Origin: Eriocheir sinensis
Taxonomy: Eukaryota; Arthropoda; Malacostraca; Decapoda; Varunidae
Reading direction: 5' to 3'
DNA length: 64,000 bases
Assembly (NCBI RefSeq): GCF_024679095.1
Contig: NC_066544.1
Span: 510,493 to 574,492, forward strand
Under the pieces are notes generated by a model, which worked only from the letters and a program-made list of their open reading frames with translations, ran no database searches and was not told the DNA's origin. A program made the position numbers and the translations under genes. Every line of letters begins with the position of its first letter. Within the stretch, counting starts at the first letter, position 1. This document shows, piece after piece, positions 1 through 64,000 of the stretch.

Positions 1-90
1 CCTTCCACCCTAACCTCCTCAGTAATAAAAAAAAAAAAGTGACAAAATCATAGCCTTGAGGCAGTAATATTCAGCCCCAGCATCAAAAAA

Positions 91-3000
91 TTATGCTGCT
101 GCCCTATGAAAGGCATCTCTTAACTCCGATGAAGTAGGTGGTGACTGTGGTGGAGCAGCTTCATTGTCATCCCTTGCAGTGGCAGATGTCATTGGGCCAG
201 CAGATGATGAAGCAGTGGCTGGTGTCATAAGGCCAGCAGATGATGAAGCAGTGACAGGTGTTATTGGGCCAGCAGATGATGAAGCAGTGGCTGATGTCAT
301 AGGGCCAGCAGATGTTGAAGCAGTGGCTGTTGCCGGAGCAGCTGATGGTATCTTTTCCACAAGTAATGAACAATGTGCTGGGATGGTCTCTAGCAATACA
401 GCAGCGGGGCTGAAAAAAAGCGTCATATATTAGTCATGATTAATGCATGTAATTTAACCCCTTAAAACTGCGTATTTCCTACAAGAAAACATCACCAAAC
501 TACAGAAATGGAATAAATAGTGGCTGCTACAATTCAGTGAAGAAAATGTAGTCCTACACCTTGGGAGGGGATATCCAGCATACCAATACCACATGGGAAA
601 CACTCCACTATCCACCGCAGAGGCAGAGAAAGACCTGGGGCTATTATGTTACCAGGCTACCAGTGAAAGCCAAATCCATGCCAATCGTAGCGGATGGGTA
701 AAATAGGTACGTAGTTGAAGAAAAAAGGGTCTTAAAGGTGAAATATTACTTATTAACAGAAATATTCCACTATTTGTTATTGGTTGTAAAATAACTGACT
801 GATAAAGTGTGTATCTACAAAGAATATGAATTTAAGAGTGATTAACAAATTGTTTTAATGAGAATATAAAAGTTTTTGCCAAAAACATACAGGCCAGTCA
901 ATATTTCACTGCTGCTTGACTGCTGCTGCTGTTGCTGCTGTCCTATCCCTAGCACATTATCAGCTGTGTCAATGCTGAATGGCTCTGGTACCCCTTCAAA
1001 TACATGAAACTAGCAGTCTATGATGTCATACACCAGTTTATCTACCACAGTTAATATCTGCGTATCTGTGGTGCCACACGTGTGGGGCTCTCAGGTGCTG
1101 GGGGAAATGTCATTGCTATGAAAGGGCAGGGGTAAACCAGTGTATGCTGCGAGGCCTTGGTGTGGAAGTTCCCTGTCTGACTGTGCAGCTAATCCCTCAT
1201 ACAGTGAGGGCAGTGAGGGCCTTTTTTACTCCCTCAGGGGCTGTGCAGCTGAGAGAGTGGTGTACATGAGTGAATGTGTAAGTGTGTGCCTGTCTTGGCT
1301 AAAACCCTTCATTGGGGGAAGATAGCCAAGGTATTTAGATAGATTGATAGTCATTGACAGATGAACATAAAAAAAAATCTATATCAAATATACAGTTCAC
1401 TATGAACTTATTAACTTTAAGCTGAAATAAAGGCATTGTGGCCAGTATGGCTGCATTCTGTGAGCACATAAAAAACTAACTATTATAAGTTTTACATTTA
1501 AAGACATAACAACTAAAAAAAATTACCAGTGCCACTGTTCATTCTTGCACTTGGCAATGCAAGGCTTTGATTTTTGTTGTACGTTGTACCAACGCCTCTC
1601 ACAGTCATCCTGCGTACGGGGTCCACTCCCAGGGAAGGCACTGTCAGGGTATAAATGTAAAGCAAGTCTCTTAATCGTTTCACTATGGCATGCTATTTAT
1701 TTCCCATACCTTCTCCAATAACATTTAATACATGCTGTGATGGCAAGCTAAATCAGTACTGGTATTTCATTTACGTGCATCATAAGACATTAGCTATTTA
1801 ATTGTTATGAACATGGCCATAAATACTACTTTTCATTACCTACTTTTCTAAAATGCTTTTCTCTAAGTAGAATGATATTACACAATACAGCTATTCAAAA
1901 AAATTCAAAGCATTAATCTTAATTCCATTCTTTTGAGTACTTCTAACCTAACATTATATCACCAGAAACTGTTTGACCAATGCTATCAAAATAATATTTT
2001 AATCTTACTTTACCATTCTCATCAAATCTACCTATTCCGATATAGTCTTAACATAAAATACTTGTAAAAGTGTTGAGAATCTGGCATGCCCAACCCACCC
2101 ACCCCCCAAAAAAAATCTAAATAAGGAATAAATAAAATAAAAGGTAAATATGGCTTGACTCTCTTATACTAACCCCCTTTCCACCCTAACAAACTTGGGG
2201 ACCTACCATGTTAGGTTAGGACGTGTTAGGTAGGACAGGTTTAGCAGGAGTTGGTTTAGTTATGTTAGATTGTTGAGGGAGTGGGGGTTGCAGCAGAAAT
2301 GGTCATGATGATGTTATTCACGTGGAGCAGTAGGAAAAAGTATGTTCTGTTTGGAAACTCTGTGGTTGTGTTTGTATACAAAAATACCCATTTGACGAGG
2401 TTAGGTTAGTTTACAAGTTACTTGAATCATGAATATGTGAATATGTAACAAAAAAAAAAGCGTTAACCTTAATTTCGAGGACATTCCAATCTAGCATTAT
2501 ATCATCATAATCTGTTTGACCAATGCTATAAATATACCATTTTAATCTTACTTTACCATTCTCACGAAACCTACCTATTCCCATATTGTCTTGACATAAA
2601 GTACTTGTAAAAGTGTCCATAGTCTGGCATGCCTAGCATCCCCCCCCCACAATAAACAAAAAAGGGCAAATATGCCTTAACTATCTATACCAACCCCCTC
2701 TTCCCCCCCAAACAAACTTGGCATGTTAAGTTAGGATGTGTTCGGTAGGACGGGGCAGGTTTGGCATGGTTAGGTTTAGCTATGTTAGGTTGTTGAAGGA
2801 GAGGGGGTTGTGGCAGATATGGTCATAATGAAACTATTCAGATAGAGAATGAAAAGGTATGTTCTGTTTGGAAGGTCAGTGGTTGTGTTATTATGCAAAA
2901 AATACCCACTTGATTAGGTTAGGTTAGTTTGTAAGCTAATTGAACCATGAATATGTGATTACTAACCTTGTTACAGCTTCTGCCACTTCAGTCCAAGCTC

Positions 3001-3118
3001 TCTTCTTATCCTCAGGGGTGATACTCTTCCCATAACACCCTCTGATTATACGTATTTTTTCATGAATTTGATGTAAGAAGACCGTTTCATCTGGCGACCA
3101 ATTAAACTTACTCCTTTT
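91..3118 (-). CDS. Myb/SANT-like DNA-binding protein gene, three exons, 5' end not found
   Basis: Three exons on the minus strand join in compatible phase. The exon at about 3118-2967 encodes the first half of a Myb/SANT-like domain (FNWSPDETVFLHQI, then AWTEVAEAVT) and ends at a GTTAGT donor. The exon 1640-1527 follows a CAG acceptor, encodes the second half (RTQDDCERRWYNVQQKSK) and ends at GTAATT. The exon 409-91 follows a polypyrimidine CAG acceptor, encodes a Ser/Ala/Thr/Pro-rich tail and stops at TAA 93-91. Exon junctions are phase 2 to phase 2 at both introns. Proteins of this type (MSANTD family, or the Myb-like partner protein of Harbinger transposons) bind DNA in the nucleus. No nuclease gene or TIR is seen beside it, so a host or domesticated gene is possible. 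An in-frame TGA lies upstream of the first exon seen, so the start must be in an exon further right or is lost. The family call is firm; function is unknown. Confidence 0.6.
186..331 (-). repeat. 36-bp coding minisatellite, four copies
   Basis: Four 36-bp units differ by a few bases and keep the reading frame open on both strands. On the minus strand each gives a 12-residue Ser/Ala/Gly/Pro/Met/Thr repeat (ASSSAGPMT-like) inside the last exon of the Myb/SANT-like gene. The repeat looks like a flexible linker prone to length change. Confidence 0.85.
541..712 (+). mobile_element. LINE reverse-transcriptase remnant
   Basis: The plus strand translates to VVLHLGRGYPAYQYHMGN followed by AEKDLG, the stretch after the YADD region in CR1/Jockey-type reverse transcriptases. 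It is followed by a segment (accaggctaccagtgaa) that recurs at 43080 beside another LINE piece. It lies in an intron of the Myb/SANT-like gene and is too short to be functional. Confidence 0.55.
713..1526. other. Intron without recognised content
   Basis: Apart from a short CTG-rich run at about 900-940, I see no gene or repeat here. It lies between the second and third exons of the Myb/SANT-like gene. Confidence 0.5.
1912..2965. repeat. Two-copy tandem duplication, 543-bp period, in an intron
   Basis: The block starting near 1912 recurs with an offset of 543 bases: gtttgaccaatgctat is at 1971 and again at 2514, and both copies continue through a C-rich run and a T/G-rich stretch containing gttaggttag motifs. 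Divergence is visible, so it is not recent. It lies between the first two identified exons of the Myb/SANT-like gene. Confidence 0.8.
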
Positions 3119-3671
3119 CTGCGCTGGTTCTCCGGCCCGTAGACGTGCTCATTGGGGCAGATGACGTGGTTATGGTGCAGTAATTTCAGCAGAGCAAGTC
3201 GTGACGCAGGAGGGGAGATACGGGTATTGACGAGTGACGGAGTAAAAACAGCTTTTGAGGCTGCTTCTATCTGCCACAAAACTCAATATTTTCTTGTGTT
3301 TGCCATTTATTATGTTTTTGTTGTACATTTATACATGTTTTCTTTATTTTTCTTTTGAAATATTTACTTAATTCATGTCGGATGTTTATGTTTTGCACGG
3401 AGGCGTCCTTAGCAACGAGCCCGCCATAAAGAAGAAGAAGAAGAAGATAATAGTAGCCAGGATTTGCTAATACTTACACTCAAAGTTGACGAAGATAGCT
3501 TTTACTCTTAATAATTTGAAACTGTTAACTTTGATAGTAACTTTAAGAGTAAAAGTTAATAGTTCTCGAGGATACGGGCCCAGGTGTTTGTGTCTCAGTG
3601 AGGTTACCGGCTTCCGCTCCCAGCATATTATACTTCACCCTCAAATGATTGCAGGTTGTTGTGCGAGATTA
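3119..3671. other. Unassigned sequence left of the retroelement
   Basis: No coding region or repeat is recognised except a short AAG run at 3429-3448. This is the left flank of the LTR retroelement insertion. A first exon of the Myb/SANT-like gene could lie here or be missing. Confidence 0.4.
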
Positions 3672-3691
3672 TGTTATAGTAGGATTTCAAT

Positions 3692-3756
<65 letters not shown>

Positions 3757-4094
3757 TAGTATCACCACGAATTAGGCATACAATTGTCAATGGAAAAAAA
3801 CCACCACAGATAAATCACGCCACCTTATAGGAATGTCGTCCGTCAGTGTTTACCGTCTCAATTTGTATACAAAGCATTTCATCAAGCTTGAAAGTCACCT
3901 TGACGTACGTGACCAATTGTAACAATTATTTTCCAACCTGTAACTCGTCACTCCTTCACGAGAGTCCGACTGACACAACGGCAGTCGCTCTCACTCCGAC
4001 GCTCCTTGTACATAGAGGCTAACAATATATTCGCCTTAAGGAAGCTGAAGTCTTAATCAACGCCCTTTAAACGCCCCCCGGTACCCCATTATAT
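3672..4094 (+). repeat. 5' LTR of the retroelement
   Basis: It begins TGTTATAGTAGGAT and ends in ccccattata. It matches 33849-34329 except in microsatellite length, a 32-bp repeat expansion in the right copy and roughly ten single-base or small differences. An (ATT)n tract fills 3694-3756. The sequence immediately right (ttggttggcagcgg) contains TGG triplets suitable for a tRNA primer-binding site, but I cannot name the tRNA. Homology to the right copy starts exactly at TGTTATAG, which fixes the left edge. Confidence 0.85.
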
Positions 4095-4725
4095 TTGGTT
4101 GGCAGCGGTCCCCACCGCGCCTGTGCCTTCGCTACCTCGTTCTCCTCCAAGCTCCAAGCCACGAGAACTCACCAACAAACTCCGGGGACAGGCGTAGAAG
4201 GAAGGAAGGAGTCACAAGCCAGCCGTCCGCGGCAACTCACCAGGCGCCAGCTACAAGCTCTCTACAGGCGTCAAGCCTCGAGCCACCAGCAGGCCTACGC
4301 ATCCGAAAGCGAGGGTCACGATCTACAAGCCGCCCCACCCGCTTCAAGCCAGCACTGCTACGAGCACTGCAAGCCACTCACAGCTCACTCGAAGCCCTCC
4401 ACGATACGCAGAAGAATTCACAGCCTCGGGCCTCCGCCCGCAGGAGGAGGCACGCCCCACTGGCCTTGGAACAACCCACATGCCCCTCGCATCACAGCGG
4501 GCGGCAACACCGCCGCTGCCGGGAGCATCGGCCAAAACCTCTTCCGGCAAACAGTCAGCCGGGGCACCCGCGGACATCTCCCGGTGACTGCAAGCAGTTA
4601 CCACTACCGTTCCTGCAAGGCGTCTTCTCAAGAGGTTACACACCCAAGTCGCCTTATCTGCCACCGCGGCCCATCTCTCAATATAACAAGAACGCAGCAG
4701 CCATCCTACGTCTGGCAGCAGTGTT
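4095..4725 (+). other. Retroelement 5' leader / possible start of gag, left part
   Basis: This GC-rich stretch next to the 5' LTR has an open frame rich in Ser, Pro, Gln, His and Arg up to the Ginger1 insertion. Composition and open frame resume at 26053 on the other side. No gag motif is recognisable, so it may be leader rather than gag. The reverse strand also has a long open frame, but this follows from base composition. Confidence 0.5.
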
Positions 4726-4729
4726 CCGG

Positions 4730-4796
4730 TGTAGCGGGATAAAATGGAATGCCAGGAAAAAGTGGAACGTAGCCAATCAGCGCGCAGCATTGGAGG
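4730..4796 (+). repeat. Left terminal inverted repeat of Ginger1
   Basis: It matches the reverse complement of 25986-26052 over 67 bases with two mismatches. The outer end is TGTAGCGGG. The inner half contains a CCAAT box (GTAGCCAATCAGCGCGC). CCGG precedes it at 4726-4729. Confidence 0.85.
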
Positions 4797-4854
4797 TGTC
4801 GTACCGCAACCCGGCAGCCACACAACTCAGGACGGTAAAAAGTATTTTACTATT

Positions 4855-4897
4855 TAGTAGTATCAGAGACCATTGAGTGATAGGGTGTAGTATTTTG

Positions 4898-4986
<89 letters not shown>

Positions 4987-5035
4987 TTTTGAGGCGTAGT
5001 ATCAGAGACCATTGAGCGATAGGGTGTAGTATTTT

Positions 5036-5089
<54 letters not shown>

Positions 5090-5156
5090 ATAGGTTTTTG
5101 AGGCGTAGAGATGTTATATGATGGTTAAATTTGTTTCGTATCATTTTATAAATATG

Positions 5157-5213
<57 letters not shown>
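4855..5213. repeat. Three (CT)n tracts in a repeated unit
   Basis: (CT)n runs fill about 4901-4983, 5041-5088 and 5159-5213. The first two follow the same lead sequence (agtatcagagaccattgag), and gaggcgtag follows each, so the unit spread by tandem duplication. Open frames of repeating Arg-Glu across it are artefacts. Confidence 0.9.
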
Positions 5214-5215
<2 letters not shown>

Positions 5216-5263
5216 AGCGCAGAGATGCTATACAAATGAAACAAATTTCTTGTTAGAAGCTTA

Positions 5264-5267
<4 letters not shown>

Positions 5268-5357
<90 letters not shown>
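5268..5357. repeat. (TA)n microsatellite
   Basis: About 90 bases of uninterrupted TA lie just right of the (CT)n cluster, inside Ginger1. Confidence 0.95.
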
Positions 5358-5361
<4 letters not shown>

Positions 5362-5902
5362 ATGAGAGTGGGAGTAAACCCAAGAGTTAAGAAAAGTACG
5401 GCTACCACCGTTGGTGTCATCTCTCCCACTGAAAGTTGAGCGGGATATAGACTGGCAGTGTTCCAGAAATTTGACGATACACAATGAGTTCGTCCATATG
5501 GCCACAGCAAGTGTTCAAGCCTCCTCCTCACTATTATGTGTAATGGACAATTAGCAGACAAATTTGTCCGAGTGGGCAGTTAAGGGTTAATGGATAAAGA
5601 AGTTATGAAATCAGGTTTATATACAGATATATTTGCTTGGAAATAAATTAGAACAATATAGTATGTTATTGGCACTCTTGAGGAAAGAGTAAATAAATTA
5701 TATAATATCGTATATATGTCACAAATAACATATTTATACTTGAAAACAATAAATCTCACAGCACAGAGGGACAAACCGCATTCATTACTACATCCTAACA
5801 TACAATTTTAATGCAGGCTAGTTCCCAAACCTAACCTACATCCTGACATTCTATCCTTAACATTAATTCTTAATCCAGACTAGTTCCTTTTAGTATTTTC
5901 AC
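5358..5902. other. Unassigned Ginger1 interior
   Basis: AT-rich sequence without recognisable coding motifs, repeats or RNA genes. Confidence 0.4.
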
Positions 5903-6420
5903 GAGAAACTGGTGAATGGGGTAGTGGCGGCTGCGGCTCTGCACCTTGCCCCACACACACAACACCTCTCGCTTCCTCTCCTGTGTCACCAATTAACTAC
6001 CTTTAAATGAATTTAATTACATAACTGGATAATCTAATAGGGTTATATAGGGTTAAGATTGTTTTATTTTTAGGGCAACAAATATTCTGTATAAATACCA
6101 CGAAACGTTTCCACATCAAAGAAAACGGGTCAAGGGCATCAAAGAGTGAAAAAAAAAAAAAAAACGCTTCTCATTGCCAACATTATATTCCAATGCTGTC
6201 AAGTGTCGTGAAATTTTTACAAAACATTTGTTACTATTCTAAAAACGAAACAATCGTAACACTATGTGACCTAATTGGATTATCCAATTATTTAAATACA
6301 TTTATTTAAAGGTAGTTAATAGCTGACATATGAGAGGAAGGGAAAGGTGTTGAGTGTGTGTGGCAAGGTGTGGGTGCGGAGCGGGGCCGCAGCCGCCACT
6401 ACCTCATCCACCAGTTTCTC
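5903..6420. mobile_element. Fold-back MITE, 518 bp
   Basis: The left arm starts GAGAAACTGGTGAATGGGGT and the right end is its inverted counterpart (ACCTCATCCACCAGTTTCTC). The arms are about 150 bases each and include TAGTGGCGGCTGCGG and a long AT-rich inner part. There is no coding capacity. No clear target duplication is visible, so the superfamily is unknown. Confidence 0.75.
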
Positions 6421-6433
6421 ATGGATATACTAT

Positions 6434-6560
6434 AATATAGGTTATATTATACATGCTCTTTATCCAGACTAGTTACTTAATATAGGTTATATTATACATG
6501 CTCTTAATCCAGACTAGTTACTTAATATAGGTTACATTATGCTTGCTATAGTTACTTATG
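6434..6560. repeat. 45-bp tandem repeat, about 2.5 copies
   Basis: The unit begins tataggttatattatacatg and ends in ccagactagttacttaa. It occurs at 6435 and 6480, and partially at 6525. Related single copies of taatccagactagtt appear at 5870 and 6580. Confidence 0.8.
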
Positions 6561-6848
6561 CATACTATACATGTTCTTAATCCAAACTAGTTTCTTCCAG
6601 TAATTTAAATTTGAAATAGAAATGGCAAATTAAGATATGTACACCTTACTCGTTACTGCCGCCCGTGAAAGGGGCAAAAGTGGGGATAGTATTGAAGTTG
6701 GGGGACAGCAGTATTGGGTGGTAGTCTGGGTTGGCTACTTTTATGTTCACATCCTGGAAGTGTCAAGCCTGCATTTTTGTCGTGTGTGTGTGTGATGGTG
6801 AATCAAATACACGTGCAGAGCCTTGTTTTGTTGAATCAAATAGTGGTG

Positions 6849-6984
6849 TTAGGGCGCTCACCCAATCAGCGGCCTCACTGCCTGAAGGCGACGTCACACT
6901 GGCCGTTTTACTAAAACGGCCAATGTGCAGTACGTGCGACACAACCTTCAGGCAGTGAGGCCGCTGATTGGGTGAGCGCCCTAA
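6849..6984. mobile_element. Palindromic (snap-back) MITE, 136 bp
   Basis: Both ends read TTAGGGCGCTCACCCAATCA in opposite orientation. The arms of about 60 bases meet at a short loop around aaaacggcc. Near-perfect pairing suggests a recent insertion or ongoing arm correction. The superfamily is not resolved. Confidence 0.75.
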
Positions 6985-7209
6985 GACCATGGAAACATGG
7001 AAATGCAGGCAACAGAAAGCCTATTGGCTCATTATGAGGTTGCCCACTTTGGTGATTCAACCTGCTCGACAGCCACTTGGGGCCTGGGGAACAGATGAAA
7101 AGCACCTCGATATTGAGGAGCAGATACAAGAACATAGAAATACAGGGAGACTGGAAGAGCACGAGTGGCCTACACAGGGCAGCCCCAGAATCCCCCCTAA
7201 TAATCACGA

Positions 7210-7784
7210 TGGTTGAGGTGTAGTTTCAGGGGCACAGGTGGAGGCTTGATCCTCGTTTTACCGGCGGTACTAGGCACGACACCAGTAACCTGTCACCTTA
7301 CTGCACCCACACCTCACTCCACCTGTCATGCGGACATTAACTGTTGCTTTACTCTATTGTTGACTTACGCTACTTGCAATCTAGGCTGTGGGGGAGAATT
7401 ATATGAATATAGGTTGAGGTCTTGCTGCAATCTGTCTGAAAACATGCACCTCAATATTCAGTTCACTCCTGACGCAGCGAAGTGTCGGTCGATTCTATAT
7501 TTGAAGGAGTTGATGGTATTCGCATTTACTACTTCTGAAGGAAGATTGTTTCAGTGGCGAATGACTCGGTTTGAAAAGAAACTCCTTCCGATGTCTGTGT
7601 TACATCGACTCGACTGAATGGATAAGCCATTATTTCTAGTTCTTAGGTTGGTTTGCACTTCAAAGAATTTGGAGTAATCGACGTTATTGAAGTTTTTCAG
7701 ATACTTGAAGACTTGAATCATATCCCCTCGCAGGCGTCTTTTCTCCAATGTAAAGAGATTGAGTCGCTTGGGTCGTTCCTCGTA
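7210..7784 (-). mobile_element. CR1/Jockey-type LINE 3' fragment
   Basis: Minus-strand translation gives the C-terminal region of a LINE ORF2: YEERPKRLNLFTLEKRRLRG, then IGRSFFSNRVIRH, then LPSEVVNANTINSFK. A TGA replaces the expected Trp before NNLPSE. The 5' end is truncated at the right arm of the surrounding inverted-repeat element. The same LINE family appears at 56130-57505. Confidence 0.7.
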
Positions 7785-8500
7785 CAAGGCTCTGCACGTG
7801 TATTTGATTCATCATCTCACACACACACACTCGACAAAAATGCAGGCTTGACACTTCCAGGCTGTAAACACAAAAGTAGCCAACCCAGACTACCACCCAA
7901 TACTGCTGTCCCCCAACTGCATTACTATCCCCACTTTGCCCTTTCACGGGCGGCAGTAACATTACCTTTTCCTGTTCTTACCATCTAATATTGATGACAG
8001 TTATCAAATAAAATCCCCACTGCAATTTGAACAAATAACCATCCTTATATCTGTAAAAGTGACACATTCAGAATGAAAATTGTAAGAATGAGCTAATAAC
8101 AGAATTTGGTTTCCTACATTTACTGCAAATTAAAAAATCATAAAATGTGGAAGGCTTGGTATGCCTTAAATTTAGTAAAAGAACAGGAAAAGGTGACATA
8201 GTCCCTGCTTTGAAGCACTTTGCCAGGTGACTTCTCATCTGATCCTGAATAAAATTTTGCTGATCAGGAGCCATTCCAAAAGCAAGACATGTTGCAAAAG
8301 CAATAGCAAACAAGCCACAATCAGAAGCACCAAATTGCTGCTTGACACTTGGACATATTACTCTGATGTTTTGACTGCTACTGTTTAATAAGGCTAACTG
8401 AAAATTAAATTTAGCATTGCTCTTCATCCCACTGACCGACAAACTGTCAAAGAGTTTAATGGTGTTATAGACAAGAGGAAAAGTCAGTATTTAAAACTCA

Positions 8501-11073
8501 TTGAGGCATTTCTTGTTAAAAGTTGGTAACAAGTGTTTTTAACCTAATTTGGGTATGCTGAATCCGAATCTGCTTGTTACCACGCTGGTAAATGCTTTAT
8601 AAGGGCTCAAAATTGCAATTCAAAATGGCCACCAAAATCATGCTAATTTGAGGTTCGCATTTTTGAAATTTCATTCTTAGACTGAAAATATGTTAACAGA
8701 TAAGGCAATTAATGTATTCAAAAGAACTTCCACATGCCTAAGACCAACTGAGTTGATATCAAGCAAAACAAACATAGCAGCACCCCACCAGAGGCCAAAA
8801 TCCAAGATGGCCGCCATCAAACTTAAACAAGGCATTACTCTTGTCCTATATGCGCTACAAACACGTTCTTGATGTCTATATGCATGTTTCTAATAGCAAG
8901 GAATCCAACTAGATGGTCCTATCCAATACAAAACATACTTGAGGTCAAACAGGATGAACAAATCCAAGATGGCCACCACTAAAACTCCAATTTGTATATG
9001 TGGTTCAACACTACCCAGGCACTTTATCTTGGTGTCTAAATGTATCTTCTTTATTAAAGGGTACCAAGTCGCAACATAATGTAGTATAGTCTTTATCTCA
9101 TAAAATGTAGTAAAACATATAATCCTGTACAATTGAAATCTAATCAACAATTACCCCTACCAAGTTTGAAAGCGGCAAACATTTGTTTTCACAATACATG
9201 TAGATTTAATTTCATATTAAACATGATAAAAAACAGATAGTACTGATATTAACTATTTCTAGCACGGCAAACATATTGGGTGATACCAGAATTAGATATG
9301 ATTTGATGTTACTGCTTTCCATGAGTTTTCTTTCAGGTCATCCATAAAATTGTTGGATTATCTGTGGCTTTAATTAAGCTGTTGATCTTACTCAATAGGT
9401 AATAAATGCATGTACAGTGTACATTGTACACTAACACGTTGTTTCTCTAGTTACAGTTAAAACATTAGTTACTAAGTTATAAGTTACTAAGTTACTAAGA
9501 AGAAGTGCAATGTTCTGACCAAACGAAAGAGCTGGGTAGTTTGAGAGCCAAACACGAAGAGGCCGACACACGGGTTATACTCCACTGCCTGCATGCTGAA
9601 TCACAAACTATTGTTGTGTCTGCTCGCGACACCGACGTATTTGTCCTCCTGGTGGCACATTTTCATAAGTTTGACTGTTCTTATTTGTGGATGAAAGCAG
9701 GCACATCAAAGAAACATAAATACGTTCCAGTCCACACTGTATGCAGTGAACTATCGTTTTCTCAGTCTGTCTCACTGGCATTGCTTCCTTTCCATGCGCT
9801 CACAGGATGTGACACCGTGTCATTTCTGGCAGGACACAGTAAAAAAACAGCATGGAAAGTGTTCAAGGAACAACACCATCTGTTGGTGGGTCTTGGCAAT
9901 GGTGAACTCAATGATGACAAGATTAAGTCAGCTGAGAAATTCGTTTGCCGCATATATGGCAGTGAAGAGGATGACATTGATAAAGCCAGAGTCATATCAT
10001 TCACAGGATCACGCTCCATGCAAGTACTCCCGCCCAGCAGCGATGCTCTACGATTGCATGTTCACAGAGTCCACTACCAAGCTTCGGTTTGGCGACAAGC
10101 ACACTGCCCACATCCAAACATACCTGAACCTACAGCACATGGCTGGAACCTGGTGGATGGAAAGCTCATTCCAACACTGACATCTCTTCCAGCAGTTCTC
10201 GAGAGCTGCTTAGAAGTGGTGTCATGTTCATGTACCACACGTTGCCAAACATTAAGATGCAAGTGTCGCAAATCAAAACTGTTGTGCACTGGAGCCTGCA
10301 AATGCGTACACACTCTGGATTCTTGCATGAACATACAAGACTAGTATAGAATACCAGCCTCCAGTTTACTTTCATTTCAATTACGTGTTTCTCTAATTTG
10401 CAAACCTATGACTAAATCAATATATTTCATTCATAAAAATGTTATTCTGAATGTACTTGGCATGGTGGTGTTTTTTTTTTATTTTAATAAAGACAACTAG
10501 CTTTGTTGTTGTCAACAAGTAGCCATAGTCATATAGTTTTGGCTTACCTGATGTTGGAAAAGGCAATTTACGGTTTAATGTTAGTGGTAACCATCTTGGA
10601 TGTGTTCCTCCCATTTGACCCCAAGTATGTTTTGTTTTGGATATAAGTTATGTAAGACCATCTAGTTGGATTCCTTGCTATTAGAAACCTACGTATAGAC
10701 ACCAAGAACAAGTTTGTAGCGCATATAGTACAAGAGATATGCCTTGTTTAAGTTTGATGGCGGCCATCTTGGATTTTGGCCTCTGGTGGGGTGCTGCTAT
10801 GTTTGTTTTGCTTGATATCAACTCAGTTGGTCTCAGGCATGTGGAAGTTCTTTTGGATACATTAATTGCCTCATCTGTTAACGTGGTTTCAGTCTAAGAA
10901 TAAAATTTAAAAAATGAGAACCTCAAATTAGCATGATTTTGGTGGCCATTTTGAATTGCGATTTTGAACCCTTATAAAGCATTTACCAGCTTGGTAACAA
11001 GCAGATTTGGATTCAGCATACCCAAATTAGGTTAAAAACACTTGTTACCAACTTTTAACAAGAAATGCCTCAA
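8501..11073 (+). mobile_element. Copy A: TIR element encoding a FEN/XPG-like nuclease fragment
   Basis: The left end TTGAGGCATTTCTTGTTAAA is mirrored at the right end. The arms are about 500 bases each (8501 to about 9010, and about 10560 to 11073) and well conserved. Each arm contains CCAAGATGGCCGCCAT and a second ccaagatgg. The element splits the Ulp1 domain of the Ginger1 gene between its His and Asp residues, so it is younger than Ginger1. Flanking duplication is unclear (aaaactca versus acacttta). The single plus-strand gene is described separately. Confidence 0.8.
9505..10344 (+). CDS. FEN/XPG-like (PIN-fold) nuclease C-terminal half with cysteine-rich tail, copy A
   Basis: A 279-residue open frame without breaks. 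Residues 17-27 read EEADTRVILHC, near residue 40 ARDTDVFVLL, near residue 98 HALTGCDTVSF. The tail carries about ten cysteines in CxC pairs (CSCTTRC, CKCRK, CTGACKC), like a tesmin/CXC DNA-binding domain. The acidic positions match the second half of the FEN1/XPG active site. The N-terminal part with the first two catalytic Asp residues, present in copy C, is absent here unless an upstream exon between 9010 and 9500 is spliced in. It is the only gene between the inverted repeats, which points to a role in mobility. Nuclease activity is inference; the family match among the three copies is direct. Confidence 0.65.
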   Translation: MQCSDQTKELGSLRAKHEEADTRVILHCLHAESQTIVVSARDTDVFVLLVAHFHKFDCSYLWMKAGTSKKHKYVPVHTVCSELSFSQSVSLALLPFHALTGCDTVSFLAGHSKKTAWKVFKEQHHLLVGLGNGELNDDKIKSAEKFVCRIYGSEEDDIDKARVISFTGSRSMQVLPPSSDALRLHVHRVHYQASVWRQAHCPHPNIPEPTAHGWNLVDGKLIPTLTSLPAVLESCLEVVSCSCTTRCQTLRCKCRKSKLLCTGACKCVHTLDSCMNIQD

Positions 11074-11714
11074 ACACTTTATTGAAGGGCCTTTTGAGAT
11101 TTTTCATCCTGACTATTAGGACTGCAGTCAGTATTACTAACTGTTACCCAGTGATTATTATTTACAAGTAATATTTGTATAAATTTTGTTGTGGCACTTT
11201 GGACATGCTTACACGTTTGACTCGCAAAAACTAAAGTACACTGGAGCCCTGATAACGATTGAAAATTATTTCCTAATAAATGTTGGGCATGATCAATATG
11301 CATGTCTGTTAACCAAGTCCCTGGCAAAGAAACTTCACTCGCAGAAACCTTTGGATACTGATGAGCAGGTGCACGGAAATCTGAAAAGGAACGCTGGTAT
11401 TCTTCATCATCTGCCAGAGGTGTAGGTCCAGCAGGGCTGTCCTCTGGATCCCTAAAAAAAATTAAAATCATATGTATTTAGTTATATATAATTTCGTTAC
11501 TCATAGGTACAGTATGTTCTTCTCCATGCAAGCTTTATTTATTCATTGATGTATCACAAGAAAGATCTTAAAATGTGCATTTTTACAATGCTTCTGTGGC
11601 TTCTGAATTATACATTAAAGTAGCCATGCAGCAATCACTATCACCTTGAGTTTGTGAATGCTTCAGTTAACAAAGACATGCAGTGCTAAAGCTGAAAGAA
11701 TTGACAAATTGTGA

Positions 11715-11910
11715 TAAATGGCTTGGGAAGAGAGGATGGAAGAAGTAACTGATTTCAAGTATTTGGGTAAAGTATAATGTAAGCATGGAAGATAGGAGAC
11801 ATGTTAATAGCAGACAGGCAACATATGCATTGGATGGAGTTATAAAAGGGTGAAGTGTGAGAGCATGTGGGAAAAGAACAAGTGATGTCGTTGCGCACGT
11901 AGGCGCAACA
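11715..11910 (+). mobile_element. RTE-like LINE fragment
   Basis: Translation gives MAWEERMEEVTDFKYLG, the region downstream of the YADD box in RTE-type reverse transcriptases. It lies in an intron of the Ginger1 gene and is short and decayed. Confidence 0.4.
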
Positions 11911-12536
11911 TCCAGCTTTGGATTGAAATTTAGGATATAGATAGTAGGAGGGAACAGAGCAGAGATTGCTGTCAGTAGCCTCAGAAACCTGTGTTTCGGT
12001 GAGGAAGAGAAGGTGAGGTAGTGTTCTACAGAATGAAAATTAGAACGAAGACTGCAAATGTAGCAGAAATTGAGAAGAAAAAGGTTCGAGGAGTATTTTA
12101 CTGTTATCAAGACCTCTCTCAGGTCGGCAGCCAGAAGAGGAGTCCTCCCTGGGGGAATTTGTGGTACCCCCCCCAGGCGGGGACTCTGAGGCACTGTTGT
12201 TTAACGCCATTTTGAATTTTGAATTTTTTGGAAAAGGTGTGTATGTTGTGTGAATGTAGTGTGGATAGAGAGAGGATCTGTCTTTAGAGAGCATGCTGAA
12301 CTACTCTCTGGTGTTGATGAGACAATAGGGAAACGGTTAGTGGGGTAATGGGAAGGGTCTTTGGAGGGCTTCAGCACTCTCCTCACTTCCCATATATACC
12401 TCACCGTGAGTGACTTGCGCCTGTTCGGTAGGTGTCTTCCTACCTACTCCAGATGGAGTTGGTAGGTGAGGGATTGCATATACTGAGAGGGGGTGCCAAA
12501 CTGTTTGTAATGGATACATTTGTTACTTACTCTATA

Positions 12537-12909
12537 CAGATGGTGGGTGGGGTTTGAAGTGATTGGTCACTGGAGACTTTCACTTCTGGGGTGTCACTGG
12601 AGATTGTCACTTCTGGGGTGTCACTGGAATTGAAGTATACGTATTAGATTTCAATTCTTATTTTTACATATTTCCAAAGTACATTACAATTATATTGATG
12701 AAACTGCTTCTTAGCAATACAATCTGCATTATTAAGATATATTCATCCGGACGCAATCTTTACAAATTTCTTGCAACCAACTTGCACACATAACTTTAAA
12801 AATATCAATCTAATATTCAATTGGATTACTTCAGTACTTACTTTGTATGGATGGTGGGTGTGGCTTGAGGTGAAGGATCACTAGACACTTTCACTTCTGG
12901 GGTGTCACT
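12537..12909 (-). repeat. Duplicated Ser/Thr/Pro exon of the Ginger1 gene
   Basis: The unit encoding SDTPEVKVSS occurs once at 12909-12880 and twice in the next exon near 12626-12570. Both exons end with a TPPTI- or TPTI-like sequence and a GTAAGT donor. An exon was duplicated, and then an internal unit was duplicated again. It forms the linker between integrase and protease domains. Confidence 0.65.
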
Positions 12910-15900
12910 GGAAATGTAAATAGAAAAAAAAAATGTTTTGCCAACTTAAACGTTACATTCGAAGCAGTTTAAGTTTCTAGCCGAGTAAGATGCTACTTAC
13001 AACATTTCTGGGCATAATCCTGAAGGTTACTTATCTGCTGTTAGCAAATTAAATGTAAATGTACAATCTCTCAGTCATAATAAAACAATATTGAGAAGTA
13101 CAAGTATAACTGTAACATAAGTACTACTGAGAAAAGTTACCTCCTAGAATTATGCAGATTACTCTGCAAATGGGGCCGAAGTTGGTGACATGAAACTCGA
13201 CACTTCAGCTTCTTGCCACTACCGATATGCTGCAATTCATGGCGCTGACGCGAGTCAATGTCAAGAACTCTGTGGAGAAGGGAAGGGATGCAGTCTGTGG
13301 CTAATGGAAAGAACATTTAGATCAGATAATGAGTGATGAAGATGTAGAAATTATTCCAATCACTGTGTATATAGTACGTACTTATATGGACCAGTCCACT
13401 TCGGCTCCATTTTTCCTCCTTTTCGTGCCTCGTTGTGCATGTCTTTCTTTAAAACAGACAATCCTATGCTGATGTTGTACATTTTAACACCTTTGCACTT
13501 TCTCCTTTTATACTCCGCCTTCTGTTTTTCCTGTGCTGCTTCAACATTCTTGAGGCGCTGCAGAGGAAAGGAAATGCAATAAATGACATTTTCGAGACAT
13601 CGGAAGGAAAAGGAAAACATAAAATAAGTGCAATATATGATAAAAAAAAAAAATGATGCTTTACCTATTATCAATTAAGGCAAAGATATTACTCCTACTA
13701 TACAGTGTATGTTCTTGCATTATACAGTAAAGGCCAGACAACAACAAAATGGTGCAAATTGCCTGTTATTACAATTAAGCCACAAATACCAGAAATCTGT
13801 AAATTTTACTCTGACTTGTGATGAAGTTTGCTCAGGATCCAACCATACAAGGGCTTACTATTAAGGATTTTTTGTAGGACACGTTCATGAATTGAAACAT
13901 GCTGTCTGCCTAAATGTGCGTTCTAGTTACTGACTCAAAACTCTGTGGAAGTATTTCTCAGAACCCAAAATATAGGATTAGGTAAGCTTAAACCTTAGAT
14001 AAATAAGAACCTGTCATGCTCACCTTGCTGTGGAGTACTTCACTTGTTCTCTGCTGATGTTCTGCAAATACCTCCATCTCTTCTGCACATGGAAGAACAG
14101 CAAGATCTTCCAAGTCCTGCAAAATGAATAGGTTGTAATTTTGAAAGGAAAACCAAATCTCAATCTCTACATTGGGGCATTCACACATGGGTAAATAGAA
14201 TGACATGCATTCTGTGTACTAATACATATAATACTTACATAGTTTGTGGAAGCATCTTCTTGTGAAAGGCGAAGTATACTTGATTCGTTCTCTAACAGAT
14301 CCTGAAAAGACACAGTAAGTAGAAATCAGTGAATTATAATATGTGGTGGAAAAACCCCAGTGTAAACCATTAATAGTGCCATGGACCTTGCCTATTTGGA
14401 AGTGTGATAGTCACACCTATACGCAAAATAAATAAATAAATAAATAAATAAAAAATCATAGTAATAATGAATAAATAATACAAATAAAAATAAATTAAAA
14501 TAGATAAACAAACAAATACAGGAAAAATTAAGAATTCATAATAAAAAATGACATTAGATAAATCGAAGTAAATAAAAGCAAATATACATAGTAATAAAAA
14601 ATGAACTGAAGTACCCAAAACACTTCTCTCCCAGAAAATGCATTAGTTACCTGGTCAAGTGGCCAGTGTTCTCGATTGAACATAAGGTGAAATGGTGTGA
14701 ACCCCGTACTTGTTTACTTTTGAGTACGGAGACTGTACGCTAAGTCTTCTGAAGTGGTTCCAATTGTTGACCTTCGTACTGCATAGCTTAGCAATTCTTG
14801 TTTTGATGGTCCTATTGGTTCTTTCTGCCAGTCCATTTGTCTGAGGATGGTATGCTGCAGTAATGCTGCACACAGATTGTCATTAATCTGCAAAACATAT
14901 GTAAGAAAATGAGAAATAGAGAACATGAGGCTGGCAATATTTTTTAAGCTTTCCACTTATGTATATTACCATGTTGTTTTCAACTTTGGTTCCCATTCTG
15001 TAGCTCTGACATAGAACCTTTGCAGCTCAAAGACAATGAAAATTGAATGGTACAGGATCTGTGAAGCAGAAACACAATTTTCCACACAAAGTTTTTCAGT
15101 AAAAAATATAGGAAGAGTGAAGCAGAAATAATTTTCCACACAAATCTTTTCAGAAAAAAGATATAGCCCATTTACTTACCGATGCACAAAACTCACGGCC
15201 CTGATCTGATAATATTCTACCAGGTGCACCCCATCTGAAATCAGTGTATACTATAACGCATGGAAACTTTTACTTCATCCAATTTCCTTACATTGTTTTC
15301 AAATGTGTAATTTCTTCTGATGTAAATAATTATTAATTATATGTCATTGATTTTCATAATAATATTCACCTGTGAATGAATGGCCTTATGCATCTAGCCA
15401 CACTACATGCACTCTTATCCTTAAGGGGAAAGAAATCTATATATTTGGTGTAGTAGTCGATGAAGGTGCATACATACAGATGCCCCTCATCAGTGACAGG
15501 CAGCGGACCTGAATAACCATATAAAAAGATTAAAAAATTATTCTTTATACAGTTCATATCACAGCTCAAAAGTTTAATTATTATCATAAGGTAGAGCTCC
15601 ACTACATGCACTGCATATGCAAATATTCATTCCAAGCTCAAATGAATTCTAATATCATAAGTCCCACCACCACCCAGCAACATGCATCTGCATACATATA
15701 AAGCTTTTTATCCCCAAGGAGAAAGGTAAAAATTTTCCTTACCAATCAAGTCTACTCCAGCCAACTCTCACGGTGCCTTCACTTTGATGGGAATCATGGC
15801 AGGAGCCTGCGTCTTCAAAGGAGTATATGTCTGGCACGGGTGACATGTTGCAACCTGCAAAAATTTGATAATGTTACTGTGGACATAGCTAAAATATTAC

Positions 15901-16274
15901 ATTGAATTACAAAATTTGCATGGTATATTGGCAAATAGTATTACATTATAACTATCACCACAAAGAATGATTTTTTAAAAGATCCTGAACAGCAGCAGCA
16001 TTCCACAGGATGTGTAGCTAGAAGTAGAGCGTACCACCAGGTGGAGAGAGCAGCATCTCATTTGGCTGGTAGCCAATGTCATGTAGAAGACAACCCTCCA
16101 TTCATCCTGTTGGAATATTCTTGAGGAATTCACAATATTAGAACATTAATGAATGCAGAAACAGTTATGAAGAATAGTAGGAGGAACTCATCAGCACTGT
16201 ACTAATTAATCCTAGACAATAAGAGGTGCATGTAGTGTGTCAGGATGGGATGGAGACAGCAATCATTGCATTTG

Positions 16275-16520
16275 TGTCAGGTTTAGTGTGGTTGTAACAG
16301 AAAAGGGAGTGGATTGTGGAGTGGTTAAACAGTGAAATGCAGTGCTGTGTTTGGTCATGTGATGGGAATAAATGAGGATGACTTTGTCAAGAGTATATGA
16401 GGGCAGGATTGAAGGAGGGGATGTCAGGGTGAGACCCACAATGAAATGGATCAATAGAGTAAATGAGTATTGGAGAGAGGGAGTGGGTAAGTGAAGGATT
16501 GAGTGTACTGAGTGGGAGCA
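16275..16520 (+). mobile_element. RTE-like LINE 3' fragment
   Basis: With frame changes, the plus strand reads VFGHVMGINEDDFVK and then a Gly-Gly-Asp-Val-Arg-x-Arg-Pro motif, typical of the extreme C-terminus of RTE-type LINE proteins. It lies in an intron of the Ginger1 gene. Confidence 0.4.
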
Positions 16521-17316
16521 GCGGAACAAGAAAGTTCGGAAACGTTTCGGCCGTGGTCACATCCTTGAGAGAAGGTCCTGTGAGGGAAGAGGGCATCAGA
16601 GATATTAGTAAATAGGTAACATCATTGGGCATTATGTAGCCATCTGAAAGTAGGTACATTGTTGGACTGCAAAAGCTTAAGCCTGTAGTGAGAAAAAACT
16701 TAGCCCTGCTGTTTATAGATTCAGCAGTTCTCTAAACTTTAAAAGGCCAAAGATAATGGGAACTATATAACTCCTTAAAGGCATAAAATAAGGAACAGAA
16801 TATAGATAAAGGGATACATACAAAGTGCTTGATGTCTGCCGCCATAGTTTGCCAATAATACTCCCTGGAAACTTGGTTGAGAGTGTTATTCCATCCACCG
16901 TGTCCTCCTACTCCAGTGGAATGGAATAGCTGCAGCACCCTGGCAAGCTCCTCTTGGCTCCTGACTAATTCTCGCCTGAAGGCACGTCTTCCCTTGGTGC
17001 AGAACAATTTATTCTCTGAAAGCACAAAATTTTTTTTTGTTCAAGCATTCTTTCCCGTAGTACAGACATACAAGTGGTTATCACATACCAAATCTGGATT
17101 AACAAGGCTAGGGCACCATGCAATGGACTTTGCCAGCAGGGAGAAAACTCATTGTGCTACTACCAAACTGCACTCACAAAAGGACCAAACTGTACTCACA
17201 AAAGGAGAAGAGAGAAGATCAAATTCAAAAAAAGGTCATCTAGTAATTAATCTTGATGCAGAAAGTGAAAAAGGTCAGACAAGTTTATGAGTCCCTGGCA
17301 ATTAAAATCTACTGGA

Positions 17317-17443
<127 letters not shown>

Positions 17444-19558
17444 CAACCTCCTTCAAGAAGGAATCTGCCCCCTTCATCCCACAAAAGTTTTGCTGTTTCT
17501 GCTTTTCTTCATTGTTCTAGTGTCTATAACAGGCATATTTGTAAGCAAATTGATAAAAAATAAAAGAGGTACATCATTGCTTTTAACAACTACCAAAACC
17601 CCTTCAAATGTTAATTTAACATAAAGATAAATGACTTAACATCCAGATCAAATTTCATTCAACATATAGGCTAAACTTAACAAAAGCATTTATTTAGTCT
17701 TTAAGAAAGCTAACCTCGCTAAAAAATTCTGATTACTTACGAGCTGCATCCCATTGAAAATTGGATGACTGTCTCCAAACTTTTCTCCTCTCAGTGTCTG
17801 AAATACCAGGGGCATGCTTCCCAGTCATCTGGTATGCGATGATCCTCTCATAAAGGACATTGTCTGCGGCAAGTCGTTCTTTGCACCTTTTTTCGTATTC
17901 CTCTGGAGATACTGTTGGTCTGTGAAGGAGTTCAGAATATGTATAAGTTACTGCTTGCATTAAACTTCAAATTGAGTAATTCTAGCTATGTGGGCCTTTT
18001 GATACAGGACGAGGAGTAGAGTCAAACCGTAGGTCTGGAAATAAGATAACTGATAAACATTCGAAAGAGTGGGAGTTAAAAACCGAGTCCTGCAGAAAAC
18101 CACTGTCCAACTCCAGAATTTTCTACCTGTTTTTTTGGTGGTGAGTCATTGTCATTCTGTGCCAGCAAGTCTAGGTTGATATCTTCAGGTGTGCTACCCA
18201 GAAAAACAATAGACCTAGGCCTAGCTTTATCATTCTTATCATTGTCTGATTCCAGAGTTTTTTTTTCTGTTAGAGCTTATTTCATCACTAATTTGCTGAG
18301 ATTCATCTGCCTGGATTTTTAGTTTGTTTTGCAAATAATTTTCCTGTACCACTATGCTAGAATTTGCCTCAGCTTCCCACTCTCTATCATCATATTTTTT
18401 TTATTTGAGCAAACTTCACACTTCGCAGTTCAATTTTGTGTGAATTTGCAAAGCATTTTAATGTATAAACGGGCAGTTTTGTGCAATAGTAGTGTATCCA
18501 CTTTCTGCAGGTATCACACATTATAGAATGGTGCAATTGCTCTTTACTATGGCAGATTCCACAAGCCTGGTCACTGTATATCTGTGCCACCAGGTGCCAT
18601 TTTATTTTTAATGTGACAACAATTAAGGGCGTCGAGAGGGGCCATGCACACAAGAAAACTTATCTCCTTAAGGACGGGGCGATGTTGCGGTGACTGGGTC
18701 ACATAAGCAAGATAATTAGGATGAGGTCCTCCACAAGTGGTTCCCCTGTGGGTGCGGCGATGATGCGTACGATGGGTTACCCACACGTGTTTCTCTGAAC
18801 TAGAACTAGAACGTGCTTCCTCCTGAAGGGCGCGGCGATGCTATATGGGTGGTGGGTAATAGGGCCAAACTCTTGTTGCCGCCCGACCTGACTCGCCAAG
18901 GGTCAGGTGTTGACCGTACGTTCGCCTTCAACGAAAGCTCACAGATCCTAAGATCCATGTTCCTCTTTTCACTGTGTATTAATATTTTAATGATTGTTAT
19001 CATTGTGGGTGTGTTTGTCTTTCCTTTCTGCATCTTTCACCAACCCACCCAGGTAGAATTTATCCTCTATGGGCATGTATTTCCTCATCGTGCATCTTCC
19101 TGGTTGCTCCTTTATCAGTTTTTTTTATTTTTCTGTATCCACCTTTTCGTTATTCTTCAACATTTCATTAACTAAGAATATAGGTAGACTACAAGATGCC
19201 GAATGGCTACACAATGCAGCTCCAAACTATCCAGACACGTGGCATGATACGAACAAGTCATTACACTTATGGCAGGATACACAAACATAATGGGAGATAG
19301 CAAAAGGCCAAATGGCCTACACACAAGACAGCTCCAGGGCCTACACAACTTAGTAAGACAATTACTTACGTAGTAAATGAATCCATTGTTCGTGTACTGG
19401 GTACTCCTCAGTCGTCCTCCGTGACTATCGGTGTGTGGCGCGGCAGATGGACTGAAGAGTGAAGAACTGAGCCCAAACCGATGTCTCTGATCGGCGCGTG
19501 AGCCAGCGCGTCTGTGTTTGGTCAGGTTTCACTTTTTTCTGCTACATTGACCTAGGAA

Positions 19559-19592
19559 ATAGTGGAACGTAGCCAATCAGCGCGCAGCATTA
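19559..19592 (-). promoter_or_regulatory. CCAAT-box block copied from the Ginger1 ends, upstream of the putative first exon
   Basis: The segment gtggaacgtagccaatcagc continuing with gcgcagcatt is shared with both Ginger1 TIRs and with 24522-24551. This copy lies about 170 bases upstream of the candidate minus-strand start codon at 19386. A CCAAT box beside a GC-rich core is typical of CCAAT/NF-Y-dependent promoters, so it may drive the transposase gene. Promoter function is inference. Confidence 0.4.
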
Positions 19593-19718
19593 GAAGACCG
19601 TGCTGCCAGACGCATGATCTAGATCCTGATCTTGATGTCACAGGCAGCTTGGGATTTCTCACTTTTTATTGCCTGACTCTGAAGGAGTAGAAATGTCCAC
19701 AGATAACTAATTGTTATA

Positions 19719-21712
19719 CCGGGTGTCCCACGAGTTATGGTAAATACTTTGAGAGATGATATATCAGGTAATTCTAAGTGAAAATTACTCTATACACATA
19801 TGCTCGTTTTTGCTTTATTATGCGAGAAATTGAGTGTTTAGGTGTGGCGGTTTGTGTGCTGCCGGGGGCTGCGGGGCCATGTTGTGTAGGGAGCAACAGC
19901 TGACTGACTGCCCGGGCGTGATGCCGCCAATCTGTAGCCTAGTGATAAACATTTGCATTTATTACAACATGGGGCTGCATTATCAACAAATAACACTTAC
20001 TGAGTGACCAAATAAATTACTGTGCGGGATAATCAAAGAAAAAAATACTCCGAACTTAACAATGGAACAGTTAGAAAAAACGCTTTATGCAGACATGGCA
20101 ACTCACTGCGCTCACTGTGGGGCTGTGACAGTTGACACAGTGTAGTGTTTAAACGCCAGTGTGATAACTCACCTTACAACAAGTGTTCAAAGTGAGAGCC
20201 TTCACACTCAATACACTTCCTTGCTCGATCCAGGACCGATGTCGTCACCCTCCTCAGCATTGGTCTGTTGTTCTTTATTTCCTGTGTCACTTCCTGGATC
20301 CGCTGAATTAGCTGTTCTCTTGAATGCGGTTTATTCTTGTACACCAAAGACTTCATGTGACCCCATAAGTAGAAATCCAGTGGTGTTAGGTCAGGGGATC
20401 TCGCTGGCCATTGCTGAGGGCCTCCTCGACCAATCCACCTCTCAGGAAATAGCTGGTTGAGGTATTCCTTGACTCGTTTACTGGAGTGTGGTGGTGCACC
20501 ATCCTGTTGTAGTATGAGATGTTCATAAATGTGTAGTGGAACTTCTGTCAGAAGGAGAGGAAGCTCATCTCTCAAAAAGTCATGGTAGACGTCCCCTGTT
20601 AGGCGCCCCTCGAAAATGAAAGGTCCAAGAAGTAGGTCATCCACAATGCCACACCAAACGTTTACGGAGAAGCGATGCTGGAAGTTGCTTTCAACAGTTT
20701 GGTGTGGATTTTCCTTTGCCCACCAGTGATCATTGTGAGTGTTTGTTACTCCGTGGCGTGTAAATGTTGCCTCGTCTGTGTACAGAATGTGGTTGCTGTG
20801 GTGTTGGTGTTGAAGGAGCCAGTGACAAAAATTCAGTCTCTTTTCATGGTCTTCTGGTTTTAGGTGTTGTGTTTTGTGTAAATGGTACGGGTGAAAGCCT
20901 TCTCTCCTCAGCGTGCGCCAAGCTGACATGCGTGTAACTCCCAGACGCGATGAAAGCCTCCGTGTGCTTATGCTCGGGCTTCTTAATGCTGCTTGAACAA
21001 CACCCCTACCTTCCTGTGCCCCTTCTGCACGCTCAGCTGTTGCAAGCACTCCCGGGAAAGTTCCAAAATCTCGTAGGTGCTGGAAAACTCGGCAAAATAC
21101 TCTGCTGTCAGGATGTCTTCTGTCAGGATATTTTTGTCTGTATTCTTGTGCGGCAGCCCAGGAGCTACCGTTACAGAATCCGTAGATGAACATCATGTCT
21201 GAGTATTCAATATTAGTGAAGGTAAAGGGCATTTTCCAGAGGTTATTTCGATAAAGTGTAGTCAGGAAACACTTCTCAGTGCGACGTTTATGCGCGCCTC
21301 AACAGACTGTCGGCATTCCTTGATGTGAGTTGCCATGTCTGCATAAAGCGTTTTTTCTAACTGTTCCATTGTTAAGTTCGGAGTATTTTTTTCTTTGATT
21401 ATCCCGCACAGTAATTTATTTGGTCACTCAGTAAGTGTTATTTGTTGATAATGCAGCCCCATGTTGTAATAAATGCAAATGTTTATTACTAGGCTACAGA
21501 TTGGCGGCATCACGCCCGGGCAGTCAGTCAGCTGTTGCTCCCTACACAACATGGCCCCGCAGCCCCCGCCAGCACACAAACCGCCACACCTAAACACTCA
21601 ATTTCTCGCATAATAAAGCAAAAACGAGCATATGTGTATAGAGTAATTTTCACTTAGAATTACCTGATATATCATCTCTCAAAGTATTTACCATAACTCG
21701 TGGGACACCCTG
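19719..21712 (-). mobile_element. DD41D mariner-type transposon with ~390-bp TIRs, apparently complete
   Basis: The ends CCGGGTGTCCCACGAGTTAT and CAGGGTGTCCCACGAGTTAT (reverse strand) start inverted repeats of about 388 bases that differ at only a few positions. TA flanks both sides (19717-19718 and 21713-21714). A paralogous segment at 24676 reads gttatataggtag with no insertion and so serves as the empty site. Intact transposase, near-identical arms and a clean empty site suggest recent movement. Confidence 0.92.
20174..21232 (-). CDS. Mariner/IS630-type transposase, 352 aa, intact
   Basis: The enzyme cuts and rejoins the element ends at TA sites in the nucleus. The N-terminal third carries helix-turn-helix-like segments (SWAAAQEYRQKYPDRRHPDS; then RLGVTRMSAWRTLRREGF). 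The catalytic acids are visible in ILYTDEATF, LILQQDGAPPH and SPDLTPLDFYLWG. The last two catalytic Asp residues are separated by 41 residues, so this is a DD41D type, as in the rosa group, rather than classic DD34D mariner. The C-terminus ends GSHFEHLL and a TAA at 20176-20174. ATG at 21232 gives a full-length protein with no frameshift or internal stop. It lies centrally between the long TIRs. Function is firm from motifs; activity of this copy is untested. Confidence 0.92.
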   Translation of the reverse strand: MPFTFTNIEYSDMMFIYGFCNGSSWAAAQEYRQKYPDRRHPDSRVFCRVFQHLRDFGTFPGVLATAERAEGAQEGRGVVQAALRSPSISTRRLSSRLGVTRMSAWRTLRREGFHPYHLHKTQHLKPEDHEKRLNFCHWLLQHQHHSNHILYTDEATFTRHGVTNTHNDHWWAKENPHQTVESNFQHRFSVNVWCGIVDDLLLGPFIFEGRLTGDVYHDFLRDELPLLLTEVPLHIYEHLILQQDGAPPHSSKRVKEYLNQLFPERWIGRGGPQQWPARSPDLTPLDFYLWGHMKSLVYKNKPHSREQLIQRIQEVTQEIKNNRPMLRRVTTSVLDRARKCIECEGSHFEHLL

Positions 21713-22561
21713 TATAGGTAGTACATCTTTTGCCAGCATCCAATATAACATACATTTTAGATAACTGGCTGTCCACAGTGTTTAAAACTTGGAGACCTTT
21801 TACTTCTTGAAGCTTATAGGGACACGTAACATTCTGTTCATCAATTTCTGCTTATATTCTGTTATTTGTGATTCAGTGATATTCTCAGTACTCACAATCT
21901 CGTGGATTCTTTCATTTTCTTCTCTTGGAGATTTATAGGTTCAGTTGGTTAATTGGGACTTGTTTCTTTCTCAAAAATTCTACAACTGCATGAATCTGCT
22001 TATACATACATTCTTCGTACCTCCAGCATTGTCATAACACATGCATACATACATGCATTTACACACATGGCAGTATGGACATCTATCTCTACACATAACA
22101 CAAGTGAGCTTATGCGCCTCGACTACCTATTTTGATGGAAAAAAAAACGTGCTTGTTTTTTTTTTTTTTTTTTTTTTTCAAGAAAAACATGAAGCAAAAT
22201 AACTTGTTTTTTTATTGTTTTTTAAGAGGCCAAATTATTTATCTTGTTTTGATACAGCAACTACAGCAGTTCCTTTTTTTTTTACAACAAAGGAGACAGC
22301 TCAAGGGCACAAAAAAGCCCTTCAAGCTTTTATGTAATAGAATTAGAACAATTTGAACTATTGGAAAACCAGTACTTACATGATACAACCATTTTTTTTA
22401 ACTTTGTTTACCATACCAGTTTAATATAAAAAAAATACATGTAATACAACGGGCATGCATGATGCACATAATGGTATACCTTTTCCCTAATCTGAGATAT
22501 AAAAAGATAGTAAAAAGAAAGTATAATAGTGTAAAGATTCAGTGATGTAAATAATGTTATC

Positions 22562-22980
22562 TTTTATTTTATTTTATTTTATTTTTTTTATGTCGCTGCC
22601 TGTTGCGCCGGTAGGCATCTTCCTGGTGGGTCCTGATGGTCGGCCCAAGGCTTCTTCCAGGTGGGGCCTGATGGTCGGCCCAAGGCTTCTTCCAGGTGGG
22701 GCCTGATGGTCGGCCCAGCCCGTTCTGGCGCAGGCGAGTGTTTATAGTGGCGCCATCTTGCATTGGCTCATGCTGCCCCCCGGAACTCGTTCTTGATTCG
22801 CTTGGACGGCTTCCTCTAGAGTCCGGGTTGATGGGTGGTCTTCAGGACAGCATGTGGGTAGTTTTAAGCCACTCGGCGGTGACTGAAAAATCCGAGTGGT
22901 AGCGTGGGGATTCGAACCCGCGTCGTCCATCACGCGGTGAATGTGAGCCCAGTACTCTACCAATTCGGCCACCGCCTACC
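22562..22980 (-). mobile_element. tRNA-derived SINE, full length
   Basis: On the minus strand it begins with a tRNA-like head (ggcggtggccgaattggtag as A box, gcgggttcgaatcccc as B box). It continues through a conserved body (ttaaaactacccacatgctg) and ends in (AAAAT)n. A 35-bp unit containing ggcctgatggtcggcc is repeated three times near the 3' end. Related copies are at 42523-42847 and 50526-50857. Confidence 0.85.
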
Positions 22981-23032
22981 CTATTTTACTATCTACTCTG
23001 TATGTTGGAGAGTTGGGGTGTAGTAGGGTTAG

Positions 23033-23535
23033 TGATGCAATTTTTTTCATTCAGTTTTTGTTACACAATTACAGAAAAACGGTTTATTTTATTTTTTATT
23101 GTTTTTTTCTGCTTTCACTGCACTGAGAGATCGATATGTCCCACCCATACCATTTTCTATGCCAAAAGTTTATATTTTTGGGGTCAAACATTGCACTCAG
23201 ACAGTCTGGCAGTCCTGGAAGGAGTAAAAACCGATAGTTCCCTGTATAACATGACTGAGGCATGTTGACAAGGGACAAGGGGTTTAAGTATTACATAAAA
23301 TTGAATAATTACTCGACCTTACGTTAGAGGAGGTATAGTGAAGGTCAAACCTCTGACCTTCAGGTTAGGTAACTAAGCACCTTAAGCTTAAAACTATATG
23401 TGCACACTGGCACCTATGTTTACATTTCATTCTTCTTGTTTTAATATTACCTTAATAATTTGATATATTTGTTTGCAAAAAGAAACGTTTTTATTAAAAA
23501 AAGAGCACTTTTTTTTTTTTTGCATCACTTTTCAC

Positions 23536-23575
<40 letters not shown>

Positions 23576-24026
23576 CAGTTCTGTTGATATAGCTTATATT
23601 ATGTTTCCTACTCACAGTCTCAGCTCATATTACCATACAGAAAGATATAACTGATCCTTCCCCAACTACAAGACTCAGGTGATCACTGAATCACTGTGGA
23701 GAGTAGACTGCCTGAGAGGCAGCCAAGCAGGCAGTTTATGAAAACCTGTACAGTACCCGTCTAATACCAGTTTTATGTAATACTTAAGCCCCTTGTCAAA
23801 TGCCTCAGTCATGTTATACAAGGAACTATCGGTTTTTACTCCTTCCAGGACTGCCAGACTGTCTGACGGCAATATGTTTGACCCCAAAAGTATAAACTTT
23901 TGACATAGAAAATTGTATGGGACATATCGATCTCTCTGTACAGTTAAAGCAGAAAGAAAACAATAAAAAACACGTTTTTTCGTAAAAAAAAAATGAATGA
24001 AAACAATAAGTTTTTTTTTTGCATCA
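23033..24026. mobile_element. Fold-back element with ~250-bp arms
   Basis: The ends TGATGCAA and TTGCATCA bound arms (about 23033-23290 and 23775-24026). The arms share, in inverted order, gtcaaacattg/caatatgtttgac, cagtcctggaaggagtaaaa and aaccgatagttcc. The middle holds a (CT)n run at 23540-23571. It has no coding capacity. With the SINE it makes up the 1.9-kb insertion that interrupts the left copy of a local duplication. Confidence 0.7.
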
Positions 24027-24454
24027 CAAGCCTACCTGATACTGTTTGTTATTATAAGTGTCAGAGCACACATAGAAAAAAACCACGATCATCTCCAGTG
24101 ACTTCTAGATGTACCTATACCTTTTCTGTGTCTCCCACTGAAATGTACTCCAGTTTGGTTCTTCACCAAGTCAGCGTACCATTCACTTGAAAAGGTTTTT
24201 CTTCACCATTCTATTTAAAGCTAATAATGTGTAACCTAATCTTTTTGCCTTTTTACGATTTAACTACACATATTTCAAAATTTTATGCATACTTGAGTCT
24301 TGTAGGTGGTTATTTGTATTGAGAGTTGCACTGTACTACTTCGTGGAGTGTAAACAAAGAGAAGTCTGGGTTGTCTTATAAGTAACAAATAAAAACTACG
24401 AAACATTAACAACATATATGCTATATAAGGTATATGCTGACTTTTATATTTTAC

Positions 24455-25230
24455 ATAATGTGAGCCAGCGCGTCTGTGATTGTCAGGTTTCACTTTTTCC
24501 TGCTACATTGACCCAGGAAATGTGGAACGTAGCCAATCAGCGCGCAGCATTAGAAGACCGTGCTGCCAGACGCATGATCTAGATCCTGATCTTGATGTCA
24601 CAGGCAGCTTGGGATTTCTCACTTTTTATTGCCTGGCTCTGAAGGAGTAGAAATGTGCACAGACAACTAATTGTTATATAGGTAGTGCATCTTTTGCCAG
24701 CATCCAATATCCAAATGGAGACTTTTTACTTCTTGAAGCTTATAGGGACACGTTGTAACATTCTGTTCATCAATTTCTGCTTATATTCTGTTATTTGTGA
24801 TTCAGTGATATTCTCAGTACTCACAATCTCGTAGATTCTTTCATTTTCTTCTCTTGGAGATTTATAGGTTCAGTTGGTTGGGACTTGTTTCTTTCTCAAA
24901 AATTCTACAACTGCATAAATCTGCTTATACATACATTTTTCCTACCTCCAGCATTGTCATAACACATGCATACATACATGCATTTACACACATGGCAATA
25001 TGGACATCTATCTCTACACATAACACAAGTGAGCTTATGCGCCTCTACCTGATATACTGTTTATTATAACAAGTGTCAGAGCACATAGAAAAAAGACCAC
25101 GATCATCTCCAGTGACTTCTATGTGCATACCTTTTCTGTGTCTCTCACTGAATTAATTAAATGTACTCTTGGTTCTTCATCAAGTCAATCAGTTTTTCCT
25201 TCACATTGTTTATAATTAATATTTTCTTTT
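24455..25230. repeat. Second copy of a ~775-bp local duplication (first copy 19470-24225, interrupted)
   Basis: The sequence from gtgagccagcgcgtctgtg to ttcttcatcaagtca matches 19480-19716, then 21715-22128, then 24028-24170. The two gaps in the first copy are the mariner element and a 1.9-kb block with the SINE and fold-back element. This copy therefore preserves the pre-insertion arrangement at both sites. Confidence 0.85.
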
Positions 25231-25468
25231 ATTCTTGGCTTTCATGCTAGAAAGAAGCCAGTGTCCAAAGAAAGTGTATTTTTTACTAGTATGTGAGTAC
25301 ATTATAAATGAAATAATTGTCTCATTCACTGTTGGTCTCCTTCAACCTTTAACCTGAATTAAATATACTAGTATCATCAGAAAGGGGGCTGTGCTTAGGG
25401 AACCTCAGCTTTGGGTTACCAAGTTTAATAAAGATGGTGATTGTGACCACGCTCGTCATAATTTTCCT

Positions 25469-25650
<182 letters not shown>

Positions 25651-25985
25651 TATGAATGAAATATGTACAAAAGGTATGTAAAACAAATTTGTTATACTAT
25701 TAAGACTATTCAATATCACTTTCTCCGCCTCTTTGACGACTTCTTTCCTTCCATGACGTCGTTATAATGACGCATTTCTCTGAGCAATGCTTGTTGATCC
25801 TGAGCGTTGTGTGAGGTTAGTCTCATTGCAGAGACCTCGGATGCAAAGTTGGGCTCAGCTTTAAGGAGGGACCCCCTGAAGACGTACCCGGAATGGTGTC
25901 TGAGTGAAGACTGAGTGATTTCGGATTGTCACACGTCTGGCAGCAACCGAGTGAGGCCGTTGAGTCATGCGTCTGGCAACACGGG

Positions 25986-26052
25986 CCTCCAATGCTGCGC
26001 GCTGATTGGCTACGTTCCACTTTATCCTGGCGTTCCATTTTATCCCGCTACA
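25986..26052 (-). repeat. Right terminal inverted repeat of Ginger1
   Basis: This is the inverted partner of 4730-4796, followed by CCGG at 26053-26056. Just inside it (25920-25985) a gtctggcaRca motif recurs twice, a possible subterminal transposase-binding repeat. Confidence 0.85.
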
Positions 26053-26246
26053 CCGGCACCAGCTCACTGCCAGTCAAATCGCTGGGTCAGCAGTTTCCAG
26101 CAGCCATTACGAGTCTCCCGATGTCCGCCCTTCCCTCAACTCTCAACGCCGCTGCCGCGGCCGAGGTCTTCCGACGCGACTCCAACGACTGCACGTACCC
26201 CAGGGCGTCGCCAAGCTTTGCCCTCTACACTACATCAGCTGATTAA
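26053..26246 (+). other. Retroelement leader / possible gag start, right part
   Basis: From the right CCGG, GC-rich open sequence rich in Ser, Pro and Ala continues to a stop at 26246, matching the character of 4095-4725. It supports the view that the Ginger1 insertion split one continuous leader. From 26247 to 26761 I see no coding motif. Confidence 0.45.
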
Positions 26247-26761
26247 TCTTGGTACTTGTGGATATTCCCTTCTGGTAAAAATATGCCGGTTCAGCTTATT
26301 TCAGTTTTCTTTCGAGCAGAGGCACGACCTTTTTATTTATGTGTTCCTAACACTGTTAATCAGTCATAATTGTGAGAGTAACGTTCATTCGCATACGATA
26401 TTGATCCTTTCTTATTGTCTACCAGCGGTAAAACTGTGATTACCCTAATCAAAGTTCATCTTCCTCAGTGTGCCCTGGCTCCGTTTTCTCTTCGCCGCTC
26501 GAGAGAAAACAAGCGCCTTTAAGGCATACTCCCTTAATTTCTCCTACCCAAAATACCGCAGTGTTTATAGAATTATTTTTTTCTTATACCCATAACATTA
26601 TAACATTCCATTATAACCTTAACTTCTATTACGTCTAACAGGCACCTTTCTTGTTTTTAGGGGTTCGGCGCAAACTATTAATTCATACACGTTACGTTTA
26701 TTGGTTAATATTTACAGCTATAAAAATATGCTCCTATATTGTAACTGATTTACACCATAAT

Positions 26762-27850
26762 ATGAACAAAGACACTCTCGCTAAACACGGCGACACCTTT
26801 AAACAGTTGGTTCGTCCTTCAAGTGAGGAATTGGAGCACGGTGCAGGCACCGATGATCTTAATGTTGTAAATTTACGTTCGGGTGCTACATACTCATCAC
26901 TCCCAAGGGAAAGAGCCCCTTCACCTCCGGGTTCGTCTGAATACTTAACCCCCACTCAGCCGATCAAAATGCCTGACGACCCCCCCCCCGCCCCCTCCTG
27001 CCGGGGCCCCACCCCACTTCCCCCCTCCCCCGATTCGGGTCATTCCAACTCACGCCAGTATTCGGCAGTTCTCTGGCGGCGAGACCGATTTTTCGGCGAG
27101 ACAGTTCCTAGATCTTTGTGAGTCTGCCATCGTAAATTCCTCCATTACGGAAGATCATGATAAAATCGCTTTCATTCGGTCCCGGTTACTTCCAGGCTCG
27201 GGCACTAAATTTGATGCAGTCCTCAGCGTTCGCTTCGGGAGACATTGGAGTAAACTATGAGGTTTTTAAAGGAAATTCATAAAATCTTCGGGGCGGAGTA
27301 AACCAAGCATCGTTTGACAGATGGCACACGGTTGAGTCCCTCCAAAAGAATTCTTCAACAAAGACGATTTGGGACGCCATGATTGAGACAAATCAGCTGG
27401 CGGTTGACTGTGTCAAAAGCCTAGAAGACGCGCTCTAGCTTCCAGGGGGCTGTATGCAAAAGCACCAGGTGAAGACAGCCTTCGAGTTGTTTTTTACTTA
27501 TTTCATATTTCAGAGAAGAACCGCCGTTCTGCCCTTCCTTTGGCCTTCAAACCAAGGGAAGTTGGTTGACTTCGTCTCAGAGTTAGAAGTCAAGATTCAA
27601 AAACACCCTCACCATCAACCCCTCGCAACAGCCGCAGCATTGCAGGCTCAAAGTAAGGCATCTCTCACCTGTAGTTTTTGCAAACAATCAGGACATTCTG
27701 AACATTCTTGCTTCGCGAAATGTAGGGAATCAACACACTCAAGACAGGGCTCTGATAGGAGATCAGGAGGTTACAGGGGCGGGCAACATTCATCACACAG
27801 GAACCCTAGGCCAAACCATCAGCCGAAGGCTTTTGCCTTGTCCACGGGAA
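26762..27850 (+). pseudogene. gag: Retroelement gag (capsid and zinc knuckle), frameshifted
   Basis: An ATG at 26762 opens a frame with an acidic N-terminus and a Pro-rich linker. The frame breaks near 27060. A neighbouring frame to about 27259 reads like a capsid start (F-x-G motif, then FLDLCESAIVNSS). Two further stops follow before 27433. The nucleocapsid part near 27680-27722 has a CCHC zinc knuckle (CSFCKQSGHSEHSC) that would bind genomic RNA. Gag forms the particle in active relatives. At least three breaks make this copy non-functional. Confidence 0.7.
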
Positions 27851-27998
27851 TTGTTTTCATGATTCAGACAGTTGTTCTGCAATACAAAAGCCCAAGGAGG
27901 AACAGAAGTACAAGTCCTCGGCGGACAGTAAACTACACTCCTCCTCTTCTCAGAATAAAAAGACATGACTTCGTGGCAGCCCCAAGGCGTACATCCAA

Positions 27999-29618
27999 GT
28001 GTCCCTTAAAGACGCTACTAATTGGGAGCAACTTGACTCCGTCATTGCCGCCTTGGGACGGACAAACATAATTGCCCTCCCTTGCAAGGTGGGCAAAATT
28101 TCACTCACCTTAGCGGTAGAAACAGGTGCGACAGTCATTGTCATCTCAGACTACGCTTACAGGTCCCTGACACGGCAAGCGAGAGGGGAAAATTGGCCGC
28201 TCCAAGAGAACGACCTGAATGTGGTATACATGACGGGCACCACTTTGGGAATCCTTGGGCGAGTACCACTAGCAGTCAGCTTATTTTTTCATGTATGTCC
28301 CTTTCGAGATTTCTTTTATGTCTCTAGCAGGTTTGCCTTACCTGTGGATGGGATCTTAGGATTAAACGCCATGAAAGACCTGCACATAACCATAAACCCT
28401 GAAAGCAACGCGATCGTGTATCAAGGACGACGCATACAGGGGATGGTAAATCCATCGCCTATGTCACCTGTAATCCCGCCCTCAGAGGGGGAAAATGACC
28501 ATCCCACCACAGACCCAGGGTCTGCCACCGCCCAAGTGTCGCCTCTTACGGTCAAACAACACGAAAACATTACAGACTTGTGGCGGACAGTAACGGCAGT
28601 CGTAGAAGGTCCTCAAATAGTTCCGGATCGTGCTGCAAAACTTGTTAAAATCCGGTTGCCTAACGCCCCTCCAACGGGCAGTGATGTGTGTATCGACGGA
28701 GCTCCTCACATACACCGCGTGACGGTGGAGGTGACTCTCGCGACAGTCAAGGAGGGAGGTTTTGCAGAGGCATTGGTAATAAACACGTCTGGATCCCCTG
28801 TATCCTTAAAACACGGTGTTAGATTATGCCAGTGTCTAGTGTATGGGAGAAATGTCGCCCCGGAACCAGCTGAATACCCTTCAGCCCAAGTCTCAGGCAT
28901 AACCTCGGCGTGTCAGGCTTCTCCCGAACAAGACACAGCTAATTTAGAGGCATTCCTAAAAGTTGCACACTATTCCGAAATTAAGCCAACCTTAGTCCAG
29001 CTACTGGAACATTATAGGGGGGCGCTTGCTCTACCAGGCGAGCCGCTTGGAGTTACGCAGTGTGCTGAACACCACATTAAGTTAAAACCCAATACCAATC
29101 CTGTATATATCAATGCGTACAAGCTCCCCCACAGTCAGAGGGAGGTTGTGCAACAACTTATCTCTGAAATGTTAGAACAAGGTGTCATCAAAGAATCGAA
29201 TTCCCCGTGGAATTCACCCTTGTTTCTGGTTCCAAAGAAAGACGGTTCTTATCATCCTGTGATCGATTTTCGGCGTGTGAACAACGCGACCGTGGATGAT
29301 CATTTTCCGCCTCCCGTTCTTGGAGATCTTCTGATGTGTCTCGATAGAGGAAATAAAGTCTTTACGAGTCTTGATCTGGTCAGTGGCTACTGGCAACTGC
29401 CCATGGCCCCCGAGTCACGTGAAATAACGGCTTTCAGCACGCCTCATGGCCACTATGAGTGGACGAGGATGCCGTTCTGGCTCAAAGGAACTCCCTTGAC
29501 CTTCCAAAGGACAATGAACAGTATTTTTGGTGACTTGCTGGGCAACTCTGTCTATGTATATTTAGACGACATCATCATAGCAAGAAAAGACGTGCATGCA
29601 CACATGGAAACACTATAA
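27999..29618 (+). pseudogene. pol: Retroelement pol, protease and reverse transcriptase part
   Basis: 539 residues in one open frame. The protease region near residues 30-125 shows ETGATVIVIS and DGILGLNAM. The catalytic Asp of the usual D-T/S-G triad is Glu here, which should abolish proteolysis. A spacer of about 200 residues leads to the reverse transcriptase (EQGVIKESNSPWNSP, VIDFRRVN, YLDDIIIA), with the catalytic YLDD box near residue 525. A stop at 29616-29618 interrupts the thumb region, and the next 80 bases contain another stop. Related polyproteins run straight through. The assignment to Gypsy/Metaviridae is firm from motif order. Confidence 0.85.
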
Positions 29619-29698
29619 GCAGTCCTACACAGACTTCAAGAGGTCGGATTAAAGCTCAAAATCACCCAATGTGAATTCTAAAGCCTCGGATCAAGTTC

Positions 29699-31723
29699 TT
29701 GGGGCATGTCATGGACGAATTCGGCATCCACAGTGGACGACAAAATAAAAGGTATTGCCGAGTTCCTCAGCCAACGTCTGCGGACAAGGTTTGGTCTTTC
29801 TTGGGCGTCGCAGGTTATTACAGGCCTTTCATAAAGGACTTCGCAGCACGCGCGAGTCCCCTAACCCATCTATTAAAGAAAGGCGTACCATATCAGTGGC
29901 TCCCAGCTCAACCAACGAGCGTGGAGGATTTAAAGAAAGCTTACACAGGCTCCGGTCCTTGTCTTTCCGGATTTCAAGGACCCTTTCAGCTTTGTACCGA
30001 CGCTTCGGCTAGTGGACTAGGAGCCGCTCTTATGCAAACAGATAAGTCCGGCAAAAAGCATGTGATAGCGTTCGCCAGTCGAGTATTAACAGCTCCGGAA
30101 AAGAACTATTCTGTTACCCACCTAGAGGCTCTTGCCATTGTGTGGGCTCTGAAGCATTTTCGAGACATAATGATGGGGTACAAAATTGTGGTGTATACGG
30201 ACCACGCGGCCATAACTGATCTTTTCAAGGGAAAAAACCTACACGGTCGTCTGGCAAGACGGTTCTTAACGATCCAAGCATACAATCCGGAGATAAAATA
30301 TATCACCGGGAAAACAAATGTGGTCGCAGATGCCTTATCTCGGAATATTCCGATAGGCGCGATTACCACCCCAGAGGTCATCCACAACTTCACTTCCCCT
30401 GAGCCACACACTGCTCAGCGAGACCACTCGGTGTGGAAGAGGTTAATTTACGCCCTAGAGTCGGGAGACGAAACAAACCTTCCTGAATTACCAGTTCCCT
30501 TTTCACAATTCTTCCTGTCAGAGGACAACCTCCTTTGTAGGTCATGGCCAACCAAACCTGTACCTATAGAACAACTGGTCATCCCAGACAAATACGTCCC
30601 CGTGACGCTTAAGCTGGTCCATGACACACCCATTGCGGGTCACCCAGGAAGAGACAAGACGCTATCTGTCACCAGACGTAAATTCTACTGGCCCACATTA
30701 CGGGTTGATGTAGAAAAACATGTCGCACATTGCGTCGTTTGTGCTAAGCACAAGGGGTCCGTCAAAGGGCCAGCACCTATGTTGCAATACCCAATACCAG
30801 AGGCGGCTTGGGATGTTGTTAATATAGACTTATTACAGCTCCCCCAGAGCCAACATGGTTCGCGCTACTTATTGGTGTGCGTCGACCAGTTCTCTAGGTT
30901 TCTAGTTCTAGCGCCTCTCAAGGACAAGACAGCCACACGCGTGGCCCATGCCCTCGTGACTCACGTGTTGTGTCCCCATTCGTCTCCTCGAATTATTTTG
31001 AGTGACAATGGCACCGAGTTTAGGAACACAGTATTGAGCGAAATATGCGCTCAGTTTAACATCACGCAATCCTTCATCACAACTTACCACCCAGCTGCTA
31101 ATGGGTTGGCGGAGAGGGCTAATAGGAAAATCTTACAGGTCCTCAGGCCTATCGTGAACGATCTCCACGATAACTGGGAGGATTGGCTATCGCACATAGC
31201 CGCTTCCATAAATACGTCGGTAAACGACTCTACTGGGAAGTCTCCCTACTACATCTTATATGGGGTGGAGAAACGTCTTCCGTACGACTTCCTAACAAAA
31301 CCACAACAACCTCTCTACAACATTGATAGGTACGCACAACAGCAGATGCATATGTTTTCCAAGATACACTCAGAAGTTAGGTGTACGTTAAAAGCTACGA
31401 AGGTTGAAATGATGTCAAAACAACACAAACAGGCCTTCCCGGTGGAATTAAAAGAGGGTGACACAGTCATGATTAAGGAAGCGGAAAGGATTTCGAAACT
31501 GGGGGCTAAATTTGTGGGTCCTTACCGAGTTGTTCGGAATGTCAGGGGAAATCGGTTCGAGGTTCTCGAGTCAAATAGTGGAGTCAGTCTAGAAGTTCAC
31601 AGTGATCGTCTGAAAGTAATTCCCTTACCTTTGGACCTTGATATTGGTAATTCCCCCTCAGAGTCAAATGTTCAACAAGATAATCCCACCACCCATAGCT
31701 ATAACTTGAGACCACGGGTTTAA
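29699..31723 (+). pseudogene. pol: Retroelement pol, RNase H and integrase part
   Basis: 674 residues open. The end of the reverse-transcriptase connection (SFLGVAGYYRPFIKDFA) is followed by RNase H (CTDASASGLGAAL, THLEALAIVWALK, VYTDHAAITDL, DALSRN). The integrase has an HHCC finger (HDTPIAGHPGRDK to HCVVCAKH) and the D-D-E core in NIDLLQ, SDNGTEF and NGLAERANR, with a GPYRV motif near the C-terminus. This half looks intact, but it is separated from the upstream part by stops and a frame change near 29620-29700. It would have integrated the cDNA copy of the element. Confidence 0.85.
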
Positions 31724-31750
31724 ATACTTCATTCCCACCACTTTCAGATC

Positions 31751-33438
31751 ATGATGTTGCGTTTTCTGATCATCTTGTTGTCCCTCGGCTCCCTGCTTGC
31801 AACGACACCCATCCACCTGAAGCCTGGCGCCCTCACGGCACACATAGGAGAGGTCTTCCTCATAGAAGATGTGCTCCTCGTAAAATATCCATATACTTCC
31901 TTGACCAACACCACAGACACAATCAGGATAGTCTCAGAAAAACTACTCGGCATGGCAGACGCCATACGGGCTACCAAGACTAGGGAATCAAAGGCACCTT
32001 CTAGTACCAACTCTGAATCTTTTTCAACTACTGGAGGATAGGATTCTGTTCTTACGGGGAAAAGTTGATGAGGTAGACATGGATTATAGTTTTCACTCAG
32101 CTCACTCTCGGGTAAAGAGGGGGTTGCTCAACATCGTTGGGTCCGCCTCAAAGTTCCTCTTCGGTACGGCAACCGACGAGGACATACGCGATTTGCGGGA
32201 CCACTACGCTCATGTACTTTCCTTTGCTGCTCGAAATCGCAGGGTAATCAACGCCAATTGTAGAAAACTTGCGCGGTTGCATACTAACATTGAGGAACTG
32301 CTAGAGCAGACATGTAAGATGGTAGAGGTTATCAACATAGTTGTCAAACAGATCAACCAGGTGAATCAGTTTCTCCTCCTAGATCAGGCCTTGCATGTAT
32401 TGGAAAACGTCATTAACTCTGTCGCAACGGCAAATCAGCAGGTTATTAGCTACATGGTTGATGCAGCGCACGGTAGAGTCCCACCTGCCTTGTTCCCTCT
32501 ACACGATTTGAGAACGACTATCCATATCGGCTATCAAAATTATAGCCTAACACCTTTATTCAACCCAGACATGAGTCAATATTTTTACCCCTTGATTGAG
32601 TCCAGCCTCACCCCCGATGCCATAATCATTCATGTTCCATTTCAGACGGCGGACGTGTTTGAGGCACACGAAATTGTCCCGTTCCCTTTTCAGCAAAGGA
32701 CAGTGTGTTAGCCCTGGACACGTCCCTCTCTTGTTCTAATCGCGAAGGATTTCGCTCTGTATTCAACGGTAGCTACTCACTCTTGCAATATTGCAAGGAG
32801 ACGCTCTTCAAGCGATTCTATTGCTCTGCGTCTCTTTGCCTTCCTACCAGTTCGGGAGGGTATGCGAGATCGCCCTCACCCGCGTGAACCCGTCTGACGC
32901 TCTTTCCCTGTGCCCTTACAAGCAGCTACCACCAACACCTGTTTTCCATAAGAACTTTCAGGGTCTGCATTATTTCTATTTCCCTCAGTCCTTCTATGTA
33001 TCAGTCATCTGGCCGGAGGGTACCACTTATCAACGGGTTACTGGTCACTATGCCATAGCGGAAGCATGCTATATCCGCTCCACTAACATAACAACGTACC
33101 CGTCCCGGATCCGTCTGGTTTTCACGGCCAATATTTCCCATCGAGTGTTTCCTCTACGGTCTCTCGATAACATTCACTTCTGCAGCATCTCTTATGTGAC
33201 TAATTCCCTTAATTCATTGTCTTTCGCAAACAAAACAGAGTTTGCGGAAACCCTGGAGGAAACGCTGCCTGAATACTTGCATCTCCCCTACTTGTACCCT
33301 GGATTTTTTGTACCAATGTTTCTGATGTTCGTCAGTCTCGTCGTCATGTGCTACCTTATTAGGAGGAACTCTGTCCTGCACGATTATTTGGTTGTGCAGA
33401 CACGGCGACTGGATGCAAGGAGGCCACTGGCAAGGTAG
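31751..33438 (+). pseudogene. env: Retroelement env, baculovirus-F-like fusion protein, two frame breaks
   Basis: The first open piece (31751-32041) starts with a hydrophobic signal peptide. The second (32079-32711) has an R-x-K-R furin-type site followed by a Gly/Leu-rich fusion-peptide-like stretch and heptad-like helices. The third (32791-33438) has conserved cysteines, N-glycosylation sites and a C-terminal transmembrane segment with a short Arg-rich cytoplasmic tail. This order matches Env of insect errantiviruses and the F protein of baculoviruses, which fuse membranes. The frame changes between the pieces, so no full protein is made. Described only as a decayed genomic copy. Confidence 0.75.
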
Positions 33439-33848
33439 TTTTTCCTTTTCTCAAGCAAGTCAGAGGACAGAAACCTGGCATTCCCCTGCTCCTATACTTA
33501 ACATTGTACTATGTTTCACTACTGTATGTTTCACTACTGTATTTTTTTTTTAGGAGCTAGATGAACGTTTCATTGTCTGTAACTATGCCAGTTGATAGCT
33601 TCTTCTACTTGTTTCCTTATATTTATCTTTTGAGAGATTTCTTGAAGTTTCATGTCACACGTTATGTTTTACCTCTCCCTATTTTTATTATAACTCCACA
33701 TATGTTCTTATATAGCCAGTGTTTTAATGTAATTGTATCAGAGGCAGACCGCTCGACAAACTCCCACTATGTATGTTAATGGTAACTAGACTGCTATTTA
33801 GATTTTTATACATCGCGAGGTCGCGATCATTGGTACGTGACCGAGCAG
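33439..33848. other. Region between env and the 3' LTR
   Basis: AT-rich sequence with a short direct repeat (tgtttcactactgta twice near 33510-33540). No convincing polypurine tract abuts the LTR start, which is unexpected for an LTR element. Otherwise nothing is recognised. Confidence 0.45.
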
Positions 33849-34329
33849 TGTTATAGTAGGATATCAATGTATTATTATTATTATTATTATTATTTAGTAT
33901 CACCACGAATTAGGCATACAATTGTCAATGGAAAAAACCCACGACAGATAGATCACGCCATGGAAAAAACCCACGACAGATAGATCACGCCATGGAAAAA
34001 ACCCACGACAGATAGATCACGCCATGGAAAAAACCCACGACAGATAGATCACGCCACCTTATAGGAATGTCGTCCGTCAGTGTTTACCGTCTCAGTTTGT
34101 ATACAAAGCATTTCATCAAGCTTGAAAGTCACCTTGACGTACGTGACCAATTGTAACAATTATTTTCCAACCTGTAACTCGTCACTCCTTCACGAGAGTC
34201 CGACTGACACACAACGGCAGTCGCTCTCGCTCCGACGCTCCTTGTACATAGAGGCTAACAATATATTCGCCTTAAGGAAGCTGAAGTCTTAATCAACGTC
34301 CTTTAAACGCCCCCCGGTACCCCGTTACA
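33849..34329 (+). repeat. 3' LTR of the retroelement
   Basis: It starts TGTTATAGTAGGATATC and ends ccccgttaca. It matches the 5' LTR apart from a shorter (ATT)n, a four-copy 32-bp expansion and about ten small differences, so the two LTRs have had time to diverge modestly. Confidence 0.85.
33930..34057 (+). repeat. 32-bp tandem repeat inside the 3' LTR, four copies
   Basis: The unit starts ggaaaaaacccacgacagat and ends agatcacgccat. It begins at 33930, 33962, 33994 and 34026. The 5' LTR has a single copy, so the expansion arose after integration or in only one LTR. Confidence 0.9.
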
Positions 34330-34924
34330 ATGAACCAAGACCTTGGGTGGACGACTGCCGCTACCAGAAGCATGGACAGGTCAAAGGTGATGCCACCACC
34401 AGGAGTGTGGGCAGTTCAAAGGTGATGGTTTTAAGGCCAGGAGTTGTGGGTGGAGGAAAACACTATTGGATGGAAGCCAATGTCGCACACGGACAATAAA
34501 CAAAGGAGGCTCGCTTTCTGCCGAGATGCCTGGCCCCCAAATGTTCTGAAAAATTTCGCCGAAGGCGACAAAGATTCACCCAAAGCAGGTACTCGGCATA
34601 TAATGTAATGTAAACAATATTTTTTAAAAGCTCATTTCTGCTTGGATTTAACAGGTCTTTCATGCAAGAACGGTTTGGGATGCACTGGAAATGCTTAATT
34701 GTTTCATTCTGCATATCCACATCAAATGATAGCTATGCTATATAAAACTAGTTAGATAAAATTGAATATTTCTTTACAGTAGGGCTGCACTGTTGTAAAC
34801 CAGAGTCGTGACCTCCAACTGTCTCCCCAAGCTAATCTCACTGCCCCCCAACCCCTCCCTTACAGGTGTTATATGAACAGGCTTCAGCGAATTATTCCAA
34901 ATACAGGTTAAGGTCAATCTTTAT
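34330..34924. other. Unassigned sequence right of the retroelement
   Basis: An 85-residue minus-strand open frame (34720-34463) has no recognisable motif and no supporting splice signals. I assign nothing here. Confidence 0.4.
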
Positions 34925-37240
34925 CATCATTTCATCGATGCATGCTCCTAGGAGCTCCCACCAGGGGATGGCCACTTCAGAAGAGTTTCCATCTTTCTCT
35001 ATACAGACACTCCCTCCTTGCCTGCTCAATGTTTCTTAAGGATCTTTCCCCCCTCTCCCTAACGTGCTCCTGCATCCTATCTCTCCATTTCACTGAAGGT
35101 CGTCCTCTAACATTCCCTCCCTCCATCTCACTCACATACACCATCCTGGTCATCTCACTCTCCTCCATTCGCTCCATGTGGCCAAACCATTTTAAAGTCT
35201 GTCGCTTCACTTCTTCCACCACTCCACACCTCTTCCCTTCACCCCCGTGACACATTCCAAAACGTTCATATACACTTTCATTACTCATTCCATCCATTCT
35301 ACTCACACCACATACACTCCTCAAATAACTCATTTCCACTGCCTGCACTCTAGACCTCTGACTTTCATTCTAGGCCCATGTTTCACTTGCATATGTGAGG
35401 GTTGGTACTATTATTGTATTTCTCAAATCCCTCTTTACCTCCATGCTCATACTTCTGCCATTCATGATACGTGCCAAAGACCTTATCACCCTTCTTCCTT
35501 GCAATGCCCTTTCTCTTGTCTTTCCCTCCGTACCACCATGCTTGCACATAACTGATCAAGATACTTAAACTCATTAACCTCCTCCATTTCTTCACCATTC
35601 AAAATTATTTTGCTTTTTTTTCACATTCAATTCCCACTCTATATGGGCATACAAAATCTACAACCTCACTTTTACTCCGCTCACAAACTATCACTTTACT
35701 TTTATTGACATTTACCTTCAGCTTTCTCCTTTTAAATACACTATCAAAAACACTGACCAGATTTTGTAGGTCACTTTCATTTTCTGCAATGAGCACTGTG
35801 TCATCAGCAAATAAGATTGAATTCAGCACCCATTTCCTTCCCTTCCCCAACTTTGCCCTTCATTTCTTTCATAACACCATCCATATAAATATTGAATAAC
35901 CATGGTGACATGTCACACCCCTGCCTTAAGCTCACTTTTATCTCAAAATGTTCACTTGTTTCTCCATTAATTTTGACACATGCAGATGCATTCTCATAAA
36001 AAGACTTTATTGCACTAAGCAGTTTTCCTCCCACACCATAAATCTTTAAAACATCCCACAATGCCATCCAATCAACTCGTCGTAAGCTTTTTCTAAATCC
36101 ATGAAGGCAGCGTATAGTTTCTTTCCTTTTCCTATTATTTTTTCTACTAACATCCTGAAGGCAAATATCTGATCCACACATCCCCTTCCCTTCCTGAAGT
36201 CTCCTTGTTCTTCACAGATTTTCTTTTCTAAAAGCTTTTGCACCCTCTCTATACCTTTCTGGGTATACTCAGGAGACTTATACCTCTATAGCTCCCATAC
36301 TCCCTTCTCCTGCCCTTCCCCTTGTAAACTGGGACAATGATGGATTTTGTCCAGTCTGCTGGCGGCCCCCCCCCCCTCTCCCATGCCACTTCACATAACT
36401 TGACCATCCATTCAGTAACTTCCTCTCCTCCACACTTCAACATTTCTGCTGTGATTCCATCAATTCCTGCTGCCTTTCCATTTTTAATCTTTTTATTGCT
36501 TGATTTACTTCTTCATATGTTATACTTCTTTATTTATATACTCCTCTACCTCTACTCAAAACTGCTGCTGTTACAGCTGCTGGACGTCCATCCTCAAAAT
36601 TCATTAAGTTTTTAAAATATTCTTTCCATCTCTCCTTCACAGCTTCCCCGTCTTTCAACATCTTTCCATTCTCATCCATAACTTCATTTATTTTACTTGG
36701 GGAGATATTTTCTGCATTTCTTTCGTTTTTTACTTCTTTCCAATATGATTTTATGTTCCCTTTATATTTTTCACTTTGTCTTTTTCCAAAGTCTTCATCA
36801 ATTATCTTCTTACTTTCTTTTACTGCTTGTTTTAATTTCATTTTGCATTCTTTATATTTCTTTTTCCTTTCCCTTTTTACTTGCTCAGCCACATTTCTTT
36901 CTTGAGTTTTCTTAAAAAGTTCCCTTTTCTCTTTTACTATCCTCCTTATCTCATCTGTCTACCATGAATGTCCTTTTCTTTTTCCATCCCTCACCACTTT
37001 CATCCCTAACACTTATTTTGTTGTAATTAACACAGCTTTTTTAAATGTTCCAAAAACTTTTTCAATATCTACTATCTTTTACACTTCCCCATCTTTCACT
37101 TAAGGCCTTTGCCATTTCATGTTTATACTCATCTTTTTTTTTTCCTGTAACTGTTCTATCTTCAATATTTAATTTTTTACTTAATGTTTCTTTTCAATCA
37201 CCCACTTTTCCTTTCCAATTCTCATCAAAACCTAATTCCG
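34925..37240 (-). mobile_element. RTE-like LINE, 5' truncated and decayed
   Basis: On the minus strand the pieces follow reverse-transcriptase order. A Lys/Glu-rich linker (36892-36530) comes first, then GKAAGIDGITAEM and IIVPVYKGKGRRREYGSYRG (36443-36249). The pieces AFMDLEKAYDE (36243-36046) and LFADDTVLIAENESDLQNLV (35850-35605, catalytic ADD box) come next. The tail is WFGHMERMEESEMTRMVY and RGRPSVKWRDRMQEHV (35348-34977), characteristic of RTE-type C-termini. Several frameshifts and stops interrupt it. The end near 34925 is followed by ATG/AAT-rich sequence. No endonuclease domain is seen, so it is 5' truncated. Confidence 0.75.
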
Positions 37241-37668
37241 TCAAAATAGGTGATAGGTGATACGTTGGTGGAAAAAATAGTTTCATGGTCTTTGAAGAGA
37301 TTGATAAAGATGACAGAAGCAGGGATTGCTTTATTCTCATGTCTTTTTCATACTTGCAAGCTGAATTTTGGTAGATGAAACAAGGTAATTGATTTTTTAA
37401 GACAGGACATTATGAGGAGAACAGAACTGTTAGTGCAATATAAGAAATATGTAAGACTATGTCAATAACTAATAAGAAGCATTTTTTTTCCATTTGCAGA
37501 AAGGGATCTGATCACCTGCAAAGCAATGTAACACCACTTGAGGGTTCAGTTTCACATATATTGCTCATGCACTAACCCTAATGCAAGTAAGATTACAGAG
37601 TTACATTTGCCCATGAGAATGAATCAATTTTCCATTTCTGACTTTATTATGTACCGTACTTTCTATTC

Positions 37669-37702
<34 letters not shown>

Positions 37703-38084
37703 AGTCAATAACCAGCAAAAAAAATATTAGTTGTATCTAAGTATTTTATGTATATACATACTCACTTTTATTTATGTTGTAAATTTCACCTCTGTATATT
37801 TTATGGAAGATTAGCATTGTGGGGTTGAAACTAATTACATGTGTGTACTTGTTTTCCTAGTATTCATGAAGCCTTACTGAATTATTATTGTATTGTAGCA
37901 TAATATAATACATATTTTAAAAAAAAAATTAAAGTTTTTTTTATCATGTACTTCTTTATTTGTTTATTCCTCCATGGTATTACAACTAATACATGAGGTT
38001 TCACTATTAATGTTCTAGGCATATTTTGTAGACCTGTTAAGTTAATATATGCTATAGAAATGAACATTTTCTTCCATTGTGTTG
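37241..38084. other. Intergenic, with a (CA)n microsatellite at 37672-37702
   Basis: AT-rich sequence without coding motifs. The (CA)n run is about 30 bases long. Confidence 0.5.
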
Positions 38085-38092
38085 CTTTAAAG

Positions 38093-38513
38093 CAGCGGTT
38101 CCCAAAGTGGGGTGCGCGCACCCCTGGAGGTGCATGAGCTGATCCCTAGGGGTGCATAAGGAAAAAAAAATAATGTAAAGGCGGATTTTAAGTCATTGAA
38201 ATTTCAAACATATCATTAACTGCCATCGTTATAAAACTAACATATGCTGTACACTTCAGCGGAAGTGCCTGCTCTTTGTTTGAAACTTAGCCAGAATCTG
38301 AGCACATTCATCCACCCCCCAGGTACATTTTCGTTCAATTTTGGTAGCCATCACTCTGAGCCACATACTTTGCGAGCACAAACTTCGTATAAAAATGGAC
38401 AAAATTTAAGAAAATCAACGGCACCTTAGTACTGCTCGAATCTTAGCGGGGGTGCGTGGACTCAGTCACAGCCTGGGAGGTGGTGCGTGGCCTGATAAGT
38501 TTCCAAAGCGCTG
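38093..38513. mobile_element. hAT-type MITE, 421 bp, with 8-bp target duplication
   Basis: It starts CAGCGGTTCCCAAAG and ends CTTTCCAAAGCGCTG-like (ttccaaagcgctg), the typical hAT terminal pattern. A perfect 8-bp duplication CTTTAAAG flanks it (38085-38092 and 38514-38521). There is no coding capacity. Confidence 0.9.
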
Positions 38514-38521
38514 CTTTAAAG

Positions 38522-39221
38522 GATCAATAGTGAGATATGAATATGATAGCATTTCCAAATGAGGGTAAATGGCTATTTCTGCACTGATTATTGTCCGCAA
38601 TTGCTTTAAGTACTGTGATGTAATGAATGGCAGTGGATGGATTAAGTATTCTTTACAGTTTGTTTCATTGATTGCAGCATTTAATATATGTTCCTCACTT
38701 TACTCTTAGAATTTTTGTTTTTTTGAGCATATGAATGGGAAGAAAGCTTTATTTACATATCTTACAAAGGTGCGTATTTTCTTCCTTACTTTTAGTGATT
38801 GATACTCAGAAGTGTATGTTTTAGTTAATGACTTCTAGAAACAGGTTATTTTTTGTACTGTTTTTCTATTTCTCAGGCTAGGATGAAGTGCTAGTAAACA
38901 GAGTTTTTTTTACATCTCAGCTTTATCTAGCGTTACAGTTTTGATGGAGGGAGGTTTACAAGTATTATTTCAAGTACACACAAATTATTGAATTAACATT
39001 TTGAGCATATTTTGCTTAGAATTATTTTACACTAAAGAAAAACTTTTCCTCCACCTTTGAAATTAAAGGGATAGTTTTTTGCTTGTTTGTTCATTTTCAC
39101 ATTACATATGATGCGACCAGATTTATATTGTTAAATGTTTAAATGAGAAACATTAACTTCATGCTATAGGTAATGAAAAGTCAGTGTTATATTTTTTTTC
39201 CAGTTTTGTAATGCAATGATA
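38522..39221. other. Unassigned AT-rich sequence
   Basis: No gene, repeat or RNA is recognised. Confidence 0.45.
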
Positions 39222-39740
39222 AAGTTAGACCTCATCTCGATTATGCAGTTCAGTTCTGGTCCCCCTACTATAGAATGGATATCAAGATGTTAGAATATGT
39301 ACAGAGGAGGATGACAAAGATGATTCAGGGGGTGAGAAACTTGCCTTATGAAGACAGGCTGAAGCAGTTAAATCTACACTCTAGAAAGGCGAAGGTTGGG
39401 AGGAGACTGGATCGAAGTCTATAAATGGATGAAGGGATTTAATAAAGGGGATGTCAATAAAATTTTGAGAGTAAAAGAGCCAGGTAGGACGCGTGGCAAT
39501 GGTTTTAAGTTAGACAAATTCAGATTCAACAAAGACATAGGCAAGAATTGGTTCACTAATAGAGTGGTGGACGAATGGAACAGGCTTGGGAGCCATGTTG
39601 TGGGTGCCAGTACCATAGATACATTTAAGAAGAGGTTAAATAAAGCCATGGATGGTGAGGCAAGGTGGGGTTGAGTGTACAGGAGCTCCCTTGTATAGGC
39701 CAACCGGCCTCTTGCAGACTCCTTATGTTCTTATGTTCTT
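39222..39740 (+). mobile_element. CR1/Jockey-type LINE 3' fragment
   Basis: The C-terminal ORF2 region is recognisable: GDWIEVYKWMKGFNKGDVNK, FRFNKDIGKNWFTNRVVDEW, then STIDTFKKRLNKAMDG and a TGA. It ends with a 3' repeat ttatgttcttatgttctta. The upstream part (DLISIMQFSSG...) has several stops. It is the same family as 59758-60851, which is far better preserved. Confidence 0.8.
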
Positions 39741-40466
39741 AATAGAATAATTAATTTTGTACATTAATATATTGAGTTTCTCACCCCTTTCTTTTCTTGA
39801 CCTTAGACAACACTAATTAGTTGCTAGTATAAAAGTTACTAATGACTATAGTCTGTTCACTTAAGCTAGATTCCTGGCGCCTAGGCAGGTTGGTAATCTT
39901 GCAGCTGATTGGCTGCTCCGCTCTCCCGCTAACACTCTTGTCGGACCACATCTTGCATGCTCGAGTGAGACATGTTTCTTTATTATATGCCATAGCTCAC
40001 CTCATATACGAGCTAGCCAGTTTTGGTTGACACCATCAGACTCAGCAGTGACTGTAGAATCAAGATGTATTCTAAAAACTCGACAAAACAAAAAAGAAAA
40101 TGGTACCCTCCCACCAAAGGAGCGTGTTGCCCACCGAGAGAAACTACACCCCGCCCCGCGATGGACTCAACTCCCAGATGAGAGGGCACGGGGAGTATAC
40201 GGGATGCCACGCACGACAAACACATGGGAAGACTATAGCCCTGCCTCAAGTGGTAAAAGGGCGGCCGCAGGCAACATCACCAGTAGGGCTCCTCTACTAG
40301 TGATACGGGGGGAGAATTTGGTCCTCGAGGTCAGCGGGCATCGAGCCCTATCGAGGTAGGCAAGCTACCAAGGTAGGTGATGCCGCCAACCTCGCTTCAA
40401 GCCCCGTCACCACGACAAGGTGATTCCCCTTCGACGGGTTTTTTGAATGAAAATATGATGCTTCTG
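39741..40466. other. Unassigned sequence
   Basis: The block 40080-40380 is GC-richer with a 110-residue plus-strand open frame, but no motif or codon pattern supports a gene. Confidence 0.4.
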
Positions 40467-40681
40467 TACACCCACATCCAAAAGTTCGTCGACAGTTGCC
40501 GTCAGATATATGTTTCCATACGAGCCACAGATGGCACATTATATCATTTCACAGCTTTAAGAGGGTAACTTCTACTTAATCCATGCACGTATGATACACT
40601 ATACTCTGTGCTCCCTTTGCTGGTTTATGCGGAAACATGTCTGACGGGGACTGTCGACGAACTTTTGATTGTGGATGTACA
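40467..40681. mobile_element. Small inverted-repeat MITE, 215 bp
   Basis: The outer ends TGTACA...CACATCCAAAAGTTCGTCGA and the mirrored tcgacgaacttttgattgtg...tgtaca form arms of about 55 bases. It directly abuts the stop codon end of the nuclease copy B, so it could be an insertion or part of that element's terminus. Confidence 0.6.
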
Positions 40682-42522
40682 TTCATAGTGACTCTGCATT
40701 ATGGTGAATACTTCTGAATTTTACTGATTCACCATCGTCGTCCTCGATATCAGAGTCTGCTGTCTCTGCCTCTGGTTCTTCACTGGCCAGGTTGTTGCAG
40801 CTTTGCAATCTGCACATGTCTGTACACTTTAAGCCATTGGTCAGGCAGGTGCATGTAGGTAATTTGCAGAAACGCATACACTTGTAGGAGAGCAGCTGCA
40901 GCACGGCATCTGGTGCAGGAGAACCTCGCAACCACACGATAGCTAGTGTACCATCATCTTCTGATGTCCAACCACAGTCATTGGGATCTGGGACGAAGGG
41001 CTGGGGCTCTAGACATCTCCTCCAGATGGTAGCTTGATAGTTTGCACGGAGTGAATGCATATACAGGCAGTCCTCACAAAGGGGGAGATGACTTGATTCA
41101 ACTTTTCCACGTCTGGCCCAAAATAATATGTAACGAAGCATGTTCACACTGGCTGTATGAGTAGATAGTATGTACATGTGGTATGTGATATCCTGCAGTA
41201 TATGAAAGAGTTCCGCAGATAACTCCCACGAACGCTCCTGGTATTTCTTGTTAGACTGCATCTGTTTTAAGGTTGTCACCTTTCCTCTGCCAGCAAATGA
41301 ATGACTGTATCACAACCTGTGATTGCATGCATACCAATAAATGCATCACGGACACTTCCTCCCAGTGCATGACTTAACTTGGTGATGTCAAGGTATCTTG
41401 TCCTGTTCTTTGTTTCACACTTGTGGTACATGTGGTATTGGAGTTGCTCCTTACCCCTAGGCACAGAACTGTGACAACTGTATCCTCAGCAGTGATGACT
41501 GTAGACTTGTATCCTAATTGTGCTGGATGAATAGTATGCAATAGCAGACGTGTGTCAGCTTTTTCTTGTGAGGATTTCAGCTCTGCGACCTCTTCTACCC
41601 GTTCTTTGGTGAGTTTGAAGCAGAGTTGCTCACAAGTAACATCCATTACCTTGTCTTCAAGTTTATTCCTCAGTTTCGACCCCTTACATTCACCCACCAA
41701 GAACTTGATCAAGCTGGTTTTATTAGAGAGGCTACAGAGCAACATCATTCACTGCTGAATAAGGTGCTCATAGGCAATGTTCCTGAACTGGGGTCCTGTG
41801 GATGCTCCTCTGTTGGTGCTTTCTACATCTTTGATGGATGTCTCCTTATAACATCAAAGATAACATCAATACGATGACTCTGGGAACGTTCATGAAGAAC
41901 ACGGGACAGAGCTGATTCTGCCAGCAGAGAGAAGGTCTTGTTATCCCCCTTCAATTTGTGGATCATGCTCATCCCATCAGTAAGAGTTGCTGAATGCTCT
42001 CCAATGACTTATGCCGGGCATACCTTGTTATCCAGCCCTCTTGCCAAAGTGGCTTTGGCTTTATTGTTTTTTCGAAGAGATCCATCAGCATTGGTGAGTG
42101 CCAATGGCAAAGGCCCTAGGGGGTGAGACAAGACCTCTCTCATGTGCAGTTGTCTGCTTTCTGCAGCAAGGATCATCTGCCCAAACAGCTTCCTGTCAGC
42201 CCTTAGGACCACTTCCTTGGTTCTGCTGCCGTTGATTGTCTTCTTTCTAATGTCAAAAAGTTATCAATTTCTTCTTTGCCAATCTGTCGTGGAACTGTGT
42301 AGATGGGGCATCTGCTTCCAGTTGAGCCTGTTTGAAAGTCTGGTATGCCTCTTCATCTATCCTGTGTGCATTCAGGAGGTCCTTTACAACGCCTGCTGGT
42401 GCCGCGGTAGATGTTGATAGACCGACAAGCTCTTCATTGTCAAGATTAAAAGGGTTCAACCAGTTGCTTCCATTAACTGAACAAGAGAATGTACATCAGC
42501 CTCATATCTCCTGATCCTTGAC

Positions 42523-42847
42523 TTTTTTTTTTTTTTTATGTCGCGGCCTCTTGCGCCGGTAGGCTTCTTCCCGGTGGGGCCTGATGGTCGGCCCAGCCCG
42601 TTCTGGCGCAGGCGAGTGTTTATAGTGGCGCCATCTTGCATTGGCTCATGCTGCCCTCCCGGAGCTCATCTTTAATCCTAGAATCCAGAGTCCGGGTTGA
42701 TAGGTGGTCTTCTGGACAACATGTGGGTAGTTTTAAGCTACTCGGCGGCGGCTGAAAAATCCCAGCTTGGTGGCACCGGGCGGGGATTGAACTCGCGTCC
42801 TCCTGAACGCGGCGCCGTCACTCTGTCGACTCAGCCACCGCCTCCCG
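42523..42847 (-). mobile_element. tRNA-derived SINE inside nuclease copy B
   Basis: Same family as 22562-22980: head cgggaggcggtggctgagtc with B-box-like gcgagttcaatccccg, shared body ttaaaactacccacatg, and a poly-A-like tail at 42523-42537. It has only one copy of the 35-bp 3' unit. It sits in the coding region between SDIRHPDL and RRYEADVHSL and so post-dates decay or inactivated the copy. Confidence 0.85.
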
Positions 42848-43057
42848 AAATGGAGATCTGGATGCCTGATGTCTGATTCATGCTGACCTACCATGTCTCT
42901 TAGTTGTCTCAGGTATCTACTGCGGTACTTGGAGGTTAGATAGTATCGAGCAACAGCACCTCCTTTGAGGCTCAAACTTCGAGTGCCCCCTGATGTCTGG
43001 GTATATTTGTTGATGGTATCTTCTATTGTCTGGTCTACCGGGATCTTTCCAAAAAAA

Positions 43058-43437
43058 AATTAGACCTGGGACTATTTGTTACCAGGCTACCAGTGAAGGT
43101 AAAATACGTGCCAATCGCAGTGGACGGGTTAACAGATGGAAAAGTTCCGTCGGATTGGAAACTAGCAAATGTCACACCAATTTTCAAAAAGGGGGCCAAG
43201 TCTCATCCAGGAAACTATCGACCAATTAGCCTGACATCGACTGTTTGTAAGTTAATGGAGACTATCATTCGCGACAATATGGTGAAATTCTTCGAAGAAA
43301 ATAATATAATAAATAATTCGCAACATGGCTTCCGTAGTAAACGTTCGTGTTTAACTAACTTACTTGATTTTTTTCATTATATTTTTGAGGTGTTCGATGA
43401 AAGCAGATTAGTAGATATCATATATCTGGATCCATTT
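43058..43437 (+). mobile_element. CR1-type LINE fragment inside nuclease copy B
   Basis: The plus strand reads [46 protein letters not shown] and RLVDIIYLD, the N-terminal palm motifs of a CR1/Jockey reverse transcriptase. It is open over 380 bases and truncated on both sides. Confidence 0.8.
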
Positions 43438-43989
43438 GCGGCAACAAGTTCTCTGCTCAATAAGGCGAAAACTTTTTTGATCAACGTTTTTAGTTGCTGC
43501 ATTGCGAATTCTGTCATCTGCACGTAATATGACACACTGGATGAGTGGTTCCCTTGTTTTTTGTCCTTTCAGGTATTTGCTGGATTTATTACAGAAGATA
43601 CAGATACTTTCATACACCCTTGAAGTACTTGGTGCATCAAGAGTTGATCTTTTGGAACTGACCTCTGCAGGGTGTACAGTGGTATCTTTAGCAGATTTAT
43701 AGAGGATAGCATCCAGAGACTTTTTCATGATGAAAAGACTACGACACTTACGATGATACAGTACGTGTGGTACGTGTCCATGTTCAAGGACTTTGGCTAT
43801 TTCCAAAATACCAGCATGTTGTCTGATTTCTGCTGCCAAAAGCAAAGTGTTGCAAGAGTCCAAATCTTTTGGTGACACTAGAAAGTCACAGCTATCATCA
43901 GAGCAATGGAAGATACAGTCACTTCTTAGACGCTTCCTAGGCAGCTGTGGCTTGGTATCTTTGTCATGATTTGGTGAGTCCATCATGTG

Positions 43990-44500
43990 CTTCACAATTG
44001 CAATATGCTATGTTTAGCATGCACCTGCAATGTACAAAGGGTTGTCCCTAGTGATAAACTGTGCAGAGCTTTAACTGTTGATAGTACCTGCATAACAGTT
44101 TGTACTGAAATATATCAAAATAACCTGATCAAAGTCAGCATCACACCTTAAGTGTATGAGATTAAGGAACACCATCCAAGAGCAGGTCCTTTGCTGCTTG
44201 GCACCATGAGAGCCCATTTGTCACCAGAGTGTGCTTCAGGATTGCAACACACTAGGTCTAGCATACACCTGCAATGTACAAAGGGTAATACCTGGTGATA
44301 AACGGTGCAAAGCTTTAACTGCTGATAGTACCTGCAATATATTAACAGTTTGTAGTAAAATATACAAAAATAACTTGATTAAAGTCAGCATCACACCTGA
44401 AGCATACAAGATTGAGAGGTAATTAGGGAGCACCATTCAAGAGTAGGTCTTTTGCAGCTTGGCACCATGCAAGTCCACTTGTCACCAGAGCTACGACTTC
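43990..44500. repeat. Two-copy tandem duplication, ~240-bp period
   Basis: The sequence from tgcttcacaattgcaa through ctgcaatgtacaaaggg recurs at 44229. Both copies continue to aaagtcagcatcacacct and tggcaccatg. It lies just upstream of the N-terminus of copy B. Confidence 0.75.
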
Positions 44501-44641
44501 ACTGTGTAGACTAGAAAATCTGTGGCCCATCAGTTATCTTAGCATTGGTGGCACTTGGGTCCGGATTTTACTCACCAGCGGGTTTGTAAAAGCTGAAAAA
44601 GATTACATAAAATCATATAATAGTACACTTGTTTCGCTTAA

Positions 44642-47233
44642 CTCTTTAGGGCATGCCGGTTTATATTTTGTCCCACCTTTTTACGACGTCTAGTAGCAAA
44701 GTGGGATATAAAACGTCCCACCTACAAAGACTTCAATGTAAGAGAAGCACAGAGGTTTAACTTTAAATCCTAACCCACCTCATAGAAGTCTCGGAGTGTC
44801 CTCCGTGAGCATGCGCAAGTAGGTCTCGGGGCAGAGATGCTTTTCAGGGTGGCAGAGCACCACGTGGCACCACGTGACGAGGCTTGCACGTACGAGTTGA
44901 TACATTTTGGCCTGTAATTCCCTTACTTCTCTAAGATAAGTTTCATATTGTGTTTTACTTTCTTGTTGATGAAAATATTGTGTTGTGAAGTGAAATATGT
45001 TTAATGTCACAAATATTGGGAATATAATACATTTTATGGTGGTACATATAATATCCCACCATGCAAGTTGTCCAAATCCCATTTTCTTTGGTGAAGACAA
45101 AAAAGAAAATTGCATTTACTTTACTATACATTTTGCCCTTACGTATGATATTGTTTCAATCAGCTACCTAATCATCATATGTGATCATCATTACAGGTAA
45201 AATGCCAAGATGAAAAAAGCTGGATGAGGAAGAAATATCTCTTCAATTTACAGAGTTTCCGTCAGACCCTGAATCAGATGTTGACAATGAAGATGAAGAT
45301 GACACTGAAGTCTTGGATGAAGAAGATATACAAGGAGGCTACATCACTTCAGATGATGATGAAGATGAAGAACAGAATGTTCAATCCAATGATATTCATG
45401 ATAGAGATTCGGGAAGGATACAATGGAGGAAAATATGGAAGCCAACTCCATCTGGGGAATTTACTTCACAAACAGATCCTAGTCGAGAAGTTTTGGATCT
45501 AGAAAGCCCAACTCCATTTGACATTTGTTATAAACTTATATCCAAGGAAATCATTGAAAATATAGTTTTTCAAACAAATTTGTATGCTCAGCAAAAAGGA
45601 AAGAAATATACACCAACAGATGAAAATGAAATAATGACTTTCATTGGAATAAACTTACTTATGGGAATAGTCAAACTCCCAAGCTACCGTGATTACTGGA
45701 GTACCAATCAGTGCTTACATAATGATTTCATATGCAAGCTAATGACAGTGAACCACTTTGGGTGGCGTTTGGGTAATGTCCACCTGAATGACAAATCTTT
45801 GATGCCAGACAAAGGTAGTCCTGGCTATGATAAGCTTTACAAGATTCGTCCATTCCTAAAATTGATGCAGGAAAATTTTGAAAGAAACTTTCACCCTAGT
45901 TGTAGTGTTGCTGTGGATGAGTCTATGATTAAATTCAAAGGACGTTCTATGAAGCAATACCTCCCAAAGAAGCCAGTGAAAAGAGGGTATAAGGTTTGGA
46001 TGCTGGCAGACAAATCAGGATATTGCTTGAAATTTGATGTGTATACTGGAAAAAAAAAAAAAAGTTACGAAAGGTCTTGGTGCAAAAGTAGTTACTTTAC
46101 TGGTAAAAGGTCTTGAAGAAAAGGAACACAAAGTTTACTCTGATAACTATTTCACAAATGTACATTTGATGAAAGACTTAAAAGAAAAAGGAATAAATGC
46201 TTGTGGAACCGTGAAACCCTCGCGAAAAGACCTGCCAACATTAATTTCTAGCAAGAAAATGAATCGTGGAGACTCTGAAACTCTCACAAGTAGCACCGGA
46301 ATTGGTGCAACCAAATAGCGTGACAAGAATGATGTATTCATACTGACAAATTTTCATTATCCCAGTGAAATGTCTGAAGTAAACAGAAGACAAAAGGATG
46401 GCACAAAATGTTTGTATCCCTGCCCTATTTGTGTCACTGATTACAAAAAGAACATGAACTCAGTAGACAAGTTTGATCAGCTAATGGCAAGTTATAAAAT
46501 AGATCGCCGCAGTAAGAAATAGTGGCATCGCATATTTTTCTATTTCCTGGATGCTGCTGTAGTAATTCATACATCATATTCAGGACATTGAAAAACAACA
46601 TGCCACTGAAAGAATTCAAGATCCATTGTGTAGAAGGTCTTCTGGCAACCAGGTTAGTACAGAGGAAGAGATCAGCCACACATGAGTCTCCTTTGGAGAT
46701 CAAGAAATCAAAACCTACGGTTCCAATGGAAATACGGAGAAAGGAATCAAGTCATCAACCAAAACGTTCCACTCGTAGGCGGTGTGCTCTATGTAGCACA
46801 AAAATCAAAGTACGTACTGATTGGGCCTGCTCTGTATGCGAGGTGCCTCTTTGTCTGGAAAAAAATAAGGAGTGTTTCCAGAAATATCATGCTTGAAAAT
46901 GAAAAAAATGTCTAGAATAAAAAACATGAATTCACTGTTATTTACGGTAAACATTTTGTATTTTTATTTTTTCTGATCAATTTTAACAGCCCAAGCAAAA
47001 TAAAATGTATTATTGATTATTTAGGAATTGAGAGGAAAAATTCTAACAAGTAACTTATTTTTGTGAGGGAGGGGAATAATGTACCTAACCAGCATGGTGG
47101 GATAAAAAATGTATCACCTCATTAAGCTTAATTATGCATATTAATCAATGGTATTGCAATTCCTAACCTTTTTGTACCTTCAATGCTCTTGATTGATTAT
47201 GATGTTTTGTAGAAAAATAATAAAAGCAAAGAG
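44642..47233 (+). mobile_element. piggyBac-type transposon, 2.6 kb
   Basis: TTAA lies at both edges (44638-44641 and 47234-47237), with CTCTTT / AAAGAG as short terminal inverted repeats. Subterminal tgggataWaaa motifs recur at both ends (gtgggatataaaacgtccca near 44700, tggtgggataaaaaatgta near 47097). The length is typical of piggyBac. The interior carries one decayed plus-strand transposase. Confidence 0.85.
45202..46896 (+). pseudogene. piggyBac transposase, few breaks
   Basis: An acidic N-terminus follows an ATG at 45202, with a TGA three codons later. The long open part 45313-46050 has FIGINLLMGIVKLPSYRDYW and the first catalytic Asp in VAVDESMIKFKGRS, then YLPKKPVKRGYKVWMLAD. A frameshift lies at a run of 12 A near 46050. 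The next frame has YSDNYFTNVHLM (second Asp) and NSVDKFDQLMASYKIDRR (third Asp) with two stops. The C-terminal cysteine-rich finger (RCALCSTKIKVRTDW, CSVCEVPLC) is intact and ends at 46896. The enzyme excises and inserts at TTAA. Damage is limited, so inactivation is recent or one break is an assembly error at the poly-A run. Confidence 0.85.
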
Positions 47234-47237
47234 TTAA

Positions 47238-47968
47238 ATGTATCTTCATATAAAAAGAAATATATTTCCTTGATTCCATGGGAAATAATCAGTTGTATAC
47301 ACTACTGAATGTAGCCTCAGCTAACACTGAAGGAAAGAAAAATACTTCGTTTCCTAAAAAAAAAAAAAATACATGTTTGCATTTTTTCTGCGATTCTCAA
47401 GTTCTTTCCACGTAAATACTCTGGCAAGGCTTATGACGTAAATGATATCAAGATGTGCGTTTCTCTGAATAAACAGTATTTTGTAGCCTCTTAGACGTCA
47501 ATATATAAAATCTAAAGAATAAAAAGAGTACCATTTAAACACCCTACAATCTTATCTCTATGGCATCATATCGAGAAATTACTTGTTTTAGGGTTATTGA
47601 ACGAAATATGGCTGGGAAAAGCAAATTTTTCGATTTTTAGTTAAACGTACCTTCAACTTACGGCTTCATTTGCGCAAAAACTGTGACATATACAGCAAAA
47701 ATGCATAAGATACACTTGTGCTGAATTTAATTTACTAAATTCTTAGTCCCTTTACCCTTTATCCCTACGATGCACCGTTTCATAAAAAAAAAACGGAAAA
47801 TATGAAAAAAGTACCCTATAAAAGCGTTTTTTTTCACTAAAAATAAACAGGAAAGCTACCAACATGGAAAGGCTATCATAACCCAATGAACACTTTAGTA
47901 CCGATAAGGTTTGGTTACTAGATGGTGCCGTTTTAGAGTCTGGACCAAGAACTATTCTTCATCCCCCA

Positions 47969-47972
<4 letters not shown>
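47238..47972. other. Unassigned AT-rich sequence
   Basis: No coding motif, RNA gene or clear inverted repeat is seen. Confidence 0.45.
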
Positions 47973-48020
<48 letters not shown>

Positions 48021-48055
48021 ATGATGGCTCGGGTGACTGGTATAATAACGATGAT

Positions 48056-48092
<37 letters not shown>

Positions 48093-48138
48093 TTCCAAAC
48101 ATCGATCTCTTTTAATAAGGAAAAAAATGAAAAAAAAA

Positions 48139-48175
<37 letters not shown>

Positions 48176-48224
48176 GACACACACACACCATCAGTGTTAT
48201 TATATCAGTCACCCGAGCCATCAT

Positions 48225-48282
<58 letters not shown>
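47973..48282. repeat. Microsatellite palindrome (CT)n-unique-(GT)n / (CA)n-unique-(AG)n
   Basis: The left arm is (CT)n, then gataatgatggctcgggtga, then (GT)n to 48090. The right arm from 48140 is the inverted image: (CA)n, then tcacccgagccatcattatc, then (AG)n to 48282. About 120-140 bases per arm can pair around a 50-base loop. Confidence 0.9.
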
Positions 48283-48285
<3 letters not shown>

Positions 48286-48437
48286 CCTTTTCCTGTTTCC
48301 TACTTTGAAATTTACGGAGATATGAAGGGAGATGAAGAAGAGGGAGGGTGTGAGGAGGAAGAGGAGGAAAAATGAGGGGAGGGAAACGTGATGGCTCAAA
48401 ATTTTTTTTTTTTTTATTAGTCACAAGATATACACGT

Positions 48438-48440
<3 letters not shown>

Positions 48441-48504
<64 letters not shown>
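48441..48504. repeat. (GA)n microsatellite
   Basis: About 64 bases of GA, just right of the palindrome. Confidence 0.95.
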
Positions 48505-48505
<1 letters not shown>

Positions 48506-48875
48506 GGCCACTACGTCGTTATCAAAGAACGAAGCTCCAAATCACCTCTTCAAAAGCCTCTTCAAAAGAGGTCGACACCGTTTTGATCACAGTGACCCTT
48601 TCGTTCTCTTCTCTCCATTCCCCCTCATCCTCCTTCTCCTCCTCTGACTTTGAGTCCTCCATCATCAGAAGAATTAAGGATGAGGCAAAAAAAACTTGTT
48701 TCAGTAATGTTCGTAAGATGATAGGTTTTCCCAGATTTTAATGAGGAGGAGAAAAGGAGAAGAAGGAGGAGGGAGAGGTGGAGGATATGAGGAGGAAAAG
48801 GAGGAGGTGGAGGATTAAAGGAGAAATAGGAGGGGGAGTAAGTTGGGTGGAAGAGGAAAGTTTCAGATTTATAAA

Positions 48876-49545
<670 letters not shown>

Positions 49546-49909
49546 TAAAAAAATAAATGAATAAAATAAATAAAAATCGGTTACCCTTACGATTACTGAA
49601 TTCTGAGATTCTTGGTTTGTTTTTCAACGCCCCTCCCTACCGTACCAACCTAATACCCACTAGCCACTACCATTATTGCAGTGCCTGTACAAGTTCGTGC
49701 CGCCCCGGGTGCCCCCTTGGTGTTTCTGTTTTTCATTTTTTCAAGTCACGTCCTTTATTTCATTAGCTACTTCTTACTCTGATTTGGAATTTAATTATGA
49801 AACATGGTAGACTGGCATAGCCCAAGTTCTTATGCACCCAGTGACAAAGTGTTCGAAGCATATATTCTATTCACTGAAAACATTTTTCGATCACACTTAG
49901 AATAACGAA

Positions 49910-49959
<50 letters not shown>

Positions 49960-50104
49960 GATACTAATAGACAACGTAAATATAAATCTGTAGTAATCGT
50001 TTCTAGGATTGGATTACTGAAAAAATATTCGACCACAATATTTTTTTCAAGTAGTAATCGAAGTAATCGATTACAAATAGTTAATTACGCCCACCCCTAG
50101 TATT
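49546..50104. other. Unassigned, with (AAT)n at 49912-49960 and a hAT-like end near 50098
   Basis: The string ttacgcccacccctag at about 50085-50100 resembles an inverted hAT terminus (CTAGGGGTGGGCG). I could not find the partner end, so only the microsatellite is firm. Confidence 0.35.
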
Positions 50105-50420
50105 TCATGTAGGGTGTGCGTTCTGTTAAAAGATGTAGAGTAATACAAAGCAGAGTCATCAGGGAAGGAGTGGATAGAATAATTTATTTTGAAATGAAGA
50201 TCATAAATGAACAACAGGAAGAGAGTGTGAGATAGAACAAAGTCCTACGGGACACAGCTGTTAATAGGTTTAGGGGAAAAACAGTGACCATCTGTCACAA
50301 CAAAGATAGATCGGATAGAAAGGAAATTGGAGATAATGTACAGAGAGAGGGACAGAATCGTAAGGAGGGTGGTTTAATTACCAAAGATTTGTGCCAACTG
50401 TCAAAACCACTGTCAGTTAA
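50105..50420 (-). mobile_element. LINE fragment, same family as 58690-62460
   Basis: The nucleotide sequence matches 59540-59757 and continues into 60852-60920, the two sides of the LINE interrupted at 59758. It therefore shows the uninterrupted arrangement. It is decayed and short. Confidence 0.7.
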
Positions 50421-50525
50421 ATAGATATGACTCACCTTTCCTTGTTCTTTGGAAATTGAAAACAAAAATAGCTATGTTTTTTTAAAAGAATTAATACAAT
50501 CAATTGAAGCACAGAACTCAATACC

Positions 50526-50857
50526 TTTTTCTTTTTAATTTTTTTATTTTTTTTTTATTTTTTTTTTTTTTACATTGCGGCCTATTGCACCGGTAGGCTT
50601 CTTCCCGGTGGATCCTGATGGTCGGTCCAAGGCTTATCTCCGGTGGGTCCTGATGGTCGGCCCAGCCCGTTCTGGCGCAGGCGAGTGTTTATAGTGGCGC
50701 CATCTTGCATTGGCTCATGCTGCCCTCCCGGAGCTCATCTTTGATCCTAGAATCTAGAGTCCGGGTTGATAGGTGGTCTTCTGGACAGCATGTGGGTAGT
50801 TTTAAGCCACTCGGCGGCGGCTGAAAAATCCCAGCTTGGTGGCACCGGGCGGGGACC
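50526..50857 (-). mobile_element. tRNA-derived SINE, 5' truncated
   Basis: Body and 3' end of the SINE family, with two copies of the 35-bp unit and a T-rich tail at 50526-50571. The tRNA-like head is missing after gcaccgggcgggga. Confidence 0.85.
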
Positions 50858-51049
50858 CTGCATTTTTTTCCCACCGCAGAGTAAAGTTATGCGCGCAAAA
50901 ACTTGGTACGCTACCGTCGCCCGAGTGTCCTTTCTCCACTATCTATACTCTGCTACTACTACTGTTACGACTACTGGTGATGATAATAATGATTCTAACA
51001 ACATCAATAACAATGATAATAACACACACACACACACACAAAAAAAAAA

Positions 51050-52400
51050 AAATAGATATTAGTAGCCCCATAGACATCCAACAATTTGGCAACATGAAGC
51101 ACTCCTCCACCACTCATTGCCTGGTCAGCTTTCTAGATTTCATACACAGCCACCTGGACAAACGAGACACCTCCCTTGCCCTTGTTTTTGTCGACTTCAG
51201 GAAAGCTTTTGACCTTGTAGACCACACTGTTGTCATTACTAAGGCCATTGAGCTGGGGCTTCACCCTAATTTAATATCGTGGCTGACTGATTTCCTCAGC
51301 GCACGCCAGCAAATAGTTCGCTCACAGGGTTCGGTCTCCACTCCTCTTGAGCTGACGTGTGGCGTCCCGCAAGGCACCAAAATGGGTCCGCTTTGCTTCT
51401 TGGTGCTCATTAACAACGCCCTCATGGACACACCGCATCGCTGGAAATATGTTGACGACAGCATCTTGGGCGTCCCCGTCAACAACAGGGATCCTGACTA
51501 TGCACCTCTTCAAGCGTCGCTCGACAACCTTCAGGCATGGACGGTTGACAACAGTGCCACTATCAACCACACCAAGACCATGGTGATGCACGTTTGCACG
51601 TCCAAGAGAGATGTGCCACCTCCGCTGCTGTCTATTGGCTCACACCACCTCCAGGTCGTCCAGTCCACCAAACTACTAGGCATCACTGTCGACTACCAGC
51701 TCAACTGGAAGCTCCACGTCTCCAACACCGTCAGAGCAGCCTCCTACAAGCTGTACATGCTGCGTAGACTCAGGACGCTGGGGGCACCAGCTGCTGAGGT
51801 GTGCAGTATTTATTCATCATTCATATTGCCAAAGCTAATGCATGCCTCCCCGGCGTGGTCATCGTCCCTTACCCTCACCCAACAACAGCAGCTTGAGAGG
51901 GTTCAAAAGGGGCATTCAGGGTCATTTTAGGCCCTGACTACCGCACCTACGACAATGCCCTGGCCACCCTGAGTCTCCCGAGGCTCTCTGACAGGCACCA
52001 GGACGCCCTCAGAAAATTCGGAATCTCCCTGCTTCACCATCCTCGCCTTCGCCACCTTCTGCCCCCCGACGCGCCTCCTCCCACCCGCTTCACCAGACAC
52101 CACAACAAACTCAACCTCTTCAGGGCGCCGCGAACCGACCGTTACAAACGTAGCGCAGTGCCCGCGATGGTGCGGATGATAAACAATGCCCAGAGACAGT
52201 CATACCCAAAGGGCCGCGGTGGAGATTAGCACCTCGCCGCTACCCCTCTGTTCCCCCTTCACACCACCCTCCCTCTCCCTTATTCTCTATTTTTAGCTCT
52301 CCCAAACCACCCCCCACCCACTCCCTCCCCCTAGTGTAGCCTATTTACTATTAGTTTCTTGTATTTTTAATTTAATTTGTATATTTTCAGCCTGACGGCT
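51050..52400 (+). mobile_element. LINE with YVDD reverse transcriptase, 3' half
   Basis: The open frame from about 51060 reads ALVFVDFRKAFDLVDH, LTCGVPQGTKMGPLCF, KYVDDSILG (catalytic box), STKLLGITVDYQLNWKLH and RRLRTLGAPAAEVCSIY. A frameshift near 51910 moves the rest (VILGPDYRTYDNALATL, RTDRYKRSAVPAMVRMINN) to another frame, ending at TAG 52228. The 3' tail has ttacattaataaataatcc. It is 5' truncated next to (CA)n/A-rich sequence. YVDD instead of the usual F/YADD and the C-terminal set point to a clade different from the other LINEs here. Confidence 0.8.
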
Positions 52401-52438
52401 GCCTTACATTAATAAATAATCCACTTGCCAGATTGGGT

Positions 52439-55400
52439 ACCTTGTTATTGGTGGAAGTGTATTGTTTCTTCATGGTTTCTTACTCACATGGGTCTATAGA
52501 GAAATTCTGGCTTGGTTGCCGGAGCGGCAACCTTGGGGAATTTTGCTAATTTGCATAAATCCAAGATGGCCGCCATTGGCGAAAGTGGAAAATATCTTTT
52601 CAACAAATTCACTTATAATAGCATGTGATACCTGTTTTCCACATAAATTTGAGGAGAGGAATCGATTTCTGAAGTTGGTTGTGTGCTTTGAGATCAAATT
52701 CATGGTCAAAGGTCAAATTCAACCATTTTAAAAATACTGATTTTTTTTTTATGCTGAATTTATCATGAGTGGCAAGTCTTGGGTTCGGGCCATGCGTGCA
52801 TTCCGGATGGTTTCAACTGCTCTCCTGAGCAAGTTTCTCTCCACTGGCCCCAAAACATTCCAGGAATTAAGTGACTACCTTGAAATGTGTCGACAACACC
52901 CAACTGGCAGGCATTGGGTAGATAACCTGATAAAGCCTACTCTACTTGTTCATCATCTGATTCGTAGTGAAAGGGAGGGAGATTTCCTACTGCAGCAGCT
53001 CACACTCCAGCGTATGCTCCCCTACTTCTTCGTTGCTGGCCATCACCATTATGCCCGCTACATCACCCATCACCTTCTCGAGATGCGCCACCTTCTGCCA
53101 CCTGAAGCTAAATCGGAGCCCATGTCAGGTGCTTTTATGCCGTCACCAGGAAGGTGGCTGGAATAGTGTTAGCTCTGACCAGTTTGGTGAGCAAACTGCC
53201 ATTCGAATTGGCAAAGGTGGTCTTAAGGGTATGACCCTTTCTCCAGAGATGGTAGAGGAATGGATTAATTCTTTTCCTGTCACTGCATACCTCTCAGACA
53301 CCATGGCGCACATCTACCCTGACCCCCCAGTCAAGGAAAATGAGGACCAAGCTGCACCAAGTACTACAAAGACTGGACCACGTCACAAGGAGGAAGGGCG
53401 GAAGAGGAGGGAGATGGATGCAGATGACAGACGTCGAATCTTGCTCGAGCTGTCTAAAATGTCTCACCCACTGGAAAATCAGTCGCCACACCTGTATAAT
53501 ATCGCCAATGGCAGATTCGCCCCCCCTGAAGCTGAGGTGAATATTGCCGAATCAGTCGATATAGGCGAGAGAATGGCTGCTCAGTTCCAGACATCCCTCC
53601 CCAATGGATTCCATGAACCCATCTCTAGCTGCATCAAGACTATGCAACACATTAAGAAAGGTATGAAAGTAGGAGACAAGACAATCTTTGAGCTGGAAAC
53701 TATCTTCTTCAGGCTGCTGACAGTCGGACAGCAACGCCAGATGAAGCTAGCAACCATTTTCCAATATGAGCTATGCCCAATACCCCCCTCACTCATCGAC
53801 GAGTATGGTTGTTTGAGAAAAGGTAGTAAAGCTCCACTAGCTCACAAACTCTGTATACAGGCACAACGACCATCACCCCCTGATGTTACCATCGTTGATG
53901 CAAGCCAGCTCCTCTACCACATTGTTTGGACATCAAGAGGTGATGCATCACATATAGTTAAGTCCATCAAGACAAGATTATCCTCTCTCCATGGCAAGAA
54001 AGTGTTAGTCTTCGACAAGTATCACAATGTGTCTGCAAAGGACCATGAGCGTATGCGACGTGCTGGCCTTGGCGCCATCAATTATGACTTGACCACCAAC
54101 ACACCACTACCCAGTCGAGACGCTATCATGAGGAATAAGCACAACAAGTTGCAGCTATCAAAAGTTCTTAGTGCCTACAGCTTTGGTGAAGAAGTCACTG
54201 TGGAGAGCGCTAGCAAGGGTGTGTTCAACCATGATGAAGCAGACATAACAATGATGTCATACCTCCTCAAGACTGCTCAATGTGACACGGAAGTGATTCG
54301 CATTCTCTCAGATGACACTGATGTCTTTGTACTGCTTGTTTACTGGGTGTACCTAAACAAGATCCAGGCCACAGTACAAATGGAGCGATGGAATGGAGCC
54401 ATTTGGGACATCAATGCCACCTGTGAACAACTTGGCCCCAAGTGCTTGCAGATCCTGGGAATGCACTATCTTACCGGTTCAGATACCACCTCATACCTGT
54501 ATGGCAAGGGGAAAGTGTCAGCCCTGAAGACCCTGAGAGCTGGTGACTTCCCAGGCCTGTACTCAGTCTTGGGTGAGCGTGATGCCACCCATGCACAGCT
54601 CATGGAAGCAGGACAGACGTTCTTCTGTGCTCTATATGGTCAACAGCAGGGGACATCGATGAATGTGGCGAGGTACCAGATTTACACAAAGAAGTTTGGT
54701 AAGCGGATCAAGATAATGTCGCTACCACCAACAGAGCATAATCTGTTCCTGCACATCTTACGTGCTCATCTGCAGACCATACTTGCAAAATCTGCTGACC
54801 AGGAAGCTCCACCTGAACTTGACATCACGAAGTATGGGTGGAAAATCAAAGATGGCATCCCAGGACCAACAACCTCCAATCAACCCCCAGGACCCCAAGA
54901 ACTTATGGATGTAGTGCGATGCAGCTGTAAGGCTGTTATGAAAGTCTGCAGCACTGAACGTTGCAGTTGTCACCATGGGAAAATGTCATGCACTGTGTAC
55001 TGTTCTTGTGAATGTAGTGATGCTTGCTTTAATCCATTTAAGACAGGGGAGGAAGACCAAGATGAAGAGGATGAGGAAAGACAAGAAGATATGGAAGATG
55101 GCAAAGAAACTGGACATCTTGATCATGTTGTCGGTACTGATGATGAATGGGAATAATCGATGTTAACCAAATATATAAAAAAATGTTTCAGCATCACTCT
55201 GAAAATGTCATTAGCATTATGTAATTTGATACTTAACAATAAATGACTTTCAACTTGATCACTGATCCTGAATTTGATCCCAAATCACAAAATGTACCTG
55301 AGAAATCAATTCCTCTGGTCAATTATTTTCATCCCCTCAGTAGTCTAAAATGGCATTCAACTTGACCTTTGACTATGAATTTGACCTCAAATCACACAAA

Positions 55401-55639
55401 CGACCTCAGAAATCGATTCCTCACCTCAAATTTATATGGGAAAGAGGTATAACACACTATTGTAAGTTAAATGGTTGAAAAGTTATTTTCTACTTCCGCC
55501 AATGGCGGCCATCTTGGATTTATGCAAATTAGCGGAGTTCCCCAAGGTTGCCGCTCCGGCAACCAAGCTAGAATTTCTCAATAGACCCATGTGAGTAAGA
55601 ATCCATGAAAAAACAATACACTTCCAGCAAAAACAAGGT
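52439..55639 (+). mobile_element. Copy C: TIR element encoding a FEN/XPG-like nuclease, near complete
   Basis: The left end ACCTTGTTATTGGTGGAAGT is mirrored by the right end (ACCTTGTTTTTGCTGGAAGT on the reverse strand). The arms are about 310 bases (52439-52750 and 55330-55639), well conserved over the outer 140. Both arms hold aaatccaagatggccgccat and a small palindrome gttgccggagcggcaac. Only one gene lies between them. Flanks are gattgggt and taaagtac; no convincing target duplication is visible. Length (3.2 kb), TIRs and a single gene are the hallmarks of an autonomous DNA transposon. Confidence 0.82.
52765..55156 (+). pseudogene. FEN/XPG-like (PIN-fold) nuclease with CXC-type tail, copy C, one frameshift
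   Basis: The frame opens at ATG 52765 and changes frame once near 53130; the remainder is open to TAA 55154-55156, about 800 residues in all. Conserved acids, with nucleotide positions: Asp in IVDASQ (53897), Asp in VLVFDKY (54014) followed by K..E...RR, Glu/Asp in HDEADI (54236/54242), two Asp in DDTDVFVLL (54314/54320) and Asp in LTGSDT (54482) followed by GKGK. FEN1 has the same series (D34, D86, E158/E160, D179/D181, D233). The spacings after the second Asp agree closely (74, 26 and 54 residues here; about 72, 21 and 52 in FEN1). The C-terminus has a Cys-rich CXC-like block (54914-55040) and an acidic tail. The fold call is inference from motif order and spacing. Confidence 0.7.
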
Positions 55640-55680
55640 TAAAGTACAGGACCTATGTGGGTGGCAAGCGGACTAAAACC

Positions 55681-56070
<390 letters not shown>

Positions 56071-56129
56071 CAGATTTACATAGAAAATCAGACCACACAG
56101 ACCCATGTGGTCCAGACTAAGGGGTCCAC

Positions 56130-57505
56130 ATCTTAGTGATTCTACATTAATCAGACGGCTCCAAAACGTTGCATTTCTACCCTAGTTAATATTAAGTTGA
56201 AGGAAGTGACGGTCGAGCTTGTTTTTAAATCGTGTTACACTGTACCACTGAAGGTGGGAACTTATTCCATTCACCCACTACAATGTTGGTGAAGGAAAAA
56301 TTGGTGCAGTCTGAATTTACTTGTCTACATTTGAGTTTTATGCCATTGTTCCTCGTTCACAAAGTGTCATCGATCATGAACAACTTTGATATGTCTACAT
56401 TCGTGAAACCATTAAGTATTTTAAAACATTCGAACAGTTTTCATCGGAGGCGACGTTTCTCAAGAGAGAACATGTTAAGGGTGGAAAGCCTTTCTTCGTA
56501 GGATTTGTTGCGTAAGGATGGGATCATTTTTGTTGCCCGACGCTGAACACCTTCTTATTTAGCAATGTCCTTTGCATGGTGGGGAGACAAAAACTGTACC
56601 GCATATTCCAAGTGTGGTCTGACTAAACTATTGTAGAGCGGAAGTATTACATCTTTATTCTTGAATAAAAAGTTATTTTTTAATGAAGCCCAACATTCTG
56701 TTCTCTTTATTTGCTGCATCGATGCATTGCTGTGAGAATTTGAGGTTTGACGCGATTTTGACCCCCAGGTCCTTAACGCATTGAACGCTTGTGAGTTTAA
56801 CACCGCGCATTTCGTAATCGAACTTCTTATTTCTTGTTCCAACTTGAAGGACCTGGCACTTGTTTACGTTAAAGGGCATCTCCCATCTATCCGACCAAGC
56901 TGAAATTTTGTGCAAATCCTCTTGGAGGGTTTCCCTGTCTTAGTCAGTGAGAACCGAGTTACCAATCTTTGTGTCGTCTGCAAATTTACTAATGCGATTA
57001 TTGAGTCCAACATCCACATCGTTGATGTAAATAATGAAGAGCACTGGGTCAAAAACCGAGCCCTGAGGGACGCCACTAGTGACCGGTGCCCACTCTGAGT
57101 CAAATCCGTCAATCACTACTCTTTGTTGTCTGTTGCTCAACCAATTCGCAATCCATTGGTTTACTTGACCGTCAATACCTATTTGCTTTAATTTATAAAG
57201 TAATTTATGATGTGGGACTTTACCAAACGCTTTCTGGATATCAAGATAGACTATGTCCAATGATTTGTTTACGTCATACACTGAGAAGAGGTCGTTATAA
57301 AAAGTCAACAGGTTTGATAGGTAGGATCTTCTGTTACGGAAGCCATGTTGTGAATTCCCAATTAATGAGTGGCTTTCAAGGTAACTCACAATTTTGTCTC
57401 TAATTATGTTCTCAAGTAGCTTACCTACAACTGAAGTTAGAATAATGGGTCTGTAATTACCTGGTATTTTTTTGTCTCCTTTCTTAAAAATCGGTGTCAC
57501 GTTAG
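56130..57505 (-). mobile_element. CR1/Jockey-type LINE, 5' truncated
   Basis: The minus-strand open frame reads [59 protein letters not shown] and [10 protein letters not shown] (catalytic box), then a stop at 56940. The next frames hold KCQVLQVGTRNKKFDYEM, CVKDLGVKIASNLKFSQQC, LVRPHLEYAVQF and RRLRG. The 5' side ends in a (CT)n tract at 57508. Breaks are few. A decayed 3' fragment of the same family is at 7210-7784. Confidence 0.8.

Positions 57506-57507
<2 letters not shown>

Positions 57508-57559
<52 letters not shown>
57508..57559. repeat. (GA)n microsatellite
   Basis: It abuts the truncated 5' end of the LINE at 56130-57505. Confidence 0.95.
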
Positions 57560-57562
<3 letters not shown>

Positions 57563-58263
57563 AGGGAGGAGGGTGTTGGGAGAAAGAATGTGATGCTGGC
57601 GAAAAAGAAATGGTGCAAAGAACAGACATGACGGAAAATAGGAAAATAAAATTTGTCGAAAGGAAAATGCATCTGAAATAAAAAGAGGAAAACAAACATA
57701 CGTAACAGAAGAAATTTCGTAATACAGAAACTCTGAAAAATGAAGAAATAATGGAGAAAAAGAAAGAGCAAATGTAAGAATAGAAAAGGAAACGAAGGAG
57801 AGTAGGGGGGATGAAAAATCGTTCCGGGATTGCAATAAATTGTCAGCGAAAATGATGATATTTATTTATCTTGCCCCATCCTCCTCCTTTTTATCCTCTT
57901 TACCCACTTTATCCTTCTCCCTTATCTTTCTCCACCTCCATCTCCTCTATTTCTTTCCTTCATGGACTAGATCCCCCTTTGCTCCGGGAGACACATTTAG
58001 AAATGGGAGATTTGAGGAGGAGGAGGAAGGCAGGAAGGAAGATGAGAGGGAGATGGAGAACAAGGAAATATGGAAGGAAGAACGAGGAAGTGGAAGAGGA
58101 CGAAGAGGGCGGAGAGGCGGAGTAGGAGGAAGAGGAGGAGGTGTCATGGGCAAACTTTCGTAAAATTTTAACAAGGCGAACCATCGTCCGGGTCTTTTCG
58201 GACACCCACTAAATTATTCTGGGCTGGGGCGCCATTTTCATCGTGGATATTCCTTTTTTACTA

Positions 58264-58264
<1 letters not shown>
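57560..58264. other. Unassigned; pyrimidine-rich then purine-rich strand-asymmetric block
   Basis: 57875-57960 is pyrimidine-rich (TCCTCC, TTTATCC) and 58008-58140 is purine-rich (GAGGAGGAGG, GGAAGG). No gene is supported; overlapping open frames on both strands reflect composition. Confidence 0.5.
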
Positions 58265-58353
<89 letters not shown>

Positions 58354-58520
58354 TCATTCATGAATGTTTTTATGTAAATCAATTGAAAACTTATTGACTT
58401 GACTATATTATATTCACTGGTGTATTTCGTTTTGCTTAAAAAAAAACACCGGCAAAAACAAATAAGAATATCTTGCCAAGGTTTTTCGTTTGGGAGATAG
58501 ATAAGTAAATAAATAAATAA

Positions 58521-58602
<82 letters not shown>
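58265..58602. repeat. (CT)n at 58265-58351 and (AT)n at 58524-58602
   Basis: Two long microsatellites separated by 170 bases. An (AAAT)n stretch leads into the AT tract. Confidence 0.95.
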
Positions 58603-58604
<2 letters not shown>

Positions 58605-58689
58605 TAGGGATTTCACGAAATCCCTAGTTTCACAATCTTACTGTAACATATATATACAACAAAAGAGGGCAACAAAAACAGTCTATAAA

Positions 58690-61600
58690 AAAAAGCCTGC
58701 TACATGCCGCTCCCAACAACAGAAAATAGTAGAGTGGCCAAAAGAGAGGTCAATTTCGGGCGGTGAGGTGTCTAGATACACTCTTCTTGAAAGAGGGCAA
58801 GTCAAAGGCAGGAGGAAATACAGACGAAGAAAGGCTGTTCGAGAGTTTACCAGTGTAAGGGATGAAGGAGTGAAGATGCTGGTTAACTCTTGCATAAGGG
58901 GTATGGATAGTATAGGGATGAGCAAGAGTAGAAAGTTGTGGGCAGCGGGGCCGCGGGAGGGGGGGAGGCATGCAGTTAGCAAGTTCAGAAGAGCAGTCTG
59001 CGTGAATATATCGATAGAAGATAGAGAGAAAGGCAACATGGCGGCGGAATTTAAAAGGTAGAAGACTATCAGTAAAAGGAGGGGAGCTGATGAGACGTAG
59101 AGCCTTAGACTCCACTCTGTCCAAGAGAGCTGTGTGAGTGAAGCCCCCCCACACGTGAGATGCATACTCCATACGAGGGCGGACAAGGTCCCAGTAAATG
59201 GATAGCAACTGTGCAGGGGAGAAGAACTGGCGGAGACGGTACAGAACGCCCAGCCTCGAGGAAGATGATTTAGTAAGAGAAGAGATATGAAGTTTCCAGT
59301 AGAGATTTTGAGTTAAGGATTGACCGAGGATGTTTAGTGTTGAAGATGACAACTGAGTGTTGTCAAAGAATAGGGGATAGTTATTTGGAAGATTGTGTCT
59401 AGATGGATAGGTGGAGAAACTGTTTTTTTGAGGCGTTGAAGGACACCAAGTTCTTCTTGCCCCAGTCGGAAATAACAGTTAGGTCTGAGGCTAAGCGTTC
59501 TGCCGCCTTCATCCTGGTATCATTTAGTTCCTGTTGGGTAGGTCTTCTGTTAAAAGAAGTTGAGTTATGCAGAGTAGAGTCATCGGCGGAAAAATGGATA
59601 GGACAGTTCGTTTTGGAAAGAAGATCATCAATGAACAATAGAAAGAGAGTGGGAGATAGGACAGAACCCTGCGGAACACCACTGTTAATAGGTTAAGGGG
59701 AAGAACAGTGATCGTCTACCACAGCAGATATAGAACGGTCAGAGAGGAGTAGAGGGTAAAGTTTTGAACTGGGTCAAGGCGTGGATTAGCAATAGGAAGC
59801 AAAGAGTGCAAATCAATGGTAACAGATTTGACTGGGGATTTGTTACGAGTGGTGTCCCACAAGGTTCGGTATTAGGTCCACTTTTGTTTATTATTTATAT
59901 CAATGACTTGGATACAGGAATTAGTAGTGATGTCAGTAAGTTTGCAGATGATACCAAGATCGGTAGAGTAATTGAGTCGGATCAGGACGCTAGTATTCTC
60001 CAGGGTGAACTAAACAGATTGTATGACTGGGGGGATAAATGGCAGATGGAGTTCAATGTAGGGAAGTGCAGTATTCTGAGTGTAGGTAGGAACAACCCCT
60101 CTCACAACTATTGCTTAAATGACACTCTCATAAGCAGGTCTGGGTGCGAGAGGGATTTAGGGGTCTTAGTGAGCTCTGATCTCCGTCCAAGGGCACAATG
60201 CATTCAAGCTAGAAATCGAGCAAATAGGGTACTGGGATTTATTTCAAGGAGCGTAAGCAACAGAAGCGCCGAAGTCTTCCTCAAACTATATTTAGCATTA
60301 GTTAGACCTCATCTTGACTATGCGGTTCAGTTCTGGTCACCTTACTATAGAATGGATATCAAAATGTTAGAATCGGTGCAGAGGAGGATGACTAAGATGA
60401 TTCAGGGGTTGAGAAACTTGCCATACGAGGAAAGACTCAAACAGTTAAACTTGCATTCTCTAGAAAGGCGAAGGGTGCGTGGAGACATGATCGAGGTTTA
60501 TAAATGGATGAAGGGCTTTAATAAGGGAGATATTCATAAGGTTTTGTTGGTAAGAGAACCGGGTAGGACACGAAGTAATGGGTTTAAACTGGATAAATTC
60601 AGATTCAACAGGGACATTGGCAAAAATTGGTTTACTAACAGGGTGGTGGATGAGTGAAATAGGCTTAGCAGTCATGTGGTGAGTGCCAATACAATTGTCA
60701 CATTCAAAAATAGATTAGATAAATTCATGGACAGCGATATTAGGTGGGGTTAGATACACGGGAGCTAAGGTTCAAAGGAGCTGCCTTGTACAGGCCTACC
60801 GGCCTCTTGCAGACTCCTACGTTCTTATGTTGTTCTTATGTTGAGATAAAGCTATAGAGTAAAGGATAGAAACCGTAGGAGGGTAGTTTGGAAAGCAAAG
60901 ATTTGTGCCAGACCCTATCAAAAGCTTTTGATGTCCAGCGCAATAGCAAAGGTTTCACCGAAACGGCTAAGAGAGGATGACCAAGAGTCAGTTAGGAAGG
61001 CAAGGAGATCACAAGTAGAACGCCCCTTGCGGAACCCATACTGGCGATCAGATAGAAGGTCAGAAGTGGAAAGGTGCTTTTGAATCTTCCGGTTAAGGAT
61101 TGATTCAAAAGCTTTAGATAGACATGAAAGCAAAGCTAAAGGACGGTAGTTTGATGGAATGGAACGGTCACCCTTCTTAGGCACAGGCTGTATGAAGGCA
61201 TACTTCCAGCAGGAAGGAAAGGTAGATGTTGACAGGCAGAGGCGAACGAGTTTGACCAGGCAGGGTGTCAACACGGAAGCACATTTTTAAGGACAATAGG
61301 AGGCACTCCATCAGGTCCATAAGCCTTCTGAGAGTTGAGGCCAGAGAGGGCATAGCAAACATCATTAGGAAGAATCTTAGTTATAGGCATAAAGAAGTCA
61401 GAGGGGGGATGAGTAGGAGGAATATGCCCAGAATCGTCCAAGGTGGAGTTCTTACATAAATTTTGAGCGAAATTCAGCCTTAGAGACAGATGAGACGGCA
61501 GTGCTGCCGTCAGGGTTAAGGAGAGGAGGGAAAGAGGAAGAAGAGAAATTAGAGGAGATAATTTTGGGTAGATGCCAGAAGTCACGGGAAGAATTAGAGA

Positions 61601-62460
61601 AAGCAAGGTTTTGGCATTTTCTATTAATGAAGATGTTTTTGGTTAGTCAGAGAATAGATTTGGCACGATTCCGGGCAGAAATGTAAAGGTTATGGTTAGC
61701 GGGAATTCGAAGGCTCTGGTACCTTTTGTGAGCTGCCTCTCTATCTTTGACAGCATGAGAAGAAGCGTGATTAAACCAAGGTTTTTTAGCATGAGGAATA
61801 GAGAAAGTACGTGGAATATATGCCTCCATTCCAGAGACAACCACCTCTGTGATGCGCTGGGCACACACAGAGGGGTCTCTATCCTGGAAGCAGTATTCAT
61901 CAAGCAGAGGCGAAAGAGTTTGACCAGGCAAGGTGACAGCACGGAGGCACAGTTTTTAAAGACAATAGGAGGCACTCCATCAGGTCCATAAGCCTTCTAA
62001 GGATTGAGGCCAGAGAGGGCATAGAAAACATCATTTTGAAGAATCTTTATAACAGGCATAAAGGAGTCAGAGGGGGGATGAGTAGGAGGAATATGCCCAG
62101 AATCGTCCAGAGTGGAGTTTTTAGAAAACGTTTGAGAGAAGGGTTCAGCCTTAGAGATAGATGAGACTGCAGTGTTGCCGTCAGGACTGAGGAGTGTAGG
62201 GAAAGATGAAGAAGTCAAGTTGGAGGAAATGTTTTTGACTAGGTGCCAGAAGTCACGGGAAGAGTTAGAGAAAGCAAGGTTTTGGCATTTTCTATTAATG
62301 AAAGAGTTTTTGGTTAGTCGGAGAATAGATTTGGCACGATTCCCGGGCAGAAATGTAAAGTTCATAATTAGCATTAGTTTGAAGGCTCTGGCACCTTTTG
62401 TGAGCTGCCTCTCTTTCATTGACAGCACGAGAACAAGTGTGATTAAACCAAGGCTTTTCA
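58690..62460 (-). mobile_element. Jockey/I-group LINE, interrupted and internally duplicated
   Basis: Minus-strand order: QTFSKNSTLDDSGHIPPTHP (62461-61997), then PCLVKLVRLCLSTSTFPSCW, VPKKGDRSIPSNYRPLALLS and YGFRKGRSTCDLLAFLTDSW (61274-60918). A plus-strand LINE insertion follows (59758-60851). On its other side are IHFSADDSTLHNS (59638-59399, catalytic ADD) and LYWKLHISSLTKSSSSRLGV, VRPRMEYASHVWGG, LFDLPSF-like C-terminus (59352-58750). A tandem duplication of about 668 bases repeats part of the linker region. Frameshifts are scattered. Fragments of the same family are at 49090-49545 and 50105-50420. Confidence 0.8.
59758..60851 (+). mobile_element. CR1/Jockey-type LINE 3' half inserted into another LINE
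   Basis: The open frame 59764-60657 reads [45 protein letters not shown] (catalytic box), KCSILSVGRNNPSHNYCLND, LVRPHLDYAVQFWSPYYRMD and FRFNRDIGKNWFTNRVVDE. A TGA replaces the next Trp codon, after which the frame continues to TAG 60752. The 3' end has gttcttatgttgttcttatg repeats. It is 5' truncated. ggtaaag on the left and gataaag on the right may be an imperfect target duplication. The same family, more decayed, is at 39222-39740. Confidence 0.85.
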
Positions 62461-62461
62461 A
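61268..62461 (-). repeat. ~668-bp tandem duplication within a LINE
   Basis: The string aggcactccatcaggtcca occurs at 61301 and 61970, and tttctattaatgaa recurs about 668 bases apart (61618 and 62290). The two copies share nearly the whole linker region upstream of the reverse transcriptase. Confidence 0.8.
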
Positions 62462-62614
62462 ACATTTGAAAAAAAAACAAAAAACATTTGAAACATTTTA
62501 TTATCCCTTTATACAGTTATGTATTTACAATAATTTTGTAGTGCAGGGAGCCCATTTAAAGCTGGGAGCTTTTTGGGCAGTACTGGAAACTTTGGTGCCG
62601 GATTTAATCAATAG

Positions 62615-62855
<241 letters not shown>

Positions 62856-63095
62856 GTTATAGTAATAATAATAATAATTAACATTGTGATAATTATAAAG
62901 TAATAGTAGTGTAAATGATAATTAAAGTGATAATATTAACACAATATCATTAGTACAAAAATTGTAATTGATGTATAAAAAATAATATGGTAGTAATGTA
63001 AATGATAATGTAAGTAATAGTATTAATACAATAATAATAGTATAAGGTAATAATTGATTAAGCTGAGGACACACTCTGACAGATGATACATGGAC

Positions 63096-64000
63096 TTAGT
63101 AATTATAATTCAGAAGAATATGTTTTTTAAATTGTTTTTTAAAGGAGTGTATTGAATTTAGAGCTTTAATATTATTAGGAATAGAATTCCAGGTTTTAGG
63201 TCCTGAATAAGAAAGTGAGTGTTGAAAAAGTGTTAAATTATTGGCAGGTGTACGTAAATTTTCATGAGTACGGGTGAAATAAGTACGTTGTGGCTGTAAG
63301 GACACGGATTTTTCACGTTTGATCTTTTTATACATGTAAATACCAATTTGTAGCTTATTTATGTCAAAAAGTTTTAAGGAATTTGTTTCTTTAAAGAGAG
63401 GTTGTGTGTGGGCAAAGTAGTCACTGTTTGTAATAATTCTTATTATTTTCTTTTCAAGTCTAAACAGAGGTAACAGGTGTGTGGGGTAGGTGTTGCACCA
63501 GATAGGTGTACAGTAATACAGGTGTGGTAAGACATGTGCGATATATAACATTTTCAAAACATCAATGGGCATTAATTCTTTAATTTGATATAACAGAGAT
63601 ACTAGCCTGGATAATTTAAGGATTTGGTTTGTTACGTGATGCTTAAAGGTCATGGTATCATCATACGTTATTCCTAATAATGTATGTTTATTGGTTCTGC
63701 TTATAATGTCATGGGAAAAAAATAGGGACGGAAGCATTGATGGTGACTTATTAGTAAATAGCATATAAAATGTTTTGTTTAAGTTTACTGTTAATCTATT
63801 ACTCAGACACCATTTATGAAAGATTTGTAGGTCAGTGTTTGCTGTATGTATCATGTCAGTAGGATTTTCACCAGTAATATTTAAGGTTGAGTCATCTGCG
63901 AAAAGGATTGTTTTAAGGTTTGTAAATGTGTAAGTAATATAATTTATATATAAGAGAAACAGGATTGGATCTAAGACACTGCCCTGTGGAACACCATATT
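63096..64000 (-). CDS. LINE reverse transcriptase, C-terminal part, running off the window
   Basis: The minus-strand frame is open from the right edge to a stop at 63096-63098, about 300 residues without a break. It reads YGVPQGSVLDPILF, TILFADDSTLNITG (catalytic ADD box near 63893), CLSNRLTVNLNKTFYMLF, TLLGITYDDTMTFKHHV, HVLPHLYYCTPIWCNTYP and a Lys-rich C-terminus with YSGPKTWNSIPNNIKALNS. It copies LINE RNA at the target site. It is the only LINE here with no visible damage, so it may be the youngest. The clade differs from the other LINEs in the window; beyond the non-LTR class I cannot place it. Confidence 0.8.
   Translation of the reverse strand, partial: YGVPQGSVLDPILFLLYINYITYTFTNLKTILFADDSTLNITGENPTDMIHTANTDLQIFHKWCLSNRLTVNLNKTFYMLFTNKSPSMLPSLFFSHDIISRTNKHTLLGITYDDTMTFKHHVTNQILKLSRLVSLLYQIKELMPIDVLKMLYIAHVLPHLYYCTPIWCNTYPTHLLPLFRLEKKIIRIITNSDYFAHTQPLFKETNSLKLFDINKLQIGIYMYKKIKREKSVSLQPQRTYFTRTHENLRTPANNLTLFQHSLSYSGPKTWNSIPNNIKALNSIHSFKKQFKKHILLNYNY

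What the first reader, a model, noticed from the sequence alone, without database searches (positions are those of the whole stretch)
52439..55639. TIR transposon whose only gene looks like a FEN1/XPG-type flap nuclease
Long inverted repeats enclose a single ~800-residue gene. Its conserved acidic residues mirror all seven FEN1/XPG active-site acids: Asp, Asp, Glu+Asp, Asp+Asp, Asp. Spacings after the second one are 74, 26 and 54 residues, against about 72, 21 and 52 in FEN1. A GKGK motif sits where FEN1 has its helix-turn-helix, and a CXC-like zinc tail follows. No DDE, tyrosine, serine or HUH catalytic set is visible. A cut-and-paste element moved by a structure-specific 5' nuclease would be a new mobility mechanism. 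I know of no named superfamily with this design.
Basis: partly seen in the sequence, partly recalled or inferred. Interest (0 to 1): 0.92.

Follow-up and report, generated by a model that had tools for sequence, protein, structure and literature searches.

The report
Truncated Academ-type transposon with nuclease domain
This is a crippled copy of a known kind of animal jumping gene that carries a DNA-trimming nuclease fused to its ordinary transposase; the copy lost the front half holding most of the transposase, so it looked as if the nuclease alone moved it.

The parts
52439..52740 (+). left terminal inverted repeat
55337..55639 (-). right terminal inverted repeat
52762..53130 (+). remnant of the transposase core, residues 684-806 of P0131 (119 of 123 identical); begins about 20 nt after the left TIR, i.e. 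the inner edge of an internal deletion of 683 codons plus whatever preceded them
53118..53139 (+). zone of the frameshift that splits the gene into two frames
53132..55156 (+). rest of the gene: end of the transposase core, linker, XPG-like nuclease, Cys tail (649 of 674 residues identical to P0131)
53189..53191 (+). codon of the presumed third catalytic residue (Glu) of the DDE triad, in DQFGEQ
53825..54829 (+). XPG/FEN1/EXO1-like nuclease domain (model residues 232-566)
53897..54484 (+). span of the seven XPG-type acids: D 53897, D 54014, E 54236, D 54242, D 54314, D 54320, D 54482 (first base of each codon)
54503..54514 (+). GKGK at the position of the helix-two-turn-helix
54920..55027 (+). 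CXC-like cysteine tail (ten Cys)
52562..52575 (+). subterminal motif CAAGATGGCCGCCA, also in the TIRs of the related element at 8494-11080
55503..55516 (-). the same subterminal motif in the right TIR
52514..52532 (+). 8-bp palindrome (3-nt loop) inside the left TIR
55546..55564 (-). the same palindrome inside the right TIR
55241..55322 (+). subterminal duplicate of the inner end of the right TIR (77% to 55348-55429)
8494..11080 (+). related element B: TIR arms of 428 nt, 94% complementary; holds only the last part of the XPG domain and the tail (9502-10332; 51% identical to P0180 residues 1256-1533)
40686..44007 (-). related decayed copy C: broken pieces matching profile positions 5-135, 805-864 (weak, E 0.01) and 961-1438; no match to the part with the first two DDE acids; no TIR pair seen around it

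Best explanation
The element is a non-autonomous, internally deleted and frameshifted copy of an Academ-type (AcademX-like) cut-and-paste DNA transposon of an animal genome. The full-length relative is one protein of about 1480 aa: an N-terminal Cys/His-rich part, a presumed RNase H-type DDE transposase core interrupted by a helical insertion (P0131 residues D441, D623, E827), a linker, an XPG/EXO1-like nuclease domain, and a CXC-like Cys tail. Inferred steps: the DDE core cuts and joins at the TIRs; the XPG-like domain trims flaps, hairpins or gaps made during excision or target joining; the Cys tail and/or N-terminal part bind the TIRs (the motif CAARATGGCCRCCA is a candidate site); and the window copy, with two recognisable TIRs but no complete transposase, could have been moved only by protein supplied in trans. 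Shown: TIRs, deletion relative to the longer relative, frameshift, XPG fold of the model, co-conservation of both acid sets on one chain. Not shown: any activity, the RNase H fold by a search of its own, target-site duplications, TIRs around the full-length relative.
Against: Searches were seeded with the N-terminal half, so that long relatives contain it is partly a result of the search; only the conservation of single columns, and the XPG part, are free of that. In one search, seeded with the window's part and limited to 400-1275 aa, 98 of the 120 listed proteins do not reach the D623 position, 16 reach it but not D441, and 6 reach D441. No named Academ sequence was compared; Kojima 2020, the lineage paper, is not held. 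No exact 3-4 bp target-site duplication is seen at either TIR element. The RNase H fold of the N-terminal half was not searched alone; in whole-chain searches the rows that stand out are all from the XPG domain. Pfam's DUF6589 match is below its cut-off for the window piece (22 against 27 bits); 14 of 32 relatives match it at E 0.1 or better. No Pfam XPG model matched the window protein (E up to 10) or those 32 relatives (E up to 0.1). The DNA around P0131 was not seen, so its TIRs are unknown.
Confidence: 0.92

Rival explanations
1. One reading: an autonomous element moved by a stand-alone XPG/FEN1-type nuclease, without DDE.
For: The window copy has TIRs and an XPG fold with all seven acids and lacks the first two DDE acids. 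All three copies recognised in the window lack the part with those two acids but keep XPG sequence. Most listed proteins are short (98 of 120 lack the D623 position), though that search excluded proteins over 1275 aa.
Against: A 96% identical longer relative carries the D..D..E set on the same chain, and the set is conserved in long relatives. The window ORF starts inside the transposase core and is frameshifted. Starts of the listed relatives are scattered over the protein, with a small cluster of five at the near-invariant M978, rather than at one separate gene start.
Confidence: 0.03
2. A related but distinct DDE+XPG superfamily, not Academ in the published sense.
For: No direct comparison with a named Academ reference was possible; target-site duplications of 3-4 bp were not confirmed. 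DDE-plus-nuclease designs arise elsewhere: KolobokP has a His-Me finger nuclease (PMC9587614, title and passage).
Against: In the passages read, AcademX is the nuclease-bearing lineage that fits; KolobokP's nuclease is of another fold; the expected length agrees with Academ.
Confidence: 0.05
3. A host XPG-like gene that lies by chance between, or was captured by, TIRs of an unrelated transposon.
For: None beyond the missing DDE part in this copy.
Against: Residues 684-806 of the transposase core sit directly beside the left TIR, and related element B has the same subterminal motif in its TIRs and a piece of the same gene.
Confidence: 0.01

Closest known systems
Academ superfamily, AcademX lineage (DNA transposons)
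   Same: TIRs, presumed DDE transposase, nuclease encoded by the element, length above 5 kb for full-length elements; relatives in many animals
   Different: this copy is deleted for the first two DDE acids and frameshifted; target-site duplication not confirmed; no reference sequence compared
AcademH lineage
   Same: same superfamily
   Different: encodes a helicase instead of a nuclease and makes 9-10 bp duplications (PMC10045372 passage)
KolobokP
   Same: animal DNA transposon with a DDD/E transposase plus a nuclease (PMC9587614, title and one passage)
   Different: the nuclease is a His-Me finger homing endonuclease; Kolobok duplicates TTAA
EXO1 / FEN1 / XPG (Rad2) nucleases
   Same: fold and the seven metal-binding acids, helix-two-turn-helix position
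   Different: 13-18% identity over the aligned part for the EXO1 and FEN1 rows; fused to a transposase; first spacing is 39 residues (FEN1 about 52, recalled); activity untested
Pfam DUF6589 (PF20231)
   Same: matches the transposase-core region; P0206 passes the curated cut-off (27.7 against 27 bits, one of three relatives scanned), and 15 of 105 proteins carry it as a precomputed domain
   Different: the window piece itself is below the cut-off

Membership tests
Academ / AcademX | terminal inverted repeats | tested here: met
   284-304 nt, 88-89%
Academ / AcademX | DDE transposase residues on the element's protein | tested here: met
   in relatives of 1300 aa or more D441 86/86, D623 85/86, E827 86/86 (two of the three searches behind this set were seeded with that half); the window copy keeps only the Glu
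Academ / AcademX | RNase H fold of the transposase core | tested here: inconclusive
   strand/helix order in the P0014 model fits but the domain was not searched alone; in whole-chain searches only the XPG domain stands out
Academ / AcademX | XPG-type nuclease fused to the transposase | tested here: met
Academ / AcademX | 3 or 4 bp target-site duplications | tested here: inconclusive
   no exact duplication at 52439/55639 or near 8494/11080; flanks printed were compared by eye
Academ / AcademX | sequence match to a named Academ reference | not tested
   no such reference held; Kojima 2020 not held
XPG/FEN1 nuclease superfamily | PIN-like XPG fold | tested here: met
   (a predicted model)
XPG/FEN1 nuclease superfamily | seven active-site acids | tested here: met
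   order and spacing, and the EXO1 profile alignment over part of them
XPG/FEN1 nuclease superfamily | match to a curated XPG sequence family | tested here: not met
   no Pfam XPG model among the matches (E up to 10) or (E up to 0.1); the relation shows in fold and in a weak EXO1 profile match only
XPG/FEN1 nuclease superfamily | structure-specific cleavage | not testable with these tools
   needs a biochemical assay

The most novel reading that the evidence does not exclude
Deletion derivatives of this family tend to lose the DDE core while keeping XPG sequence (three of three copies recognised in this window; two of them with TIRs), and the resulting XPG-Cys-tail proteins act in trans, as regulators or as helpers that process TIR ends for full-length copies.
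Probability: 0.03. Interest if true: 0.5.

Novelty: new member of a known kind. Interest (0 to 1): 0.15.

Why it matters
It removes a claimed new mobility mechanism and shows how an internal deletion can make a fused DDE-nuclease transposon look nuclease-only. What stays open and worth testing is what the XPG-like domain does in these elements: its acids are about as strictly kept as the DDE acids in 86 long relatives, so it is presumably needed. None of the titles and abstract beginnings listed in my searches is about a test of it; I read passages of four papers only.

Tried and rejected
Stand-alone nuclease transposon: rejected (P0131 and the other long relatives). Host gene capture: rejected (transposase remnant beside the left TIR). 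Conserved separate XPG gene: starts of the 120 listed proteins are scattered, except five at M978 (that search was limited to 400-1275 aa, so full-length proteins were excluded). The TIR palindrome as a nuclease substrate: not pursued, because a stem of 8 or more with a loop of up to 12 occurs in 123 of 2000 base shuffles of the left TIR and the TIRs of element B have none. Prokaryotic or viral origin: scans of genome contigs (88 pattern matches, 0 confirmed) and viral contigs (28 matches, 0 confirmed) gave no relative. PDB sequence search with profiles gave weak EXO1 matches (best E 0.0035 for A1; 0.015 for A2) beside an unrelated designed repeat protein at 0.012 and 0.017. The Pfam match Ssol_1539-like_2nd around the GKGK stretch is below its cut-off (18.4 against 27 bits). 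In two relatives (P0135, P0139) the alignment runs on to 52675, inside the left TIR and across stop codons (frames); I take this as over-extension, as P0131 itself starts matching at 52762. A weak profile match inside element B at 9085-9237 (E 0.4) was not counted. The whole-chain Foldseek and VIA-align listings for the P0014 model (50 rows each) show no transposase; that says nothing about the fold of the N-terminal half. No tRNA or Rfam match in the window. Paper searches: 'Academ' with 'XPG' and 'transposon' matched mostly the word 'academic'; DUF6589 is in no held paper. One search scored only the 7988 candidates sharing most words. The species of the window is unknown.

Full report
What is there. 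Arms of 284 nt without gaps (89% complementary), or about 303 nt with gaps (88.2%), lie at 52439-52740 and 55337-55639. Between them are two ORFs in different frames on the + strand (52765-53166 and 52967-55156), of which 52762-53130 and 53132-55153 align to relatives.

The 'no DDE' call is an artefact of a deletion. A search with the main frame, limited by its length to proteins of about 400-1275 aa, gave 134 relatives (120 listed); the longer ones had an extra N-terminal part. A second search from residues 1-470 of P0014 gave 85 relatives; 30 proteins of 1300 aa or more were then in hand. P0131 (1481 aa) is identical at 119 of 123 and 649 of 674 residues to the two window pieces, aligned from its residue 684 on; residue 684 lies about 20 nt past the left TIR's inner end. 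A third search from residues 480-1000 of the distant relative P0180 gave 105. I aligned all 86 proteins of at least 1300 aa among the 284 in hand: D441 in 86, D444 in 84, D623 in 85, E827 in 86; XPG acids D1063 85, D1102 86, E1176 83, D1178 84, D1202 85, D1204 84, D1258 85; 82 of 86 have an acid at D441, D623 and all seven XPG sites; the four others are P0212, P0250, P0276 and P0277. The second and third searches were seeded with the N-terminal half, so the presence of that half in long proteins is partly selected; the column conservation and the XPG part are not. Of the 120 listed proteins, 6 reach D441, 16 reach only D623 and 98 neither. The window keeps E827 and all seven XPG acids.

The core looks like an RNase H-type DDE domain with a helical insertion: in the P0014 model (pLDDT 84.4, 73 sequences) the first D (68) is in strand 63-76, the second D (247) follows strand 242-246, and E (450) is in helix 445-460 (positions). 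This is an inference from the order of elements; the domain could not be predicted or searched alone. Pfam's DUF6589 covers part of this region: 14 of 32 relatives match at E 0.1 or better; of three further long relatives scanned, P0206 passes the curated cut-off and P0245 and P0284 do not; 15 of the 105 proteins carry it as a precomputed domain.

Which known kind. PMC9587614 (one passage) lists Academ among superfamilies with a DDD/E transposase. PMC10045372 (passages) says that AcademX makes 3-4 bp and AcademH 9-10 bp duplications and relates this to the nuclease and helicase they encode. PMC10294476 (passages) gives a mean length of 5565 bp for curated Academ consensus sequences of bivalves. 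PMC10799480 (passages) speaks of AcademH helicases only. That the AcademX nuclease is of XPG type is recalled; the primary paper is not held. Adding the missing codons gives at least 5250 bp for this family. Source names of relatives include Pinctada, Aldrovandia, Synaphobranchus, Myxine, Solemya, Porites, Apostichopus, Coilia, Aquatica, Harmonia, Dryococelus, Nymphon and Nucella; several are labelled 'Tesmin/TSO1-like CXC domain-containing'.

Related copies in the window. Element B (8494-11080) has 428-nt TIR arms (94%) and one frame matching about the last 280 residues (51% to P0180). Copy C (44007-40686, - strand) matches profile positions 5-135, 805-864 (weakly, E 0.01) and 961-1438 in broken pieces, with no match to the stretch holding the first two DDE acids; no TIR pair around it was found, only a 56-nt inverted repeat just beyond one end (40465-40681). 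All seven sites within one mismatch of CAARATGGCCRCCA in the window lie in the TIRs of A and B, all pointing inward (0.1 expected), a candidate binding site.

What is not settled. Target-site duplications: the bases outside the mapped TIR ends do not match exactly for A or B (flanks, by eye). The own genome could not be searched. Whether P0131 lies inside these TIRs is not known. How the XPG domain acts in transposition is unknown; end trimming or flap removal is inference.

Noticed in passing
8494-11080: Second TIR element of the same kind, only distantly related (fragment 51% to P0180, 29% to P0131), also without the DDE part.
   Followed up: partly
40686-44007: Third, decayed copy on the - strand, with the N-terminal Cys-rich part and pieces of the XPG part but no match to the stretch with the first two DDE acids.
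   Followed up: partly
8621, 8803, 8965, 10758, 10940, 52562, 55503: CAARATGGCCRCCA occurs seven times in the window, only in the TIRs of the two diverged elements, always pointing inward. It resembles the YY1 consensus (recalled).
   Followed up: partly
52514-52532 and 55546-55564: Perfect 8-bp palindrome with a 3-nt loop inside both TIRs; stems like it arise in 123 of 2000 base shuffles of the left TIR.
   Followed up: partly
27454-33438: Gypsy-like provirus with reverse transcriptase, RNase H, integrase and a frame matching the baculovirus F protein family. Described only.
   Followed up: no
20174-21232 and 45313-46116: Tc1/mariner-like (DDE_3) and piggyBac-like (DDE_Tnp_1_7) transposase frames.
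   Followed up: no
55751-56076: A long TC run and a long GA run, 120-180 nt apart, form near-perfect inverted repeats just right of the element.
   Followed up: no
P0001, P0126 and P0153: Proteins of this animal transposon family are filed under archaeal and bacterial MAGs (Nitrososphaerales, Candidatus Thiodiazotropha, Sedimenticola), probably host DNA in the bins.
   Followed up: no
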